64,000 nucleotides of DNA, taken from NCBI RefSeq assembly GCF_004116385.1, contig NZ_PEIB01000018.1, positions 11,496 to 75,495 on the forward strand, given 5' to 3'. Positions 1-64,000 of this stretch are shown piece by piece (position 1 is the first letter of the stretch; the number at the start of each line of letters is the position of its first letter). The translations under genes and the position numbers were made by a program. The DNA is from Veronia nyctiphanis. Its GTDB lineage: Bacteria > Pseudomonadota > Gammaproteobacteria > Enterobacterales > Vibrionaceae. Under the pieces are notes generated by a model. That model ran no database searches and was not told the origin of the DNA. It was given only the letters and a program-made list of their open reading frames with translations.

Positions 1-3000
1 GACGGAACGGTGACGGTCTCAGCGGTGGTGACGGACGATGCGGGGAACAGTTAAGCAGCTTAATGACAATCTCAAGCTGGATACCACTGCCGATGTCAGT
101 GAAGACTTGACTGTTGATATGGTGGCGTCAGATAGAGAAACAAACAAAGCAGAAGCGACCAACGTTCAGATCGTCCTCAACGGATTGGATGAGACTTAGC
201 GTCTGTTGTCGTGGTCTTCGTTGATGACAATCTCGGCGAAACCCAAGCGGTTAACCTGACAAAAAATGGTTCCAACTGGGAAGCAAACCCCTTCGATATT
301 TCCAGTCTTTCTGATGGAACTGTCACCGTCAAGGCGTTGGTGACGGACAATGCGGGTAACACCAAGGAAGTCACTAATACCCTCGAGCTCGATAAAACTG
401 TGTTTGCGCCAGACAGTGTCAGCATTGTTGAAGACACCAATGGTGACGGTTTCCTCAAAGGGTCGGAATACAAAGACAAAGTGCAAATCAGTGTTGATTT
501 GCCATCTGACGCGGTCGCCAATGACATTATTACGATCAACGGCGAAGATACCACGCTTACTCAGGCACATATCGACAGTGGCGAGTTCATTAAGCAATTG
601 GATTCCCCCGCAGAAGGCGAAACGCTTAACGTCTCAGTCACCATTACTGACCAATTTGGCAACGTGTCTACCGTGGCTAAAGACAGTGTCAAGCGAGACA
701 CCATGGCAGATGCCGATGGGAACCTCACTCTCAACATCCCTAATTACCTCAATCTGACCAGCGAGCAGGAATCCACATCTGTTGATATTACTCTGACTGG
801 CGTTGATGCTGACGTGACAACAGTAACTGCGGTCTTCTCAGACGGTAAAGACTCTGTTGAGGGCACACTCACCAAAGGCACCGATGGCACCTGGTTCATT
901 AATGCTGACCTGAGTGATCTTGACGACGGTAATATCGAGATCACGGCAACGGTGACTGATGAAGCAGGCAACACAGCACAGGCAACAGAGTCACTTGTTT
1001 TGGACACAGTTGCTGACGAGGGTGTGGCTTTTGACGTCGTGATTGGCAGTGATTACCTCATTACCAATGACGAGCAGAAAAGCAGTATTGATATTAGTTT
1101 TGTTGGCGCAGATAAGGATGTCGACACCATCTCTGTGACCTTTACGGATAAAAACAACAAAGAAATAACCCTGTCACCGACTAAGCAGGGAGAAACCAGC
1201 TGGGTATTTGACCCTGCGCCAAATCTCACCGAATTCAGCGACGGCCCGATCACTATTAGCACTTTACTTACCGACCTCGCTGGTAACACCAAAGAAGTCA
1301 CCAAGTCCCTGACTTTAGATACAACGGCGGACGAAAATGATGATTTAAGTGTGGTGGTTGATGCCCAGTTTGATGTTACCAACCTGAGTGAAGTCAATGA
1401 TGTAACCGTGACCTTATCAGGTGTCGACACCCATGATACCAAGTCTGTCGTCGTCACTTTCGAAGACAATGATGGCACAACAGTGACCACAGCGGCAGCA
1501 CTGGAAAACGGAGAGTGGGTGATTGATGCCCAGTCGTTGAGTTCGCTTGCTCAAGGCCCAGTCAGTGTCACTACTGTGGTTACCGATAATGCTAACAACA
1601 CTGCGACAGCAAGTGATACGCTCGAAATAGATACCGTTATTGATGAAAACAATGACTTCGATATCGCTGCAATACTCGGTGACAGGCTGGCGAATCTTGT
1701 TGAGTCTGGTCATGTTGAACTGACTGTTGACGGACTTGATGACGATATCACGGTGTTCGACATTACCTTCACTGACACAGATGGCAATACTGTCAATGCA
1801 GAGGTCAACAAATCAGGCAGTACCTGGACCATTGAACCAACGGATATTAGCGAACTGAAAGATGGCCAGATAACCATCAAAGCCGCAATTCAAGATGATG
1901 CAGGCAACAGCACTGAAATAGAGAGAGAAATGACTCTCGATAAAACGGCTGATGCTGATAACAACTTTGCTGTTGAGATGTCATCAACGGATGGGACGGT
2001 TAATGCTGAAGAAGAATCTAACGTTAAGATCAATCTTGTCGGCATTGATAAAGACGCCGATACAGTGGTTGTTCAGCTAACAGATAAAAATGGAAAAGTT
2101 CAGGATGTCACTGTCTCTGAAAACAACGGTGTTTGGTCAATTCCTGAGTTTGCGTTGAATAACCTTGCTGATGGCAACGTTGATGTGAAGGCGACGGTGA
2201 CAGATGCGGCGGGCAATACGAAAACCGTCACTACCCAATTTGATCTGGATACACACGTCGATACGGGTGAGGCGTTCGCCGTCGTGATCAGTGATGAGTT
2301 TGAGACCGTCAATATGTACGAAGTCGGAGATGTTCAAATCGGCGTCGCTGGTGTTGATGACGATATCACGGAAATGACTGTCAATTATGTTCAGGGCGGT
2401 AAACGTGTTGAAGGTGAGGCCTACCAGACAGACGGTAACTGGTTTATTCGCAACGTTGATCTGACTGATGAGTTTAATGATGGCCCTGTCGAGGTTGTGG
2501 TTGCGATTTCTGATGATGCAGGGAACAGCACGGAGCAAAGAGCTGAATTGTCGTTGGACACAACGCCACCTGCTGCACCACGCGTGAAAATACTCGACCG
2601 CGGAGATGATGAGTATATCAACGCCAACGAATACGACAGCAAAGCACAGGTAGAGGTCACCTTTGGCAGTGATGTCGTCGCGGGTGACATCATCAGTATC
2701 AACAGCAATGTGGAGTATAAAGTTAAAGCGTCAGACCTTGTCTCGAAGAAAGTCGTGATCGACATTGATTCTGTTGAAAATGGTCAAGAACAAGTCGCCT
2801 CTGTCATCATCAAAGACGCGGCAGGAAACCGCTCTGATGCAACAAAAGACAAAGCAATGGTCGATACCACCATTGCATTGGACGGCCGGCTTGATGAAGA
2901 TTTTGATGGTGGCTTTGAAAGTGATGATGGATTAACCAATATACCTACACCTACTTTCTCGGGTGTCTCAGACCCGGGTGCTAGCATTATGCTGACGATA

Positions 3001-6000
3001 GATGGTCAAGATATCCCTGTTACCGCAAACGAAACCACAGGAGCATGGTCTGTTACTGTCCCCAACCTCGAAGATGATACCTATGAATATTCTGTGGTAG
3101 CAACCGATGCAGCGGGTAACAGCACTAGCTTGACCGGGCAGGTGGAAATTGAAACCACAGCACCAACAACGTTGACAGCCAGTTTGCATGACGATATTGA
3201 TACTGGCGTTAAGGACGATCAGCTTACCAATTCTGTTAACCCTAAATTATCCGGAAGTGTTGAGGCTGGGTGTCGTGTGAAGGTTGAAATCGATGGCCAA
3301 ACGTACGACGCGACAGTGACAGGCTCAACGTGGGAAGTGGGGCCATTCAATGCGTTGGCTGCCAATCAAAGCCATGACTACAAGGTTATTGCCACTGATA
3401 TTTACGGCAACGTCAAAGAGCTTAATCAATCTCTAAGCATTGACACGGTTGCACCAACAGTCACGTCAGACATCACCCCGGGTGCGCAGGGCTCAGGTAT
3501 CAATATTGATGAACCGACGAATACCATTAACAGTAAAGGTCCAGCCTTTAACGGTACAGTTGACAATGATATCAATACTGTAACAGTCACCTTTAACGGT
3601 AAAGATTATCCTGCCGCCGTTGATAGTGCGGAAGGCACCTGGAGTATCAATGCGGTCGATCTTGTCTCGACAGATGGTACTTATAACTACAGCGTGAAAG
3701 CCGTCGACAAAGCAGGAAATAGTACTGTCGAGAACTTCAAAGTGATTGTTGACACTCAGGCTGCGGTGACTCTCAATCTGGCTGATGCCTCGGATACCGC
3801 AGGCTGGATGATGATTCTCTCGCAACGGACAATATCACAAAACTGGCACGGCCTGAGTTCAACGGTACGGGTGACCCGGGTGCAGCAGTAACAATTTCGT
3901 ATGTCCACAACGGCAATACAATAACCAAGTCAGGTACTGTTGCTGATAACGGCAACTGGAGCCTCGAATTCGTCAGCGACATACCACATGGCGCTCATAC
4001 CATCACCGTTGAACTCGAGGATGCGGTGGGTAATACGGCTAGTCAGACTCTGGATGTTACCATTGACCTTCAAGTGCCTGAGGCCACTGTTGCAGGGCTT
4101 GATAGCGACAGTGATTCAGGCGAAGCTGGAGACCAGTTGACCAATGTCACCCGGCCAACGATTGAGGGCACAGCAGAACAAGATAGCAGGGTGGAGATTA
4201 CGGTTGGCAACCAGACTTACCTCGCTACTCGTGATGGTGACAAGTGGACATATATGTTTGACGAGATTGACAGTGATGGGGTGGTTAATTACACCGTAAA
4301 AGTCACCGATGCTGCGGGTAACTCGACGGTTGAGACGAATACACTCACCATTGATACCGCGACACATCTCACTGTCAAACTATCAACAGAATCCGATCCT
4401 GAACAGGATGGTTATACCAATGCTTCACATCCGAAAATTGAGTTTACACAAGAGCAAGGAGCAACCGTTAACGTTGTTGTTACGAACACAGCAACAAGCG
4501 TAGTGTTCGGAAATTGGAGTTATTCGCAAGAGTCGACATCTTGGCATATTGCGCCAGAGATACCTGAGGGAACCTACCTGTTTAAAGTGACGGCGACAGA
4601 CAAAGCAGGCAACACAGAAATTGTCGAGCAAACCTATACCGTAGACAGAACAAACCCAGAAAAACCCACGGCCGGTTTATCTGCTGGGTTTGACACAGGA
4701 AGCGATACCGCTGACACCATCACCAACGCTGATCAGCCGAGATTCTCAGGCAACGCGGAGCCACACGCAAAAGTCACCTTCACCCTCAATCCGGGGCAGG
4801 CTGATGAGGTTGTAAAAGTTATTCAAACCGATGAAAGTGGTGATTGGTCTTATCAGCTCGCTTCGAAGCTGACGGAAGATAAGACCTACGATTATACCGT
4901 CGTCGCGCAGGACAGAGCAGGTAATACGTCTGTTGAAACTGACGGCCAGTTTACGTTGGATACCGAGGCGCCATCATTCTCATCTTTGTATGCCGAAGAT
5001 GGATCGAATCAACAACTGACCGACTGGACGTCAAAAGAAGATGCGGCGGACTTTTCCATCAAAGGCCAGGTTGCCGGTGAGTCTGGAGTATCGAGTGTTA
5101 AGCTGACAATCAATGGTTCTGAAATTATCAAACAGGACACCCTCACTAACGGTCAGTTCACTATTGAATTGAACAACAATCTTCCTGAAGGTAACCATAC
5201 GCTGAGGTTTGAGGTTGAGGACCTTGCAGGTAACGTGTTTACCAAAGTGCAAACACTGGTTATTGACCGTTCTTGTGACCTGACGGCCAAATACTTAGGA
5301 ACGGATACCGGAGAATCTAACAAAGACGGTATTACCTTTGACAAGACACCGACATTTACTGGAACCACAGACAAGAATGCTACGGTATTTATCGTACTGA
5401 CTGGCGGGACAGACAACCAAAAATATGAGTTCGAAACGACTGCTGATGACGAAGGTAACTGGGAATACCAGACAGATGTTGAGCTGTCTGATCAAGATTA
5501 CACATGGACGATACACGCCACAGACCCATATGGCAATACCAGTGAGAGTGAGACAGGAAACCTTACGATAGATACGGTGGCTGCGACCTTCGACTTTAGA
5601 TTGGACAGCAGCCATGACCCAGACGGTGACTCGATCACCAAAGACCGTGAGCTGACATTTAGCGGCTTAACCAGCGAACCAAACTGTACGGTGAAATTGT
5701 ATCTGGTCGATGGTGAAGACCCGATCACCGTGAAAAGTAATGCAGATGGTAATTTTACCCTCACAACCGAAACCCTCGATTTCCAAGTCTATGACTACAG
5801 GGTTGTCGTCACAGATATAGCAGGAAATGAATCTGAGAGGACAGGCTCATTCACCGTACTGCCCGAGAATCTAGATCTCACTGTTAATCTGGATATCAAC
5901 GACAATACGGGCGCTGTCGACGACCAAGCTAATCCAATTACATCTGTGACCTCTCCCAGAATTCATGGTGTCGCCAGCCCGGAAGCCACTATCACGATAA

Positions 6001-9000
6001 AAGTCATCGATAAAGATAATGGGAATAATGTTGTTCATACATTAACCACGACGGCAGACAGAACAGGCCTCTGGGATTTTGATTTGCCTACGCTATCCGA
6101 CAATGGCTATGCCATTGAAGTGAATGCTGTCAAAGGTGATTACAATCAGACTGTGACAATGCCGCTGACCATAGACACGGCAAACAACCTGACGTTTGAA
6201 TTGGAAAACGATACGTCGGATGGTTTGGACATTACTTACGCCAATCCAGTGAAAATTTCCGGGCAATCTGATCCCGGTTCGACGGTCACCGTGGAAGTGG
6301 GTGGTGAAAAATACATTGCTTATGCTAACGAAAGCACTGGCTATTACAGTGTCTTTGTTACCGCGTTGGGTAATGGCGAACATACGTATACAGTTAAAAG
6401 TGTCGATAAGGCGGGTAACGTTGCTGGCTATGATGGTGGAGAGATTACCGACGGCGCTGCGGGGGTTGGCTCCTTTGAGATTGACCGAGAGGCACCAATC
6501 ATCACGGCAAATCTCGAAAACGACAGTAACATTGCTGACGACGGTATTACCAAAAATGCCAATCCAATATTCAAAGGCACGGTAACAGGCACCTACGAAT
6601 CTATCTACATCGATCTCGGCACTTCGAAGCATTATATCTTCAAAAAAGGGACGGGCGCCGTTGATCTGGTTGATGAATATGGTAATTGGACGATTGAATT
6701 ACCAAACCAGGAAGCTGGGACGTACAACTATAAAATTGTTGCTACTGATCTGGCCAATAACAAGGCGGAGATCGGCGGTATTCTTCGCATCAAAACGGAT
6801 ATTAAATTCGAATACTCGCTTGATGAGGGGCAGGATGGCGTCAGTGCTAACGACCTGATCACTAACAATACCCAACTTGAATTTTCTGGTCTGACTGACC
6901 CAAAAAATAAGGTTATAGCTAAGCTTTATGGCCCCGGTGATACGCTGCTCGATACGCTGGAAGATACCGCAAGTAACTCCGGTTCGTATAACATCAACTT
7001 CCCACAAACCTTGAATGATGGTGTTTACCGCGTTGTCTTCACAGTCAGTGATCTCGCAGGCAACGAAGAGACATTCAATGTTACCAACATCACCTTGGAT
7101 ACGACTATCGGTAACCTCACTGTGGGGTTAGATCAGTCTGCTGAAACGGGCGATACAGAGTTGTTTAGTAACGCAAACAATGATGGTATCACCAGCCGGA
7201 CCAACCCAATTATAGCTGGGCAAGGTGAAGCCGAAGCCAAGATACACCTTATTGTCAGGGACGAAAACGATAATATCGTGCTTGAGAATGATACTTACGT
7301 CAGCAAAGACGGTACGTGGTCTTATCAGATGCAGGGGCTAACGGACGGAGGCTATTCGATTCAGGCGACAATGTCTGACAGAGCTGGCAATGAAACGGTA
7401 TCACCTGTGACCTACGATATCGAGGTGAAAACCAGTGCGCCGTCACTGACGTGGAATATCGTTGAGGACACTGATAACAGTGCCATTATCAGTGAAGCGG
7501 AATACAAAGCAGCAACTCAGGAGGGCATATTGACCTTCACAGGTACGGGTGACAGCGGCGATAAGGTGCTGGTCGTGATTGGTGGGCAAGAGTACTATGC
7601 CGACGTGGGCTCTAACGGCCAGTGGTCGCTGAAAACAGATAAACTGCCAGACCTTAAATATCCGTTCACCGTTCAGGCCATTGATGTCGCGGGTAACATT
7701 ACGACACAGGAAGGCGAGATCATCGTTGATTCAGGTATCTCTCTTGAACTCGATTTAGCAGATGACACCTATCTGCAAGGTGACTACAAGACTAACATAG
7801 ATAACCCGAACATTAGCATTACCACTGAAAAAGACAACGAACTGACTTTTATCCTCCGCGACAGTAACAACAACATCATTAAACAGGAAACATTTGTCGC
7901 CGATTCAACCTCCTTCAACTGGAAAATGCCGGACGGCTATACCTATGTCGATGGTAATTACTCTCTCGAAGTCCAAGCGACAGATGTTGCAGGTAATGAG
8001 ACCACCCAGACGATCAACTATACCGTAGATACCACTATCGCAACGGCATCCGGGATCACTGTCGGATACAACCAGTGGGGACACCACCACACTGGCGCTG
8101 ATGATGGCGTTTACTACACCAATATGAAAAACCCTGACCTAAGAATAAAAACTGATAGCGATACGGTTCGGGTCTGGATAAAAACGGAAGATGGTACGAC
8201 GTCAACCAGCTCGGACCGCGTAGGTGGCGCATTCACGCTTCATGTGCCGGGTTCACTAAGTGGCGGTTCTGAATCACAGGCTGACACCCACACTGTGACG
8301 GTGATTCAAATCGATGCCGCGGGTAACAAAACCGAGCAAGACGTTCAGTTGAGCATTAAGAACTATAACATGCCATTTTCGTGGCAGCTTGAAGGCTTCA
8401 ACAAAGAGGGTGGGCTCCATCACGGCAACCTTGAAGGAACCCCTGTCCTTAAAGGTGAGTGCACGCCAGGGCTGACAGTCGTTGTGCGTTTATCCGGTAA
8501 CGGCGTATCCACCACACTGACCGCGTTAGTTGATGACGACGGCAATTGGGAAGTGGACTTTCCGAGAGAGTTTCAAGATGGCGTGTATACCATGCATCTT
8601 GATGTGTCGGACAAGTGGCACAACATGGACTTCTCACACAATAACCTGATTGCTATCGATACTTTTGCGCCTGCATTCGACTACGGCGCGAGTGGTGATC
8701 TTGATGAGGGCAATGATGTTCTATTGAATACCAACTCGGGGACATTGAGTGGAGACATAGAGCCAGGGGCAACGTTAGTACTTGTCATTGGGTACGGCTC
8801 AGAGTCACCAACAGAAGTGACCATCACGCCGAGCGAAAACGCATGGGAGCTCGATCTTTCGTCATTGAATTTAACGGAAGGCGTGGTCAACAACTTAGCA
8901 TTAATTGCCACAGACAAAGCGGGCAACGTGACGACCAAAGCGTTTGATCTCAAAGTTGATATGCAGGTCGAGCAGCTCACCTACAGTATCGAGGACACGG

Positions 9001-10741
9001 GGTCAGATACGACTGACGGAGTGACCTCGAATAGCACCATCTCAATCGCGGGCTTGGAAGCGATGGCTGTCTGGGAATACTCAATAGACGGCGGTATAAC
9101 GTGGGAACTTGGTGTTGGGGCATCATTCGATGTGTCTCAAGGCAACTACGAAGCAGGTGATATTCAGATACGCCAGACCGATATGGCGCAAAATGTGGCT
9201 GTCACTGAACTTCCGGCATTGACCTTTGACCTCACTTTACCTGCTGCGACAGTCAGTCTGAATGACCTCGGGGCAAGCGACAGCGATAACATCTCTAAAT
9301 CAGGCACTATCACTCTGGATAATTTTGGCGAGGGAGAAACATGGGAATATAACCTATTGTTTGGCTATGGCGATTGGGTAACAGGGGAAGGGAACAGCTT
9401 TGAATTGGCGGAAGGTAACTATGGCGCAAGTCAGATTCAGGTGCGTATTACCGACCCCGCTGGCAATGTATCTCTTAAATTGTTATCTGAGATGTCGATT
9501 GATAAATCGATAACGGCACTTTCTTTAGATATTGCCTCAGTAGATTCAGCAGACTCTGATTTCAACACAAGAGATGGCGTGTTTACCGTATCGTCAGTGG
9601 AAGCTGGCGGTAGCTGGCAATACAGCACTGATGGCGGTAACAATTGGCATTCAGGAACTGGAAATCAATTTGCGCTATCAGCACAGGGTAGCTACGAAAA
9701 AGATGCCATACAGATAAAACACATCGACGTTGCGGGTAACGAGAAAGTGACTGTCTACCCGCATGCCATTACCTATTCAAACCTTAATGTGCAAAGCATC
9801 TCCACCGCAAACGACTCGGTAACTGAAGGAAGCAAAGATGCACTCAGCTGGACGGTCGAGTTTGATGGCCAGCATGCCGGTACGCATAGCTTGAGTCTTC
9901 AATTTACTGGCACAGATGGCTTTGACAGTAATGATGTTGAGAGACTCGAAGTTACCTACATGCTGAATGGACAATCGTTCACCGATACTGTGTCGTTCAC
10001 TGATATTGGCGATGTCGAGTGGACAATTCCTGAATCTGCAGAACAAGCAACATTTAACCTCTTTACCCAACAAGACGGCAAGCTTGAAGGGAATAAGAGT
10101 ATCACGCTGAATGCTGCTGTTGATGATGATGGCAGTTGGGTAATGGCTGACAAAGCCGCGACCATCAACGATGACGACGCCGTATCGATAAGTGCTCAAG
10201 AAGACAGCAATACTGCCGATTTTATAACTAATAGCACCACGCCGACATTTGAGGGTGAGGTAGAGCCGGCGCCACCGTCAGCCTTACAATCGATGGAACG
10301 GAAGTGGCAACAGGAACTGCTGATAATTTTGATGGCAGCTTCCAGCTTGATGTACCGCAGTCAGCCGGTCTCAGTGAAAATAGCTACAACTACACGCTCT
10401 CAATCAGCTACGAGAAAGATGTCGGTGGGAAGACTGAAAGCATCACCACAGAGAAAACAGGCAGCTTCGAGATAGATACTACGCCACCAGCAATATTCCT
10501 CGACAATGCTGAGAGCTTGCAAGAGGGAGATGACAGCATGGGAGGCAGTGGCTATAGCGGTAATGACATCGGTGGCACAGTGACGGTTTCCAGAGACGGT
10601 GAAGAGCTGGGTACCGCAACAATACAGGATGATGGCTCTTGGCAAATTGATAACCCAGGCTATCAAGCTGGAGATGGTATTACTATTTCCATAGAGGATG
10701 TGGCAGGCAATACATCGATGAACGATTACAATATCGGATAA
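1..10741 (+). CDS. Giant Ig-repeat adhesin (SiiE/BapA-like), 5' end outside window, frame broken
   Basis: This is the C-terminal ~3,580 residues of a surface adhesin and the likely substrate of the secretion genes that follow. Up to about 2600 it has Ig-like repeats of ~103 residues, each ending in AGN(S/T) and then an LDTTAD-like linker. From about 2900 to 8950 it has Big-type domains with DSG..GD..TN..P...G signatures. Three repeats with WEYS/WQYS and GN(Y) motifs span about 8980-9760, a Calx-beta-like domain about 9780-10180, and two Ig-like domains close the protein. No GGxGxDxUx RTX repeats are seen. The reading frame breaks at four places: near 50-60, near 197, near 3795 and near 10272. 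At each the domain sequence resumes in another frame. At 10272 one missing G in a GGG run explains the break. The longest intact stretches are 211-3891 and 4026-10475. The adhesin assignment follows from the repeats and the secretion genes. Binding specificity cannot be told. Confidence 0.85.
77..2580 (+). repeat. Tandem ~310-bp Ig-like domain repeats in the adhesin
   Basis: The linker motif (L/I)D(T/K)x(A/V)D recurs at about 77, 388, 690, 999, 1314, 1624, 1938, 2245 and 2554, a spacing of 302-315 bp, or ~103 codons. The copies are diverged at DNA level, so this is protein-domain repetition rather than a recent duplication. Acidic residues at the domain junctions (TADEND, VIDEND, TADADN) look like inter-domain Ca2+ sites, as known for SiiE-type Ig rods. 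That role is inferred. Confidence 0.8.
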
Positions 10742-10945
10742 TAGTCGGTATAAAGATAAAAATTTATTTTATAAGGTATTAAAAACAACCTTATACTTAA
10801 AATGTGAGGGTGATAACAATATCAACAAGCCTCACCAGGGATGAATGACACGCTTTCAGGATGAAATCTTCGGTGTCGGAATCTGAATTATTCCATTCGG
10901 AATAGGTTTCGTCTGAAATATTAACCGGATATAAGATGGCTGATT
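10742..10945 (+). other. Gap between adhesin and secretion genes
   Basis: These 204 bp separate the adhesin stop from the outer-membrane channel gene. An 8-bp inverted repeat (TATAAGGT/ACCTTATA, about 10768-10793) has no U-run after it. It could be a weak attenuator or an mRNA-stabilising hairpin between a very long upstream message and the transporter genes. No ORF or clear promoter is visible. Confidence 0.35.
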
Positions 10946-12274
10946 ATGAAGGCTCAGAATTCACTTTGCTTATTTTTTCTGACTGCAATGCAAAGCTTCT
11001 CCGTATGCCATGCGTTTGAAATTTCTCATGACGTAAATAGGTCAATAAAGTACGGAGTATCGTTTAATGATGTTTTTGAACAAGCATTATATTCATCTAG
11101 AGAATATCGAGCGATACAGAAAGAGTTGTTATCCAATTCTGAACTTTCAAATAAAGAACGGAATTACTATTACCCTAAAGTCCTCCTATCTGGTGAAGTG
11201 AAAGAGAACTATGGCGAGCCGATCAAAGATCCGAGAACAACGGCTGATGTAAAACTCACCGTTAACTCAAAAATCTACGGAAGCCAAACACAGAACAGAC
11301 AAGATGCCGCGGGAAATAATGTCCTTTCTTCTGATTTCACCCTGATGAGTAAAGAGATGGAAGTGTACTATATCGTACTGAACTTCCTGACAAAAATTGA
11401 ACGGACAAGACTGTATGAGCGACAAGCAAAACAGATAGGCAGAGAGATTGAGGTTCATTACCAGCAGCAACTAAGGGCCTCAAGAGAGGGGGTCGGAACG
11501 CAATCTGATGAAGTGGATGCACGATTAAAGAAATCTCGGTTTAATCAAACGGTATTCGGTATTACGTCTAAGATCGATAATTATTTCCGCGATTTAAAAA
11601 GTGAAACTGGTTTTATGGTCGAGGGCGACCCTAACGTTGCGTATAAAAAAATAGGCCTCGAATACAGTAATATACTACCGCTTCTCGAAACCACACCAAG
11701 TGTTCTGACAGATGAAATGCTGGTGGATAAAAACTTTGGCATTTTAAGTAATATTAAATCGTTGGAAGCAACGAAACTTTCGAGCGAAGCTGGGCGTGAA
11801 AGATTCAAAATAATGCTAAATAATGAGAACGCTGTATCGTTATTGTCTGGTAGCCCTTCATCAGGTGTGAATACAGGTGATACAGGTAATTCTTATGTGT
11901 CTATAAAGTTTGAGCTTGATGTATTTGATCACGCCTTAGAAAGTGATAAACGTTCAGCACTTTATTTATTCGAGGCTGAGAGAGAAAAGCTATTTAAACG
12001 CGTTGAGGAAATGTCAGCAGAGTCGGAAGCGTTAACATACCGCTTTGAAACCTTGGTTAAGAAACGCAGTTCGATAAATAAGCAAATCAAGCTAAGTAAA
12101 GACCTCATCATCAAACAGAAAAAAGAAATCGTACTCGATAAAGTAAAAAGTATCGATATTGTTGATAGCCTGACATCACTGAATCAGTCTTATATTTCGC
12201 TGATGAATATAGAACTCGAGCAGTATGACATCATCTATAAACTCCTCGAAATGAAGTCTGAGAGGGCGTTCTGA
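10946..12274 (+). CDS. TolC-family outer-membrane channel (SiiC-like)
   Basis: This 442-residue protein has an N-terminal signal peptide (about residues 1-24, ending near CHA) and the long amphipathic helices of the outer-membrane efflux protein (TolC/LapE/SiiC) family. Examples are the segments near residues 130-180 and 330-430, rich in E, K, L and Q. It would form the outer-membrane duct of the type I secretion system for the upstream adhesin. The stop codon overlaps the next start by one base (TGATG), so translation with the adaptor gene is probably coupled. Overall sequence is diverged from classical TolC. Assignment rests on the signal peptide, coiled-coil character, length and the neighbouring adaptor and ABC genes. 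Confidence 0.8.
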   Translation: MKAQNSLCLFFLTAMQSFSVCHAFEISHDVNRSIKYGVSFNDVFEQALYSSREYRAIQKELLSNSELSNKERNYYYPKVLLSGEVKENYGEPIKDPRTTADVKLTVNSKIYGSQTQNRQDAAGNNVLSSDFTLMSKEMEVYYIVLNFLTKIERTRLYERQAKQIGREIEVHYQQQLRASREGVGTQSDEVDARLKKSRFNQTVFGITSKIDNYFRDLKSETGFMVEGDPNVAYKKIGLEYSNILPLLETTPSVLTDEMLVDKNFGILSNIKSLEATKLSSEAGRERFKIMLNNENAVSLLSGSPSSGVNTGDTGNSYVSIKFELDVFDHALESDKRSALYLFEAEREKLFKRVEEMSAESEALTYRFETLVKKRSSINKQIKLSKDLIIKQKKEIVLDKVKSIDIVDSLTSLNQSYISLMNIELEQYDIIYKLLEMKSERAF

Positions 12275-13511
12275 TGCTAACAAAGAGAAAAGAATTTGGT
12301 TACGTTCTCTTGCTGCTCGTCGTGTCAGTATTTCTTTATATTTTGTTTGTTAAAAAGATTGAAGTGGTCGCGCCTGGCACAGGCTTGACGGGCATCAAAG
12401 AAAGTAACGTCAATTTAAAAGCACCGGAAAGTAGCTACATCGTTGAAATTGTGTCATCTCAGGGCACCGAAATTCGCACGGGCGAGCCGCTGCTTCGTTA
12501 CCGCAATATGGCCGACGAGTACCAACTTGACCAAATCACCCAAGAGCTGAATATCGACAAACGTATCTTTCAGGAACTGGAAGATGAACGCTGCTTTTTG
12601 CTCAGTGACCGATTCAGTGATTCAAAAATTGAGCAATTGAAGAGAGGTTGTAGTGGTGATGAAACTTCCTATGGCGCGGGTGGCTCTATATTCTCAGCTT
12701 CTACGAAGATTATCTGCAAGAGAAAAAATACTTGCTTGATATGGCGATTGAACGCCAGAAAAAAGCAGAAGAGTTACTTAATAAGCGAAAGATATTAGCG
12801 ACCAAGCAAGCCATCCACCGCAAAGCAAACGGATCAACACTTCGGTTTTATGATTTGAAAACCGAGCTTTCAGACCTTAATAGCGAAATCGTCAGTTTTG
12901 ACATCAGTAACCTTGAAAACCAAAAGAAGCTCAGCGATAAGCTTATGGTTTTCCAAATGCGTCGATCTGAGCGCCTACTGACCATCGATGAAAAGCTCGA
13001 TACTTTGCAGATGGAGATCATTCAAAAAGAAAATGAGCTGAGTCTGCTGTCAGAGAAGAAACAAAAATCGCTCATCCGCTCTCCCATTGATGGCACTGTG
13101 CTTGAAATGACTGAGGGCTTGTCTGTCGGTACCTTTGTGCAGGAAGGCAGTTCACTCTTTGTGCTCAAGAAAGAGGGGGCCTCGCAGGAAGTCTCCGCCA
13201 AGTTTGATACCAAATATCGTCACTTCCTTAACGTTGGCCGTGATGTCAAGCTGAAGATCAACTCGCCGGGCTTCAACAAAGTGTTCTCAGGCAGAATATC
13301 TGAACTCAGTTCCGACTCCTTAGCCTACGAAGAACAAAACCAATCGGGCAAACGCTATTACCGCGTCACTATCGAACCTGACCAGGAGTTTGTTGATCTC
13401 TCATTGAATCTGGGTATGGATGTGCAAGTCTTCGTTATTGACGATGAAGTCAGCGTGTTTGGCTTTATCCTCAGTGTGCTTCCCAGCGATATTCGATTTG
13501 ATGTGTGGTAA
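12274..13511 (+). CDS. HlyD-family membrane-fusion protein of the T1SS (SiiD-like), frame broken
   Basis: This periplasmic adaptor links the ABC exporter to the outer-membrane channel. It has one N-terminal membrane helix (about residues 9-26, YVLLLLVVSVFLYILF), a first lipoyl half (APESSYIVEIVSSQGTEIRTGEPLLRY), a long coiled coil, the second lipoyl half (LIRSPIDGTVLEM) and a beta-barrel end (about 13180-13450). The frame breaks near 12680: frame 1 gives a nonsense tail ending at 12798, while frame 3 continues the coiled coil (FYEDYLQEKKYLLDM). One lost base, possibly in the GGG at 12678, accounts for it. With that base restored the protein would be about 412 residues, normal for the family. 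The next gene begins 3 bp after its stop. Confidence 0.85.
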
Positions 13512-13514
13512 GCC

Positions 13515-13988
13515 ATGATTGGATTTGTTTCTGCCTTATCCGCCTCGCTCGCGATCATTATTTTGGTCACCATCAGTGCGTTGGTGGGTTATATCGAGTC
13601 GATTTTCCCTACTCATGGCCTGATAAAGATCAACGAGAGCAAATATCGCTATGTGATGAAAGGCTATTACATTGACGAAAAGCTGCTGAGAGAAGTCATT
13701 CTCACCGTCGATGATGTGGGACTGACAGAAAAGGTCGGCTCATACCAGACAGGCTGTAACTATGGGTTTAATACCAGCGAGCGTGAGATGACGGTGATAC
13801 CGACCTTCAATTACGTCACCTTGAACCAATATTTTTCCAGCTCGATGCCGATCGACAACATCATGGTCATAGAGGAAAAAGGACAAATTAACACGTGTTT
13901 CATCGACATAAATCTCGGTGAACGTGTGTTGCCGGGCTCAGAAGAGACTGAGCAACCCGAGACAGTGAAGGAGGACGAGAATGGATGA
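13515..13988 (+). CDS. Small membrane-anchored protein, aspartate-less MotB/SiiA-like paralogue
   Basis: This 157-residue protein has one N-terminal membrane helix (FVSALSASLAIIILVTISAL, residues 4-23) followed by a periplasmic part of ~125 residues with no domain I recognise and two cysteines. The helix resembles that of the next gene product (FVDALASALIVMVLVSIFFL) position by position. Here Ser6 stands where the next protein has an Asp. I infer that the two are paralogous stator-type subunits, this one unable to carry protons. It lies 3 bp after the adaptor gene and overlaps the next gene by 8 bp, so the genes are surely cotranscribed. Function is unknown. Confidence 0.7.
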   Translation: MIGFVSALSASLAIIILVTISALVGYIESIFPTHGLIKINESKYRYVMKGYYIDEKLLREVILTVDDVGLTEKVGSYQTGCNYGFNTSEREMTVIPTFNYVTLNQYFSSSMPIDNIMVIEEKGQINTCFIDINLGERVLPGSEETEQPETVKEDENG

Positions 13989-14436
13989 TGACAGCCTAGC
14001 CCCCTTCGTCGATGCGTTGGCATCAGCACTGATTGTAATGGTGCTGGTTTCTATTTTTTTCCTCGTCCAAACGGCAATGACTGTGCAGGAAAAAGCCAAA
14101 CTGATTGTCATTAACGACAAACCTATCGAAGAGAGTGAGCCTGCACCCAACCCTATTGTATTTCGTGAGTTGATAAACATCGACCTCGACAATAACACGC
14201 TGACTTACTTGCTCAATTTCAAAATGGATGAACAGTTAATCACGCAAATCCGCAGCCAGATGTTGTCCGGTCAGACGGTAGAAATCACCGTGACCAGCTC
14301 AGATGCTGAGAAGAAAAGTGTGGTGAACATGCTGCGCTTTCTTGGGTTTATGGATTTGCCCGACGAAATAGATGTGAAAACAAAGATTGAACAGTCTGAC
14401 AAGCTTCTGTCGACATTAAGCTGGGAGATAAATTGA
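13981..14436 (+). CDS. MotB/ExbD/SiiA-like proton-channel subunit
   Basis: This 151-residue protein has a short acidic N-terminus (MDDDS), then one membrane helix starting PFVDALASALIVMVLVSIFF with an aspartate (Asp11) at its cytoplasmic end. It ends in a ~115-residue periplasmic domain. A single membrane Asp at this position is the proton-carrying residue of MotB, ExbD, TolR and Salmonella SiiA. The periplasmic part is too short and diverged for a confident OmpA-like peptidoglycan-binding fold. The stop overlaps the start of the MotA/SiiB-like gene by one base (TGATG). Together the pair should form an inner-membrane proton channel serving the secretion system. The family call is an inference from topology, the Asp and the context. 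Confidence 0.72.
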   Translation: MDDDSLAPFVDALASALIVMVLVSIFFLVQTAMTVQEKAKLIVINDKPIEESEPAPNPIVFRELINIDLDNNTLTYLLNFKMDEQLITQIRSQMLSGQTVEITVTSSDAEKKSVVNMLRFLGFMDLPDEIDVKTKIEQSDKLLSTLSWEIN

Positions 14437-16238
14437 TGCACTTTCTAGGAATCTTATTCTACATTTGTATCCCACTTGGGGTATACATGGTGGATACGAC
14501 GCGTTCATTCGTCATGCAGTCGCTTGAATTGTCTCCTGAAATCACCATATTGATCATCATTGCGTTTGCCTATCCGCTGATATTATTTTTTGCGGTAATG
14601 GCGTATCACCTGACAGATAACCGACGCTTCTCGCTCGAATACTACAAGGGACAGGTTAACCTCTGTTCATCGCTCTGTGTGTCTTTCGGTCTGATTGGTA
14701 CCTTTGTTGGCCTTGCCTTGATGATTGAAGGTATCGCCTCAGGTATGGGTGTCGAAGGTGATTTTTCGACCAAAATGGCATCACTGCTCGGCGCGATCAG
14801 CTCAGCCATGGATGCAATGTCACTGGCCTTCCTGACGTCTATTTTGGGTGTCAGCGCCTCAGTTGCGATTCTCTTCAGTACTAACTTCTTCAGCTCGTAC
14901 TTTCTGACTCATGGCCCCAGCAATGAGAAAGAAGGTTACCGTGCGACGGCGGCAGGCGGCTCGGGTTCATCAACCACCAATATTGTGGTTAATAAAGACT
15001 CGGAAGAAAGCATCATAGTGATCAAAGATGCGCTGCGTGAATCGCTCGAGATGATCTCCAGCAAAGAAAAGGTGTGGTCAGATTTATTCCTGCTGATGCA
15101 GAAAAGCTCCGGCTCAACCGTCGTTGATCAACTGAACAAAATACTTTATCGCAACAATCAGCTCGTTGAGCTGATGTCTGAGCAAATCAAGCAGATGCGT
15201 CAGGAGCAGTCGACAGGTCTTGAGGGTATTCAGGTCTCGATGAAGAAAAATGCCGACCAGCTGTCGGATGATTTCACCCAAGTGTCGACGGCGCTGGATA
15301 CGGTGTCTTCCTCGGTGGAGAAAATGAACGAGGTAGTGGCTGAGAGTCAGAATATGACATCGGCAGTCATTGAGAAAACCAGCAACCAAATGACAGAAGT
15401 GATCAACCGAAACCTCAGAGAGCTGAGCAAGGTTGCTGAGATCCTTGGCGATATTCGCCTCGCGGTTGCGGTACCGATTGAAGACGCACTGAAAGATGCG
15501 CTCCGCCAGAATGTATTTACCTTGATGTTCCAACCTGTTTTCCATGGCAATGGAGAAGTGAAGGGGGCAGAAACCTTCTTACGCTGGGAGGACCCGGTGC
15601 GTGGTTCGGTGTTAACTCGTGACTTGCTTGATGCTGCAAGAGAGGCTGACTTGTTAAATGATGTCGACCGTTGGGTAATGGTCAACGCGATTCGCCAGCT
15701 CTCTAAGTGGTACTTCGATGGAAAATGGCAAGACTCGTGGCAGCTTTCGATTAACTGCAGCAGCGAACGCCTGCTCTTCCCGTTGTTCATGGCCGAGCTG
15801 ACCTCTGAGCTGGAGAAAGCCAAGATCCCGCCGAAATTGCTCGCCTTTGAAATCACCGAACAAACCATCATGGATAACCCTGAAGCAGTCAATGACAAGA
15901 TGATGCAATTGCACCGTCTGGGTGTCAGTGTCTATCTTGACAACTTTGGTACAGGCTTCACGTCGCTCGGCAACCTGAGAAACATGGATATTGACCGGGT
16001 GAAAGTCAGCCGAACTATCACAGATGGTATGACGCAGGATTTATCCGGCGTCACCTCAATCATCCGCTCCATCATGGTTATTGCCAACGAAATGGATCTC
16101 AGTGTGTCTGCTGAAGGCATAGAGACCAAAGAACAGATGGAGTTGCTCAAACGTGAAGGTTGTAGCATGTTCCAGGGTTACTACTTTGGACGACCTAAGT
16201 CACCGGAAGAGTTCATTCTCGAATACATCAGAAACTGA
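14436..16238 (+). CDS. MotA/ExbB/SiiB-like channel subunit fused to a degenerate EAL domain
   Basis: This 600-residue fusion has membrane helices near residues 3-20, 35-57, 78-100 and 125-150. They include the stator signatures GLIGTFVGLALMI (85-97) and AMSLAFLTSILGVSASVAI, typical of MotA/ExbB/TolQ. Residues ~190-345 form a cytoplasmic coiled coil and ~355-600 an EAL domain. The EAL core keeps Glu379 (AETFLRW), Asn440, Glu472, Asp502, Lys523, Glu560 and Gln580. But EAL reads ETF, and the second Asp of DDFGTG is Asn503. Enzyme activity is therefore doubtful and c-di-GMP sensing more likely. The ATG at 14436 is preferred over TTG at 14433 because it gives the TGATG overlap seen elsewhere in the operon. 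It probably couples c-di-GMP level to proton-driven control of adhesin export or retention. Confidence 0.88.
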   Translation: MHFLGILFYICIPLGVYMVDTTRSFVMQSLELSPEITILIIIAFAYPLILFFAVMAYHLTDNRRFSLEYYKGQVNLCSSLCVSFGLIGTFVGLALMIEGIASGMGVEGDFSTKMASLLGAISSAMDAMSLAFLTSILGVSASVAILFSTNFFSSYFLTHGPSNEKEGYRATAAGGSGSSTTNIVVNKDSEESIIVIKDALRESLEMISSKEKVWSDLFLLMQKSSGSTVVDQLNKILYRNNQLVELMSEQIKQMRQEQSTGLEGIQVSMKKNADQLSDDFTQVSTALDTVSSSVEKMNEVVAESQNMTSAVIEKTSNQMTEVINRNLRELSKVAEILGDIRLAVAVPIEDALKDALRQNVFTLMFQPVFHGNGEVKGAETFLRWEDPVRGSVLTRDLLDAAREADLLNDVDRWVMVNAIRQLSKWYFDGKWQDSWQLSINCSSERLLFPLFMAELTSELEKAKIPPKLLAFEITEQTIMDNPEAVNDKMMQLHRLGVSVYLDNFGTGFTSLGNLRNMDIDRVKVSRTITDGMTQDLSGVTSIIRSIMVIANEMDLSVSAEGIETKEQMELLKREGCSMFQGYYFGRPKSPEEFILEYIRN

Positions 16239-16326
16239 TTTTTGCTTTAGGCGTCGTGCATTTTTCGATGCTACGCCTTATCTCTATCGTTTTTGGTGTT
16301 TCTGAGGTTGAAAAAGGCAAGTGTCT
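16239..16326 (+). other. Intercistronic stem-loop before the ABC gene
   Basis: An imperfect hairpin, GGCGTCGTGCA at 16250-16260 pairing with ATGCTACGCC at 16268-16277, lies between the channel-EAL gene and the ABC gene. There is no immediate U-run, so it is more likely a processing or attenuation element than a full terminator. Confidence 0.35.
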
Positions 16327-18270
16327 ATGAAATCGAATATTGAACAGTTAGTCAGAAGTACGCACGCCCGATTTGACTGGGACCTTTTCTCGCGTCTGGA
16401 TAGCGAGAACGTTGATGCATTCCTTTCTGATATCAATGACAACTTCTCTGATCCTTTGTTCGAGTACCATCTTCACAGAAAACTGGTGTCAAATGTAGAA
16501 GATCTCCCTGAAGCCTTTGTCACGCTGGGTTACGACTCGATGTATGTTTATCGGACCGGGAATACCTATGTCAGCGAGGGCGTGGGTAAGGTTGACCCTG
16601 AAACACTGATCGCGAAAGAGATTGTTTATATTCAGGACTACCCCAAGAAGATGTCTGGCAAGGGCTTTGTCGAAGTCATTTATGCTCTCTATCCAAAAGT
16701 GAATTTTTTCCTGCTGGCCACCGTGCCCTTTGTGATCATTCCTGCTTTTTATTCAAACTTGTTTAACACCCGCCTTATCTTCAATGACATGGTCACTACT
16801 TTGTTCTATGTCACCATGGCCTTTCTGCTTCTCTGGGGCGTTGATTATGGGATGAAAAAGGTCATCAAACATCGCCACCTTAATCGTATTGACGAAAATG
16901 CGCTGAAAATAGAGCGTTACATGCTCAGTATTGTGCCGTATTTACCCACGGGCAGCGCCTTGATGAAAGTTCGGACCATAGAATCAAACAGGAAGACGAT
17001 TTGGGAGAATATCTCGGGTGTTATTGTCGACTTTGTCAGTATTTGTCTGGTTGTCGGGATCCTCTTTGCCTTCATTGGTTTTTATGCGTTTGGCCTTGTG
17101 CTGTTTTATTTTGGCGTGATGTTAGCGGCAACCTACATGCGTTACCGCAATTACACCATGTACATTGAGCTTGAGGCCGCGCAGCAAGACTTGTTGGCTG
17201 AGCGGATTTCATACTACAAAAACAACACTCATTTACGTTTTCTGGATGGTGCGGCCACATTGGACAGCTTCGAGCAGTCCTGCAAAAAGTCGTACCATTC
17301 TGATCACGGCATCACCAGTTTTAATTTCAACTGGGATGAACTCGTCAGAGTTACAACGTTCCTCGCCAGTACTGTGCTGTTCACTGTGATCTTCTTTTCA
17401 TCGAAATCAAACCCTGAAATTTTCAACGTACTGATTGCCTGTTTGATCCTTAACGGGCGGGTTGCGTCATCCGTCGTTAGTTTGGTGACTAAGTCGTTCT
17501 TTATTTTGGTGTCGACGTATCACATGAATACGGCGCTGAAAGATGTGTTTGAGTCCTTCGACGACAAGCTGTTTTCAAAAGGAATGCAGTTAGACAAGAT
17601 TAACCGCATCAGCCTAAACAATGTCGCGATCATGACCGATGAGAAAACGCTGGTGCAGGACATCAGCGCGAAGTTCACCAAAGGTAATATTTATGGATTC
17701 TACGGTAACGTAGGCTCGGGTAAATCAACATTGATGCAGACGATTCTGCGAAACCACCATAATTATTCTGGCAGTATCGTTTTCAATGATTTCTATAATG
17801 TCAGAGATATCGACCCAAATGTATTTGGCAAACGCGTTGCGTATTTAGACCCATCGTCAGACTTTCTGAAAGGCTCACTGTATTCCAACTTCTATGTCCG
17901 TGGGGTGAGAGATACTGGCCAGATTGCCAAGGTGTGTAGCAGCATTTTCCCTGATGCGATGATTGATTACGAGTTTGTCTTTGTCCGAGACATCACGACG
18001 ATTCCTATGTCTACAGGACAAAAACGTAAGCTTCTACTGATGATGACATTGAATAAATCGAAAGAAGTGGTGGTGTTGGACGAAGCGTTCATCAACATGT
18101 CTGTCGTCGACATTGCTCAGTTGATCGTGTTCTTGAAAACAGAACTTAGCCACGCGATCGTGTTTATCGTCAGTCATGACAGACAAATTCTTAATCAGCT
18201 CGATAATCTTTTCGAGATCCGTGACGGTGGCATGACGAACATTAAGAACTCCATTGTGAAGGTGGTGTAG
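16327..18270 (+). CDS. Type I secretion ABC transporter (SiiF/LapB-like)
   Basis: This half-transporter of ~647 residues would drive export of the adhesin. A soluble N-terminal domain (about 1-130) lacks an evident C39 catalytic Cys, as in adhesin exporters that do not cleave a leader. Membrane helices lie at about 135-180 and 230-280 and again near 340-390. The nucleotide-binding domain has Walker A GNVGSGKST (~residue 459), signature MSTGQKRK in place of LSGGQ (~560), Walker B VVVLDEA (~580) and H-loop VSHD (~615). The usual Q-loop glutamine is not obvious (VAYLDPSSDFL). The ATG at 16327 is chosen over GTG at 16321 because AAGG at 16314-16317 sits about 9 bases before it. It is separated by 88 bp from the preceding gene but clearly part of the same locus. 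Confidence 0.87.
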   Translation: MKSNIEQLVRSTHARFDWDLFSRLDSENVDAFLSDINDNFSDPLFEYHLHRKLVSNVEDLPEAFVTLGYDSMYVYRTGNTYVSEGVGKVDPETLIAKEIVYIQDYPKKMSGKGFVEVIYALYPKVNFFLLATVPFVIIPAFYSNLFNTRLIFNDMVTTLFYVTMAFLLLWGVDYGMKKVIKHRHLNRIDENALKIERYMLSIVPYLPTGSALMKVRTIESNRKTIWENISGVIVDFVSICLVVGILFAFIGFYAFGLVLFYFGVMLAATYMRYRNYTMYIELEAAQQDLLAERISYYKNNTHLRFLDGAATLDSFEQSCKKSYHSDHGITSFNFNWDELVRVTTFLASTVLFTVIFFSSKSNPEIFNVLIACLILNGRVASSVVSLVTKSFFILVSTYHMNTALKDVFESFDDKLFSKGMQLDKINRISLNNVAIMTDEKTLVQDISAKFTKGNIYGFYGNVGSGKSTLMQTILRNHHNYSGSIVFNDFYNVRDIDPNVFGKRVAYLDPSSDFLKGSLYSNFYVRGVRDTGQIAKVCSSIFPDAMIDYEFVFVRDITTIPMSTGQKRKLLLMMTLNKSKEVVVLDEAFINMSVVDIAQLIVFLKTELSHAIVFIVSHDRQILNQLDNLFEIRDGGMTNIKNSIVKVV

Positions 18271-18438
18271 GTGGCACGTTGAGATACTTACGTGGCTTCT
18301 TGCGCCTCCAATTTACGTTGATTCTCGTATTTTAGGCGCAGTTTCGAGCGTGTTATCGCGTAATCTGACCTTCTTTGATCAGGACCGATGCAAAACCGTT
18401 ATCACCTGAGCGATAACCACGGGTGACAGGTAGAAGAA

Positions 18439-19077
18439 ATGGGTGTCAGTTTTCCACGTTGGTGTGTTTTCGTCGTCTTCATGTTGACTGGCTGCGAGTC
18501 CGGCCCGAAACAGAATGCTTATTCAGGTCCTGATTCCGCCAAAGTGCCAATCACTTCCGTTGTTTTTCCTTCCGACATTGAGCAACGTGTATTTTCACTG
18601 CGTCGAAATAATCTTCACCCTCAACAGACACAACAATTTATTACATCTATTGAATCAATAACGGTCACTGACATCCCTTTTTTTGTCTACAGCGATTCAA
18701 CGTCTAACGAAGAAAAAGAACAAAAAAAAACAACCTTGTGGTTTGATGTCGATTTGTATCAAAACAGCCAATCTCACCCTTATACCAAGCAATCTGTGCA
18801 GTGTGACTCTAACGGTGTGGAGAGTTGTCAGGGACTCAGTAGCTACCAACTATCGTGTGATAAGATTTCGTCAATTGCGGTGTTAAATTTCCGAATTACC
18901 TCGGTCAGTGACGACGCTGTGATCATGAATCGTGACTTCAGAGTGAGGAGCGAGGAAGATACTTGCAAACAAAAACGCGCCGTCGGCGGTCGTTCACCTG
19001 GCGAGCTCTTGGATCCTCTCTTTCGGCAAGTGGCGGTTGAATTGCAGTTGCTTGTGGATATCGCCAGTAGTCAGTAA
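18439..19077 (+). CDS. Lipoprotein of unknown function downstream of the T1SS
   Basis: This 212-residue protein has a short hydrophobic signal and lipobox LTGC (Cys19), so it should be lipid-anchored; Glu at +2 favours the outer membrane. No known domain is recognised. Its mature part has six cysteines and a hydrophilic middle (EEKEQKKTT) encoded over a run of nine A at 18722-18730. It follows the ABC gene by 168 bp on the same strand and is closed by a strong terminator, so it may be the last gene of the secretion locus. A link to adhesin export or anchoring is only a guess from position. Confidence 0.7.
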   Translation: MGVSFPRWCVFVVFMLTGCESGPKQNAYSGPDSAKVPITSVVFPSDIEQRVFSLRRNNLHPQQTQQFITSIESITVTDIPFFVYSDSTSNEEKEQKKTTLWFDVDLYQNSQSHPYTKQSVQCDSNGVESCQGLSSYQLSCDKISSIAVLNFRITSVSDDAVIMNRDFRVRSEEDTCKQKRAVGGRSPGELLDPLFRQVAVELQLLVDIASSQ

Positions 19078-19108
19078 AAAGCGCCCGAAAGGCTCGGGCG
19101 CTTTTTTG
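19075..19108. terminator. Bidirectional Rho-independent terminator
   Basis: GCGCCCGA (19081-19088) pairs with TCGGGCGC (19094-19101), with AAAAA before and TTTTTT after. It sits between the convergent lipoprotein and metalloprotease genes and can serve both. Confidence 0.9.
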
Positions 19109-19120
19109 TTTACACAGCGA

Positions 19121-21769
19121 TTATGAGCAATCTCCTAGTTTCTTCCAAACACCCCATTGTCCGGTTGACGAAGGGTTTTCTCCCTGTGTCCACCATTTGG
19201 CTTCATACTCAGCGTTGTTGTGCTGCACTTTATCACCCGTTAGGTAGACCGCACTTTCGTCCCAGACAGGCGACGAACAGTTATTGTCAGAACCGCCACT
19301 GACACTGAATGTTTCGCTCGCGGTATCGGTTAGGCCTTCTTCATCAGTGACGGTTAAAGACACTGTGTAAGTACCTGATGTTGCGAACGTGTGACTCGGT
19401 GAGGCTTGTGTGGACGCGCTGCCATCTCCGAAGTCCCATGCGTAGCTGGCGATAGGTTTATCATCGGTGGATTGATTGGTAAAAGACACACTCAAACCGG
19501 AAACCGTTTTTGCAAAAGCGGCGTTAGGTGTTTGGTTATCACCATTGCCACCATCCCCTGAACAATCTCCGACTTTATTCCAGACATTGCTGTATACATC
19601 GGGCGCAGCGCCAGTCGACCACCATACCGCCTCATAGATATGCCCTTTGAACGAGACACGGTCACCTTTGCTATAGGAAGTTGTTGCACTCCAGGCCTTT
19701 ACATCACACGTCGTTGCGTCATCTTGGACTGTGACGGTTGAGGTTACTGAATCTTCTAGTCCTTCTTGATCTAGCACTGTCAGGCTTACGTTATAACGTC
19801 CGGCCGATGCATACGTGTGAACAGGATTCACGTCAAATGACTCGGCACCGTCGCCAAACTGCCATTGGTGAGAGGTTACTGCTTTATCGTCAGTTGCGGT
19901 GCTGGTGAATCTTGCCGTCAGCTTGTCGGTTGTTACGTTGAACTGCGCGTCAGGTGCCGTGTTGTCAGTGCCTGATACGACAGTTACGGACTTACTGATG
20001 GTGTCAGATAGTCCTTCCTGATCTGCAACGCTGAGCGTCACTGTGTAGGTGCCTGATTCTGCGTAAGCATGAAGAGGGTCTTTGATGTTAGAGGTTGTCT
20101 GATCACCAAAACGCCAAGAGTAGCTGACAACCCCTTTATCGTCAGTCGACGCATTGATGAAGTTGACAGAGAGACCGGACTTCTGCGTGGTGAAGTCAGC
20201 ATCCGGTGCCTGGTTCTCGCCCGTTCCTTTACCGGAGAGGGTTCCACTGATTGTGTAGTATCCCAGCGATGAATATTTGGAGAAGCCGTGTTGTGGTGTG
20301 CCCTCAGCACCGCCTGAAATGACCAGTGAGTAGTCACCTGCGTTGAGGCTTTCATTGAAGGAGGCACTGCGGTCAACAGGGTTGTTTGACTGAGCCACTG
20401 TCTGACCTGCACTGTTACGAATAACAGCGGAAACATCCAGCAAGCCACCACCAATATGCTCAGCGCGATCAATCGACAGATTTACCCGACCTCCGTTTTC
20501 GCCAATGGTGAAAGTGAAGGTATCTGAATCTGTATTTCTTTCAATCTGGCCGCTATTGTTCTCTGCCAGTACGGCACCTGAGGCAGAGATATCGAGTGGC
20601 TTAGTACCTGATATATCATCGGACTTGAAAGGAACAAAGCGTTGAAGAATGGCGAAGTCATCTTCACGGTTGGATGCGCCGTTATATTCACCTTTACTCC
20701 ATTGATAAAGTGGGTCGCGCCAGTTGGTACCAAACCAGATGTTACCCATAACAGGCACCCACTGGTAATCTGCGATGCCTTCATGGTATTCGCCACCCGG
20801 CTGGCCGCCGTCATGGCTAAGGTGGAACAGATGGCCAAACTCATGGGCGGCGATACGGCCTTGCCCGTACGCATCATCTTCTCGGTAAAGAGTACAGAAG
20901 GTGGATGTGCCAAACGCGAACGCGCACGAAGAGCGACCTGTCTGACGATACATGGTACCGCCACCACGTTTACTTGGCGCAGCGCGGTTATATATGTCTC
21001 TGTCCGTCGTGACGTTGATGTCCAGCATGGAAAAGCTGGCAGCGACAATCTGCCATGTGGTCCAGATGAACTCTTTTGACACATCATAGGGTTCGCCATT
21101 TGCCATCACATTTCGTGTGTCTATCAGCAGGACATACTGAGAGCCTGGTCGGCTTTGCAGTTTACCAACATGCTCGCCATTGTAATCACCGATATGAGGG
21201 GGCGCATCCTCCGCAGCGGGGAGCGAAAATTGCGCGCCAGCCGGTACATCACGGTGTGAGTGGTTGCCGAAGTGACAATCTGGCAAGACATCGGTTTTGG
21301 CAATTGCAGATACCGAGACTTCACCATTCTCTGTACGGTATTCGTAAGCGTCGTTGTCATTCAGGATGACCCAGCCATAAACGGCGTCCTTGTTTCCCTG
21401 AAGAATAAACCGCGAACCCGGAATCGAGGCGATTTCACCATCAATAGACAGGGTGCCATCTGCTTCTACGAAAAGGTTTTCAGTGACAGCAGTCAGTAAT
21501 TTCCCCTGACTGTCTGGTAGTGTTAGTTCCGCACCTGCAAGACTAAGGGGCTTACTCGACAAAGCACTCCTTGACAGAGCTGACGGCGCGATTCCGACAC
21601 TTTGAATGAAGGCATCGGGTGTTCCCAGCGTAAGTGGTGTCGCTAGGGTACTTTGATCTTGGTTGGCGATGGCGACGTGCGGTGTCGCTGCAATCAGGCC
21701 CAGAGCCAGACAAAGTTGCTTGGTGACATTGTTGATACTGAAACTCACATCCTGTTTTTCCAGTCTCAT
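19121..21769 (-). CDS. Secreted zinc metalloprotease with PPC-like, PKD and chitin-binding domains
   Basis: This 882-residue exported protein has a signal peptide (about 1-35, ending VAIA) and a propeptide-like region. Its catalytic domain has the zinc site HEFGHLFHLSHD (~309-320), an HExxHxxxxxH-type motif. A PPC-like beta domain (~400-510) is followed by PKD domains at ~520-600, 605-690 and 750-830, recognisable by YSWRFGDQ, HQWQFGDG and YAWDFGDG. Two CBM5/12-type modules lie at ~693-740 and 833-882 (YSKGDRVSFKG, EAVWWS; EAKWWTQG). CBM5/12 modules usually bind chitin, so it probably digests protein on chitinous surfaces. It is likely exported by Sec and then type II secretion. It is a single-gene unit ending at the shared terminator. 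The exact peptidase family is not certain. Confidence 0.88.
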   Translation of the reverse strand: MRLEKQDVSFSINNVTKQLCLALGLIAATPHVAIANQDQSTLATPLTLGTPDAFIQSVGIAPSALSRSALSSKPLSLAGAELTLPDSQGKLLTAVTENLFVEADGTLSIDGEIASIPGSRFILQGNKDAVYGWVILNDNDAYEYRTENGEVSVSAIAKTDVLPDCHFGNHSHRDVPAGAQFSLPAAEDAPPHIGDYNGEHVGKLQSRPGSQYVLLIDTRNVMANGEPYDVSKEFIWTTWQIVAASFSMLDINVTTDRDIYNRAAPSKRGGGTMYRQTGRSSCAFAFGTSTFCTLYREDDAYGQGRIAAHEFGHLFHLSHDGGQPGGEYHEGIADYQWVPVMGNIWFGTNWRDPLYQWSKGEYNGASNREDDFAILQRFVPFKSDDISGTKPLDISASGAVLAENNSGQIERNTDSDTFTFTIGENGGRVNLSIDRAEHIGGGLLDVSAVIRNSAGQTVAQSNNPVDRSASFNESLNAGDYSLVISGGAEGTPQHGFSKYSSLGYYTISGTLSGKGTGENQAPDADFTTQKSGLSVNFINASTDDKGVVSYSWRFGDQTTSNIKDPLHAYAESGTYTVTLSVADQEGLSDTISKSVTVVSGTDNTAPDAQFNVTTDKLTARFTSTATDDKAVTSHQWQFGDGAESFDVNPVHTYASAGRYNVSLTVLDQEGLEDSVTSTVTVQDDATTCDVKAWSATTSYSKGDRVSFKGHIYEAVWWSTGAAPDVYSNVWNKVGDCSGDGGNGDNQTPNAAFAKTVSGLSVSFTNQSTDDKPIASYAWDFGDGSASTQASPSHTFATSGTYTVSLTVTDEEGLTDTASETFSVSGGSDNNCSSPVWDESAVYLTGDKVQHNNAEYEAKWWTQGENPSSTGQWGVWKKLGDCS

Positions 21770-22322
21770 GGTGTGTTTTCCTTTGTTGATATAGTAAACA
21801 CAGTGCGTTGAGCAGAATAATCACGGCACTGAATGATTCCTTTCTTTTGGGGAAACCATGTCTTTTGGGCTTATGTTTCCATTACAACGGCTCAAGGTCA
21901 GGCCTTTTGCTTTGTGCTCTTTTTGATTTTGCTGACGCCCTCCGGCAGGGGGCATAATCGTCAGGTTTGAGCTCAGCATTGGGCGCTATTATTTGCTAAA
22001 TGAATGGTTTATCAACGAGATAAAACACTGTATTGATAAAAACAAAAGAAGAGATACAAGAATGTGAAATGATAACATTATCAATTTCAGTTAAGTGTAA
22101 TTTATTCAATGGTTTATTTCTGTTGGTGCGGGCTCTCCGTCTGCCATCATTCAATGGGAATTAACAGTCTTTCTTGATCTAAGCGTTGAGTTTGATAGCA
22201 GTGATGTGTCTTCACATTTTGCACATCTCATTGAATGAAACCATCATAAGTCGTTGATGCTGGACTTCGACTTTTCCTGACTGCACTACACTGCAAGTAT
22301 TAATAAATTTACTTTGTCTGAA
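21770..22322. other. Intergenic region with a nested stem-loop
   Basis: These 553 bp lie between the divergent metalloprotease and transglycosylase genes and must hold both promoters. CTGACG at 21932-21937 pairs with CGTCAG at 21959-21964 around an inner GC-rich hairpin (CCCTCCGGCAGGGGG). No U-run follows on either strand, so it looks like an RNA or DNA structural element rather than a terminator. The rest is AT-rich with no supported ORF. Confidence 0.4.
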
Positions 22323-23585
22323 ATGCAAAAACAGGCTCATTTTCTTGTTTTGATAGGATGCGTGATGAGTTATTCACTCACTGCGTTGGCCTTTTATGCG
22401 ACGGACAACGTGCCTACCATTGATATTCTCTCTATTGCACGCAGCAGTAGTTCAGAGTTTTCTCAACAAGATTTCTACCAAAGGAAAAACACACAGTCTC
22501 TCTACCTAAGTGGTTTTGATACACGAAGAGAGGAACTACTCAGGGTTTGGATGCAACCCATACAGTCTTCCCCTGAGCGCTATGTTTTTTATGGGAAGCA
22601 GCATAATTTTCGACTTATTGTCGACTATGTTTCTCGCCACATTGAATTTGAGCTGCTGAAATCTGATGCAAATAACCGCCTCGCTGATATAAGCGGATAC
22701 TTGCTTCCTGAATCTATCGGAGATTGGAATTATCGATTCCTGCTTCGTCACGGGTTAATCACACTGTTCAGCCTGTCTGAGGGAGTCATCGAGCAACAAA
22801 AAGCTATTAAGCCTGCGATCCTCTTCGCTGAAATCGACAGCCATCGAGAACAACAGTTGAGTGCTGTTGATAGAAACTTACTGCTGAGCCGGCACAATAA
22901 GCAAAGTACTCAGAGGAAAATTGAAGCAAACATTAAAGAGCGTAAGAGACGCTTGGCAATGCAGCTTAATGATACACAGGTCAGTAAATACGAAGCTATT
23001 CAGCGACATAAAGTTGTGTTTCCGCCGTATTTCTGGTCTAGAGAATATGCGTTATATCTTGACCATTTTCGATTTCATGCTGATTTGACCAATGTTGAAT
23101 TAGGTTTTTTGCTGGCAATTTCTCAGGTAGAGACGGGGTTTAACCCGGTCTCTAAATACGCGGGCGCTGCCTACGGGATTATGCAGGTGTCGCCGCACAG
23201 TGCAGGGCTTATTGTCTCTGAACTGGTTTTTCGTCGGGCGACATTGCCCACCGCCGATGCCTTGTATGTTGCTGCCGTCAACATTTTCTACGGCACAAAC
23301 TATCTATCGGCGTTGGTCAACACAACTTTTTCCGACATAAAGGACAGAGATAGCCGCTTATTATGTGCTGTTACCGCTTACAAAATCGGTTTAGACCAGT
23401 TGTTGAAGGTCTTTGAACATCCGCAGGGAGATATTGAAGGGTTCAATAGAAAGATAAATATGTTGAGTCGTAAGCAGGTGTTCAGGCAGCTTGTCAGAGA
23501 CCTGCCTTATAAAGAAGCGCAGCAGTTTGTAATCAGAGTGATGGCAGCGACGAAAGCAATGCGGCTTGACCCGCCTCTGAAATGA
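22323..23585 (+). CDS. MltC-like lytic transglycosylase
   Basis: This ~420-residue periplasmic protein has an uncleaved or cleaved N-terminal hydrophobic segment (LVLIGCVMSYSLTALA). Its N-terminal region resembles the MltC-type DUF3393 domain and its C-terminal region is a lysozyme-like SLT domain. The catalytic Glu lies in LLAISQVETGFNP, followed by YGIMQVSPHSAG, both typical of GH23. The usual AYNGG motif near the end reads AYKIG. It would cleave peptidoglycan glycan strands to 1,6-anhydro ends. A basic linker (QRKIEANIKERKRR) separates the two domains. The ATG at 22323 is preferred to TTG at 22314; neither has a good Shine-Dalgarno. It is a paralogue rather than the standard MltC and has no lipobox. 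Confidence 0.8.
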   Translation: MQKQAHFLVLIGCVMSYSLTALAFYATDNVPTIDILSIARSSSSEFSQQDFYQRKNTQSLYLSGFDTRREELLRVWMQPIQSSPERYVFYGKQHNFRLIVDYVSRHIEFELLKSDANNRLADISGYLLPESIGDWNYRFLLRHGLITLFSLSEGVIEQQKAIKPAILFAEIDSHREQQLSAVDRNLLLSRHNKQSTQRKIEANIKERKRRLAMQLNDTQVSKYEAIQRHKVVFPPYFWSREYALYLDHFRFHADLTNVELGFLLAISQVETGFNPVSKYAGAAYGIMQVSPHSAGLIVSELVFRRATLPTADALYVAAVNIFYGTNYLSALVNTTFSDIKDRDSRLLCAVTAYKIGLDQLLKVFEHPQGDIEGFNRKINMLSRKQVFRQLVRDLPYKEAQQFVIRVMAATKAMRLDPPLK

Positions 23586-23693
23586 CAAGGTGTGCATGTC
23601 AATTTTTGAGGAAATAGAGCGTTTATTGGCTTCGGGTTAGTTGATTTATGAACCGCGGCTTCGTGCCGCGATTCTGCAAAAATTCTTTCACGC

Positions 23694-23939
23694 TTATTCG
23701 CCATCTCGACCCTGATTTTCAATCTTTTTAGTGCCACATGTTTTGCAAGTGACCACTAAATCGAGTTCATCTAGCTTTTTCACCAACATGTCAGTGGAAC
23801 CACCAATTATGAATGTTTCCCATATCACTTTCTTAACACCACCCCAAAATGTGTTTGGGTAACGGTCTTTTTTCTCTTGAAAGTGCTGAGTATGCTTAGT
23901 GTATGCATTACACGTTTCGCAGAAGCTTTCCATTGTCAT
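23694..23939 (-). CDS. Small zinc-ribbon protein
   Basis: This 81-residue protein has two cysteine pairs, CETC near the N-terminus (ESFCETCNAYT) and CKTC near the C-terminus (VTCKTCGTKK). They are spaced as a zinc ribbon around a central region with Trp and hydrophobic residues. AAGGAAA just upstream of ATG 23939 makes a good ribosome site. The function is unknown. Similar stand-alone ribbon proteins are common in Vibrionaceae. Confidence 0.7.
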   Translation of the reverse strand: MTMESFCETCNAYTKHTQHFQEKKDRYPNTFWGGVKKVIWETFIIGGSTDMLVKKLDELDLVVTCKTCGTKKIENQGRDGE

Positions 23940-24183
23940 TTTCCTTTTTTACATGCCGACTACAAATCTGCCTAGTCATATCACCATGACTGGTTAGGCA
24001 AACATTGGCGTAAACAAAATATATATTCACAGCGGCGTAAGGAATAACATTGGGTAGTTTTCTCATAGCCAATCAGATCAAAAATGGATGTTAACTGGCT
24101 GACTAAAATCATAATTTATCACAATTCATTGTCATGTCATGCAACGTTTTTGTGATTTAAATCCAAAGTGTGGAACATGTACC
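23940..24183. other. Intergenic region without recognised features
   Basis: These 244 AT-rich bp lie between the GST end and the zinc-ribbon start. No ORF, clear terminator or promoter could be supported. Confidence 0.3.
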
Positions 24184-24827
24184 TTATTGATTAATATACA
24201 TCTTAAGTGATGTTCCTTCTTTGTCGCACACCGTTTTTACTGCAGGTTGATTGGCCATCTGGCAAGAAAGCGCCTGAGGTTTGGGAACGACAAGGGTGGC
24301 GCAGACAAACCGCTTCCCCAATGCGCAAGCATGAACAAAAAGTAGTCGCAGGCTGTCAGTGTGTTGCCGCAAAGAAACGCTGAGTTAGCCAATGTTTTAT
24401 CCAGCAAGGCAAACATCTCCGTCAGTCGTTCCTCCTGCGCGCGTTTGATTGCTTGCGAATCGCCGTCTGACTCTGTATGACGCTCGGGATAAAAATACAT
24501 CATTAGTTCTGGTTGCAAACTGGCGGTGAGATAAAACAGCCACTGATGAAAGGTGGCGCGCTCAGTCGTGCCCAGTGATGGTATCAAATGACTCTCTGGA
24601 TGTTTTTCACTGAGGTATAAACAGATTGCTGCACTCTCAAACAGCACAGTCTGATCGTCTACCAAGGTAGGAATTCGTCCTGTTGGATTCAGAGCGAGGT
24701 AAGCATCAGACTTTTGTGCCGCCGATTTTCTATCGACTAATTCAAGTTGATAGGGCACACCGAGGTGTGCCAATAACATGTGCGGCGCAAAGCTGGCATT
24801 TCGTGGAAAGTAAAACAGCGTATACAT
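24184..24827 (-). CDS. Glutathione S-transferase family protein, frame broken near 3' end
   Basis: This cytosolic GST of about 213 residues has an N-terminal thioredoxin-like domain (MYTLFYFPRNASF start, NPTGRIPTLVDD with the cis-Pro loop, LFESAAICLYL with the ES glutathione motif). An all-helical C-terminal domain (LCGNTLTACDYFLFML) follows. The frame as read stops early after FLARWPINLQ. One added base near 24260 restores FLAR-MANQPAVKTVCDKEG, the normal GST end, with a stop at 24184. It lies 36 bp downstream of the Gfo/Idh gene on the same strand and may share its transcript. Substrate is unknown. Confidence 0.82.
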
Positions 24828-24863
24828 GAAAGTGCCTCATAGCGCGTTTAGATAGGGATGAAG

Positions 24864-25802
24864 TTAAGTGTCGCCTTCCGCCAAAGTCCTCTCTATCATT
24901 TTTTGTACTTCAAGTGCTTCACGGAGCGTCGCCAATTTGTTCTTTTCGCCAGCCATGAGTTTGATTAGTTCGCTTAGGTATTGGTGCTCGCCATTGACGG
25001 TGACTTCTTTCCACGTGTCGCCCTCTTTAACTTCGATCATCCGCCAATTCAGTTCACGAATAGATTTATGTTTTCCCGTAAGTTTCCATTCGAGGTAATC
25101 TTCGGCGACGACATCACTTGATGCTTCCAACCTGACCGGGATATTGCCCGAGAGGTAGTCAGCATTGACAAAGGTTTCAGACGATCTGTCGTCGGGGTAG
25201 TTCACCTCTGCGTTTTCAAGCGTCATGGAGCCAAGCAATCGCTGGTGCATAAAAAAGAAATGCGTAACGACTTCGCGCAGAAAGCCACCTTGCTCTTTTA
25301 AGCTGAGCCAACTACTGGCATTTTCCTGCCATTTACGCGGCCACTGGCTGAAGTGAATTTGCATCTCAACATTTTCGATCTCTTCCTGGGGGATATCTGA
25401 GAGCAGTAGCTTTAGCGTATCAAGTGAGGGACTGGCTGCTCCGGGGAGGTTTACGACAGCAGGTAGGCCGCTTTTCTCGACATCTTCAACCAGTTTTTCT
25501 GCTGCTTCTATGTCGACAGCGAGCGGTTTTTCAACCCAGATAGCCTTCTTCGCCTCGATTGCTTTGTAGCAATAATCGATATGGCTTGCTGGTGGCGTGC
25601 CAACATAGACAAGATCAACATCACTGCGAGTAAACATTTCATCGGGTGATGAGAGTGCGTCCGTGCCGCTATCGAGCGCTTTCAGTTTTTCTAAATCGGA
25701 ATCGTAGACACACGAAACGTGAAATGAAGAATGTTTTGATAGTGCTTGGTAAATCCTTTGGCCAATGGTTCCAAAACCAATGATTCCAACCGAAATGGTC
25801 AC
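24864..25802 (-). CDS. Gfo/Idh/MocA-family NAD(P)-dependent oxidoreductase
   Basis: This 312-residue protein has an N-terminal Rossmann fold (GIIGFGTIGQRI, residues ~6-17), the EKP motif that is characteristic of the family (WVEKPLAVDIEAAEKL, ~89-104) and a C-terminal alpha/beta substrate domain with a conserved histidine segment (REVVTHFFFMH). These enzymes oxidise or reduce sugars, inositols or related compounds. The substrate cannot be told. It is upstream of the GST gene and divergent from the response-regulator gene across 370 bp. Confidence 0.85.
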   Translation of the reverse strand: MTISVGIIGFGTIGQRIYQALSKHSSFHVSCVYDSDLEKLKALDSGTDALSSPDEMFTRSDVDLVYVGTPPASHIDYCYKAIEAKKAIWVEKPLAVDIEAAEKLVEDVEKSGLPAVVNLPGAASPSLDTLKLLLSDIPQEEIENVEMQIHFSQWPRKWQENASSWLSLKEQGGFLREVVTHFFFMHQRLLGSMTLENAEVNYPDDRSSETFVNADYLSGNIPVRLEASSDVVAEDYLEWKLTGKHKSIRELNWRMIEVKEGDTWKEVTVNGEHQYLSELIKLMAGEKNKLATLREALEVQKMIERTLAEGDT

Positions 25803-26172
25803 AGTTCGCTCCAGTTGTGTTTGTGCTGTTAATGTTCAACAAGTTGCACGTTTCATTAATAGTGTAGTTTGAAACGTATGCTACCTGTTCAAACACATAC
25901 TGTCCCGGATAGGCCTGAGTAAATACGGCACATATCAATAATTAAATGCATGGCCTTTTAAACTTTCTGGATGATTGAAGTCAGAAAAATAGACATTTCG
26001 CCTTTGATAACATCATCAAAAATGTAAAATAGCGATGATATTCAATTGAATCATATCTTACGATTCACTCTGTTGTTATATTGTTAATATATAATAATAA
26101 TTTAAATTAAATGTTGATGCTGGTTTTGTTCATAAATCACTCAAGATTCTCTATTTATAAAGAATAAAAAAT
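25803..26172. other. AT-rich divergent promoter region
   Basis: These 370 bp lie between the divergent oxidoreductase and response-regulator genes. They are very AT-rich, especially 26040-26170, with many possible -10 elements. No ORF or terminator is seen. The two-component operon probably starts here. Confidence 0.35.
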
Positions 26173-26847
26173 ATGTGTATAGATATTCTTATCATTGAAG
26201 ATGATAAAGAACTTGGTGATATGTTGACCTACTTTTTAAGTACGGTTGAAAACTATTCAGTTTTTCGTCATAACTCTGGTGAAAATGCGTTGAATCTGGT
26301 TATAGAAAAAACGCCCCGTCTTATATTGCTTGATATTCAGTTACCTGTTCATACGGGGTTTGAAATACTGACTTCTTTAAGGGATGCATCGATTCTTACC
26401 CCGGTTATCATGATGACTGCTAATGATAGCGAGCTTTCAGAGACAAACGCATTGGTTCTTGGCGCTGATGATTACATTAGAAAGCCAATCAGAGCTAATG
26501 TGCTGAAAGAAAGAATTAAACGACTTATTTCTCCCACTGTGAAATTACAAGAAAAACTTATCCTTTCGATGAAAGAGAGCCAACTTCTTTATCAAGATAT
26601 AACCGTTCATTTATTACCCTCCGAGTTTGAAATTTTGGAGATACTTGCTCAAAGCGATGAACCAAAGTCAGTACACGATTTATTCTTTGATATTCATGGT
26701 TACGAAGCAAATGCTGATGATAAATCGATATATATGCGTTTGTCCTCGTTAAGAAAGAAAATAAGTAAATATTTTGTTGGTCAGGAGTTAATAAAAAATA
26801 AGCGAAGTAGAGGATTTTATTTAACCCGAGATATTGAAAAACAATGA
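26173..26847 (+). CDS. OmpR-family response regulator
   Basis: This 224-residue two-domain regulator has an N-terminal receiver with acidic pocket Glu9-Asp10-Asp11 (IIEDDKEL), phosphorylation site Asp54 (LILLDIQLP), a Thr in the MMTAND segment and Lys in YIRKP. Its C-terminal winged helix (~130-220) has LPSEFEILEILAQ and the recognition region DDKSIYMRLSSLRKKI. It would be phosphorylated by the histidine kinase encoded next, whose ATG overlaps its stop by four bases. The target genes are unknown. The sequence is AT-rich and its wing region is diverged from the classical OmpR/PhoB consensus. Confidence 0.9.
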   Translation: MCIDILIIEDDKELGDMLTYFLSTVENYSVFRHNSGENALNLVIEKTPRLILLDIQLPVHTGFEILTSLRDASILTPVIMMTANDSELSETNALVLGADDYIRKPIRANVLKERIKRLISPTVKLQEKLILSMKESQLLYQDITVHLLPSEFEILEILAQSDEPKSVHDLFFDIHGYEANADDKSIYMRLSSLRKKISKYFVGQELIKNKRSRGFYLTRDIEKQ

Positions 26848-28028
26848 GAACATTTTTTTTACAAATCACACTTTCTGTTCTTCTTGGCTTTATTTTCGCA
26901 AAAGCAGTTTCTGAAGCTTACTTAACCCTTTGGGTTGAGGAATTCTCACCAGATACGCCCTCAATATGCAAACCAGGTGTCTTAAATTCTGCTGAAGAGA
27001 TTTCATACTCATGCAAAGATGGCGAAACGTGCTCAGATTCATTCATTTGTCTGATTGATACAGATGTAGAGAAAATCTCAGCCTATCCGCCAATGCAAGG
27101 GTTCTCGGATGGAGGCACGCCCGTGGCGATGAAGCTGGAAAAAGACGACCCGTATGTTTTTGTCAGCAGAGCCTATGCATTTAGGATTTGGACGGTTGAT
27201 CTCTTACTACAACTTGGCTGTACCTTGCTGGTGATGGGGGGAATCTTATTTTCGTGGTCTCGCGGGTTAGGTCGGCTTGAGGAGCTTTCAAGTGCGTTGT
27301 CGTGCGGAGACCTGAGACGTAGGGTTCGTTTGCACGGACCTGAGCCGGTGAAATCTCTGATTGCCAATCAACATGCAATGGCAGATTCGATTTTACGGTT
27401 GCAGCGCAAGAAGAAACTGATCTTCGGTTCTTTACCTCATGACATCAGAACGCCGTTAGCTGCAATTCAGTTAACCACAGATATTTTGTCGCAACATGAG
27501 GGTGACAGTAAGTTTCTGCGCAATAAGCTGTCAGGGCAGGTCTCTAACCTTAACCTAATATGTGAAAGTAGCCTCCATCTTTATAAGATCCTGAATAACG
27601 AGGTAGAGTTGCACAAAGAGCAGTTTACGTTTGAATCGGTGCTTATCGACTCTTTAGCGCTGATTCCAGAAGACAAGTGCTATCGGTTTGTGAACTGTAA
27701 TCAGACCCTCATTTCTGACAAGAAGCTGGTTACCATACTTTTGCAAAACAGTTTGTCTAATGCTTTTCGCTATACCAAAAGCTGTGTTGATGTTTCCTTC
27801 AAGTCTTATCCTCATCATGACGTTATTCGAATCAACGATGATGGTCCGGGTTTTCCTGACGATGTGGTCGCAACATTCAGAAATAAAGATACGTCTTTAA
27901 TTAAAAATGCCGATGGATTTGGCATCGGTTTAGTTTTGATTTATGAGCTAACCATGCTGTTATCCGGTCAGGTTGTTATCAGTAATACAGAGGCTGGTGG
28001 TGAGGTTTTGGTGGTCATAAACAAGTAG
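26844..28028 (+). CDS. Membrane sensor histidine kinase
   Basis: This 394-residue partner of the preceding regulator has membrane helices at about 5-25 and 117-138. They enclose a ~90-residue periplasmic sensor with four or more cysteines (SICKPG, SYSCKDGETC, FICLID). A HAMP-like linker follows, then the dimerisation box with His199 (GSLPHDIRTPL). The ATPase domain has N box LLQNSLSNAFRYT, G1 INDDGPGFP and G2 GFGIGLVL. The cysteine-rich sensor suggests a disulphide-stabilised or redox-sensitive periplasmic domain. The signal is unknown. It is coupled to the regulator gene by ATGA overlap and converges with the EAL gene. Confidence 0.9.
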   Translation: MRTFFLQITLSVLLGFIFAKAVSEAYLTLWVEEFSPDTPSICKPGVLNSAEEISYSCKDGETCSDSFICLIDTDVEKISAYPPMQGFSDGGTPVAMKLEKDDPYVFVSRAYAFRIWTVDLLLQLGCTLLVMGGILFSWSRGLGRLEELSSALSCGDLRRRVRLHGPEPVKSLIANQHAMADSILRLQRKKKLIFGSLPHDIRTPLAAIQLTTDILSQHEGDSKFLRNKLSGQVSNLNLICESSLHLYKILNNEVELHKEQFTFESVLIDSLALIPEDKCYRFVNCNQTLISDKKLVTILLQNSLSNAFRYTKSCVDVSFKSYPHHDVIRINDDGPGFPDDVVATFRNKDTSLIKNADGFGIGLVLIYELTMLLSGQVVISNTEAGGEVLVVINK

Positions 28029-28109
28029 ATTTCTCTTTGCGAAGCTTTCAGCACAAGGAATGGGAGCTCCCTGCACAATATGGTTTCTCGCTATAAGCTT
28101 TGTGGGGCT

Positions 28110-28847
28110 TTACTGGTTTCTCAACGCATAGTTTGTGAAGCTCATGTCCATGTCTAGTGGTCTTGCGTAGTAAAACCCTTGCGCGTAAATGTCGTACGCT
28201 TTGAGCTGGCAGTGCATATAGCTTGTTTCAATGCCTTCCGTGACGATGTCTTTGCAATGCAATATTACTGTTTCAAGCAGTGCTTTCATTGCATCGGGTT
28301 TGTCGATGTTGCTGTAGAGAAAGCGCTGGTCGATTTTGATGGCATCCCAGCGAATAAGATTGAGCACTAGATCATTGACCGGGGAGGGCAGATAGTCGTC
28401 CAGCCAAATCTGGTAGCCATGTTCTTTTAGCAGTGCCGCTGAATCCCAGAATTGCAGGTGTTGGCCAGTGAACGTATCGATTTCTGTCACTTCTATCGCC
28501 AGTGGGAAACGCGCCATGTTGATGACTTCTTCCATGTACTTAGGTTGCACAAAGTAACGCATCGGAATATTGATAGAAATTGTCAAATTTGCTGAGTTGT
28601 AGATATCAGCTTGTTCGTTGAGTGCGGTGATCTGGTCTCGGATGATGGTTTGCAGGCTGACTTCGTTTAGATTTGCAAAGAAAGGTTCGCTGTTTAGGCA
28701 TTCTCCAGATTGGAGTTTGACACGTGTTAACAGTTCAAGTGCATGCGTTTTTAACGTTTTAATATCAATAATGGGCTGCAGGCAGAAGGTAAGGGAAGGG
28801 GAACTTTTTGTCTTGATGGCTGGCCTCTGGGCCGTATCTGTATTCAT
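28110..28847 (-). CDS. Stand-alone EAL-domain c-di-GMP phosphodiesterase
   Basis: This 245-residue protein consists almost entirely of an EAL domain. The signature is ELLTR (ALELLTRVK), with Asn in TISINIP, Glu in AIEVTEID, the DD pair in WLDDYLP, Lys in AIKIDQRF, Glu in VTEGIET and Gln in YAQGFYYARP. All metal and catalytic residues seem present, so it is probably active. However, the loop that normally reads DDFGTGYSS is DDYLPSPVN, which may change dimer control. There is no sensor domain and no signal peptide. It lies convergent to the two-component genes. It could set the c-di-GMP pool read by the degenerate EAL protein at 14436. Confidence 0.85.
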   Translation of the reverse strand: MNTDTAQRPAIKTKSSPSLTFCLQPIIDIKTLKTHALELLTRVKLQSGECLNSEPFFANLNEVSLQTIIRDQITALNEQADIYNSANLTISINIPMRYFVQPKYMEEVINMARFPLAIEVTEIDTFTGQHLQFWDSAALLKEHGYQIWLDDYLPSPVNDLVLNLIRWDAIKIDQRFLYSNIDKPDAMKALLETVILHCKDIVTEGIETSYMHCQLKAYDIYAQGFYYARPLDMDMSFTNYALRNQ

Positions 28848-29100
28848 TGCTTTCTCTTATTTGTCTGTTCTTTGACTGACTTGTTTTAGGGGTACACGTT
28901 AATGTCGTACGAGCTGGATGAACAGTAATCAAAGTTAAGCAAAATAAAGCTCAAGGTAAGGTAGGATGCGTGCGATCACATTCGACTTTCTCAACGCCTC
29001 GAAACTCGGGTCGTAAAAAGGTGAATGTTGTAACATCGTGACAATACTAACGATGCAACCAGACACCATTGATTGAGATGGCTGGATGAATGAGGCAAGG

Positions 29101-30063
29101 ATGGCTGAAACAATTATTCTGGACACGGATCCGGGTATCGACGATGCAATGGCAATCATGTATGTGTTGGCGAACAAACATCTTAAGTTAATGGGCATTA
29201 CCACAGTCTTCGGTAACGCCACAATTGAAGACACAACCCGAAATGCTCTGTTCATCAAGGATAAATTCAATGCTTCTTTTGATGTTGCATGCGGTGCCGC
29301 TGCTCCACTGATAAAGACCCCGAATGGACCGACAGTTATTGTGCATGGTGAGCATGGTCTTGGCAGTGTCGTTGCAGACGCACCAAAATCAGTCGCTGAA
29401 GAAGAAACGGCTTGGCAGTACATGGCCAAAAAAATTACTGCTAACCCGGGTGAAATCACGTTGGTGGCTGTGGGGCCTCTTACTAATCTCGCGCTGCTTG
29501 TTCAGAATGCACCCGAAGCCGTCTCACTGGTTAAGAACGTTGTGATTATGGGCGGTGCTTTTGGTGAAAACGGGCATAGAGGTAATGTTTCGCCTGTTGC
29601 GGAGGCAAATGTTCATGACGACCCTCATGCTGCAAATATTGTTTTTGCTGCAAACTGGCCAGTGGTTGTTATCGGTCTTGATGTGACACACGAGATAGCG
29701 TGTGAAGAGCACTATATCGAAACACTTCGAGATCATGCAGGTGAAAAAGGGCGCTTTATTTATGATGTCAGTCAGTTTTATCTTGGCTTTTACGAAACTG
29801 AGTTAAAACGAAAAGCCTGTTACTTACACGACCCCGCTGCGTTGGTTTACGTGTCTCGGCCCGAGTTATTTGAACTCAGAGAAGGACCGATTGTAGTTGT
29901 AGAAGAGGGAGGCGCTGAGGGGATGACGATCCAGAAAACAGAAAGTAGAGTCTTTTCAAATGATGCGTGGGAACAAAGACCAAGTCAGTCTGTGGCGATC
30001 AGCGTTGATAGCGAGGCGGTTTTAAACCATTTCTCTGATACGCTAATTGGTGACCACGCCTAG
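29101..30063 (+). CDS. Inosine/uridine-preferring nucleoside hydrolase
   Basis: This ~320-residue cytosolic enzyme hydrolyses ribonucleosides to ribose and free base for salvage. The Ca2+/ribose site DTDPGIDDAMA lies at the N-terminus, with further family motifs VFGNATIEDTTRNA, HGEHGLG, MGGAFGENGHRGN and EANVHDDPHAA, and His in the C-terminal YLHDPAAL. ATG 29101 is preferred to ATG 29086 because GAGG lies 5 bases before it. The following AEC transporter on the same strand, 133 bp away, might move a related compound, but that is speculation. Confidence 0.88.
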   Translation: MAETIILDTDPGIDDAMAIMYVLANKHLKLMGITTVFGNATIEDTTRNALFIKDKFNASFDVACGAAAPLIKTPNGPTVIVHGEHGLGSVVADAPKSVAEEETAWQYMAKKITANPGEITLVAVGPLTNLALLVQNAPEAVSLVKNVVIMGGAFGENGHRGNVSPVAEANVHDDPHAANIVFAANWPVVVIGLDVTHEIACEEHYIETLRDHAGEKGRFIYDVSQFYLGFYETELKRKACYLHDPAALVYVSRPELFELREGPIVVVEEGGAEGMTIQKTESRVFSNDAWEQRPSQSVAISVDSEAVLNHFSDTLIGDHA

Positions 30064-30196
30064 CGTCTCAACTTCGTTTTAAACCATTGCCTCTCATTCT
30101 TGTAAGATGAACGGCTGAGTTATCAATCAATCTTAGCCATTTCCTTTATTAGAGGTACGCAAATCGGCTGTTCGATATAAATTTCTGGGTTAGAAG

Positions 30197-31132
30197 ATGT
30201 TAGTTGTTGTTTCTATTTTACCTGTTTTTCTGGTGTCACTTTTTGGTTTCCTGACCGCAAAATCAGGAAAGTTATCCCGCTCAGATATTCAGTCACTTTC
30301 TAAATTTACCTTCTCAATGGCTATTCCGGTGATGTTGTTTACTAAAATGTCGACGCTCGCCGTGCCGGATAATATTGAATGGAGCCTATTACTCTCTTAT
30401 TACCTGTCAGTATTCATTGTTTTCTCGTTAACAGCGTTTATCGCGAGGTATCTATTTAGCGATGAGTGCGAAACACAGAGTGTACTGGGCTTTTCTGCAA
30501 CGTTTTCAAATGCGGTTGTTATTGGTATACCTGTTATCCACTATACGCTGGGGGATGACGCAATGCTTCCCCTGTTCATGTTGATATCAGTTCATGCGCT
30601 AACCATCTATTTACTTGGGTTTTTCTTTGCTGAACGTGGACGTTTTGACCGTAAAAAAGTGCTTCTATCGGTTGTGCGAATTTTTAGTGAGATACTGAAA
30701 AACCCAATTACACTTGCCATCTTCAGCGGTCTTTTGGTCAATGTTTTGCCATTCTCACTGCCCGATTTGCTGAGTGCTTCGCTTTCCCTGTTCTCTGAAG
30801 CGGCGATACCTCTGACGTTGTTCGTCTTGGGCGCGTCGATCAGTCAATTTCCGTTAACATTTAGCTCAAGGGTTCCGTTGCTTCTGGTGGTGTTTAAAAA
30901 CCTGATGCTACCTCTGCTGGTGTATCTATTCAGCACGTATGTATTTGGTTTGAGTGAAACATGGACGGTTACCGCAACTGTGATGGCTTCTATGCCGATT
31001 GGTGTGAATGCATATATTTTTTCTCAGCGCTATCAGAGGATTATGCCTGAAGTAGCTACATCGATTTTGTTCTCTACGGTATTCAGTATTCTCAGTGTCC
31101 CGTTGTGTTTATGGCTGTTGACTAACCAGTAG
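30197..31132 (+). CDS. AEC-family (auxin efflux carrier-like) permease
   Basis: This 311-residue integral membrane protein has about ten hydrophobic helices along its whole length, with a central hydrophilic break (ERGRFDRKK). Family-like segments include KFTFSMAIPVMLF near the N-terminus, AAIPLTLFVLGASIS in the second half and ASMPIGVNAYIFSQRY near the C-terminus. AEC proteins export or import small organic anions and amino-acid derivatives. The substrate is unknown. No regulator is adjacent. Confidence 0.82.
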   Translation: MLVVVSILPVFLVSLFGFLTAKSGKLSRSDIQSLSKFTFSMAIPVMLFTKMSTLAVPDNIEWSLLLSYYLSVFIVFSLTAFIARYLFSDECETQSVLGFSATFSNAVVIGIPVIHYTLGDDAMLPLFMLISVHALTIYLLGFFFAERGRFDRKKVLLSVVRIFSEILKNPITLAIFSGLLVNVLPFSLPDLLSASLSLFSEAAIPLTLFVLGASISQFPLTFSSRVPLLLVVFKNLMLPLLVYLFSTYVFGLSETWTVTATVMASMPIGVNAYIFSQRYQRIMPEVATSILFSTVFSILSVPLCLWLLTNQ

Positions 31133-31248
31133 ATTTTGCATTCCCTGACGGATTTTTCCTAAAGTACCAAAAATTAGGACAATACATTGATTAGAAGCTA
31201 CTAAATAATAAGGAAAAATGGAGGCCGATTTAAATTTTGTCTATCAAT

Positions 31249-31290
31249 ATGGAACTATCTCCTTCTCCAGGTCACTCACCTTTAAAGTAA
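31249..31290 (+). other. Possible 13-codon ORF directly before a terminator
   Basis: ATG at 31249 opens MELSPSPGHSPLK and stops at 31288-31290, immediately at the start of the terminator hairpin. It could be a leader peptide, or chance sequence within a short RNA. Evidence is weak. Confidence 0.15.
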
Positions 31291-31326
31291 AAAGACTAAA
31301 CGTACTTTTTAGCGTTTGTCTTTTTT
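31289..31326 (+). terminator. Rho-independent terminator
   Basis: AAAAAGAC(T)AAACG pairs with CGTTTGTCTTTTTT around a 10-base loop, ending in a T run. It lies 157 bp beyond the AEC gene and before the Gln/Pro-rich protein gene. Confidence 0.75.
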
Positions 31327-31390
31327 AATTCAATGCAGCCCAGTAAACACACATTACTGGTAACTGTGTCAGATGGTGAGGAGAGTTGAT

Positions 31391-31852
31391 ATGAATTTAG
31401 GGGGCTTGGGACCACAAACAATGGCCCTGGGCGGTAGCGTAAGCCCTACGGGTTTTGTAAACGCTGGAACGTCAGCGAGTCAAGGTATTGGTGGATGGCA
31501 CGGCAATGTTTTTAACGGAAAAGGTTACGATTTTCTGCTTAATAACAATCAGCCAAGGCAGCCTGCACCTCAGCCGCAACAGGCTCAGCAACAACCCCAG
31601 CAACCGCAGCAGCAGCCGATAAGGCACGTTAATTTCGCACAACGAGCGGCAACACAGCCGACCGTCATTGCGGCAGTCGCCTCAAAATCAGCAAAGCCGC
31701 AGATATCCAGTTCGACCAAGACGTTCAATGGTTCGACAGGCGGAACTGAAGGGAAATCGTCAAGCGTCAGAAGCGATACGTCTATTTTGCAGCGTGAATA
31801 CAATGCTGCAACGGGCGGCGGTATCAGCCAAAGTGGTGCAGACCGCTTTTGA
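31391..31852 (+). CDS. Gln/Pro-rich small protein of unknown function
   Basis: The predicted 153-residue protein starts MNLGGLGPQTMALGG and has a Gly/Ser-rich N-terminus, a central tract of alternating Gln and Pro (about residues 50-75) and a Ser/Thr/Lys-rich low-complexity end. No domain or signal peptide is seen. The start is set by AGGAGAG at 31379-31385, which lies downstream of the ATG at 31373 and 5 bases before the ATG at 31391. An inverted repeat CCAGTA...TACTGG (31338-31358) upstream may be an operator. A strong terminator follows, supporting a real monocistronic gene. Confidence 0.6.
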   Translation: MNLGGLGPQTMALGGSVSPTGFVNAGTSASQGIGGWHGNVFNGKGYDFLLNNNQPRQPAPQPQQAQQQPQQPQQQPIRHVNFAQRAATQPTVIAAVASKSAKPQISSSTKTFNGSTGGTEGKSSSVRSDTSILQREYNAATGGGISQSGADRF

Positions 31853-31869
31853 ACCTAGTTTTCATTTAG

Positions 31870-31907
31870 AAAAGCGCTTATCAAGATAGCTTATAAGCGC
31901 TTTTTTT
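31870..31907. terminator. Rho-independent terminator
   Basis: AAAAGCGCTTAT pairs with ATAAGCGC followed by seven T. It ends the Gln/Pro-rich gene on + and may also serve the convergent DUF1501 gene. Confidence 0.85.
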
Positions 31908-31949
31908 GCCTCTTAAAAACCATTAACGGATGAGATGGGAAATCAACGA

Positions 31950-33257
31950 TCATATAATCGACAGCGGTGTATCTCTGAAGTTGATGAGGTTCGGGAAAAT
32001 GTCCTGAATGATGGTGCTGCTCACACCCAGCCAACTACAGAGGTCCGCGTTTACTTGATCCGATGCAATACCGGGAATTATCCTGCCGTTTTTGTAGTCA
32101 CTCTCACTGCCTTGAGAGAGATCTGGCCATCGACCAAATGCTTTTCCCCCCTTGACCGCGCCGCCCAATATAAACTGATGTCCACCCCAACCGTGGTCTG
32201 TGCCAGTCTCGTTAGCCTGAGCTCGTCGGCCAAAATCCGACATCGTCAGGGTGATGACTTGATCTGAGATGCCGAGTTTAACAAGTGACTCTTGGAAACT
32301 GGCTAACGCTTCGCTGACCTGCTTAAGCAGTATGGGATGCTTTTCTCGCTGGTCATGATGGGTATCAAATCCCCCCATGCCCACAAAAAATACCTGTCTG
32401 GGTTGTTTGAGAGAGTGGCGTGCATCAATCAGCCTTTCTACCATGGCTAATTGGCCACCCAAATCGCTCTGTGGGTAGTTGCCTTTCACTGTGTGTTTCT
32501 GGAGAATTTCCCTGAGGCTTTCGTTCTCCAATACACTGTCACGCATTTTTCTCGCATAGTTTTCCGAATACAGATTACTGTAACCCGCATCAGAAAAGTG
32601 TTCGAAGTAGCCATCTCGAAGTGCTGACTGGTGCCATGCTTCATATTCACCGACACCGCTCTTACTGACGATGGTCTGAGGCAGGCGATCTCCTCGGGTT
32701 AGAAGCGAATCACCTTTGACGGAAAATAGCGGTGATAGATCACTTGTAGGATTAAGTGAATCCATGACTCGACCCGCCCAGCCAAGGGAGAGCCCAAGGT
32801 TACTTGCGCCTGTTTGCCACATTGCCTGCTGGGTGTTGTGTGCCATCAAAAAGTCAGGAAGTGTCACGCGTTTGGCTTTGATGTCTGATGCCTTGGTAGG
32901 TTCGATAAGCTGGCCGCTATTAATGATGGCTGAAGCTTCTCCGCGCTTGAAGAAAGGCACAAGCTTTTCCATTGCCTTGTGAATACCAAGTGGCTCACCG
33001 TTCTCTGTTCGAAGGCCTGTATCTATCACATCATTTCTACTCAAGGCCAACGAGGGACGAACCTTTTTATAGGTCTCATACCCTGCCTGTGAGAGAGGAA
33101 TCAAAGTGTTATAAGCATCGTTGCCGCCAAAAAGAAAGACGATAACTAATGCTTTGTGATCCTGCGGCTCAGAGGCTATGCTGATTGACGGCGTGACGCT
33201 CGATGCTGCGGTCAATGCTGCTGATGTTTTCAGGAATTGTCTTCTGCTTGTCTTCAT
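31950..33257 (-). CDS. DUF1501 family protein (Tat-exported)
   Basis: This 435-residue protein has a twin-arginine signal, SRRQFLKTSAALTAAS, at the very N-terminus. The alkaline-phosphatase-like DUF1501 core follows, with VFLFGGNDAYNTLIP, GFDTHHDQ and a C-terminal segment ETGTDHGWGGHQFILGG. It is always paired with DUF1800 proteins. Here its ATG overlaps the stop of the DUF1800 gene by four bases, so both are cotranslated. The biochemical role of the pair is not settled. Export by Tat to the periplasm is well supported by the RR motif. Confidence 0.87.
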   Translation of the reverse strand: MKTSRRQFLKTSAALTAASSVTPSISIASEPQDHKALVIVFLFGGNDAYNTLIPLSQAGYETYKKVRPSLALSRNDVIDTGLRTENGEPLGIHKAMEKLVPFFKRGEASAIINSGQLIEPTKASDIKAKRVTLPDFLMAHNTQQAMWQTGASNLGLSLGWAGRVMDSLNPTSDLSPLFSVKGDSLLTRGDRLPQTIVSKSGVGEYEAWHQSALRDGYFEHFSDAGYSNLYSENYARKMRDSVLENESLREILQKHTVKGNYPQSDLGGQLAMVERLIDARHSLKQPRQVFFVGMGGFDTHHDQREKHPILLKQVSEALASFQESLVKLGISDQVITLTMSDFGRRAQANETGTDHGWGGHQFILGGAVKGGKAFGRWPDLSQGSESDYKNGRIIPGIASDQVNADLCSWLGVSSTIIQDIFPNLINFRDTPLSII

Positions 33258-34785
33258 ACGATAGCCTCCTCAGCAAAAAACTCTGGGGATGTCAGAGCCA
33301 CATATAGGGTGCCGCGAACTCTGCTTAGCGCGGGCTTTCTATTAAGGGAGTTGTCTAAGAGCTTTATCAGTCGTTGTCGAAGCGCATCGGACATTGTCTG
33401 ACCAAAAAATCGCTCGTCCACCAGTGCAACCAAATCTGTCGACGTCTTCTGCGCTTTAAGAAAATCAGAAGCATCGTAAGCCCACAATTTCTTCCTGCCC
33501 CCGCCAGTCGCTCCACTCATTTGCCAGATAAGGTTTTGGATTTGCAACAAATAATTTGAGGTCGTTAGTTTGAATTCGGGTGCGGTGAGTCCTATGTCTG
33601 AAATCTCGCCCTGTGGTGCAAAATCAGGTGTGTAGAAATTAAACACAGACGGTGCAGCTAAGGGAGCTTGGCCTAGCTTTTTTGCGGTGCTGATGTCTCG
33701 CCAGACTTTTCTTTGCGAGCGCATGCCCAATGCCCGGGCTTGATTGGCAATGGCAATGATCGGCTCTTTTAACTTACCAAAGTGGCGATGCCTTGCTGCT
33801 TCGTCGTTGCCGGCGCAACGCCGTTCACTGCATCTGGATCGGTGAGAATGGCGAACAGCGTTGCTTTGAGATCACCTCTTACACCTTTACCGTTATTTTT
33901 AAATACCGTGGCGACACGCTGGATAAACTCAGGTCTAGGGTTACTGGCCACGAAGCGTTTTATCAGAAGGTTAGCGATAAATGGTGGCGTATTTGGATGA
34001 TTGAACAGCAAGTCCACGGCTTGTGACAGGTCTTGTTCAGCGGATTGTTTGGGTTTGAAAATTGCCCCCAATACTGTCTTTTCCCCTTTATCGTGGTGTC
34101 TGCTCTTCGAGACCATGGGAGAGGTGCTGCTTCCGCCACTCCAACCCGTGAGAACTCGCGACAACTCTTCGACATCTTCCTGTGTGTAGGCAGGGATCTT
34201 TCGGCCTGATTGATCCAATTTTGGTGTGCCGTCATCATTCAACAGCCATAAACCCAGCGTGAAAAGCTGCATACATTCGCGGGCATAGTTTTCGTCTGGG
34301 AAGGTATTCTTTTTGATGTTGGCTTTCCGACTGCCGCGCAATGTCAGGAAACGACCCATGGCAATATGTAGCGTCACGTCGTAAAAAAGATCCCGGAAGT
34401 TCTCTAGGGCATGTTTTACGAGTAAATCGTAGTAACTCGCCAAGAGTTGATGGTTACTGGCTCCGTTCTCAGAGACGACGAAAATCTGGCTCAGAGCAAA
34501 GGCCATTCTTTGTCTGACCTGATCTTCACCTTCCAGACTGTTTCTCCACCAAGCGCCAAGTCTTGCTGTGCCTCTCACTCTGTTCTTTTTTTCAAAGTCC
34601 GGTGTGAACTCAATGGATAAGGGGAGGTGTAGACTTGGCTTGACCTTACTTTGGTTCTCATACCACTGCCTGAAGCCGATGACTTTCACTGCTTCTAGGT
34701 CTTTCTTGTTTGCCCCAAAGGTTGCCTGACACAGAAGTCTGTGAATCCGTTTGGGTGAGTTGTCGATGTCACTCATTACTGCCAT
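33254..34785 (-). CDS. DUF1800 family protein, frame broken
   Basis: This ~510-residue partner of the DUF1501 protein has family motifs RIHRLLCQATFGA at the N-terminus, RQRMAFALSQIFVVSE, NYARECMQLFTLGL, TQEDVEELSRVLTGW and, after the break, HFGKLKEPI and PSVFNFYTPDF. The frame stops after GIATLVS near 33769, but the other frame gives ARHRHFGKLKEP across the same bases, so one base is lost near 33797. No clear signal peptide is visible; it may travel with its Tat-exported partner. ATG at 34776 (MSDIDN) is an alternative start. Confidence 0.85.
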
Positions 34786-35058
34786 TCTTACCCCGTTTGC
34801 ATAGTCGGTGGTGAAAATACGTGGTATCTGCTCCTAAACAGGGACTAACAATAAAGAGCTTTTGGTCGACGTGGAAAGTCTCTTTACGCATATTTACACC
34901 TATTTATGAACGCTTACTCGCGATTTAATGCTTATTTTCCTTCAGTGTGATGCTGAGACTCTGAGTGATGAACAAATATTGAGTCATCACAAATGCTTGA
35001 TAGCAGGTATTATTATTGGTATCTGCACAATTATTTACTGAGCCTGCTGGTAGTCTAA
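34786..35058. other. Divergent intergenic region
   Basis: These 273 bp lie between the divergent DUF1800 and RDD genes. They should hold both promoters. No terminator or ORF is supported. Confidence 0.3.
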
Positions 35059-35535
35059 ATGGACGAAGAATCAGATAATCAACATCAGCATCACTATGTA
35101 GGTTTTTTCCCACGTGTGGTTGCATCGCTCATCGACGGTGTGTTGATGGCGATTGTGACGGTACCGATCCTTTACTCGGTCTATGGAGAACAATACCTGC
35201 ATTCTGAAAAAATTTTTCTGGGGAGTACGGATATGTTCGTGAGGGTTGTTCTACCTTTTATCGTCACGATCCTCTTTTGGTCTTACCGCGCGGCAACTCC
35301 TGGAAAAATGGTGCTTTCGGCCAAAATCGTTGATGCACAAACGGGGCTAAGGCCGACAACAACACAATATGTTGTTCGATATTTGGGTTACATTATCGCG
35401 TCGGTGCCGTTTGGGCTGGGATTATTCTGGATAGCTATTGATCAACGTAAGCAAGGCTGGCACGACAAATTAGCTGGCACGCTGGTGATTTATTCCAATA
35501 AAAATAAAGACAACTTATCGATTTTTGAGGGGTGA
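35059..35535 (+). CDS. RDD-family membrane protein
   Basis: This 158-residue protein has three hydrophobic helices (about 20-40, 60-80 and 110-130). The RDD-family features are FFPRVVASLIDGVLM near the N-terminus, with the Arg and Asp of the name, and TPGKMVLSAKIVDA followed by RKQGWHDKLAGTLVI near the C-terminus. Function is unknown in general; some members affect ion or solute transport. It lies 6 bp before the MAPEG gene on the same strand. Confidence 0.85.
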   Translation: MDEESDNQHQHHYVGFFPRVVASLIDGVLMAIVTVPILYSVYGEQYLHSEKIFLGSTDMFVRVVLPFIVTILFWSYRAATPGKMVLSAKIVDAQTGLRPTTTQYVVRYLGYIIASVPFGLGLFWIAIDQRKQGWHDKLAGTLVIYSNKNKDNLSIFEG

Positions 35536-35541
35536 TGAGTA

Positions 35542-35991
35542 GTGTTGCAAGAGTTACTGACAACGACATTATGGCTTCAGGTATTAGCGATGATTTCACT
35601 GACCTTTGTCGTATGGGTTTACATGTATATCCGCCGTTTGTCCTACATTATGACGCATCATGTTGACTACGCGAAATTGGGGAAATCTTCTGCGCTGGTT
35701 GAACTAATGCCTGAAGAGGTTTCATATCCTTCAGATAATCTTAAAAACCTCTTTGAGTTGCCTGTGCTTTTCTACGTGATAAGCGTAATGGCGATTCAGT
35801 CGGGTTTGGTTGATGAGGTACTTTCAATAGCGGCGTGGGCGTATGTCTGTCTTAGGGGAATACATAGTTTGATCCACTGTACTGTTAATAATGTACATCT
35901 GAGATTTACGTTCTACATTTTTTCTAGCTTGGTGTTATGGTTCATGGTTGTTCATGTTGCTGTGGTGATGTTGTCAGCGCCCTTACTTTGA
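35542..35991 (+). CDS. MAPEG-family membrane protein
   Basis: This 149-residue four-helix membrane protein begins at GTG 35542, with GAGGGG about 13 bases upstream. Segments such as NLKNLFELPVLFYVI and YVCLRGIHSLIHCTVNNVHLRF are characteristic of MAPEG proteins (glutathione-linked eicosanoid and detoxification enzymes in eukaryotes). Bacterial members are poorly known. It is cotranscribed with the RDD gene and ends at a terminator. Confidence 0.8.
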   Translation: MLQELLTTTLWLQVLAMISLTFVVWVYMYIRRLSYIMTHHVDYAKLGKSSALVELMPEEVSYPSDNLKNLFELPVLFYVISVMAIQSGLVDEVLSIAAWAYVCLRGIHSLIHCTVNNVHLRFTFYIFSSLVLWFMVVHVAVVMLSAPLL

Positions 35992-36018
35992 TGAGTCGTT
36001 TCCACCACCAAGATAAAA

Positions 36019-36043
36019 AAAGAAGTCCAACTGGGCTTCTTTT
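36019..36043. terminator. Bidirectional terminator hairpin
   Basis: AAAGAAGTCC pairs with GGGCTTCTTT through one G-U pair around AACT, with A run before and T run after. It closes the RDD-MAPEG transcript. Confidence 0.8.
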
Positions 36044-36058
36044 CATTATCAGTTTTAA

Positions 36059-36079
36059 ACCACCTCCTATGGAGGTGGT
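36059..36079 (-). terminator. Terminator of the metY gene
   Basis: A perfect inverted repeat, ACCACCTCC/GGAGGTGGT around TAT, is followed on the minus strand by TTTAAAACT. It lies 24 bp past the metY stop. Confidence 0.7.
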
Positions 36080-36102
36080 GACCGTTGAGCTAAATAAACG
36101 CC

Positions 36103-37371
36103 TTAAGCGTTCAGTGCTTGCTCGATATCAGCAATAATGTCATCAATGTGCTCAATACCCACCGATATCCGAATCATCTCTGGTGTGACACCTGCTTGAG
36201 CTTGTTCTTCTGGTGTTAACTGGCGGTGTGTAGTTGATGCTGGGTGACATGCCAGTGATTTCGCATCCCCAATGTTTACCAGTCGTTTGATCATTTGAAG
36301 GGCATCAAAGAAGCGAACGCCTGCGTCGTAGCCGTCTTTAAGACCAAACGAAAGAATGGCAGAGGGTTTACCGCCCATGTACTTCTCTGCCAGAGGGTAG
36401 TACTCAGACGATTCAAGACCTGCATAGCTTACCCAACTAACCTTGTCGTTAGATTCGAGATACTGGGCCACTTTAACTGCATTTTCGACATGTCTTTCCA
36501 TACGAAGTGGAAGAGTTTCAAGACCTTGCATTAACATGAAAGCATTCATGGGTGAGAGCGCTGCACCAGTGTTACGCAGCGGCACAGTGCGCGCGCGTCC
36601 AATAAAGGCAGCTGGACCAAACGCTTCTGTGTAAACAACGCCGTGATAAGAAGGCTCTGGCTGATTAAGGACTGGGAAGCGTTCTTTATGCTGATCCCAA
36701 GGGAATGTGCCCGAATCAACAATCACACCCCCCAGGGTGGTACCGTGGCCACCGATATACTTGGTCAACGAGTGAACCACGATATCTGCACCGTGTTGGA
36801 TTGGCTTACATAACACTGGTGTCGCAACGGTATTATCAACGATGACAGGAACGCCTTGTGCGTGGGCAAGGTCAGCGATTCCGGCGATATCGACAATGTT
36901 ACCTGCTGGGTTACCGATGCTTTCGCAATACACGGCTTTGGTATTCTCATCGATCAGCTCGGCGAGGCTTTCAGGGCTGTCATCTTTTGCAAATCTTACT
37001 TCGATGCCCTGATTAGGCAGCATGTGGGCAAACAGCGTATAAGTACCGCCATAGAGTTGCGGTGTAGAGACGATATTGTCACCAGCTTGAGCGAGAGTAA
37101 GGATGGCATAATTGATCGCAGCACTACCGGCACTAACGACTAACGATGCGATACCACCCTCTAACGCAGCCATCCGTTGTTCTAACACATCATTGGTTGG
37201 GTTCATGATGCGTGTATAGATATTGCCGGGAACTTCGAGGTTAAATAAATCCGCACCATGCTGAGCATTGTCGAATTCATAAGCTACGGTTTGATAAATT
37301 GGCGTGGCAACACTTTTGGTTGTTGGATCCGTGGTATATCCGTGATGTATCGCAAGTGTTTCGTCTTTCAT
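36103..37371 (-). CDS. metY: O-acetylhomoserine sulfhydrylase (aminocarboxypropyltransferase)
   Basis: This 422-residue PLP enzyme of the Cys/Met metabolism family makes homocysteine from O-acetylhomoserine and sulfide. Motifs are AIHHGYTTDPTT at the start, YTRIMNPTNDVLEQRMAALEGG, the PLP-phosphate segment SAGSAAINYA, VDNTVATPVLC, the Schiff-base lysine in VHSLTKYIGGHGTTLGG and SLACHPASTTH near the end. Length and spacing fit MetY better than MetB or MetC. It is a single gene with its own terminator. I did not find a convincing SAM riboswitch or MetJ box upstream. Confidence 0.9.
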   Translation of the reverse strand: MKDETLAIHHGYTTDPTTKSVATPIYQTVAYEFDNAQHGADLFNLEVPGNIYTRIMNPTNDVLEQRMAALEGGIASLVVSAGSAAINYAILTLAQAGDNIVSTPQLYGGTYTLFAHMLPNQGIEVRFAKDDSPESLAELIDENTKAVYCESIGNPAGNIVDIAGIADLAHAQGVPVIVDNTVATPVLCKPIQHGADIVVHSLTKYIGGHGTTLGGVIVDSGTFPWDQHKERFPVLNQPEPSYHGVVYTEAFGPAAFIGRARTVPLRNTGAALSPMNAFMLMQGLETLPLRMERHVENAVKVAQYLESNDKVSWVSYAGLESSEYYPLAEKYMGGKPSAILSFGLKDGYDAGVRFFDALQMIKRLVNIGDAKSLACHPASTTHRQLTPEEQAQAGVTPEMIRISVGIEHIDDIIADIEQALNA

Positions 37372-37939
37372 AGATTGTTTCCATCCCTAGTGATTATTTT
37401 CAACAAACGCGTTCGAACCATGAGCACTTGTTATATTGCCCCTTCTTAAATGGACCATTATGTCTCTCGTCGTCGTCCACAAGGCTGGTTTACTATGGCA
37501 GATAACAGATACGAGCAACGCGTCAAAGCTCAAAGTTTGTGCACCAGATTGTGGCAGAGTTAACAACTGTTGTACGTAGCAAGAATGAGTGCAGCGCATG
37601 AAATTCTGTCATTTCGATCGTCTTTGTCAAAGTCGCCAGACACTTCGCGTTGTGGTGACTAACTAATTGGTATCCCACAATAAAAGTCAGTGTAAGAATT
37701 AATCGCGGCATCAGTGAGATTTTCGTGAGCACGAATAATTCGGTACTCAAACCTCACGATATAGTCGGCAGATTTATGCTCTTGCCTGATGATAATGGGG
37801 ACGTGATTTTCCTTCAGATCAGCTTTTCAGCCTATCGGCCGACTAAAAAGCATCAGTTAAAAATAGCTAATGAGCAAATATGATCGTGAGACGGGTATTT
37901 CTATTTAGGCCCGAATCTGTCGGCTCCAAGTGAAAATTA
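37372..37939. other. Gene-poor region upstream of metY
   Basis: These 568 bp include the metY promoter side and, from about 37600, sequence that looks degenerate. A 33-codon open stretch from ATG 37777 to TGA near 37878 has no recognisable product. With the AraC-type remnant that follows, the region looks like decayed DNA at the edge of an acquired segment. Confidence 0.35.
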
Positions 37940-38115
37940 TTGCGCGAGGAAAATGCTCTGGTGAAGCTACTGGATGAGGCAAACCGCAGGCTCATCTACA
38001 CGCAGGCACATATTGATCAGATAGCCTGTTGTATTGGCTTTGAAGGCCCAGCATATTTCTCAACGACTTTAAGCAAAACACAGGCATAAAACCTCAAGCG
38101 TCACGTATTGGGTAA
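37940..38115 (+). pseudogene. Remnant of an AraC-family regulator (C-terminal HTH)
   Basis: About 58 codons match the second helix-turn-helix of AraC regulators: EANRRLIYTQAHIDQIACCIGFEGPAYFSTT, then FKQNTGIKPQASR in the next frame. This parallels the family pattern IA..LGF....YFSR.FK...G..P..YR. One T is missing near 38070. The frame opens after a TGA at 37931, and no N-terminal part of the gene is visible upstream, so this is a fragment even if the single-base break is a sequencing error. Confidence 0.65.
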
Positions 38116-38341
38116 ACCTCACGAATCTATATATTCGAGATACGATTAAACAATAAGAAAAAACATGTTGAATCATAGTAAAAAAATTACTGTAAGTTGT
38201 TATGTTTTCCCATGTTAGGAAAGCAATCTTTCAAATACGATGTAAATGTCTCTGATTGGTAAGTGCCACAACATTGAAGTGTATATTAATTATTTAAAAT
38301 TAAGAGATAAATACTAATTTACTTAAGTTGAAATTCTACTT
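38116..38341. other. AT-rich promoter region of the Gfo/Idh-MATE pair
   Basis: These 226 bp are strongly AT-rich, with possible -10 elements near 38285-38310. No ORF is seen. Confidence 0.3.
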
Positions 38342-39243
38342 ATGAAGATAGCTTTAATTGGAATAGGAGATATTGCTCGTAAAGCATATTTACCTATATT
38401 GTCGCGCACTCCTGAAATGGAGTTAATTCTATGCGGAAGAAAAGAAGAGCTTGTCAAGTTAGTAGCGGAAGAATTCAAGATAAACCAGATTGTTATTGAT
38501 TATAAAAAACTTAAAGATATGAACATAGATGCTGTAATGATTCATACAACAAGTCAATCGCATTTTGAAATCGCACACTATTTCCTAAACATTGGCATAG
38601 CAGTATTTGTTGATAAACCAGCTGCAATGTTATATTCAGAATATGAAAATTTACATAATATTGCGGAGAAAAAGTCTACGCCTTTATTCATTGGTTTTAA
38701 TCGTCGGTATAGTCCCCTGTGGAGTAAGTACCTTAATAGTGAAAGGATTCAAGATTTTCAATGGAAAAAAATAGATACAAACATCCTTCGTCACCAAGAG
38801 ATTTTATCTTTAATGATATGATACATGTAGTAGATTCACTAAATATATTAGGTGACACATCACCTGACTCTATACATGTAAATTACCTGTCAAATATGGG
38901 GATGCTATCGAAAGTTAATATCTCATGGGAAAGCAGATACTGCTTGTTTAGTGGGAGTATGAATAGAGAATATGGTAAAACGATTGAAACCTTAGAGTTT
39001 TCAACTGCAAATAAAACTTATCAGTTCAGTGACTTTTTTAATGGCGTGGTCCATGAAAATGAAAGTTCAAGTATGCTTAATTTGCCTGAGTGGTCCGATA
39101 TTTTATACGCAAAAGGATTTTATGCAATGATTGAAGAATGGATAAGATCTATCAAAGTAGGCAAAGTTGATTCTAAGATAAAAAACAGAGATTTGAATAC
39201 ACATTATGTTTGTGAATATTTAGTTAAAAAAGTAGAAAAATGA
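38342..39243 (+). CDS. Gfo/Idh/MocA-type oxidoreductase, AT-rich, frame broken
   Basis: This ~300-residue enzyme has an N-terminal Rossmann motif (MKIALIGIGDIARKAYL), the family EKP motif in the form FVDKPAAMLYSEYE, and FIGFNRRYSPL. After the break, HPSSPRDFIFNDMIHVVDSL carries the conserved Asp/His of the substrate domain. The frame break lies in a run of seven A at 38765-38771: one frame ends at 38821, the other continues to 39243. The gene is much richer in A and T than its surroundings. Its stop overlaps the MATE start (ATGA), so oxidoreductase and exporter are cotranslated. It may modify a small molecule which the exporter removes. Confidence 0.82.
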
Positions 39244-40607
39244 AAAAAAACAAAACGCAAAACTCATCAAGTAATATCGTTATAGAGAAAGGTCTAGTAA
39301 AGATAACATGGCCAATCTTTATCGAAGTTCTTCTTACATATCTAATAACATTTACTGACGTTCTATTTTTAAATAGCATCTCTGATTCTTCAGCAGCGGC
39401 AATTGGTACTCTTATGCCAGTTATCGTAATCCCAATTGTCATTTTACACTCTCTATCGATTGGGACGACTGGCGTTTTAGGTCAGATGCTTGGCGCAAAT
39501 ATGTATAAAAGGCTAGCGGCAAATTATTATTTTACTATTATCTTCAACTTTTCAATTGGCTTATGCGTGACGTTAGTTTACTTATTACTTCACCAAGATA
39601 TTGGAAAGTGGATGGGGCTTAATGACGATATGAACATATTAACAAGTTCATATTTGTTGATTTTTGCACCAGCACTACTCATAAAGTCTATTCAAATTGG
39701 TTATGGAAGTATCCTAAATATCAATGGATGGACAAATCTGAATATGTACTCCACACTCATTGCTAATATATTAAATATTATTTTAAACTCAATTTTTATT
39801 TTTGGTTGGTTAGATTTTGGCTTTGATGGTGTACAGTATGTAGCGCTTGCATCTGCTTTATCTTACTTGGTTGGTCTATCTATTGTTATTTACTTTGTTC
39901 ATTTAAATAAAAAAGTGAAATTTAATTTTCATGGTTCATTTTTGGAAATGAAACAGTATTTAAGTCAATCAATGAAAATAGGTATCCCTGCAACAATGGA
40001 GCCGATGTCATATGAATTTAATCGTTTTTTTATCACTGTAACTGTTATTTCACTTGGTACTCTAGCTATATCAACAAGAATATATACATTGAACTTGATA
40101 CTTATACCAGTTATATACTCGCAAGCAATAGGCGTTGGAAATAGAATTATTGTCTCTCATCTTTTAGGTGCTGGTGATTTTACAAGAATAGGTGAACAAA
40201 TTCGCCAAAGTATTAGACTCAGTATATTGGGAAGTGCAGCCATGATCTTAATTATATGGTTAAGCTCTGACTTCGCTTTCCAAATATTCACTCAGGACAG
40301 AGATATATGGGTGCTAGGCTCAACTTTGCTTTTTATTGACCTACTTCGTCACCCTGCTGGCGCTGTGAATATGGTGATTGTAAACAGCCTTGTGGTATCA
40401 GGAGATGCAAAATACCCGGTAACGCTATCTATCGCCAGTATGTGGTTAGTGTGTCTACCACTTGTCTTCTTGTTTTCAGTTGTATTTGACTATGGGCTAG
40501 TTGGTGTTTGGCTTGCACTTTTAGTCGATGAATACTTACGCTGTATTGTGTGCAGTTTAAGGTGGAAACATGGAGTATGGCGACATGCTTCACCATTAGC
40601 CGTTTGA
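39240..40607 (+). CDS. MATE-family efflux protein
   Basis: This 455-residue membrane protein has twelve hydrophobic helices in two similar halves, typical of the MATE (multidrug and toxic compound extrusion) superfamily. Examples are ITWPIFIEVLLTYLITFTDVLFL at the start, GTTGVLGQMLGA, the repeat-half start IGIPATMEPMSYEFN and LFIDLLRHPAGAVNMVI. MATE exporters use Na+ or H+ gradients. Compared with known drug exporters it is diverged, and its coupling to a Gfo/Idh enzyme suggests a specific metabolite as cargo. It is AT-rich like its partner. Confidence 0.87.
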   Translation: MKKNKTQNSSSNIVIEKGLVKITWPIFIEVLLTYLITFTDVLFLNSISDSSAAAIGTLMPVIVIPIVILHSLSIGTTGVLGQMLGANMYKRLAANYYFTIIFNFSIGLCVTLVYLLLHQDIGKWMGLNDDMNILTSSYLLIFAPALLIKSIQIGYGSILNINGWTNLNMYSTLIANILNIILNSIFIFGWLDFGFDGVQYVALASALSYLVGLSIVIYFVHLNKKVKFNFHGSFLEMKQYLSQSMKIGIPATMEPMSYEFNRFFITVTVISLGTLAISTRIYTLNLILIPVIYSQAIGVGNRIIVSHLLGAGDFTRIGEQIRQSIRLSILGSAAMILIIWLSSDFAFQIFTQDRDIWVLGSTLLFIDLLRHPAGAVNMVIVNSLVVSGDAKYPVTLSIASMWLVCLPLVFLFSVVFDYGLVGVWLALLVDEYLRCIVCSLRWKHGVWRHASPLAV

Positions 40608-40653
40608 TATACGCAGGCTGAGATTATTGATTTTTTGTAAACTCAGCCTATTT

Positions 40654-41520
40654 TCAATTACTTTTCAATGATTCATACTTTGAAATTTCGCTATCTAGCT
40701 GTTCATTAATTAATGACTGTGATACGGACTTAAATATTTCCTGTATCGAAACCTTTTGATGACGTGAAGAGGAATTAATTATTGGTAACATTAGGGAAAT
40801 TCGATGATTCCTTCTAAGATTAAATTTAGAAAATTCAGTTTTTCCTGTCGTCGCCCAGCGACTATTCAGCTGCAAAATTGAATGAGAACGCGCAAAGAAA
40901 GAAAAAGATATTCTTGGGGAGTTAATTTGCTTTTCATATTGCTGATATGCTGAGAGAGATATACCTAAAAGCTCAGATAATGAATCTTGCGATAGTTCAA
41001 GGCAATCACGAATTAGCTTCATGTTTTTAGCAACTTTCACATAATAGTTCGACTCAATGTCAATAAGTATATTGCTTAAATCAGGTACATCACCGAAAAA
41101 TACCTCTTGTTCAGATGCTACGTCTACAATTTCTCGGCTCAATGAAAATAAAGAGTTGAAAACTAAATCACTCGAATGAGATAAGGCACATAAGAATGGG
41201 ACGAGCTCCCATACTTTTTCGGGGATACTCACATATTGAGCATAGTCAGTATCACTAAGAAGGAGTGTATTTGGCGAGCCAGTGATGATTGACCATCTTG
41301 CAACTGAATGCATTTTGGGACAATCTTCACCTTTTTCGTACTTCCTATATTGTGCAATCGATACACCAAAAGCTTCCGCCATGACCTGCTGATTAATATC
41401 AGCAATTTTTCTGTACTTTAAAAGGTTTCTCCCTATCTGATAAGCAAAGTTTTCGTCGTCAAACGTTATTGCTAATGGCTCTTTTAAAGAGTTAATTTGT
41501 TCAAAACAAAAATAGTCCAA
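40654..41520 (-). CDS. Regulator with two XRE-type HTH domains
   Basis: This 288-residue protein has two Cro/CI-like helix-turn-helix regions, one at about 28-80 (RKIADINQQVMAEAFGVSIAQYRKYEKG) and one at about 165-220 (SQDSLSELLGISLSAYQQYEK). The segment between them and the tail are not recognisable. Two HTH copies in one chain suggest binding of a repeated operator. It is AT-rich and convergent with the MATE gene, 46 bp apart, which suggests that it belongs to the same acquired segment and may regulate that pair. Confidence 0.75.
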   Translation of the reverse strand: MDYFCFEQINSLKEPLAITFDDENFAYQIGRNLLKYRKIADINQQVMAEAFGVSIAQYRKYEKGEDCPKMHSVARWSIITGSPNTLLLSDTDYAQYVSIPEKVWELVPFLCALSHSSDLVFNSLFSLSREIVDVASEQEVFFGDVPDLSNILIDIESNYYVKVAKNMKLIRDCLELSQDSLSELLGISLSAYQQYEKQINSPRISFSFFARSHSILQLNSRWATTGKTEFSKFNLRRNHRISLMLPIINSSSRHQKVSIQEIFKSVSQSLINEQLDSEISKYESLKSN

Positions 41521-41895
41521 TCTTTACCCTTTAAATCAAATGAATAAATTCGCTATCAAGTAGTTATAGAATATTCTGTCAGTTAGTCTCTGAATTGTCT
41601 TTTCAAAGTACTCTGGTCAATGTAATGCCTTTCGATTGACAGAATCACCTCTCATAAATTTGAAAACATCATGTATGATTCTGTTTAATAGTAATTATCA
41701 CCCTAGATTTTACCAAAAGGGTGTTAACAGAGTTGAATTGACTTATTCGTTATTGATCGGTTCTCAGTGAGGAATGTTTTTGAGGTGAATAATTCGATTT
41801 TTATGAAGTTTTAAGATATTGCAGCAGTTTTAGCGGGGTAAACTAAGCGCATGATGATGAATGAGGGGACGGATACCCCCTCATTTTTTATGAAT
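41521..41895. other. Intergenic region, possible small RNA on the + strand
   Basis: These 375 bp lie between two minus-strand genes. They contain an inverted repeat near 41637-41655 (TTGACAGAATC region) and end in a terminator that points along the + strand although no + gene precedes it. This suggests a short + transcript, possibly an sRNA, but no family is recognised. Confidence 0.3.
41860..41889 (+). terminator. Rho-independent terminator reading along the + strand
   Basis: AATGAGGGG pairs with CCCCTCATT around an 8-base loop and is followed by T5. On the minus strand no U-run follows, so it fits a + transcript, although the nearest + gene ends 1.25 kb upstream. Confidence 0.7.
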
Positions 41896-43140
41896 TTAAC
41901 TGACAATTTTTGCCAGTGCTACGAATAAACGGTCAATTTCTTCGGTGGTGTTGTAGTGCATCAAGCCAACACGCAGAATGCCACCTTTATCCGTGATGTT
42001 TAAAGCATCTGTCAATCTGTCAGCGTATAGGTGACCTGTCCATGCATAGATTTCCTGTTCACCTAGATGCGCTGCGACCTCTGCGGGAGGCGTATCACCG
42101 AAACGAAGAGCAAACGTTGCCGTTCTGCCTTGAGCAGAAGGTTGGCCGATAAGCTCAATGTCGTCATGTTGTGATAGTGCATTCAGAAAGTACTCAGCGA
42201 GGCTGGTTTCGTAAGCATGGATCTGCTCGTAACCTGAGACTAACTGAGAACGTAAATCTTCACCTTCGCCGAGCGATGCAAGATATTTGACAGCCTCTAC
42301 GAATGCCGAAATCGCCTCAAAGTTTAGCGTTCCGGTTTCCCAACAGTTCGGCGCATAGTTTGGTGCTGGTTCTACTTTATAAGGTGTCAAAGAGTTAAGA
42401 AGCTCCGAATGTCCCCATATTAGGCCTAGGTGGGGACCAAAAAACTTATACGCTGAGGCAGCAACAAAGTCAGCACCTAGTGCCTGCACGTCAACCAGCT
42501 GGTGGGGCAGTAGATGAACGGCATCAATAAACGCCACAGCGCCAGCGGCTTTAGCTTTCTTAACAACAGTATCAATATCAACGGTAGTGCCACTCAGGTT
42601 GCTTGCCGCTGTGACCGCAACCAAACGCGTTTTGTCCGACAGCAATTCATCAAGCTTGGCAATGTCTAGCTCACATGTCTTGCCTGTTACCGGTAGGTAA
42701 TGAACCGTTACGCCTCTTTCTTCCGCGGCCATCGCCCAGCACGAGCGGTTTGCACCATGGTCTGCATCGCTGAGAATGATTTCATCACCCGCTTTCCAAG
42801 TGCGAGCAATTGAACGACTGAAATGCAATGTCATTGACGTCATATTTGCGCCGAAGACAATTTCGTCTCTGGACGGGGCATTCAGCATGGCTGCTGCATG
42901 TTCCCTAGCGTTATTAACCAATTCAACTGTATTACGGCTGACTGAGAATTGTCCGCCTAAATTGGAATTGCCGGAAGCCAGATAATTTGAGAATGCAGCC
43001 TGCACTGTCGCAGGTAACTGTGTCCCGCCGGGACCGTCAAAATAGGCTGGGGTGAACCCATTTATAGACTGCTGAAGAGCGGGAAATCCCGCTCTGATTT
43101 CTTCAATTTTTTGCTTAATCTGCAGTGAAGACGAAGACAT
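41896..43140 (-). CDS. Class V aminotransferase / cysteine desulfurase-like protein (VC1184 type)
   Basis: This ~414-residue PLP enzyme has a fold-type I layout: PAYFDGPGGTQLP near the start, IVFGANMTSMTLHFSR, ILSDADHGANRSCW, AVTAASNLSGTTVDI, FIDAVHLLPHQLVDV and the PLP lysine in VAASAYKFFGPHLGLIWG. This matches the cysteine-desulfurase-like group that includes Vibrio cholerae VC1184; the true reaction is not established. Start MSSSSLQ at 43140 is chosen because AAGGAG lies 7 bases upstream, rather than an in-frame ATG at 43209 inside the preceding gene. It overlaps the dioxygenase gene by 26 bp, so the two are cotranslated. Confidence 0.87.
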   Translation of the reverse strand: MSSSSLQIKQKIEEIRAGFPALQQSINGFTPAYFDGPGGTQLPATVQAAFSNYLASGNSNLGGQFSVSRNTVELVNNAREHAAAMLNAPSRDEIVFGANMTSMTLHFSRSIARTWKAGDEIILSDADHGANRSCWAMAAEERGVTVHYLPVTGKTCELDIAKLDELLSDKTRLVAVTAASNLSGTTVDIDTVVKKAKAAGAVAFIDAVHLLPHQLVDVQALGADFVAASAYKFFGPHLGLIWGHSELLNSLTPYKVEPAPNYAPNCWETGTLNFEAISAFVEAVKYLASLGEGEDLRSQLVSGYEQIHAYETSLAEYFLNALSQHDDIELIGQPSAQGRTATFALRFGDTPPAEVAAHLGEQEIYAWTGHLYADRLTDALNITDKGGILRVGLMHYNTTEEIDRLFVALAKIVS

Positions 43141-43753
43141 CTCTAACTCCTTTTTCGCCTGCTTTACTTGAGAGTGTTTCGGAAATATGGTGGAAGTAAC
43201 GGCTGTCATTCAGAATGATGAACTGATTTTCTTCCAGTACCGTGTTTAAGTGCGGGTGCTGATCGACAGGCGACGAAAATATTTGCGTGTAGCCGCCAGA
43301 AATATTTCTACGTTGCACACAGAAAATACCGACATAACGAAATCCATCCTGATGAATTCCCTCTGGTGCAGGCGCGCTTGTTGCATCTTCATCGCAAGTG
43401 ACGCGGATTTGGTGTACATCGAAATGACCATTAACCTTATCGATACCAGTACGCTCGACAAAAGAGTCTACAAGGTGACGAAACTCTGCTGTTTGTACCA
43501 TTTCATCACTCATGGGTTCGAAATGGCGCTCAATATCACCGACAACACGGTTGAACTGAGAAGACTGCGTGAATGGTTTGTGTGGCAACCTTTCTGTTAA
43601 ACCACCTTCATGTGCTTGAAAATGAGCGTACGAACGAAATCGAATATCACTATCGACATATGGATCACTAGGCAGTTCGTCATAGTAGCCGCCCAAGACC
43701 TCGGCAACGTTATCAGGCGTTTGAAAAGCTTCAATCAGAAACTTATTGTGCAT
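43115..43753 (-). CDS. 2-oxoglutarate/Fe(II) dioxygenase family protein
   Basis: This 212-residue protein has the iron triad pattern of a 2OG-Fe dioxygenase: His and Asp in GIHQDGFRYVG and a distal His in SRYFHHISET, with an Arg ~14 residues later (VRDVF). The overall look fits the PF10014 group, whose known members hydroxylate free amino acids such as isoleucine. It overlaps the start of the PLP-enzyme gene, so a hydroxylated amino acid may be passed to that enzyme. Family is fairly clear; substrate is inference. Confidence 0.78.
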   Translation of the reverse strand: MHNKFLIEAFQTPDNVAEVLGGYYDELPSDPYVDSDIRFRSYAHFQAHEGGLTERLPHKPFTQSSQFNRVVGDIERHFEPMSDEMVQTAEFRHLVDSFVERTGIDKVNGHFDVHQIRVTCDEDATSAPAPEGIHQDGFRYVGIFCVQRRNISGGYTQIFSSPVDQHPHLNTVLEENQFIILNDSRYFHHISETLSSKAGEKGVRDVFVFTAD

Positions 43754-44200
43754 TTTCTTGTCCTCAGTTCACTGTGTTCCGTGTGTGATTCTGCTGTTAA
43801 TTAAGTGTTAACCTAGACAATTATGTTGCTTATTGTTTAAATTTCAATGCGAATAGTTGAATAAACGATCACCTGCTGATATTAAAAAGTGAACACTGAA
43901 CAAAATGAAACAATAAACCACTATATTTACTTATACTGAAGTATTATTTTGATTAATTAATCCATGTTGGTGTTCACTGCTGAAAATTGATGTGATAATC
44001 ATATCTAATGAATATTCACGTAAATGACTTTCAAATAGTTTGAAGTAGATTAGGAACAGCGGCGAGAGTGTAGATATGTGACGTAAAGAAAACGTTAACT
44101 CGGACTATATATTTAGACTTTGTGTTTGACTTTGCTTTTACTCCGACCGCCTCTAGGCGATCAGAGGCGGGCTGATGAGTGCATTATGGTGATTCACACA
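43754..44200. other. Intergenic region upstream of the dioxygenase gene, with hairpin
   Basis: These 447 bp hold the promoter of the dioxygenase-PLP operon (AT-rich, 43800-44000). Near the LysR 3' end, the perfect hairpin CCGCCTCT (44147-44154) / AGAGGCGG (44163-44170) is probably the LysR transcript terminator, though it lacks a good U-run. No ORF is supported. Confidence 0.45.
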
Positions 44201-45057
44201 CTAGGACATATTGTCTAGCTTTTTTGTCAAGTTTTGTAGGGCATCTTCTATTGCTGCGATGACGTACTGAACGTTCCTAGGCGTGTGGTTTTGGTAGTTG
44301 TGCATTGCGTAGACAGGAATTCTCTCTTGCTTGAGACCCGGTTCACCTGGATGTTCTACCTTCACTAAGGTGCCATCATCAATGAAATCCAACACTGTGA
44401 TGTCAGGTATAAGTGCTATACCTGCACCTTGAAGCACGAATTCAATAGCCGCTGGAAATGTACTGACTTTAAGTTGTTTTTCAGAAGAGCTGTTCTGCCA
44501 TGGTAATACGATTTCAGCGACAGATTCAGAACATACGATGTTTTTGTTTATGTACCAGTGCTCGTTTATTTCGCCAATCCTTCTGGCTTTACTGGCACTA
44601 TCCACTAACTTGCCTGCTCGAATAGCGACATCGATATTGCCCTGAACGAGGTCGAGTTGTTTGTCTGACACAATAAGGTCGATGGTTAACTCTGGATGCT
44701 TGGCCATTAACTGAATGACAACGGGAGAAATAACGGGTCTGACTAACCCTTCAGGCGCTGTTAAAGTCAGGCTTCCACATATCGTTGACTGTGTTTCGTT
44801 TAATTCATCTACGGCGATGCGTAAAAGGTTTTCGAGTTCAACACAGCGGTCGAAGAATATTTCACCAGCATGCGAAAGGGTGAGCTTCCTTGTCGTTCTG
44901 TGCATTAACTGCACACCGAGTTCTTGCTCAAGAGCCGTAATATGCTGCTTAGGCCTGATTTTGTGAGGTTCAATTGTTCCGCTGCGACAGTAAAACTACC
45001 CGCTCGGATTACTGATGCAAACAATTGCATTCGAAAACTTAAAAGCTTATTTTCCAT
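44201..45057 (-). CDS. LysR-family transcriptional regulator, frame broken in the HTH
   Basis: This ~285-residue regulator has its N-terminal HTH in two frames: MENKLLSFRMQLFASVIRAG and FTVAAEQLNLTKSGLS, then QHITALEQELGVQLMHRTTRKLTLSHAG. One base is missing near 44943. The effector domain (from ~residue 90) has the usual GSLTLTAPEGLVRPVISPVV start. It lies divergent from the nitroreductase gene across 333 bp, the standard LysR arrangement, so it probably regulates that gene. The inducer is unknown. Confidence 0.85.
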
Positions 45058-45390
45058 AACATACTCAAAATTTCTTAAATGTCATTTATATTTAAATTGT
45101 ATTTATTTGAGTAATCGCTCAGGTTAACTCTTGTCTAGTTTTACTCTTCCTGCAACTAAACTTACGTTTTATAGGTTTAATTTGTTTTATTTGAACTTAC
45201 CTGCGACGAACTACACATTTTTATTGTGGGTTTAAACATAGCACATATGATTTTGTCGAAGTGTTCCTGTATTGAATTAAAAGTTAGAATATTGCCTATT
45301 AATTACTCAAAGTAATAACTTATTGTGAGTTTACCAGAATGCGAGAATAAAGCGCAGTGTATTCAACACTCTGTAAAATAAGGATAATTT
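45058..45390. other. Divergent promoter region of LysR and nitroreductase genes
   Basis: These 333 AT-rich bp lie between divergent genes. LysR-type T-N11-A sites can be drawn in several places, but none stands out. A Shine-Dalgarno-like AAGGA lies 6 bases before the nitroreductase ATG. Confidence 0.35.
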
Positions 45391-46077
45391 ATGAATCAGG
45401 CAGAACATCACTATCCACTTGAGGATTATGTGTCATACCCCGAAGATGAAATGCTGGCACGAGCAAAAGCACATTACTTCAATATTCGTCGTAGACACAC
45501 AATTCGCGATTTTTCCGACAAACCTGTTGCTAAAGAGATTATAGAAGAATGTATTAAAGCAGCCGCAACAGCGCCTAGTGGTGCCAATCATCAGCCTTGG
45601 CATTTTGTTGCAATTAGTGATAGGTCAGTCAAATCACAAATAAGAGAAGAAGCAGAAGCATTAGAGAGAACATTTTATGAGGGAAGGGCAGGTGAAGAAT
45701 GGTTAGATGCGCTTAAACCCCTTGGAACTGACGCACACAAACCATATCTAGAGAAAGCCCCGTGGTTAATTGCTATTTTTTCACAAAAACGCGGTGGTAT
45801 CGAGAATGATAACGAGCAGACCAACTATTACGTACATGAATCTGTTGGGATCGCGACAGGCTTCCTGATTCAGGCATTACATAATGCAGGTTTAGTTACA
45901 TTAACGCATACACCAAAACCAATGAGCTTTCTCAAAAAAGTATGTGGTAGAGATAATGATAACGATAATGACCGTCCATATATGCTGATTATTGCGGGTT
46001 ACCCTGAAGAGGGCGCTACAATTCCTGAGCATGCTACGAAGAAAAAAGAGTTTGAGGAAATAGCAACGTTTTTATGA
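45391..46077 (+). CDS. Nitroreductase-family flavoprotein
   Basis: This 228-residue FMN enzyme has the FMN-phosphate motif RRRHTIRDFSDKP near residue 35-47, APSGANHQPWHFV in the middle of the N-terminal half, and a C-terminal YMLIIAGYPEEGA. The extended N-terminus and these motifs place it near the iodotyrosine-deiodinase-like branch of the family. Substrate is unknown. A run GRDNDNDNDRP in the C-terminal part is encoded by repeated GATAAT/GATAAC units (about 45951-45974). It is probably under control of the divergent LysR gene. Confidence 0.87.
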   Translation: MNQAEHHYPLEDYVSYPEDEMLARAKAHYFNIRRRHTIRDFSDKPVAKEIIEECIKAAATAPSGANHQPWHFVAISDRSVKSQIREEAEALERTFYEGRAGEEWLDALKPLGTDAHKPYLEKAPWLIAIFSQKRGGIENDNEQTNYYVHESVGIATGFLIQALHNAGLVTLTHTPKPMSFLKKVCGRDNDNDNDRPYMLIIAGYPEEGATIPEHATKKKEFEEIATFL

Positions 46078-46081
46078 ATTT

Positions 46082-46110
46082 ATTGGTTGGCCATATTATG
46101 GCCAACCAAT
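46082..46110. terminator. Bidirectional terminator
   Basis: A perfect 13-bp inverted repeat, ATTGGTTGGCCAT/ATGGCCAACCAAT, sits in the 36 bp between the convergent nitroreductase and HAD genes, with AT-rich flanks. Confidence 0.8.
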
Positions 46111-46113
46111 ATT

Positions 46114-46734
46114 TTAATGATACGCGAAACTACAGCGCGAAAGGGTATTTAGATTAATAAGTGTTTGCACTTTGTCAGTATGGTGAATGCCATGCATACC
46201 ATGTTTTTCTGCTTCCCTAACATTTTTCAACTGATCGTCAATAAATACAGCATATTCAGGCTCGGTTTTCATTAGCTTCAATGCATGTTGAAAAAAACTG
46301 GGGTCGGGTTTAGCGATACCGATGGTGGCCGAGTTAATGACTAAGTCAAAGCTGTAGAGCAAGTGATGTGATGAAAGGTCTTCATCAAGTTTATCGGTCG
46401 CATTCGTCACTAAAACCATTTTCGCCTCAGGAATCGACTTTCTCACCTTGTCCAGAAACCCTCTATCAACGAAGCAATCTGCTTTAAGCCATGCTTGAGT
46501 AAGTGTGATTGCGGCGTCTTTGTCAAAGTCGCGAGATATCGCGTCTTCTACCTTGATTACCCAGTCTCTATGGGACTGCTTACCTGTTATCGCTGGCAAT
46601 AAGAATTGATTATCAAAAGCATATTTAAAAAGAGTCCCTTCTGGCAGTCCACTTTTCATTTCTGCTGACTTGATGTCATGGTTAGCCCAATGCCTTATAA
46701 CACCATCAAAATCTATAAAAATCGTTTTAATCAT
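46114..46734 (-). CDS. HAD-superfamily hydrolase
   Basis: This 206-residue protein has HAD motif I FIDFDGVIRHW (nucleophile Asp, acid-base Asp), motif II Thr in MVLVTNAT, motif III Lys in IAKPDPSFFQ and motif IV VFIDDQLKNV. The helical cap between motifs I and II places it with small phosphatases of the haloacid dehalogenase/YihX kind. The substrate is unknown. It is a single gene convergent with the nitroreductase. Confidence 0.87.
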   Translation of the reverse strand: MIKTIFIDFDGVIRHWANHDIKSAEMKSGLPEGTLFKYAFDNQFLLPAITGKQSHRDWVIKVEDAISRDFDKDAAITLTQAWLKADCFVDRGFLDKVRKSIPEAKMVLVTNATDKLDEDLSSHHLLYSFDLVINSATIGIAKPDPSFFQHALKLMKTEPEYAVFIDDQLKNVREAEKHGMHGIHHTDKVQTLINLNTLSRCSFAYH

Positions 46735-47716
46735 CTAACAAGCCTTAATGTTATTGATTTAATAATTGAATAAAAATGGCCTTGGAATAAATAAAAAATC
46801 TGTATTCTTTGATTTTTTAACTTGATGTAACGTATGCGTTAAATGATTGTTGTGTACTCGGAGTTTTTGAATGTAAGCCGAGGCGGATAGTATATGAATT
46901 GTCTTTTTTTACAATATTTAATTAAGAAGTATCATGAGTTAAATTTAGCATAGCTCGAAGATATGCTGATTAATATAGATATTTAATTGGATCTGCTTCA
47001 TGTTTTATCAAATAAGAGAATAAATGATACAGTCGCCAAAATAATGACGTTTATAACGACACAAATAAAAAGAACAGCTTTAATTAAATAAAAAATTGAC
47101 GCTTAGTTTATCTAAAGGTATCGATAAGAGTGCATTTATCTTATTTTGACTATTTTTAAAGCGGTGATGTTGTGATTACTACTACTCTTTTGTCTTTGCA
47201 GACCATGGACGTACGTGACTGATGGTAGTCAAGGGTATATCAACGTTTACTTTCTTTATACCTCAGGCAGGTTAATAGCGTCGTTTCGCGACAGCCCAGC
47301 ATCTTTTTAGTTTCCGTTCAGAGCTTGCCAGCTCCTCTTGTTAAAAGGAGTTTCTTAATCGTTACCTGTAACACTTTCGAAAAATAAATGTGAAGTACGT
47401 CCATTATACTGATAGCGCGAATAATAGATGCTTTTATCTGTCTATTGATCAGTCAGTAATGTTCCTCGTAAGATGAACAGTCTTTAATTTGATAAAAATC
47501 AGATATTTATAACTAATTTCGCTTTCGGTGAGGCTGTGATTTAATCTGATGCTCCTCTCTAAAAACTCATCACGCGACCCGCTGTAATCAAACCTTCATA
47601 AAAAAGTCAGTTTTGTGTAACCGAAAATTTCTAACTTGTATGGCGTAAATTGACTAAACATGGATACAGACAAGGTTGTTTGAATCTACTAAAGAACTAT
47701 CGACTTGGAGGTTGAT
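46735..47716. other. Long regulatory/non-coding region upstream of pstS
   Basis: This is nearly 1 kb without a supported ORF. The first ~400 bp are very AT-rich. A segment near 47200-47370 is less AT-rich and contains short inverted repeats (CTCCT/AGGAG, 47332-47352), so it could encode a small RNA, but no known family is recognised. The last ~130 bp hold the pstS promoter and a Pho-box-like site. Confidence 0.4.
47593..47610 (+). promoter_or_regulatory. Pho-box-like PhoB site upstream of pstS
   Basis: CCTTCATAAAAAAGTCAG matches the 18-bp PhoB consensus (two CTGTCA-type direct repeats separated by an AT-rich 4-5 bp) at about 13 positions. It lies ~107 bp before the pstS start. PhoB control of pst operons is well known; this site itself is inferred. 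Confidence 0.5.
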
Positions 47717-48757
47717 GTGAAATTAAAGGCACTGATGGCTGCGACTACTGTTGGCCTGACAGCACTTATGGCGGGTAATGCACACGCTGCATCTCGTGAC
47801 TATATCAGTATTGTTGGTTCATCGACGGTTTACCCGTTCGCTACAGTTGTTGCTGAGCGCTTTGGCCGCACATCGTCTTTTGCTGTTCCAAAAATTGAAT
47901 CAACGGGTTCAGGCGGCGGTCTTAAACTGTTTTGTGCAGGTGTAGGCGAAAACACGCCAGATATCACTAACGCTTCTCGCAAAATCAAGAGCTCTGAAGT
48001 TGAGCTTTGTGCGAAGAACGGCGTAAACGATATCGTTGAAATCAAAATCGGTTATGACGGCATCGCATTCGCTAACTCTAAGAAGAGCGAGCAATTCAAT
48101 GTTGAGCTGAAAGACATCTTTACTGCACTGGCTAAAGTTGTTCCTGATGCGAACGGTAACCTGATTCCTAACCCAAACAAAACGTGGAAAGATGTAAACC
48201 CATCTCTTCCTGCTACTAAAATCGAAGTTCTTGGTCCACCACCAACGTCAGGTACTCGCGATGCATTCGTAGAGCTTGCGATGGAAGGCGGTTGTAAGAA
48301 ATACCCAGAACTTGCTGCTCTTAAGAAGCAAGACAAGAAGAAGTACAAAGCAGTTTGTCACGGTATTCGTGAAGACGGTGCGTTCATCGAAGCAGGTGAG
48401 AACGACAACCTGATCGTTCAGAAGCTTGATGCAAATCCACAAGCTTTCGGTATCTTCGGCTTCAGCTTCCTGGATCAAAACTCTGACAAAGTGCAGGGCT
48501 CTAAGATTGCAGGTGTTGCACCAAGCTTTAATGCTATCGGTGACGGCTCATACCCAGTGTCTCGCTCTCTTTACTTCTACGTGAAGAAAGCACACCAGAA
48601 CGTTGTTCCAGGTCTGAAAGAGTACGTTACTTCTTTCACATCTGAAGATGCAATCGGTGATGAAGGCTACCTGACTGACCGTGGTCTGATTCCACTGGCA
48701 GCTCGCGAATGGAAAGTTGTTCGTAACAGTGCTGTAGATTTAACTCCTAACCTGTAA
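47717..48757 (+). CDS. pstS: Phosphate ABC transporter, periplasmic binding protein
   Basis: This ~346-residue protein has a signal peptide (MKLKALMAATTVGLTALMAG, cut after AHA). Phosphate-binding segments are IVGSSTVYPFATVVAERF, ESTGSGGGLKLFCAG, ITNASRKIKSSE and GPPPTSGTRDAFVEL. The start is GTG 47717, because GGAGG (47707-47711) lies 5 bases before it and would fall inside any longer reading from TTG 47705. This larger PstS with an extra insert resembles the marine-vibrio form. It is first in the pstSCAB operon, 73 bp before pstC. Confidence 0.93.
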   Translation: MKLKALMAATTVGLTALMAGNAHAASRDYISIVGSSTVYPFATVVAERFGRTSSFAVPKIESTGSGGGLKLFCAGVGENTPDITNASRKIKSSEVELCAKNGVNDIVEIKIGYDGIAFANSKKSEQFNVELKDIFTALAKVVPDANGNLIPNPNKTWKDVNPSLPATKIEVLGPPPTSGTRDAFVELAMEGGCKKYPELAALKKQDKKKYKAVCHGIREDGAFIEAGENDNLIVQKLDANPQAFGIFGFSFLDQNSDKVQGSKIAGVAPSFNAIGDGSYPVSRSLYFYVKKAHQNVVPGLKEYVTSFTSEDAIGDEGYLTDRGLIPLAAREWKVVRNSAVDLTPNL

Positions 48758-48830
48758 TTCAGGCTAGGTTAAGAGGCCGGGTAAGCGCACCCGGCCTTGT
48801 ACAATTCACTCTTGTTGTTTCGGAGTATGT

Positions 48831-50211
48831 ATGCAAGCGTCGACGTTAATGGCGTTAATTTTGTTTTTAGCGATAAGTGCATTTTTGGTAGCGCGTAAGC
48901 GTTCCAAAGAGCTGGCAGTCGCACAGGGCGGATTGAAATCTTTTCACTCGCGTCCATCTTATTACGGTTCTTTCGCTGCTATTCTTGCAGCCGTTCCCGC
49001 TTTAATCCTTTTTCTCATTTGGAACGCCGTCGAACCTTCTTTGGTTCAATCTTTGGTGCTGGCACAGCTGCCAGAAGCTCACCAGAGCTCAACGGGAAAT
49101 ACCAATCTTCTATTTAGCCAAATTGTAAATATCGCTAAAGGCATCCTCCAGTCTGAAGATCCTGCTCTTCTAGATGCAGCGGCTCATTACACTCAGCTTA
49201 ACCACACCGGAAACCTGATTAAGGCTGTTGCTTTGGTTTCTTTATCTCTAGCTGGCTGTGCCGCAGGTTGGAAATTCATTCGTCCTCGTTTTAAAGCTCA
49301 ACACTACGTTGAGTTCGTGTTACAAGGCTTCTTGCTGGCATGTTCAACGTTGGCAATTTTGACCTCTCTGGGTATTGTTCTTTCGGTACTTTTTGAAGCG
49401 TTACGCTTCTTCCAGATGGTTCCCATCACCGATTTTATTTTCGGTATTGAGTGGTCGCCGCAAATAGCTCTGCGCAGTGACCAGCAAGGCGCCAGTGGCG
49501 CTTTTGGTGCGGTTCCATTATTTACCGGCACACTGATGATTTCATTCATCGCGATGTTGGTTGCGGCCCCAGTTGGCTTGATGAGTGCTATTTATCTTTC
49601 TGAATACTCGTCTCCTCGTGTCAGAAACGTTGTTAAGCCAGTCCTTGAGATACTCGCGGGTGTCCCGACCGTAGTTTACGGCGTATTTGCCGCGTTGACT
49701 GTTGCACCGCTCATCCGTGATTTTGCACATGCCATTGGATTTGATAGTGCATCGGCAGAAAGTGCTCTTGCTGCCGGGCTTGTAATGGGTGTGATGATCA
49801 TACCTTTCGTCTCGTCACTGTCAGACGATGTCATCACTGCAGTGCCTCAGTCGCTTCGTGATGGCTCTCTAGGCTTGGTGCAACAAAATCAGAAACCATC
49901 ATTAATGTCGTTCTTCCAGCGGCGCTGCCGGGTATTGTCGGTGGCTTACTACTGGCAGTTTCGCGCGCAATTGGCGAAACCATGATCGTTGTTATGGCGG
50001 TCGCCTGTCGGCGAATCTGACGGCTAACCCACTTGAGTCGGTTACGACAGTCACGGTTCAAATCGTAACCTTGCTCGTCGGCGACCAAGAGTTTGACAGT
50101 CCGAAAACACTCGCTGCATTTGCGTTGGGATTGACACTCTTCGTCGGTACTCTAGCGCTGAACTTTGTCGCACTTCGTATCGTCAAGAAATATCGAGAGC
50201 AGTATGACTGA
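48831..50211 (+). CDS. pstC: Phosphate ABC transporter permease, two frame breaks
   Basis: This inner-membrane permease has several helices, an extended N-terminal part, and the family segments [37 protein letters not shown] and [17 protein letters not shown]. The frame breaks near 49878 (a G lost in TTGGTGCA) and again near 50006 (GTCGCCTG for GTCGGCCTG). With both bases restored it reads [37 protein letters not shown] and so on to a stop at 50209-50211, about 461 residues. The uncorrected frame ends at 49985. The pstA ATG overlaps its end by 8 bases. Confidence 0.9.
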
Positions 50212-51504
50212 TAAATTATTAGAGATCTCCAAGATCAAAAAGGAGAGGGTCCAAGCGGGCCTTAAACGTCGTAGAAACAAAGAATCACGTTTTCGTTCAT
50301 ATGGTATCGCATCGATATTGATGGCGTTTGCGTTCTTGCTTGTGATGATCACGGTGATCGTTTTCAAAGGTCATACGGCGTTTTATACCACTGAAATTCG
50401 ACTCGATGTACAGCTTGATGCTGAAACTCTTGGCCTAAAAGAGGGAGAAGTTGACCCTCAAGTACTTGGTCAGGGTAGCTATCGTAAAGCACTTCGTAAT
50501 GCGTTACGTGAGGTTATTCCAGTCGATGGCAGAAAAGATAAGCGAGAGCTTTACAGGTTCATCTCGAACGGTGCTGAATATGACCTTAGGGATACCGTCA
50601 TCAACAACCCTGAACTGATTGGAACGACCTATAGCTATTGGGCGCAGGCGGGCGATAACTTTAACCAGTTCAACAAGGGCAATATTCGCCGCGATATTCC
50701 TGAAACGTCTCGCCAGTTCAAAGATAAGCATATTGGTTGGTTTGACAGAATAGTTGAAGACGATAGAGTTCGAACTGTGTTCAACAAGCACTTCTTCACC
50801 AACGGTGACAGCCGTGACCCAGAGCTTGCAGGCATTTGGGGGGCGACTGTGGGTTCGTTCTACACCTTGTTGGTGACGTTGGCACTGAGTTTCCCAATTG
50901 GTGTTGCTGCTGCGATTTATCTTGAAGAGTTTGCTCCACGTAACCGTGCGACGGAGTTGATCGAAATTAATATCAACAACCTCGCTGCTGTACCTTCAAT
51001 TGTATTTGGTTTGCTTGGTCTTGCTGTCTTCTTGAACGTTGCAGATTTGCCGCGTTCGGCGCCGTTAGTGGGTGGTTTGGTACTCACACTTATGACCTTG
51101 CCAACCATCATCATTTCGAGTCGTGCAGCGATAAAAGCGGTACCACCTTCAGTGCGTGATGCGGCACTTGGAGTTGGCGCATCGAAAATGCAAATGGTTC
51201 TACATCACGTTTTACCACTTGCGATGCCAGGAATGCTCACAGGTACTATCATAGGTATGGCGCAAGCGTTAGGAGAGACGGCTCCGTTGATTATGATTGG
51301 CATGGTTGCATTTATCGTCGATGTCCCCGGTGGCCCGTTAGACGCTGCAACAGCACTTCCTGTACAAATTTACCTCTGGGCAGATAGCCTGAGAAAGGAT
51401 TCATTGAAAACACATCCGGCGCAATCATGGTTTTATTGGCCTTTCTGGCCTTCATGAATGCAGTAGCTGTAATTTTACGTAAGCGTTTAGAGCGCCGGTG
51501 GTAG
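50204..51504 (+). CDS. pstA: Phosphate ABC transporter permease, frame broken near 3' end
   Basis: This ~434-residue permease starts at ATG 50204 inside the pstC stop region. A large periplasmic insert (about 60-220) follows the first helix. The transport core has [56 protein letters not shown] and [12 protein letters not shown]. The frame breaks near 51390, where one missing C (GATAGCCTGAG) leads to a false stop at 51457. With it restored, the last helix [20 protein letters not shown] and the stop at 51502-51504 appear. The stop is 10 bp before pstB. Confidence 0.9.
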
Positions 51505-51514
51505 GAGCAAAAAG

Positions 51515-52387
51515 ATGACAACAACAGTAATGAGTGGAAGCGGTCTGCCAAGTTCAAAAGATGCAACCAAGATTCTGCAAAGTCACGCTGCGCCAAAAGA
51601 GACATGCGGCGTTCAGTTTGTAGATTCACCAAGAATGACGGCACGTGATGTTGGTGTGAATTATGAATACGGTGCAAAGCCCGCTATTCGTAATATCAAC
51701 CTCGATATCGGCGAAAAACAAGTACTGGCGATGATTGGTCCTTCAGGTTGTGGTAAATCCACATTCCTGCGTTGCCTCAACCGCATGAACGACACGGTTC
51801 CAGGTTGTGAGGTCAAAGGTTCAATCGTGCTAGACGGCCGCGATATCTACGACAAAGATACTGAGATTGTTGAGCTTCGCTCGCAAGTGGGTATGGTATT
51901 CCAACGCCCAAACCCGTTTCCTAAGTCAATTTTTGACAACGTTGCCTATGGCCCACGTATTCACGGTCTTGTTGATAACAAAGATGACCTTGAAGGTGTG
52001 GTAGAGCAGTCTCTTCGTCGTGCAGGTTTGTGGGACGAAGTGAAAGACCGTATGTATCAACCAGCAACAGGGTTGTCAGGTGGTCAGCAACAGCGTCTGT
52101 GTATTGCTCGTACTATTGCGATTGCGCCTGAAATTATCCTGATGGATGAGCCTTGTTCCGCGCTCGACCCAATTGCGACGGGTATCATCGAAGATCTGAT
52201 TGAAGAGCTGAAAGAAAACTTCAGTATTGTCATCGTGACTCACTCAATGTCTCAGGCTTCACGTGTGTCTGACAGAACCGCTTACTTCCATTTGGGTAAT
52301 CTGGTTGAAATCAACACCACTGAGAAAGTCTTCAATGACCCAGAGCACAAACTGACTCGCGACTACATCAGCGGTCGTTTCGGTTAA
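51515..52387 (+). CDS. pstB: Phosphate ABC transporter ATP-binding protein
   Basis: This 290-residue ATPase has Walker [12 protein letters not shown]-loop [12 protein letters not shown], signature [16 protein letters not shown], Walker [14 protein letters not shown] and H-loop VTHSMSQA, all intact. It has an N-terminal extension of ~45 residues before the ABC core. AGGAG lies 8 bases before the ATG. It ends the operon at a strong terminator. No phoU follows, unlike in Escherichia coli. Confidence 0.95.
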
Positions 52388-52412
52388 TTCTTGACTCAAA
52401 ATCATTGAATCG

Positions 52413-52443
52413 AAAGCGCAGGGCGAAAACCCTGCGCTTTTTT
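52413..52443 (+). terminator. Terminator of the pst operon
   Basis: AAAGCGCAGGG pairs with CCCTGCGCTTT around CGAAAA, followed by T6 in all. It lies 26 bp after the pstB stop. Confidence 0.9.
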
Positions 52444-52579
52444 GATCATCAAACAGTAACTCTTGGGGATAATTGAGCGTAACCGAACCAATGTGTCGAA
52501 TGCGTGGTCAATCAGCAGGGTGAATTCGATTTTGGGCTTTACATCTTGCTCTGTCGGTTTTAATATTCTGCCCGCTTAC

Positions 52580-52670
52580 GGAGAGATGGCTGAGTGGTTG
52601 AAAGCACCGGTCTTGAAAACCGGCATACGTTAATAGCGTATCTAGGGTTCAAATCCCTATCTCTCCGCCA
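52580..52670 (+). tRNA. tRNA-Ser(UGA)
   Basis: This 91-nt gene starts GGAGAGATGGCTGAGTGG and has the long variable arm of a class II tRNA. The anticodon loop CTTGAAA carries TGA, the T arm reads GGTTCAAATCC and the encoded 3' end is CTCTCCGCCA. The acceptor stem GGAGAGA pairs with TCTCTCC. The anticodon reads UCA and, by wobble, other UCN serine codons. Confidence 0.97.
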
Positions 52671-52676
52671 CATTTG

Positions 52677-52704
52677 AAAAAGCCGCTGATTACAGCGGCT
52701 TTTC
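52677..52704 (+). terminator. tRNA terminator
   Basis: AAAAGCCGCTG pairs with CAGCGGCTTTT around ATTA, just after the tRNA 3' end. Confidence 0.88.
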
Positions 52705-52752
52705 TGCTTTCTGCTTTCTGGTTCCACCCACACAAAACGGAACCCCGGCACT

Positions 52753-52784
52753 AAAAAAGCCACCGAGTTACTGGTGGCTTTTTT
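52753..52784. terminator. Bidirectional terminator
   Basis: AAAAAAGCCACC pairs with GGTGGCTTTTTT. It lies 30 bp beyond the stop of the minus-strand DUF2750 gene and can also stop read-through from the tRNA. Confidence 0.85.
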
Positions 52785-52814
52785 GAAATAATCCATGTAA
52801 CGCTGAGTATTGGT

Positions 52815-53165
52815 TTAGAGGTAAAGCTTAGCTACTTCGCCCGGCTCCAACTCTTTACCTTCAAGGTTTTTATTCCAGTTAATGCCAACCAGCACACCGT
52901 CTTCGTCAAGTGTGATCAGCCAGTCTTCAATAAACACGTCCAGCGGTATTTCTTTTACTTCGAAATCAGCCCACTCCTCAACATTATGGAAGGCCGCATC
53001 TTCTTTTGAAGACCAAAAAGGCATGACTTCACTGTTTTCAAATTCAGTAGAATCACAAGCCAACCAGCCTTCTTCATTTTCAAGGCTCCAAACGACGCGT
53101 GATTTTTGCGTTTCTTCGACAAATAACAAAAGGTTTGCCTGAATGTCAGCCGTTAATTTAGTCAT
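52815..53165 (-). CDS. DUF2750 family protein
   Basis: This 116-residue soluble protein has the DUF2750 pattern: VVWSLENEEGWLACDS, MPFWSSKEDAA and a C-terminal segment IPLDVFIEDWLITLDEDGVLVGINW. The start MTKLTADIQ at 53165 is better than an upstream ATG at 53195, since GAGAAAAAAG precedes it. The function is unknown. It is widespread in gammaproteobacteria. Confidence 0.8.
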   Translation of the reverse strand: MTKLTADIQANLLLFVEETQKSRVVWSLENEEGWLACDSTEFENSEVMPFWSSKEDAAFHNVEEWADFEVKEIPLDVFIEDWLITLDEDGVLVGINWNKNLEGKELEPGEVAKLYL

Positions 53166-53331
53166 TTCTTTTTTCTCTTTGTAAACTTTCCGCACAGGAT
53201 ACCATTGGCAGGGCGTGAAGACTCATGACATTTTCAATGTTTAGCGAGAAAGTCTTTCCGCGGTGTGGCTAATAAGCCTTTTCTGCGAGTGCGGCTATTG
53301 TGGCTGAGAGAGTAAAGTTTTGGAAAGCGAG

Positions 53332-53802
53332 ATGTCAGTGATTCAAATCCGGCCCTACCGACAGGGTGAAGAAATAAAAATTCGCGAGGTGTTTTTTCAC
53401 TCTGTACGCAATGTTTGTATTCAGCACTACAGTCAACAACAAGTTGAGGCATGGGCCGTTGAAAGCTATGACGCAGATAAACTGATGGCGATGTGTAAAC
53501 ACAACCAACCTTTTGTTGCGATCATTGAAAATGAGATTGTGGGTTACTCTGATCTTCAGGACGACGGTTTGATTGACCAATTCTTTTGCCACTGGCAAGT
53601 TCAGAGGCAGGGGGTTGGTCAGGCATTGATGAACCATATATTCGAATTGGCGGAAGCGCGGGGTATTGACCGCATTCATTCCCTTGTAAGCATCACTGCC
53701 AGACCATTCTTTGAGCGAATGGGATTTCATGTTGTTAGAGACAATGAGGTAGAGGTTCGTGGTGTGTCGTTGAACAATTTCGTGATGGAAAAGGTGAGTT
53801 AG
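53332..53802 (+). CDS. GNAT-family N-acetyltransferase
   Basis: This 156-residue protein has an acetyl-CoA-binding segment QRQGVGQALMNHIFELAEARG (Q/R-x-x-G-x-G/A) in the C-terminal half, preceded by the beta strand GYSDLQDDGLIDQFF. A typical tail with FFERMGF follows. It starts at ATG 53332 (MSVIQIRPYRQGE). It may acetylate a small molecule or a protein N-terminus. Its stop overlaps the 3' end of the convergent giant adhesin gene by 4 bases. Confidence 0.85.
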   Translation: MSVIQIRPYRQGEEIKIREVFFHSVRNVCIQHYSQQQVEAWAVESYDADKLMAMCKHNQPFVAIIENEIVGYSDLQDDGLIDQFFCHWQVQRQGVGQALMNHIFELAEARGIDRIHSLVSITARPFFERMGFHVVRDNEVEVRGVSLNNFVMEKVS

Positions 53803-56800
53803 AAGCCATCATCCGTGCGTGAATTTTCTTGCTCACGCATAGCGTCGAGGTAGGTATCAGAGGTTGAGAAGTAAACAGTATCCATTTCTGTTGTGTCAGA
53901 TGTGCGGCCGTCGCTTTCTTCCACTCTCGTGATGTCTGCTTCAGCCGCGTTTCTCGATGATTCTGATTCTTTGAGATTAATCTCAGGCGTATTGTCTGAG
54001 AAAGAAATTATCCCTGAACGCTTGTCAGTGCTGCCGTCACCAAGCGTAATTTCAATACTGTATTCGTGGTTCCCCGGTGGTATAGGCTCTGTCCAGGGTA
54101 TTTTAATGTTCCAGTCGCCATCCACATCTGAACGGGTCATGTAATTCCGGTCACCCATAAAGAGTTGTACTACGCTCCTGGTTCAGTATCGCCATAAAAG
54201 AGTGGGTAGGGGTCACTCACGACTTCGGCATTTTCAGGTATGTCTAACGACGGTGCTTTGCTATGAACGGGCGCAGCAAAACCTGTCTTCTTGCTTTTTG
54301 TGTTGGTGAAATCTTCACGATCGAAGATAACTCGGCCATACATAATGTCGCTGGAACCATCGCGTTGCTGGATAGACAGAGTGTAATCATTTCCGCCTTC
54401 AGCCAATGAAATACCTGCTGGCAGGGTAAATGCCCAGTCGCCGTTATCGTCGGCATGAGTGTGTAGCTGTTGTTCGAGCAGCTCAATAGAGACCTCAGCT
54501 CCTGCCGATGCTTTTCCCTCAAACATTGGGCGTGCAATCTGAACGGTTTGCGGTTCAAGGTAGCTGGTCGTTGGTGGGAGAGTGACGCGTGACTGCGTTG
54601 CACCATTTAAAATCGCCAGCGCTTGCTGTTCTTCTTCCAAAGCTGGATATGGCCACATGCGGGGGCTTTCCGTTGCATTAATGACAGTATCAATGCTTTG
54701 TATGTCTTTCTCGGTCTTGGCAAAGAAATCATCAGGCACAAACCCGCTTACTGGCGCATTTTTTTGTAGATCAGGGGAAGCGAATTCAGTTTGTGCAGTG
54801 TCATCTGTCGACGAAGTGTCAGCAGTCTCTGAGGCGGAAATCTCCGGCATGCGTTGTCGGAACCAAACGTCGGCATACTCATATTCTTTCCCGTCAATTG
54901 TTGTGTAGCTGCCGATTAAACTAATGAGGTTATCGTTATTTACCGTATTCGAAGTTTCTAAGTTGAGGTTGAGAGAAGCAATGTTCGCTTCAGCAAGAGA
55001 GATAAGTTCTCCAACGTCTGTTAATCCATTGGTGTTTTTATCAACCCAGACATTCAGTTTCGGGAAGATTGCATCTGTAATGTCAATTTTTCCATCTGCA
55101 TTTACATCGTGCTCTCGAAGTGCCTGAAAACCGTCCTGCGCCCTTTCGCCATTGCTGAGTAGGGTTCCTTCACCGAACATTTCACTGCCGTCATTAATTA
55201 CACCATCCCGGTTTTTATCCCACACGAGAAAGGCGTCACTGTTACTGACCCAGCCAGTGATTCTGGATACACCATCGGCATTTAAATCAAAATGAATGTG
55301 TGAAACATCTGATGACAAGGTCTGAATGCCGTCCCCATCGAGGTCGATGACAATCGGTGTAACAAAGTCATACGCTTTCACCTCAACATTCAGGCTAACG
55401 TCCGCGTAATCAGGACCAAGGGCTGGTAAGGGCCAAGGCATTGTAAACCACCCGCCGGGTATATCTTCCCACTTTGATTCTGTGCCTGAAATCAACTCAT
55501 TATCAAAACCACCATGATTTTTGTATCCTTCGGAAAGAAGAACATAGTGAGTTTTATTGCCTTGGGTTATTTTTGCGCCGTCATTGGTCAGTGAAATTGA
55601 TGCATCGCCTGTGGTGTAACCGAAGTTGGCACCATCTGGAATTAGAAACAGCCCCATGGATGCCGCATTATTGACGTAGGCGGTGACGTTTTTGCTGCCG
55701 TTATTGTAGTCGGCAATTCTTGAAATCATGACCTCGACATCAATGATGTTTCCATTGTTGTCCATCACATAGTAGCCAAGGCTACTTTGCATTTTCGGCC
55801 AACCGCCATTCCAGAGATTTTGCATTCTGATTTGTAGTTGTTTGACACCATTGAGATCCCAGAGCCCCTCGCTATTTCGCGTTACGGCGTCATTATCGAA
55901 GATGGTGACACCAGCAGATGCCCAACCACTTTGGTATTGTGTCGACGCCTTGAGGGTATATTTTTCTCCGCCTTCGTAATGGCTGTCTTCATACGTTTCT
56001 ACCAATACATCAAAGGAATTTGTATTAGCCGCAAGGTTAATGCCGGACGACGTATAGTTAGACCAGGAGGATGTCCCACTCACACGATACTTGAGTTGGC
56101 TGTTGAAATCGTAGCCCGCACTTGCAGTGCCGTTTTGGTACTGAAGAGTGACATTAGTTGTGTTGGCCGATTGACTGCTCATTGTGAACGTGTGGAAGGG
56201 GGTATGTCCTTCCCATGCGTTAATGTTACTGAGGTTTGATGTCAGTACGGGCGCTGAATCATTATCACTGATAGTCACAACGCCTTTACCTGACGATGAA
56301 TTCCAGCTATCGCCCTCTACACGCGCCCAGACTGAAAAGGTTTCGTTGCCTTCATAAACGTTGTCGTCATGTGTTTTGAAGCTTAGGTCAAACGAGGAAT
56401 GGCCAGCGGGTACATCTATTGTGTAGCCGCTCCCGATGTTGCCAGTATGGTGTTGCCAACTTCCACTACCAAAACGCACCCAGAACTCACTCTCAGAAAA
56501 ATCACTGCCTGCTGCGGCAGATGCCGAGTCAAGATCAATCTGAACGCGTGTTGTTTGATCTGAAGACCTATTGAGAGTGACAACAGGGTAGGCATAGCCA
56601 TTCTCGGTGACAGACACGTTTGACACGTTGCTGACATGTATCGGGTCATTATCATTAATGGTGACTGTGCCAATGACGGGTGATTGGTTCTCTGCATTTG
56701 CCCTGATGGTGAAGCTCTCCGTGGTCTCATTTACTGAATTATCTACAGTGCCTACTTTTACACTAAAGCTTGACGTGTTGGCGGGGACACTCAGCCACTG

Positions 56801-59800
56801 ACCTGAAGCAAAGCTCCCTTTGTTTTGCCAGCCATTGCCGTCGTTAAAATTCACATAAAGTGTTTCATAATGGTCAACGTTGCCGCCCAACGCCGAGCCA
56901 TTCCAGGCATCGAGCCATATTGATGTTGCGCTGGTTGAGGTGTTACTGAGCGTAACGGTAACAGAGGCGTCTTGACCTTCGGTGACTGTGGTGCTGGATA
57001 CAGACGAAACAGTGGGTTTATCAGAATCATCGGTGAGCGTTATAACGCCTTTGTGCTTGCTCCCGGTCCAAGATTCACCCTCAACTCTTGCCCACACTGA
57101 AAAGTTCTCGTTGCCTTCAAAAACATTGTTATTCAGTGTTTTTAAGCTGAGTTCGAAAGATGAATAACCGGCAGGGACGTCAATAATATATCCGCTTCCA
57201 ACATCGGCCGTATATTTTTGCCAACTGCCAGCCGGGTAGCGAACCCAAAATTCACTGTCGGAGTAATCGCCGTCCGCTGTTGTCGCAGATCCATTATCTA
57301 GATTAATTTCAACGCGTGTTGTCTGTGTCGAGGTTGTACTGAGTGTAACGGTAACAGGCTCTGCGTAACCGCCCTCGGCCACCGTGAAGTTTGATACACT
57401 CGTGACACTCATCGGATCGTTATCGTTGATGGTGACTGTGCCAATAACGGGTGATTGGTTCTCTGCATTTGCCCTGATGGTGAAGCTCTCCGTGGCTTCA
57501 TTTACTGAATTATCTACACTGCCTACTTTTACACTAAAGCTTGACGTGTTGGCGGGGACACTCAGCCACTGGCCTGAAGCAAAGCTCCCTTTGTTTTGCC
57601 AGCCATTGCCATCATTAAAATCCACATAAAGTGTTTCATAATGGTCAACGTTGCCGCCCAACGCCGAGCCATTCCATGCATCTAGCCAGACCGACGTCGC
57701 ACTCGTTGAGGCGTTGGTTAGCGACACTGTGACAATGGCATCTTGCCCTTCGGTGACTGTGGTGCTGGATACAGACGAAACCGTGGGTTTATCAGCGTCA
57801 TCGTTCAACGTAATGTACCCTCTACCTGACGTTCCGTTCCAACTGTCCCCCTCAACTCTCACCCATACCGAATAGTTCTCGTTGCCCTCGTAAATATTGT
57901 CATCATGGGTGTCAAAACTCAGTTCGAATGATGTTACGCCCGCAGGTACGTCAATGGTGTGGCCGCTGCCAATAGTCCCCGAGTGTTTGACCCAACTGCC
58001 CCCATTGAAACGCACCCAGAACTCGCTTTCTGAGAAATCACCACCTCCGACTGTTGCCGAACCATCGTCTAAATAGACCTCTACACGTGTCGTTAGCGCT
58101 GAAACTTTGCTTAATGTCACGTTTACAGGTTCTGCATATCCACCTTCGACAACCGTATAGTCTGATACTGAAGTAACACTCGGTCTGTCGTCACTGTCAT
58201 CAATGTTGGATGGTTGCGACGTGATATAGCTGGCTTGATTGTAAAGCGCTCTGGCTTGAATGGTGAGTGTTTCTGTGCCCTCGTATATGTCGTCATTCAT
58301 TGGCTCGGCATAAATGAGGACGCTGCTGTGATTCGCCGGGATAGCAATATCCGCGGCATAGGCGTTACTCGAATTGAGCACCAATTCACCGATTTTTACG
58401 GTGCCAGCGCTGTTCCAGATAGTGAGTTTTCCCGTGTAATCACTGAGAATATCCGCGGTATGCAGGCCGTCGTTAACATTCAGTCTGATGACGGTGGAGG
58501 TGGTGGATGCGTTGGACAGGTTAAGTGTCCAACCGGGCCAGCTTGACTCTGAACCTGATTGTAAAGAGTTGATGGTTGAAACGACAGGGATGTCTTGGTC
58601 ATCAGTAATGATTGAATCAGCGGATGTGACCCAACCCTGGCCGTCTGTGCGGCCATAAATCACGAAGGTTTCATTTCCTTCATATACGTTGTCATTGCTT
58701 ACTTCGGCATTGACATGCAAGTCAGTAATACCAGCAGGAACGTTGATGGATGCTGTATAGCTGTTGCTGGCATTTAAATAATACTCACCAACCCAACCGC
58801 CAGCGGATGTATAGACGTGAAGTCTTCCCGAGTAATCGTCACCAAACATCGCCTGATGGCCGGAATCGTTAAAAGCCAGTTCTACGGTTCGGTCTGACGT
58901 GGCAGGGTGAGAAAGTTGAACAGACCATTTATTCCAAGGATAGGTACTTCCTTCTGCCGTACCGTTAATATTTGCGATTTGAGTGATACGCGGTATATCG
59001 GCGTCATCATTAATCACCGCCGTTGCAGAGTCAACCCAACTTGTTTGCGTATCGGCAGCTCTTGCCTGATTTTTAATGTTTCATTTCCTTCGTACGTGCT
59101 GTCGTTAAGCGGCTCTGCGTATAACTTCAGGCCCGTTATGCCTGCTGATACGGTTATGTCAGCCACCCAGCTATTGCTGGCATTCAGTGTTATTTCGCCT
59201 TGATAAACATTATCTAAAGAGTAGATGCGGATGACGCCAGAATAATCTTGCGAAAATGTAGCTTGATGGAGTGCATCTTGGACATTGAGTTTCACAACTG
59301 TATCGTAGATTGATGCATTTGAGAGGTTGAGAGTCCAGCCCGGCCAAGCACCACCACCCTCTACACCATCTTGCAGGTGTGTCACTGATGACACTGTGGG
59401 ATTGTCAGGGTGATCCCAAATGATTGAGGCTGATGACTTAACCCAGTTTTGCCCGTCTGTGTGGGCCAAAATCGCAATGTTTTCATGGCCTTCATAAAGC
59501 GTATCATCCAGTATCTCAGCGCTGACATGCAGCTCCGATACACCAGAAGGCACCGTTACCCAAGTTTTATAGCCGTTGCCAGCGTTGAGCGTGAACTCGC
59601 CCAGAGAGGTGCCTGCGGCAGTGAAGACGTGAATCTTGCCCGAGTAATCGTAACCGAACGTCGCGGAATGCTCAAAATCATTAAAGCCGATTTCAACAAG
59701 ATGGTCCGACGATGCGGCATTCGAAAGTTGTAGCGACCATTTATTCCAATTAGGGCTTTGGCCTTCTGTCACGTCTAAAAGGTAAGAAATCTGGGTAACA

Positions 59801-62800
59801 CGCGGTGTATCGTCAGCATCAGTAATAGTGATTACGCCTTTGTCAGTTGCGCTATCCCACGTGTCACCGTCGACCCTAAACCACGCGTAGAAATTTTCAT
59901 CACCTTCATACACGTTGTCATTAATGGTTACTAACTTAGCTTCAAACGCATCGACGTTTGCAGGCACGTTGAAAACATGGCCATAAACTATGTCGTGTTC
60001 GTATTTTTGCCAACTTCCGCCGTTATAACGGATCCAAAATTCATCGCCAGAGTAATCACCGTCTTCTGCAGATGAGGTGCCACCGTCAAGATTTAGTTCG
60101 ATAGATATCGGAGATGTCGAGGCATTGCTGAGAGTGACAGCAATCGGTTCTACATAGCCTCCCTCACTGACTGTGTGGCTGGAGACACTCGTCACATTTG
60201 GTGTGTCATCGACATCAGTAATGGTAACTGTGCCTGATTGGGCAAGGGAGGCTTCATGTTCAGTGCGCACTTTAATGTCGAATGCCTCGTTATTTTCAAA
60301 GACATTGTTATTTGTGGTGCCCATCCGCACCTGAAAAGATGCGGTGTTGGCAGGCACGTCGATCCAATTTCCCAAATAGAAATCACCCGGTGCCTGCACC
60401 CAGTTCGTGCCATCGAAATTCACCCACAAATCATTGCTGTTCCAGTCATTGGCTTCATCAGCTGAACCTGGGTAAGCATCTACCCAAACTCTAGTTATAG
60501 AGGTGGACATATTACTCAGGGTTACGGTGACAACAGCATCGCTGCCTTCTTCAACCGTAATATCGGAAACAGATGCCACGGTTGGTTTATCGGCATCATC
60601 GTTGAAAGTCGCTTCTTCTGAGACGATATAGTTGCTCTGCGTAGACAAAGCCCTTGCTTTGAGTTTTATCGTCTCGTTGCCTTCATAAATATCGTCGTTG
60701 GTGGGGTGGGCGTAGAGTTTCAAGCCAGTCTGACCAGCAGGTACAGCGATGTCTGCCTCCCAGTTATTGCTGAGTTGTAGGGTTACGGTGCCTATCTTTA
60801 CATCAGCCATGTTGTAAATATCGATAGTGCCCGTGTAGTCCTCAAGGAACGTAGCCTGATGCAGGGCGTCATCAACGTTAAGCCTGACGACAGTGTCTGA
60901 CTGAGAGGTATTTGATAGGTTCAGCGTCCAGCCTGGCCAGTCTCCGCCTTCAACACCTTGATGAGGGAGCGTCGTCAGCGACGTGACGGTTGGGTTATCG
61001 GCCTCATCGTCAAGCGTGGCCATTTGTCCGTTACCCTGCGAGCCATTGAGGAAAGCGAAGGGGAATATTTTTTCGTTGCCCTCATACACATTGTCGTCTT
61101 TTGGTTTGATAAAGACACGGAGGGCAGTCTGCCCGGCAGGCAAGGTGACGTAAAAGTTAGCCCCTGAGGAAAAACTACCAACGTCCCAGAGTCCGTCGCT
61201 GGCACCAACAGGGGAGATAGGGTTTCCATTAATATCTTCGGTATAAAGTTGTGATTCAAAGTTACCAAAGCTGCCAGAGTAAAAATTGTCGTTGAACGCA
61301 ATGGTGACATTCATGTCTTCATCGGAAGGGTGCGTGGTCGTGAATTGCCAGCCAGGGCCCTCATCGTGAGTTGTAGCATTCTCCATGCCGTTTTGAATCT
61401 TTACGCCTGTTCCATGAAGAGTTGGCGGTGATTCATTGTCATTGAGCGTGACAGTACCACCTACCTGAGTTTGTCCTTCGACGTTGGCCCCAATGACGAA
61501 TCCTTCAGTGCTCTCATAGACATTGTCATTGGTTGTGCTCATACGTAACTGAAACGATGCGGTGTTTGCTGGTACGTCAATCCAGTTTCCCGTATAAAAA
61601 TCACTTGCGACCTTGACCCAACTGCTGCTGTCAAAATTTACCCAAAGCTCGCTGCTGTTCCAGTCATCAGTTTCGTTAGCTGATATAGGATAAGCATCCA
61701 CCCAAACACGGGTCGTTGTGGTGGATGTGTTACTTAATGTGACGGTAGCCGTCGCATACTGTCCTTCCTCGACTGTGACATCGGAAACAGATACTACTGT
61801 TGGTTTGTCGGCATCATCGTTGAAAGAGGCTTCTTCGGAGGCAACATAATCACTCTGGTTATAAAGAGCGCGTGCTTTGAGCTTTATCGTCTCGTTGCCT
61901 TCGTAAATATCGTCGTTTGTGGGCTGTATGTAGAACTTCAGGCCTGTCTCACCTGCGGGTACAGCAATATCAGCTTTGTTCGTTTCATTGAATATTGCCT
62001 CGCCAACTATCGCATCTGTCATTGAGTAAATGTATACCCTATCGGTGTAATCATCTGCTTGGGAAACTTGATGAATTGTATCGTCAAGATACACTCTCAC
62101 GACAGTATCAGTGATGGATGTGTTTGATAGCGCTAAGGTCCAACCTGCCATGGTCGTTCCTTCAATGCCATCCTGAATTTTAGTCAGAGCATTTACTATT
62201 GGTTTGTCAGCGTCGTCGTTTAACGTAGCTGTTTGTCCGTTACCCTGCGAGCCGTTGAGGAAGGCGAAGGGGAATATTTGTTCGTTGCCCTCATAGACAC
62301 TATCGTCTTTCGGTTTGATAAAGACACGGAGGGCAGTCTGCCCGGCAGGCAGTGTGACGAAAAAGTTAGTCCCTGAGACAGTGCTACCAATGCTCCAGAG
62401 TCCGTCGTTTGCTCCAACAGGGGAAAGAGGGTTTCCGTTGATGTCTTCGGCATAAAGTTGTGATTCAAAGTTACCAAAGCTGCCAGAGTAGAAATAATCG
62501 TTGAACGCAATGGTGACATTCATGTCTTCATCGGAAGGGTGTGTGGTCGTAAATTGCCAGCCGGGACCTTCGTCGTGAGTTGCTGCATTCTCTGAGCCGT
62601 GTTGAATTCTAACGCCCGTTCCATGAAGAGTTGGCGGCGATTCGTTGTCATTGAGCGTGACGGTGCTTATCACTTGAGACTGACCTTCCGCATTGGCGCG
62701 AAGGGTAAAGCTCTCAGGGCCCTCGTAGATATTGTCATCCACCGTCGCGACTTTCACGCTGAATGTGGACGTGTTGGCGGGAACATCAACCCACTGACCT

Positions 62801-64000
62801 AAAGCGAAATCGCCCTTATCACGCCAACCATGTCCGTCGTTGAAATCAACATATAAGGTCTCGCTGTGGTCATCAACGCCCAGCGCAGAATCATTCAATG
62901 CGTCGAGCCAAATTCTTCCGCCAAGGGGAGATGCATGGCTAAGAGTGACTGTAATGGTTGTGTTCTGACCCTCATCAATCGTTGTGTCAGACACAGAGGA
63001 AACGATGGGGTCAATCTGATAGCTATGATTTTTCGTCCCAAGCGTCGACCCGTTTCGAGAGACACTGACGTCAAGTGACGAAGCTGCGTAAAGATCTGAA
63101 CCTAGTATGTCAATTGAAAACACACCGCCTGCACTGACGTCACTGCTTGTGAGTGTGTGGCTGAAGGTATTCCCGTTGGACGACACTTCAATAACGTCAC
63201 CTGTTTTACCGATAGAATATTGCCCTGTGATGCTGATGGCGCTTTGTGCTTCTGAAATGGTAACTTGGTTATCGGGAGTCACCGGGTTTATGGTCACGAA
63301 GCTTGTGTGTTCGATCGTGTAATGCGTGTCAACTGAAGAGGTAGTTGCTGTGTTGCCAGCGGAGTCAGATGCGACAAGTTGTGCACGTAATGCACTGTGA
63401 TCGACCATGTCAGAAAACGCTACTTGAGCACTGAAGTTTCCTGTTGCATCTAAGGTGGCAGAAACTACCTGTGTGCTGTCAATCCATAAGGTAATGGTAT
63501 CACCTGTTGAATAGTCGCCTGATGCTTTTCCTTCTATCGTGACATTGCCTGCGGTTTTATCCGTGTTATCGAGGGTAAAGTCGGCGCCCGATATGCTGGT
63601 GATCTTGATGATGACGGGCAAGGTGTAAGTTTTAAGCTTAACGTCTTCTTCGTTGCTGGTAACATCGCCCCACGTGATCATCATTTTCCCGTCGTCTGAG
63701 CCTGAGATGTGAGGGCGGGAGTTTAATGACCATGTGGCATCTTCTGAAACAACGATTTTATCACCGACCTTTTGGCCTGCAGAAGAAAAACGCTGCGCAA
63801 CTATGTCTGTTGACTGGTCGGCTGCATCAGCAAACTCCCAAGTAACCGCAAAACCACCGTCACTGAGGCTGGCGATGTCAGGGTATTGTATTACTTCGCT
63901 CTGATCCCCATCGGCGGTGACGTTGTTGACGGTGAACTCGCTGCCAAGTGGTGTACCGTCTTGACTGAAACGCTGTCCAGATATATCGGTGGTATTTTGT
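53799..64000 (-). CDS. Giant Calx-beta-repeat surface protein, 5' end outside window, frame broken
   Basis: About 3,400 residues of a second very large surface protein are visible; its N-terminus lies past the right edge. The part nearest the edge has ...SLSDGGFAVTWE-like repeats, then a few Ig-like domains (about 62980-63600). There follow many Calx-beta domains (VSSVSSTTVTEGQDA, YEGNETF and similar) over about 55900-62980. A Ca2+-binding block has LDGDGIQTLSSD, FDLNADG, WDKNRDGVINDGSEMFGEG, DVNADGKIDITDA and DKNTNGLTDVGE (54900-55370). Two Big-type domains (DNGDW, DGDW) and an acidic tail close it. The frame breaks near 59070 (ATCAGG for ATCAAGG) and near 54170; both resume directly. No RTX nonapeptides are seen. 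It is probably secreted by a type I system, perhaps the one at 10946-18270. Confidence 0.82.
56590..57780 (-). repeat. Near-identical ~780-bp unit pair in the Calx-beta gene
   Basis: The stretch around 56640-56990 recurs at about 57420-57770, 780 bp away, with only scattered differences. For example, a ~55-base stretch covering GTGATTGGTTCTCTGCATT to the gene's NESTESFTI codons is repeated nearly unchanged. A unit is two alternating Calx-beta domain types. The high DNA identity suggests recent duplication or gene conversion. Confidence 0.75.
61010..62650 (-). repeat. Near-identical ~1.2-kb repeated block in the Calx-beta gene
   Basis: The sequence at about 61010-61450 recurs at about 62218-62660, spaced about 1,205 bp. 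It is nearly identical, including the shared SpAFLNGSQGNGQ-type coding part and the GTGACATTCATGTCTTCATC segment. The flanks are also similar, so the whole set of domains between them has probably duplicated. Confidence 0.75.

Follow-up and report, generated by a model that had tools for sequence, protein, structure and literature searches.

Within the 64,000-nucleotide stretch of Veronia nyctiphanis DNA analyzed here (the window; positions 11,496 to 75,495 of contig NZ_PEIB01000018.1), a series of genes on one strand encodes a giant Ig-repeat adhesin, a TolC-type outer membrane protein, an HlyD-type adaptor, two small membrane proteins, a protein in which a membrane domain is joined to an EAL domain, and an ABC transporter (Table 1). 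The fusion gene had been described in a first-pass annotation as lying inside an adhesin secretion operon, and the genes that flank it on the same strand agree with that description. The adhesin-like frames run on to the left of the window as far as the end of the contig, where the adhesin N terminus was not found, and the HlyD-type gene occupies two frames in the window and one in Veronia pacifica. The small protein encoded beyond the ABC transporter gene shares 27% identity with the V. pacifica protein encoded in the same place.

Table 1. Features of the locus (window coordinates)
Feature	Position	Strand	Basis or remarks
Giant Ig-repeat adhesin (SiiE-like)	211..10741	+	Frames 211-3891, 4026-10475, and 10304-10741
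TolC-type outer membrane protein (SiiC-like)	10946..12274	+	Profile matches
HlyD-type adaptor (SiiD-like)	12274..13511	+	Overlapping frames 12274-12798 and 12732-13511
orf157, a paralogue of orf151 over its hydrophobic segment	13515..13988	+	Ser/Ala/Gly replaces Asp
orf151, MotB/ZorB type, single N-terminal hydrophobic stretch, invariant Asp D11	13981..14436	+	Alignment, profiles
Fusion gene: MotA/ZorA/SiiB-like membrane domain, helical linker, EAL	14436..16238	+	600 amino acids
Membrane domain, residues 1-155	14436..14900	+	Hydropathy, invariant columns, profile matches, hhalign
Linker, residues 156-349	14901..15482	+	Conserved blocks, ZorA-tail likeness, model
EAL domain, residues 350-587	15483..16196	+	PF00563, solved-chain matches, residue inspection
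ABC transporter (SiiF-like)	16321..18270	+	Profile matches
Small protein, function unassigned	18439..19077	+	3' of the ABC gene; membership in the system uncertain

The fusion gene is a single open frame of 600 codons plus a stop, confirming that membrane domain and EAL domain belong to one protein. Its ATG overlaps the stop codon of the preceding gene (TGATG), and the codon immediately before that ATG, TTG, is an alternative start. The N-terminal 161 residues and the EAL part are 88% and 90% identical, respectively, to the V. pacifica gene, dN against that gene is only 0.077 (the program returned a dS of -1, which we take as saturation), and seven further fusions are found elsewhere; the fusion gene is therefore real. 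An assembly artefact as the source of the fusion is ruled out by its occurrence at nine loci and by the single branch formed by each half of the protein. Recent capture of the EAL domain in the V. nyctiphanis genome was likewise rejected: composition carries no sign of it, GC3 being 0.56, 0.61, and 0.60 in the channel, linker, and EAL portions.

Relationship of the membrane domain and linker to stator subunits

Hydropathy peaks of the membrane domain fall within residues 1 to 22, 24 to 60, 73 to 106, and 115 to 154, and the stretch GLIGTFVGLALMI, previously quoted as a stator signature, corresponds to residues 85 to 97. T89 (in GLIGTF) and T134 (in AFLTS) are invariant in alignments of 13 and 14 relatives. 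The full-length fusion did not match MotA_ExbB in Pfam at an E value of 0.1, and it was not among the matches when the V. nyctiphanis genome was searched with PF01618 at E values up to 10. The N-terminal domain of the window protein alone (160 amino acids) matched MotA_ExbB with an E value of 0.0072 and a score of 16.5 bits, under the curated cutoff of 22.9 bits, and an MFS model ranked above it (E, 0.0011), likewise under its own cutoff. Among the relatives, all 14 N-terminal domains matched MotA_ExbB (best E, 7.2e-5), and all 14 matched ZorA profiles, which gave the better fit (best E, 1.3e-9; window protein, 9.8e-7). Consistent with these matches, the channel domain scored 43.0 in hhalign against a TolQ/ExbB/PomA profile and 45.6 against a ZorA-like protein of the same genome, with 60 column-shuffled controls for each comparison reaching at most 16.3 and 19.2, respectively. 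The hhalign probability varied with the profile used, from 25 to 26% for a three-sequence TolQ/ExbB profile to 83 to 85% for a five-sequence profile, and from 0.7 to 79% for single proteins; the pooled five-sequence profile held five of the six PF01618 matches of the genome, the sixth (L085) being compared singly. Against the PDB, family profile A2 found nothing under an E value of 0.077 and a chain named MotA, TolQ, or ExbB at 0.49. A2 comprised 12 of 13 family members (L021 omitted), A4 comprised 13 of 14 (the near copy L017 omitted), and A6 comprised 14 of 20 N-terminal domains.

Structure prediction had been named in advance as one test that could overturn the stator assignment. The predicted N-terminal model was middling (pLDDT, 63.1; pTM, 0.49), and with this low-confidence model 12 of the 15 top Foldseek rows were ZorA, ExbB, MotA, TolQ, or PomA entries, the ZorAB complex coming first, yet the best E value was 0.14 and none fell below 0.1. 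In a second structure comparison, designed and unrelated helical bundles equaled or exceeded the score of ZorA (8vvn_D: Z, 9.7; 131 residues aligned; 3.8 Å), so the assignment of the channel fold rests mainly on the profiles. Overall, the comparisons support placing the N terminus in the MotA/TolQ/ExbB type, as first proposed, with the refinement that its nearest profiles are those of ZorA rather than MotA.

The linker contains two conserved blocks, one at residues 206 to 232 (KxKxWxDL..S.STVV) and one immediately before the EAL domain at residues 330 to 349 (LxxVAxILxDIR), the latter with 64% mean pairwise identity. It was helical in a poor full-length model built on a two-sequence alignment (pLDDT, 43.3), the EAL part of which still retrieved EAL structures. 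Residues 202 to 355 resemble the tail of the ZorA profile (E, 8.4e-8 for the whole protein). Together with the ZorA-like channel domain, this tail might be taken to mark a Zorya-like defense protein that lies near the adhesin operon by chance, but such a reading is scarcely credible, given adhesin secretion genes at all nine fused loci and a ZorA score of 23.2 bits against 100. When ten window proteins were scanned with PADLOC, eight had no match at an E value of 0.001, the ABC transporter matched only two mads models, and no other Zor match appeared, the neighbors being type 1 secretion system (T1SS) genes. We therefore rejected membership in Zorya on the grounds of neighborhood and ZorA score.

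Small partner proteins

The two small membrane proteins encoded just upstream of the fusion are paralogous MotB-like subunits, of which orf151 alone has the predicted proton-carrying Asp. The MotB-type Asp is present in all 19 orf151 sequences, a set collected by similarity that included that stretch; 13 of the 19 made up A5. The orf157 proteins of L076 and L117 were assigned by position and start motif, being absent from the BLAST matches. A single orf151 sequence found nothing in the PDB under an E value of 0.13, and an orf151 profile gave six matches, headed by an unrelated epimerase (0.015), with a MotB-like chain in third place (0.38); no chain named SiiA, a protein whose periplasmic domain binds peptidoglycan, appeared up to an E value of 10.

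The EAL domain and its catalytic positions

The EAL domain is complete, as had been claimed: PF00563 matched with an E value of 7.8e-60 and a score of 202.6 bits (curated cutoff, 31.3 bits) over profile positions 2 to 236 of 236. Solved chains matching it at E values of 1e-20 or lower represent 28 distinct sequences, and the best PDB sequence matches are MorA, followed by the EAL domains of BifA and DosP. The window EAL retains E379, N440, E472, D502, K523, E560, and Q580, and its AEG motif is intact, but it reads DNFG, the second Asp of DDFG being replaced by N503, so the full catalytic set is incomplete. Across the nine fusions, EAL domains show 53% mean pairwise identity, and the six metal- or substrate-site residues E379, N440, E472, D502, K523, and Q580 are invariant. 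Six have Asn for the DDFG Asp and four have Asp for the AEG Glu, so that one or two catalytic positions are altered in six of the nine, the window protein among them. The remaining three (L068, L069, and L072) retain both DDFG and the AEG glutamate; none of the EAL positions examined is altered in L069 or L072, and of these positions L068 has lost R383 and E475. This combination of site residues kept in all nine fusions and catalytic positions altered in six suggests a role in sensing c-di-GMP rather than in degrading it efficiently, and catalysis may persist in L068, L069, and L072.

The same residues bear on a rather unlikely alternative, in which the EAL domain would be a working phosphodiesterase that lowers c-di-GMP locally at the adhesin machine, with the stator positioning or controlling it. 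Such activity would fit the invariant site residues, the intact positions of the three fusions just named, and the MorA, BifA, and DosP matches, but in the window protein N503 takes the place of the second DDFG Asp found in active enzymes, and a MorA PDB entry with Asn at both Asp positions bears the title "mutant phosphodiesterase." Moreover, the changes in catalytic positions affect two branches that stand apart in the tree, and the glutamate replaced by Asp in four fusions occupies the position identified as the catalytic base of ZMO1055 in the available part of a report on that protein (PMC12900916). Altered catalytic positions in six of the nine also make it distinctly improbable that the signal runs from the outside in, the stator sensing proton-motive force or adhesin pull and acting on the EAL domain so that attachment is read into the c-di-GMP level, even though the conserved pre-EAL block joins tail to EAL domain and catalytic residues are intact in part of the family.

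Distribution of the family

Members of the family were found in 16 of the 329 Vibrionaceae genomes searched, eight fused to an EAL domain and eight unfused, and a ninth fusion came from a genome of another family of the order. In the fused proteins, the channel half and the EAL half each form one branch; the EAL tree included, besides the fusions, 7 of the 15 other matches from the V. nyctiphanis genome and three further EAL domains. A search for such fusions and for co-occurring SiiC/D/F-type genes had been proposed at the outset, and in line with the expectation all nine fused loci carry TolC- and HlyD-type genes (in L116, HlyD was matched by its N-terminal part only), two small membrane proteins, and a giant Ig-repeat adhesin. 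At five of these loci the fusion adjoins the ABC transporter gene, which lies 23 to 35 kb away at the other four. Where adhesin N termini are readable, a short domain is followed by a charged stretch. We found no description of a MotA/ExbB-EAL fusion in the open-access papers searched, in agreement with the earlier statement that no such described system was known.

Unfused relatives in an SPI-4-like gene order are also present on E. coli and Salmonella plasmids; the 20 plasmid relatives listed (E. coli, Salmonella, and Enterobacter) are 42.3 to 45.5% identical over the N terminus, and the loci examined, from 3 of 57 records, were all without an EAL domain. With the full-length fusion as the query, no place covering 80% was among the plasmid matches listed, and in phage records the query protein P0001 was matched in part only, none covering 80%. 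Because 8 of 16 members in Vibrionaceae, like all three plasmid relatives examined, go without it, the EAL domain is dispensable for the basic function. EAL-less members retain the other genes of the operon wherever contigs extend far enough to tell, as would be expected if the EAL domain merely rode along or capped the tail structurally, binding no nucleotide; the conservation of this domain among the nine fusions, its six invariant site residues, and the low dN relative to V. pacifica make that highly unlikely.

A putative c-di-GMP-responsive stator

We lean toward the reading that the fusion protein is the A subunit of a SiiAB-like, proton-driven stator for the T1SS of a SiiE-like adhesin, with a c-di-GMP receptor at the end of its cytoplasmic tail. 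Five copies would enclose two B subunits, one being orf151 and the other probably orf157, an arrangement that we assume by carrying it over from MotA, ExbB, and ZorA, and protons would pass at the orf151 Asp beside T89 and T134. The B-subunit pair, held by its periplasmic domain, would act on the secretion complex, in which the adhesin would stay held. Once bound by c-di-GMP, the EAL domains would pack differently where the linker ends and thereby turn the stator on or off, and we infer that the likeliest sense is retention and surface display of the adhesin at high c-di-GMP. EAL domains usually dimerize and so fit poorly into a pentamer, which counts against this stator-receptor proposal, as do the family members that go without an EAL domain and the broken frames of the adhesin and HlyD genes in the window itself. 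A bolder version, which we regard as possible but doubtful, is an asymmetric motor gated by c-di-GMP, in which five A-EAL chains and two unlike B subunits, only one of them bearing the Asp, pull on the adhesin or lock it within the secretion channel. To our knowledge, no earlier stator is known to carry a cyclic-dinucleotide receptor within the same polypeptide; were the motor coupled in both directions, c-di-GMP would set adhesin tension and adhesin tension would feed back on c-di-GMP.

Comparison with known systems

The layout of the locus resembles that of Salmonella SPI-4, in line with the comparison drawn earlier, the likeness to SiiAB being one of layout and subunit type. Both have a small subunit with an N-terminal Asp, a MotA-type subunit, TolC, HlyD, and ABC genes, and a giant Ig-repeat adhesin. 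Here, in contrast, an EAL domain, presumably absent from Salmonella SiiB, is fused to the MotA-type subunit, and there is an extra MotB-like protein without the Asp, orf157. The available part of one report describes SiiAB as a putative proton channel that controls SiiE retention, with uncoupling lowering retention, and assigns to SiiE β domains and a coiled coil (PMC6272769), with which the short domain and charged stretch of the adhesin N termini here may be compared. A 2025 review, in its available part, calls the use of proton-motive force by SiiAB unclear and describes SiiA to residue 210 (PMC12607715), whereas orf151 has 151 amino acids.

The parallel drawn earlier with the LapD/LapG system of Pseudomonas holds only as an idea, in that a giant T1SS adhesin is accompanied by a membrane-bound protein whose EAL domain is cytoplasmic. 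The fusion has a channel domain, and Pfam at an E value of 0.1 detected no LapD/MoxY periplasmic domain, HAMP, or GGDEF in it; the NCBIfam LapD equivalog covers residues 268 to 588 only, at 62.5 bits against a cutoff of 1,020. The sequence [TAP]AAG, which we take to be the LapG-type di-alanine cleavage motif, is absent from the first 300 residues of nine adhesin N termini from related loci (two of them fused loci), and 16 of the 17 family-carrying genomes encode a LapG-type peptidase elsewhere, in a gene of its own. On the evidence of these related loci, LapD-like proteolytic control is disfavored, although it may still apply to the window adhesin. LapD is described, in the available text, as using its EAL domain as a receptor only, with KVL for its EAL motif (PMC3032553), and thus lacks the first Glu that all nine fusions keep, making the likeness a loose one. 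DvhD of the Desulfovibrio DvhD/DvhG system is also a c-di-GMP receptor controlling giant adhesins, of the HD-GYP type; it has HD-GYP, PAS, and dCache domains and acts on a protease, and the available part of the report mentions no channel domain (PMC13090378).

Known controls of giant adhesins thus comprise a proton channel (SiiAB) on the one hand and c-di-GMP receptors that act via a protease (LapD and DvhD) on the other. A protein that naturally unites a channel with a receptor would link both modes, and through it the signal to settle or swim may, in some marine bacteria, act directly on the hold on the surface. It also offers a handle on SiiAB-type stators, since the switching signal should be soluble, known, and addable, and nature provides a comparison series of fused and unfused forms and of intact and altered EAL sites.

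Among other stators, ZorAB, the stator of Zorya defense, supplies the nearest channel-domain profiles and the first Foldseek row, with a likeness that reaches into the tail, but it has neither an EAL domain nor secretion genes. The Myxococcus gliding motor AglRQS, as we understand it, combines one MotA/TolQ-type subunit with two MotB/TolR-type subunits, both of which carry the Asp, and has no EAL domain. Control of flagellar MotA by c-di-GMP is exerted in trans by YcgR, a separate PilZ protein, whereas here the EAL domain lies within the putative stator subunit itself.

A stator-type membrane domain joined to an EAL domain

The first-pass annotation described a membrane domain and a complete EAL domain in one unbroken frame, and the fusion gene is indeed open for 600 codons, residues 350 to 587 of its product corresponding to the Pfam EAL domain (E 7.8e-60). 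Against solved structures, the EAL region matched 28 distinct chain sequences at E <= 1e-20, with MorA first. Residues ~1-155 form a hydrophobic region, hydropathy peaking within 1-22, 24-60, 73-106, and 115-154. A match in Veronia pacifica CAIM 1920 spans residues 1-600, its best segment being 85% identical. The start codon of the fusion gene overlaps the stop codon of the preceding gene, suggesting translational coupling. Unlike the adhesin and HlyD genes of the window, which are split over several overlapping frames through either decay or sequencing error, the fusion gene is intact; in V. pacifica, HlyD lies in a single frame.

Features of the window
Feature	Position	Strand	Remarks
Adhesin gene	211-10741		broken frames
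HlyD gene	12274-13511		broken frames
orf157	13515-13988	+	small membrane protein
orf151	13981-14436	+	small membrane protein
Fusion gene	14436-16238	+	MotA/ExbB/ZorA-type domain, linker, EAL domain
Large protein	19121-21769	opposite	three PKD stretches and two CBM5/12 modules; adjoins the operon
OmpR-type response regulator and histidine kinase	26173-28028
Separate EAL-only protein	28110-28847

Comparison of the full-length protein with Pfam gave no MotA_ExbB match, and the N-terminal domain alone matched MotA_ExbB with an E value of 0.0072, under the curated cut-off and ranked after an MFS model (0.0011). In an alignment of relatives, all 14 N-terminal domains matched both MotA_ExbB (best 7.2e-5) and ZorA profiles labelled MotA/ExbB/TolQ (best 1.3e-9); three NCBIfam ZorA models also matched 14 of 14 at E <= 1, the window domain scoring below the cut-off. 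Linker residues 202-355 resemble one ZorA profile as well, extending the N-terminal similarity. When a profile of 20 N-terminal domains was used as the hhalign query, with 60 column-shuffled controls, it scored 43.0 against a profile built from five of the genome's own TolQ/ExbB/PomA-type proteins (controls at most 16.3) and 45.6 against that genome's ZorA-like protein (controls at most 19.2); matches were weak to most single proteins and to a TolQ profile made from three sequences (25-26% probability). A moderate-confidence structure model of residues 1-161 (pLDDT 63.1) placed a ZorAB complex first in Foldseek (probability 1.00, E 0.14, not significant), and 12 of the 15 leading rows were ZorA, ExbB, MotA, TolQ, or PomA entries, all with non-significant E values; in a second structural comparison, other helical bundles scored equally well. 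T89 and T134 lie in the two motifs that line the channel in MotA/ExbB/ZorA-type proteins, and neither varies in alignments covering 13 and 14 relatives. Taken together, the profile matches, the hhalign scores relative to shuffled controls, and the Foldseek rows support a MotA/ExbB/ZorA-type domain. The stator-type N terminus proposed in the first-pass annotation is supported mainly by the profiles.

Distribution and origin of the fusion

Members of the N-terminal family were found at E <= 1e-10 in 16 of 329 Vibrionaceae genomes searched. Eight are fused to EAL, as read from their frames (G000, the own genome, and G006, G049, G204, G205, G233, G974, and G1044), and the other eight are proteins of 297-348 amino acids without EAL. 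A ninth fusion was found in G390, one of nine genomes from a different family of the same order. Samples of 394 genomes from the order, 369 and 185 from the class, and 398 from the phylum yielded no more close members, only distant MotA-like proteins. Phylogenetic analysis placed the nine fused N termini on a single branch (95/94; present in 96% of bootstrap replicates) and the nine fused EAL domains on another when compared with ten other EAL domains (100/99), both trees carrying a long-branch warning; one fusion event is thus the simplest reading.

Among 72,556 plasmid records, 57 carry an unfused N-terminal homologue: 30 are from Escherichia, 25 from Salmonella, and one each from Enterobacter and Photobacterium. 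In the three records opened, E. coli/Salmonella plasmids L112, L113, and L114, the homologue is annotated as hypothetical and lies in an SPI-4-like secretion operon, in the order orf151-like, SiiB-like (262-264 aa), a gene for 411-419 aa (assigned to the TolC family in two of these records), HlyD, and orf157-like; an ABC gene and an Ig-like giant adhesin follow in both stretches long enough to show them.

The EAL domain as a putative receptor

Residues E379, N440, E472, D502, K523, and Q580, whose roles follow work on RocR-type enzymes, are invariant in all nine fused proteins, positions being read from an alignment with MorA. One less likely rival reading would make the EAL domain a structural cap. 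A second rival would make the domain a local phosphodiesterase. Three of the nine fusions keep Asp in DDFG and Glu in AEG, one of them (L068) being altered at R383 and E475. In the other six, including that of the window, Asn replaces the second Asp of DDFG, and in four of these Asp also replaces the AEG glutamate. A PDB entry of MorA in which both Asp positions carry Asn bears the title "mutant phosphodiesterase." In ZMO1055, a glutamate of the AEG type is described as the catalytic base (PMC12900916). The changes fall on two separate branches of the tree, window/V. pacifica and L070/L071/L115/L116. Retention of binding residues together with altered catalytic residues fits a putative receptor. 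The model receptor LapD is described as having lost the first Glu of the EAL motif (KVL; PMC3032553), whereas the fused proteins keep it.

Conservation is 62% in the channel, 67% in residues 206-232, 64% in residues 330-349, 53% in EAL, and 28-33% in the remaining linker. We infer that a signal would need to cross the block at 330-349, which immediately precedes EAL; under the rival of outside-in signalling, it would travel inward.

A probable pair of unlike B subunits

An Asp opens the hydrophobic stretch of orf151 in 19 of 19 sequences, all retrieved through similarity extending over this stretch. The orf151 profile matched a MotB-like N-terminal chain of a ZorAB complex third among six non-significant PDB matches (E 0.38), and a ZorB model was matched by 2 of 13 members, the window's not among them. 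In the same stretch, orf157 is a paralogue of orf151 (hhalign probability 94%, E 1.6e-7; score 48.2, against a maximum of 26.6 among 60 shuffled controls). At the Asp position, in the hhalign register, 20 orf157 sequences have Ser (9), Gly (8), or Ala (3), and none has Asp. The most economical interpretation pairs two unlike B subunits, one of which would carry protons, suggesting an asymmetric stator with paralogous MotB-like proteins. Since fused, unfused, and plasmid forms all have both proteins, the pair probably predates the EAL fusion.

Secretion operon and a possible role in adhesin retention

The co-occurrence with SiiC/D/F-type genes that the first-pass annotation asked about was borne out: outer-membrane protein, HlyD-type protein, orf157, orf151, and adhesin-like frames are grouped at all nine fused loci, the HlyD match being limited to its N-terminal part at L116 and the adhesin frame cut by the contig end at L068. 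The ABC gene is adjacent at five (window, the V. pacifica locus L028, L068, L069, and L072) and, at the other four, lies on the same contig and opposite strand, 23-35 kb away (53-55% identity). In G233 and G205, adhesin frames lie in the almost completely read stretch between the ABC gene and the rest. The L070/L071/L115/L116 subgroup combines the distant ABC gene with changed DDFG Asp and AEG Glu. As a check on a Zorya-like defence role, ten window proteins were compared with PADLOC: eight gave no match at E 0.001, and the ABC protein hit only two models of another system, mads.

SiiAB is described as a putative proton channel controlling SiiE retention, which an uncoupler reduces, and the SiiE N terminus as having a coiled coil between beta domains that bears on retention and release (PMC6272769; PMC12607715). 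Adhesin N termini were readable at two fused loci, five unfused loci (L075 being a near copy of L074), and two plasmids. All have a short domain, after which most carry a charged stretch; no LapG-type [TAP]AAG site occurs in the first 300 residues of any of the nine. A 2015 review juxtaposes SiiAB and LapD as two retention controls and, in its passages on them, describes no joined domains (PMC6272769). Our literature search, which covered mainly open-access papers, found no description of a MotA/ExbB-EAL fusion, in keeping with the earlier claim of novelty. The fusion protein is best placed as a putative SiiAB-like stator subunit in which the c-di-GMP-type (EAL) domain is the new feature. The likeliest reading, with moderate confidence, is that the fusion acts in a stator and that c-di-GMP bound to its EAL tail would set how this stator influences adhesin retention.

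Downstream of its operon, V. pacifica has frames similar in size and order to those at 26173-28847 in the window. Elsewhere in the own genome, at L118, a LapG-type peptidase gene adjoins that of a divergent EAL protein, and the organism may therefore have a LapD/LapG-like pair besides the stator-EAL system.
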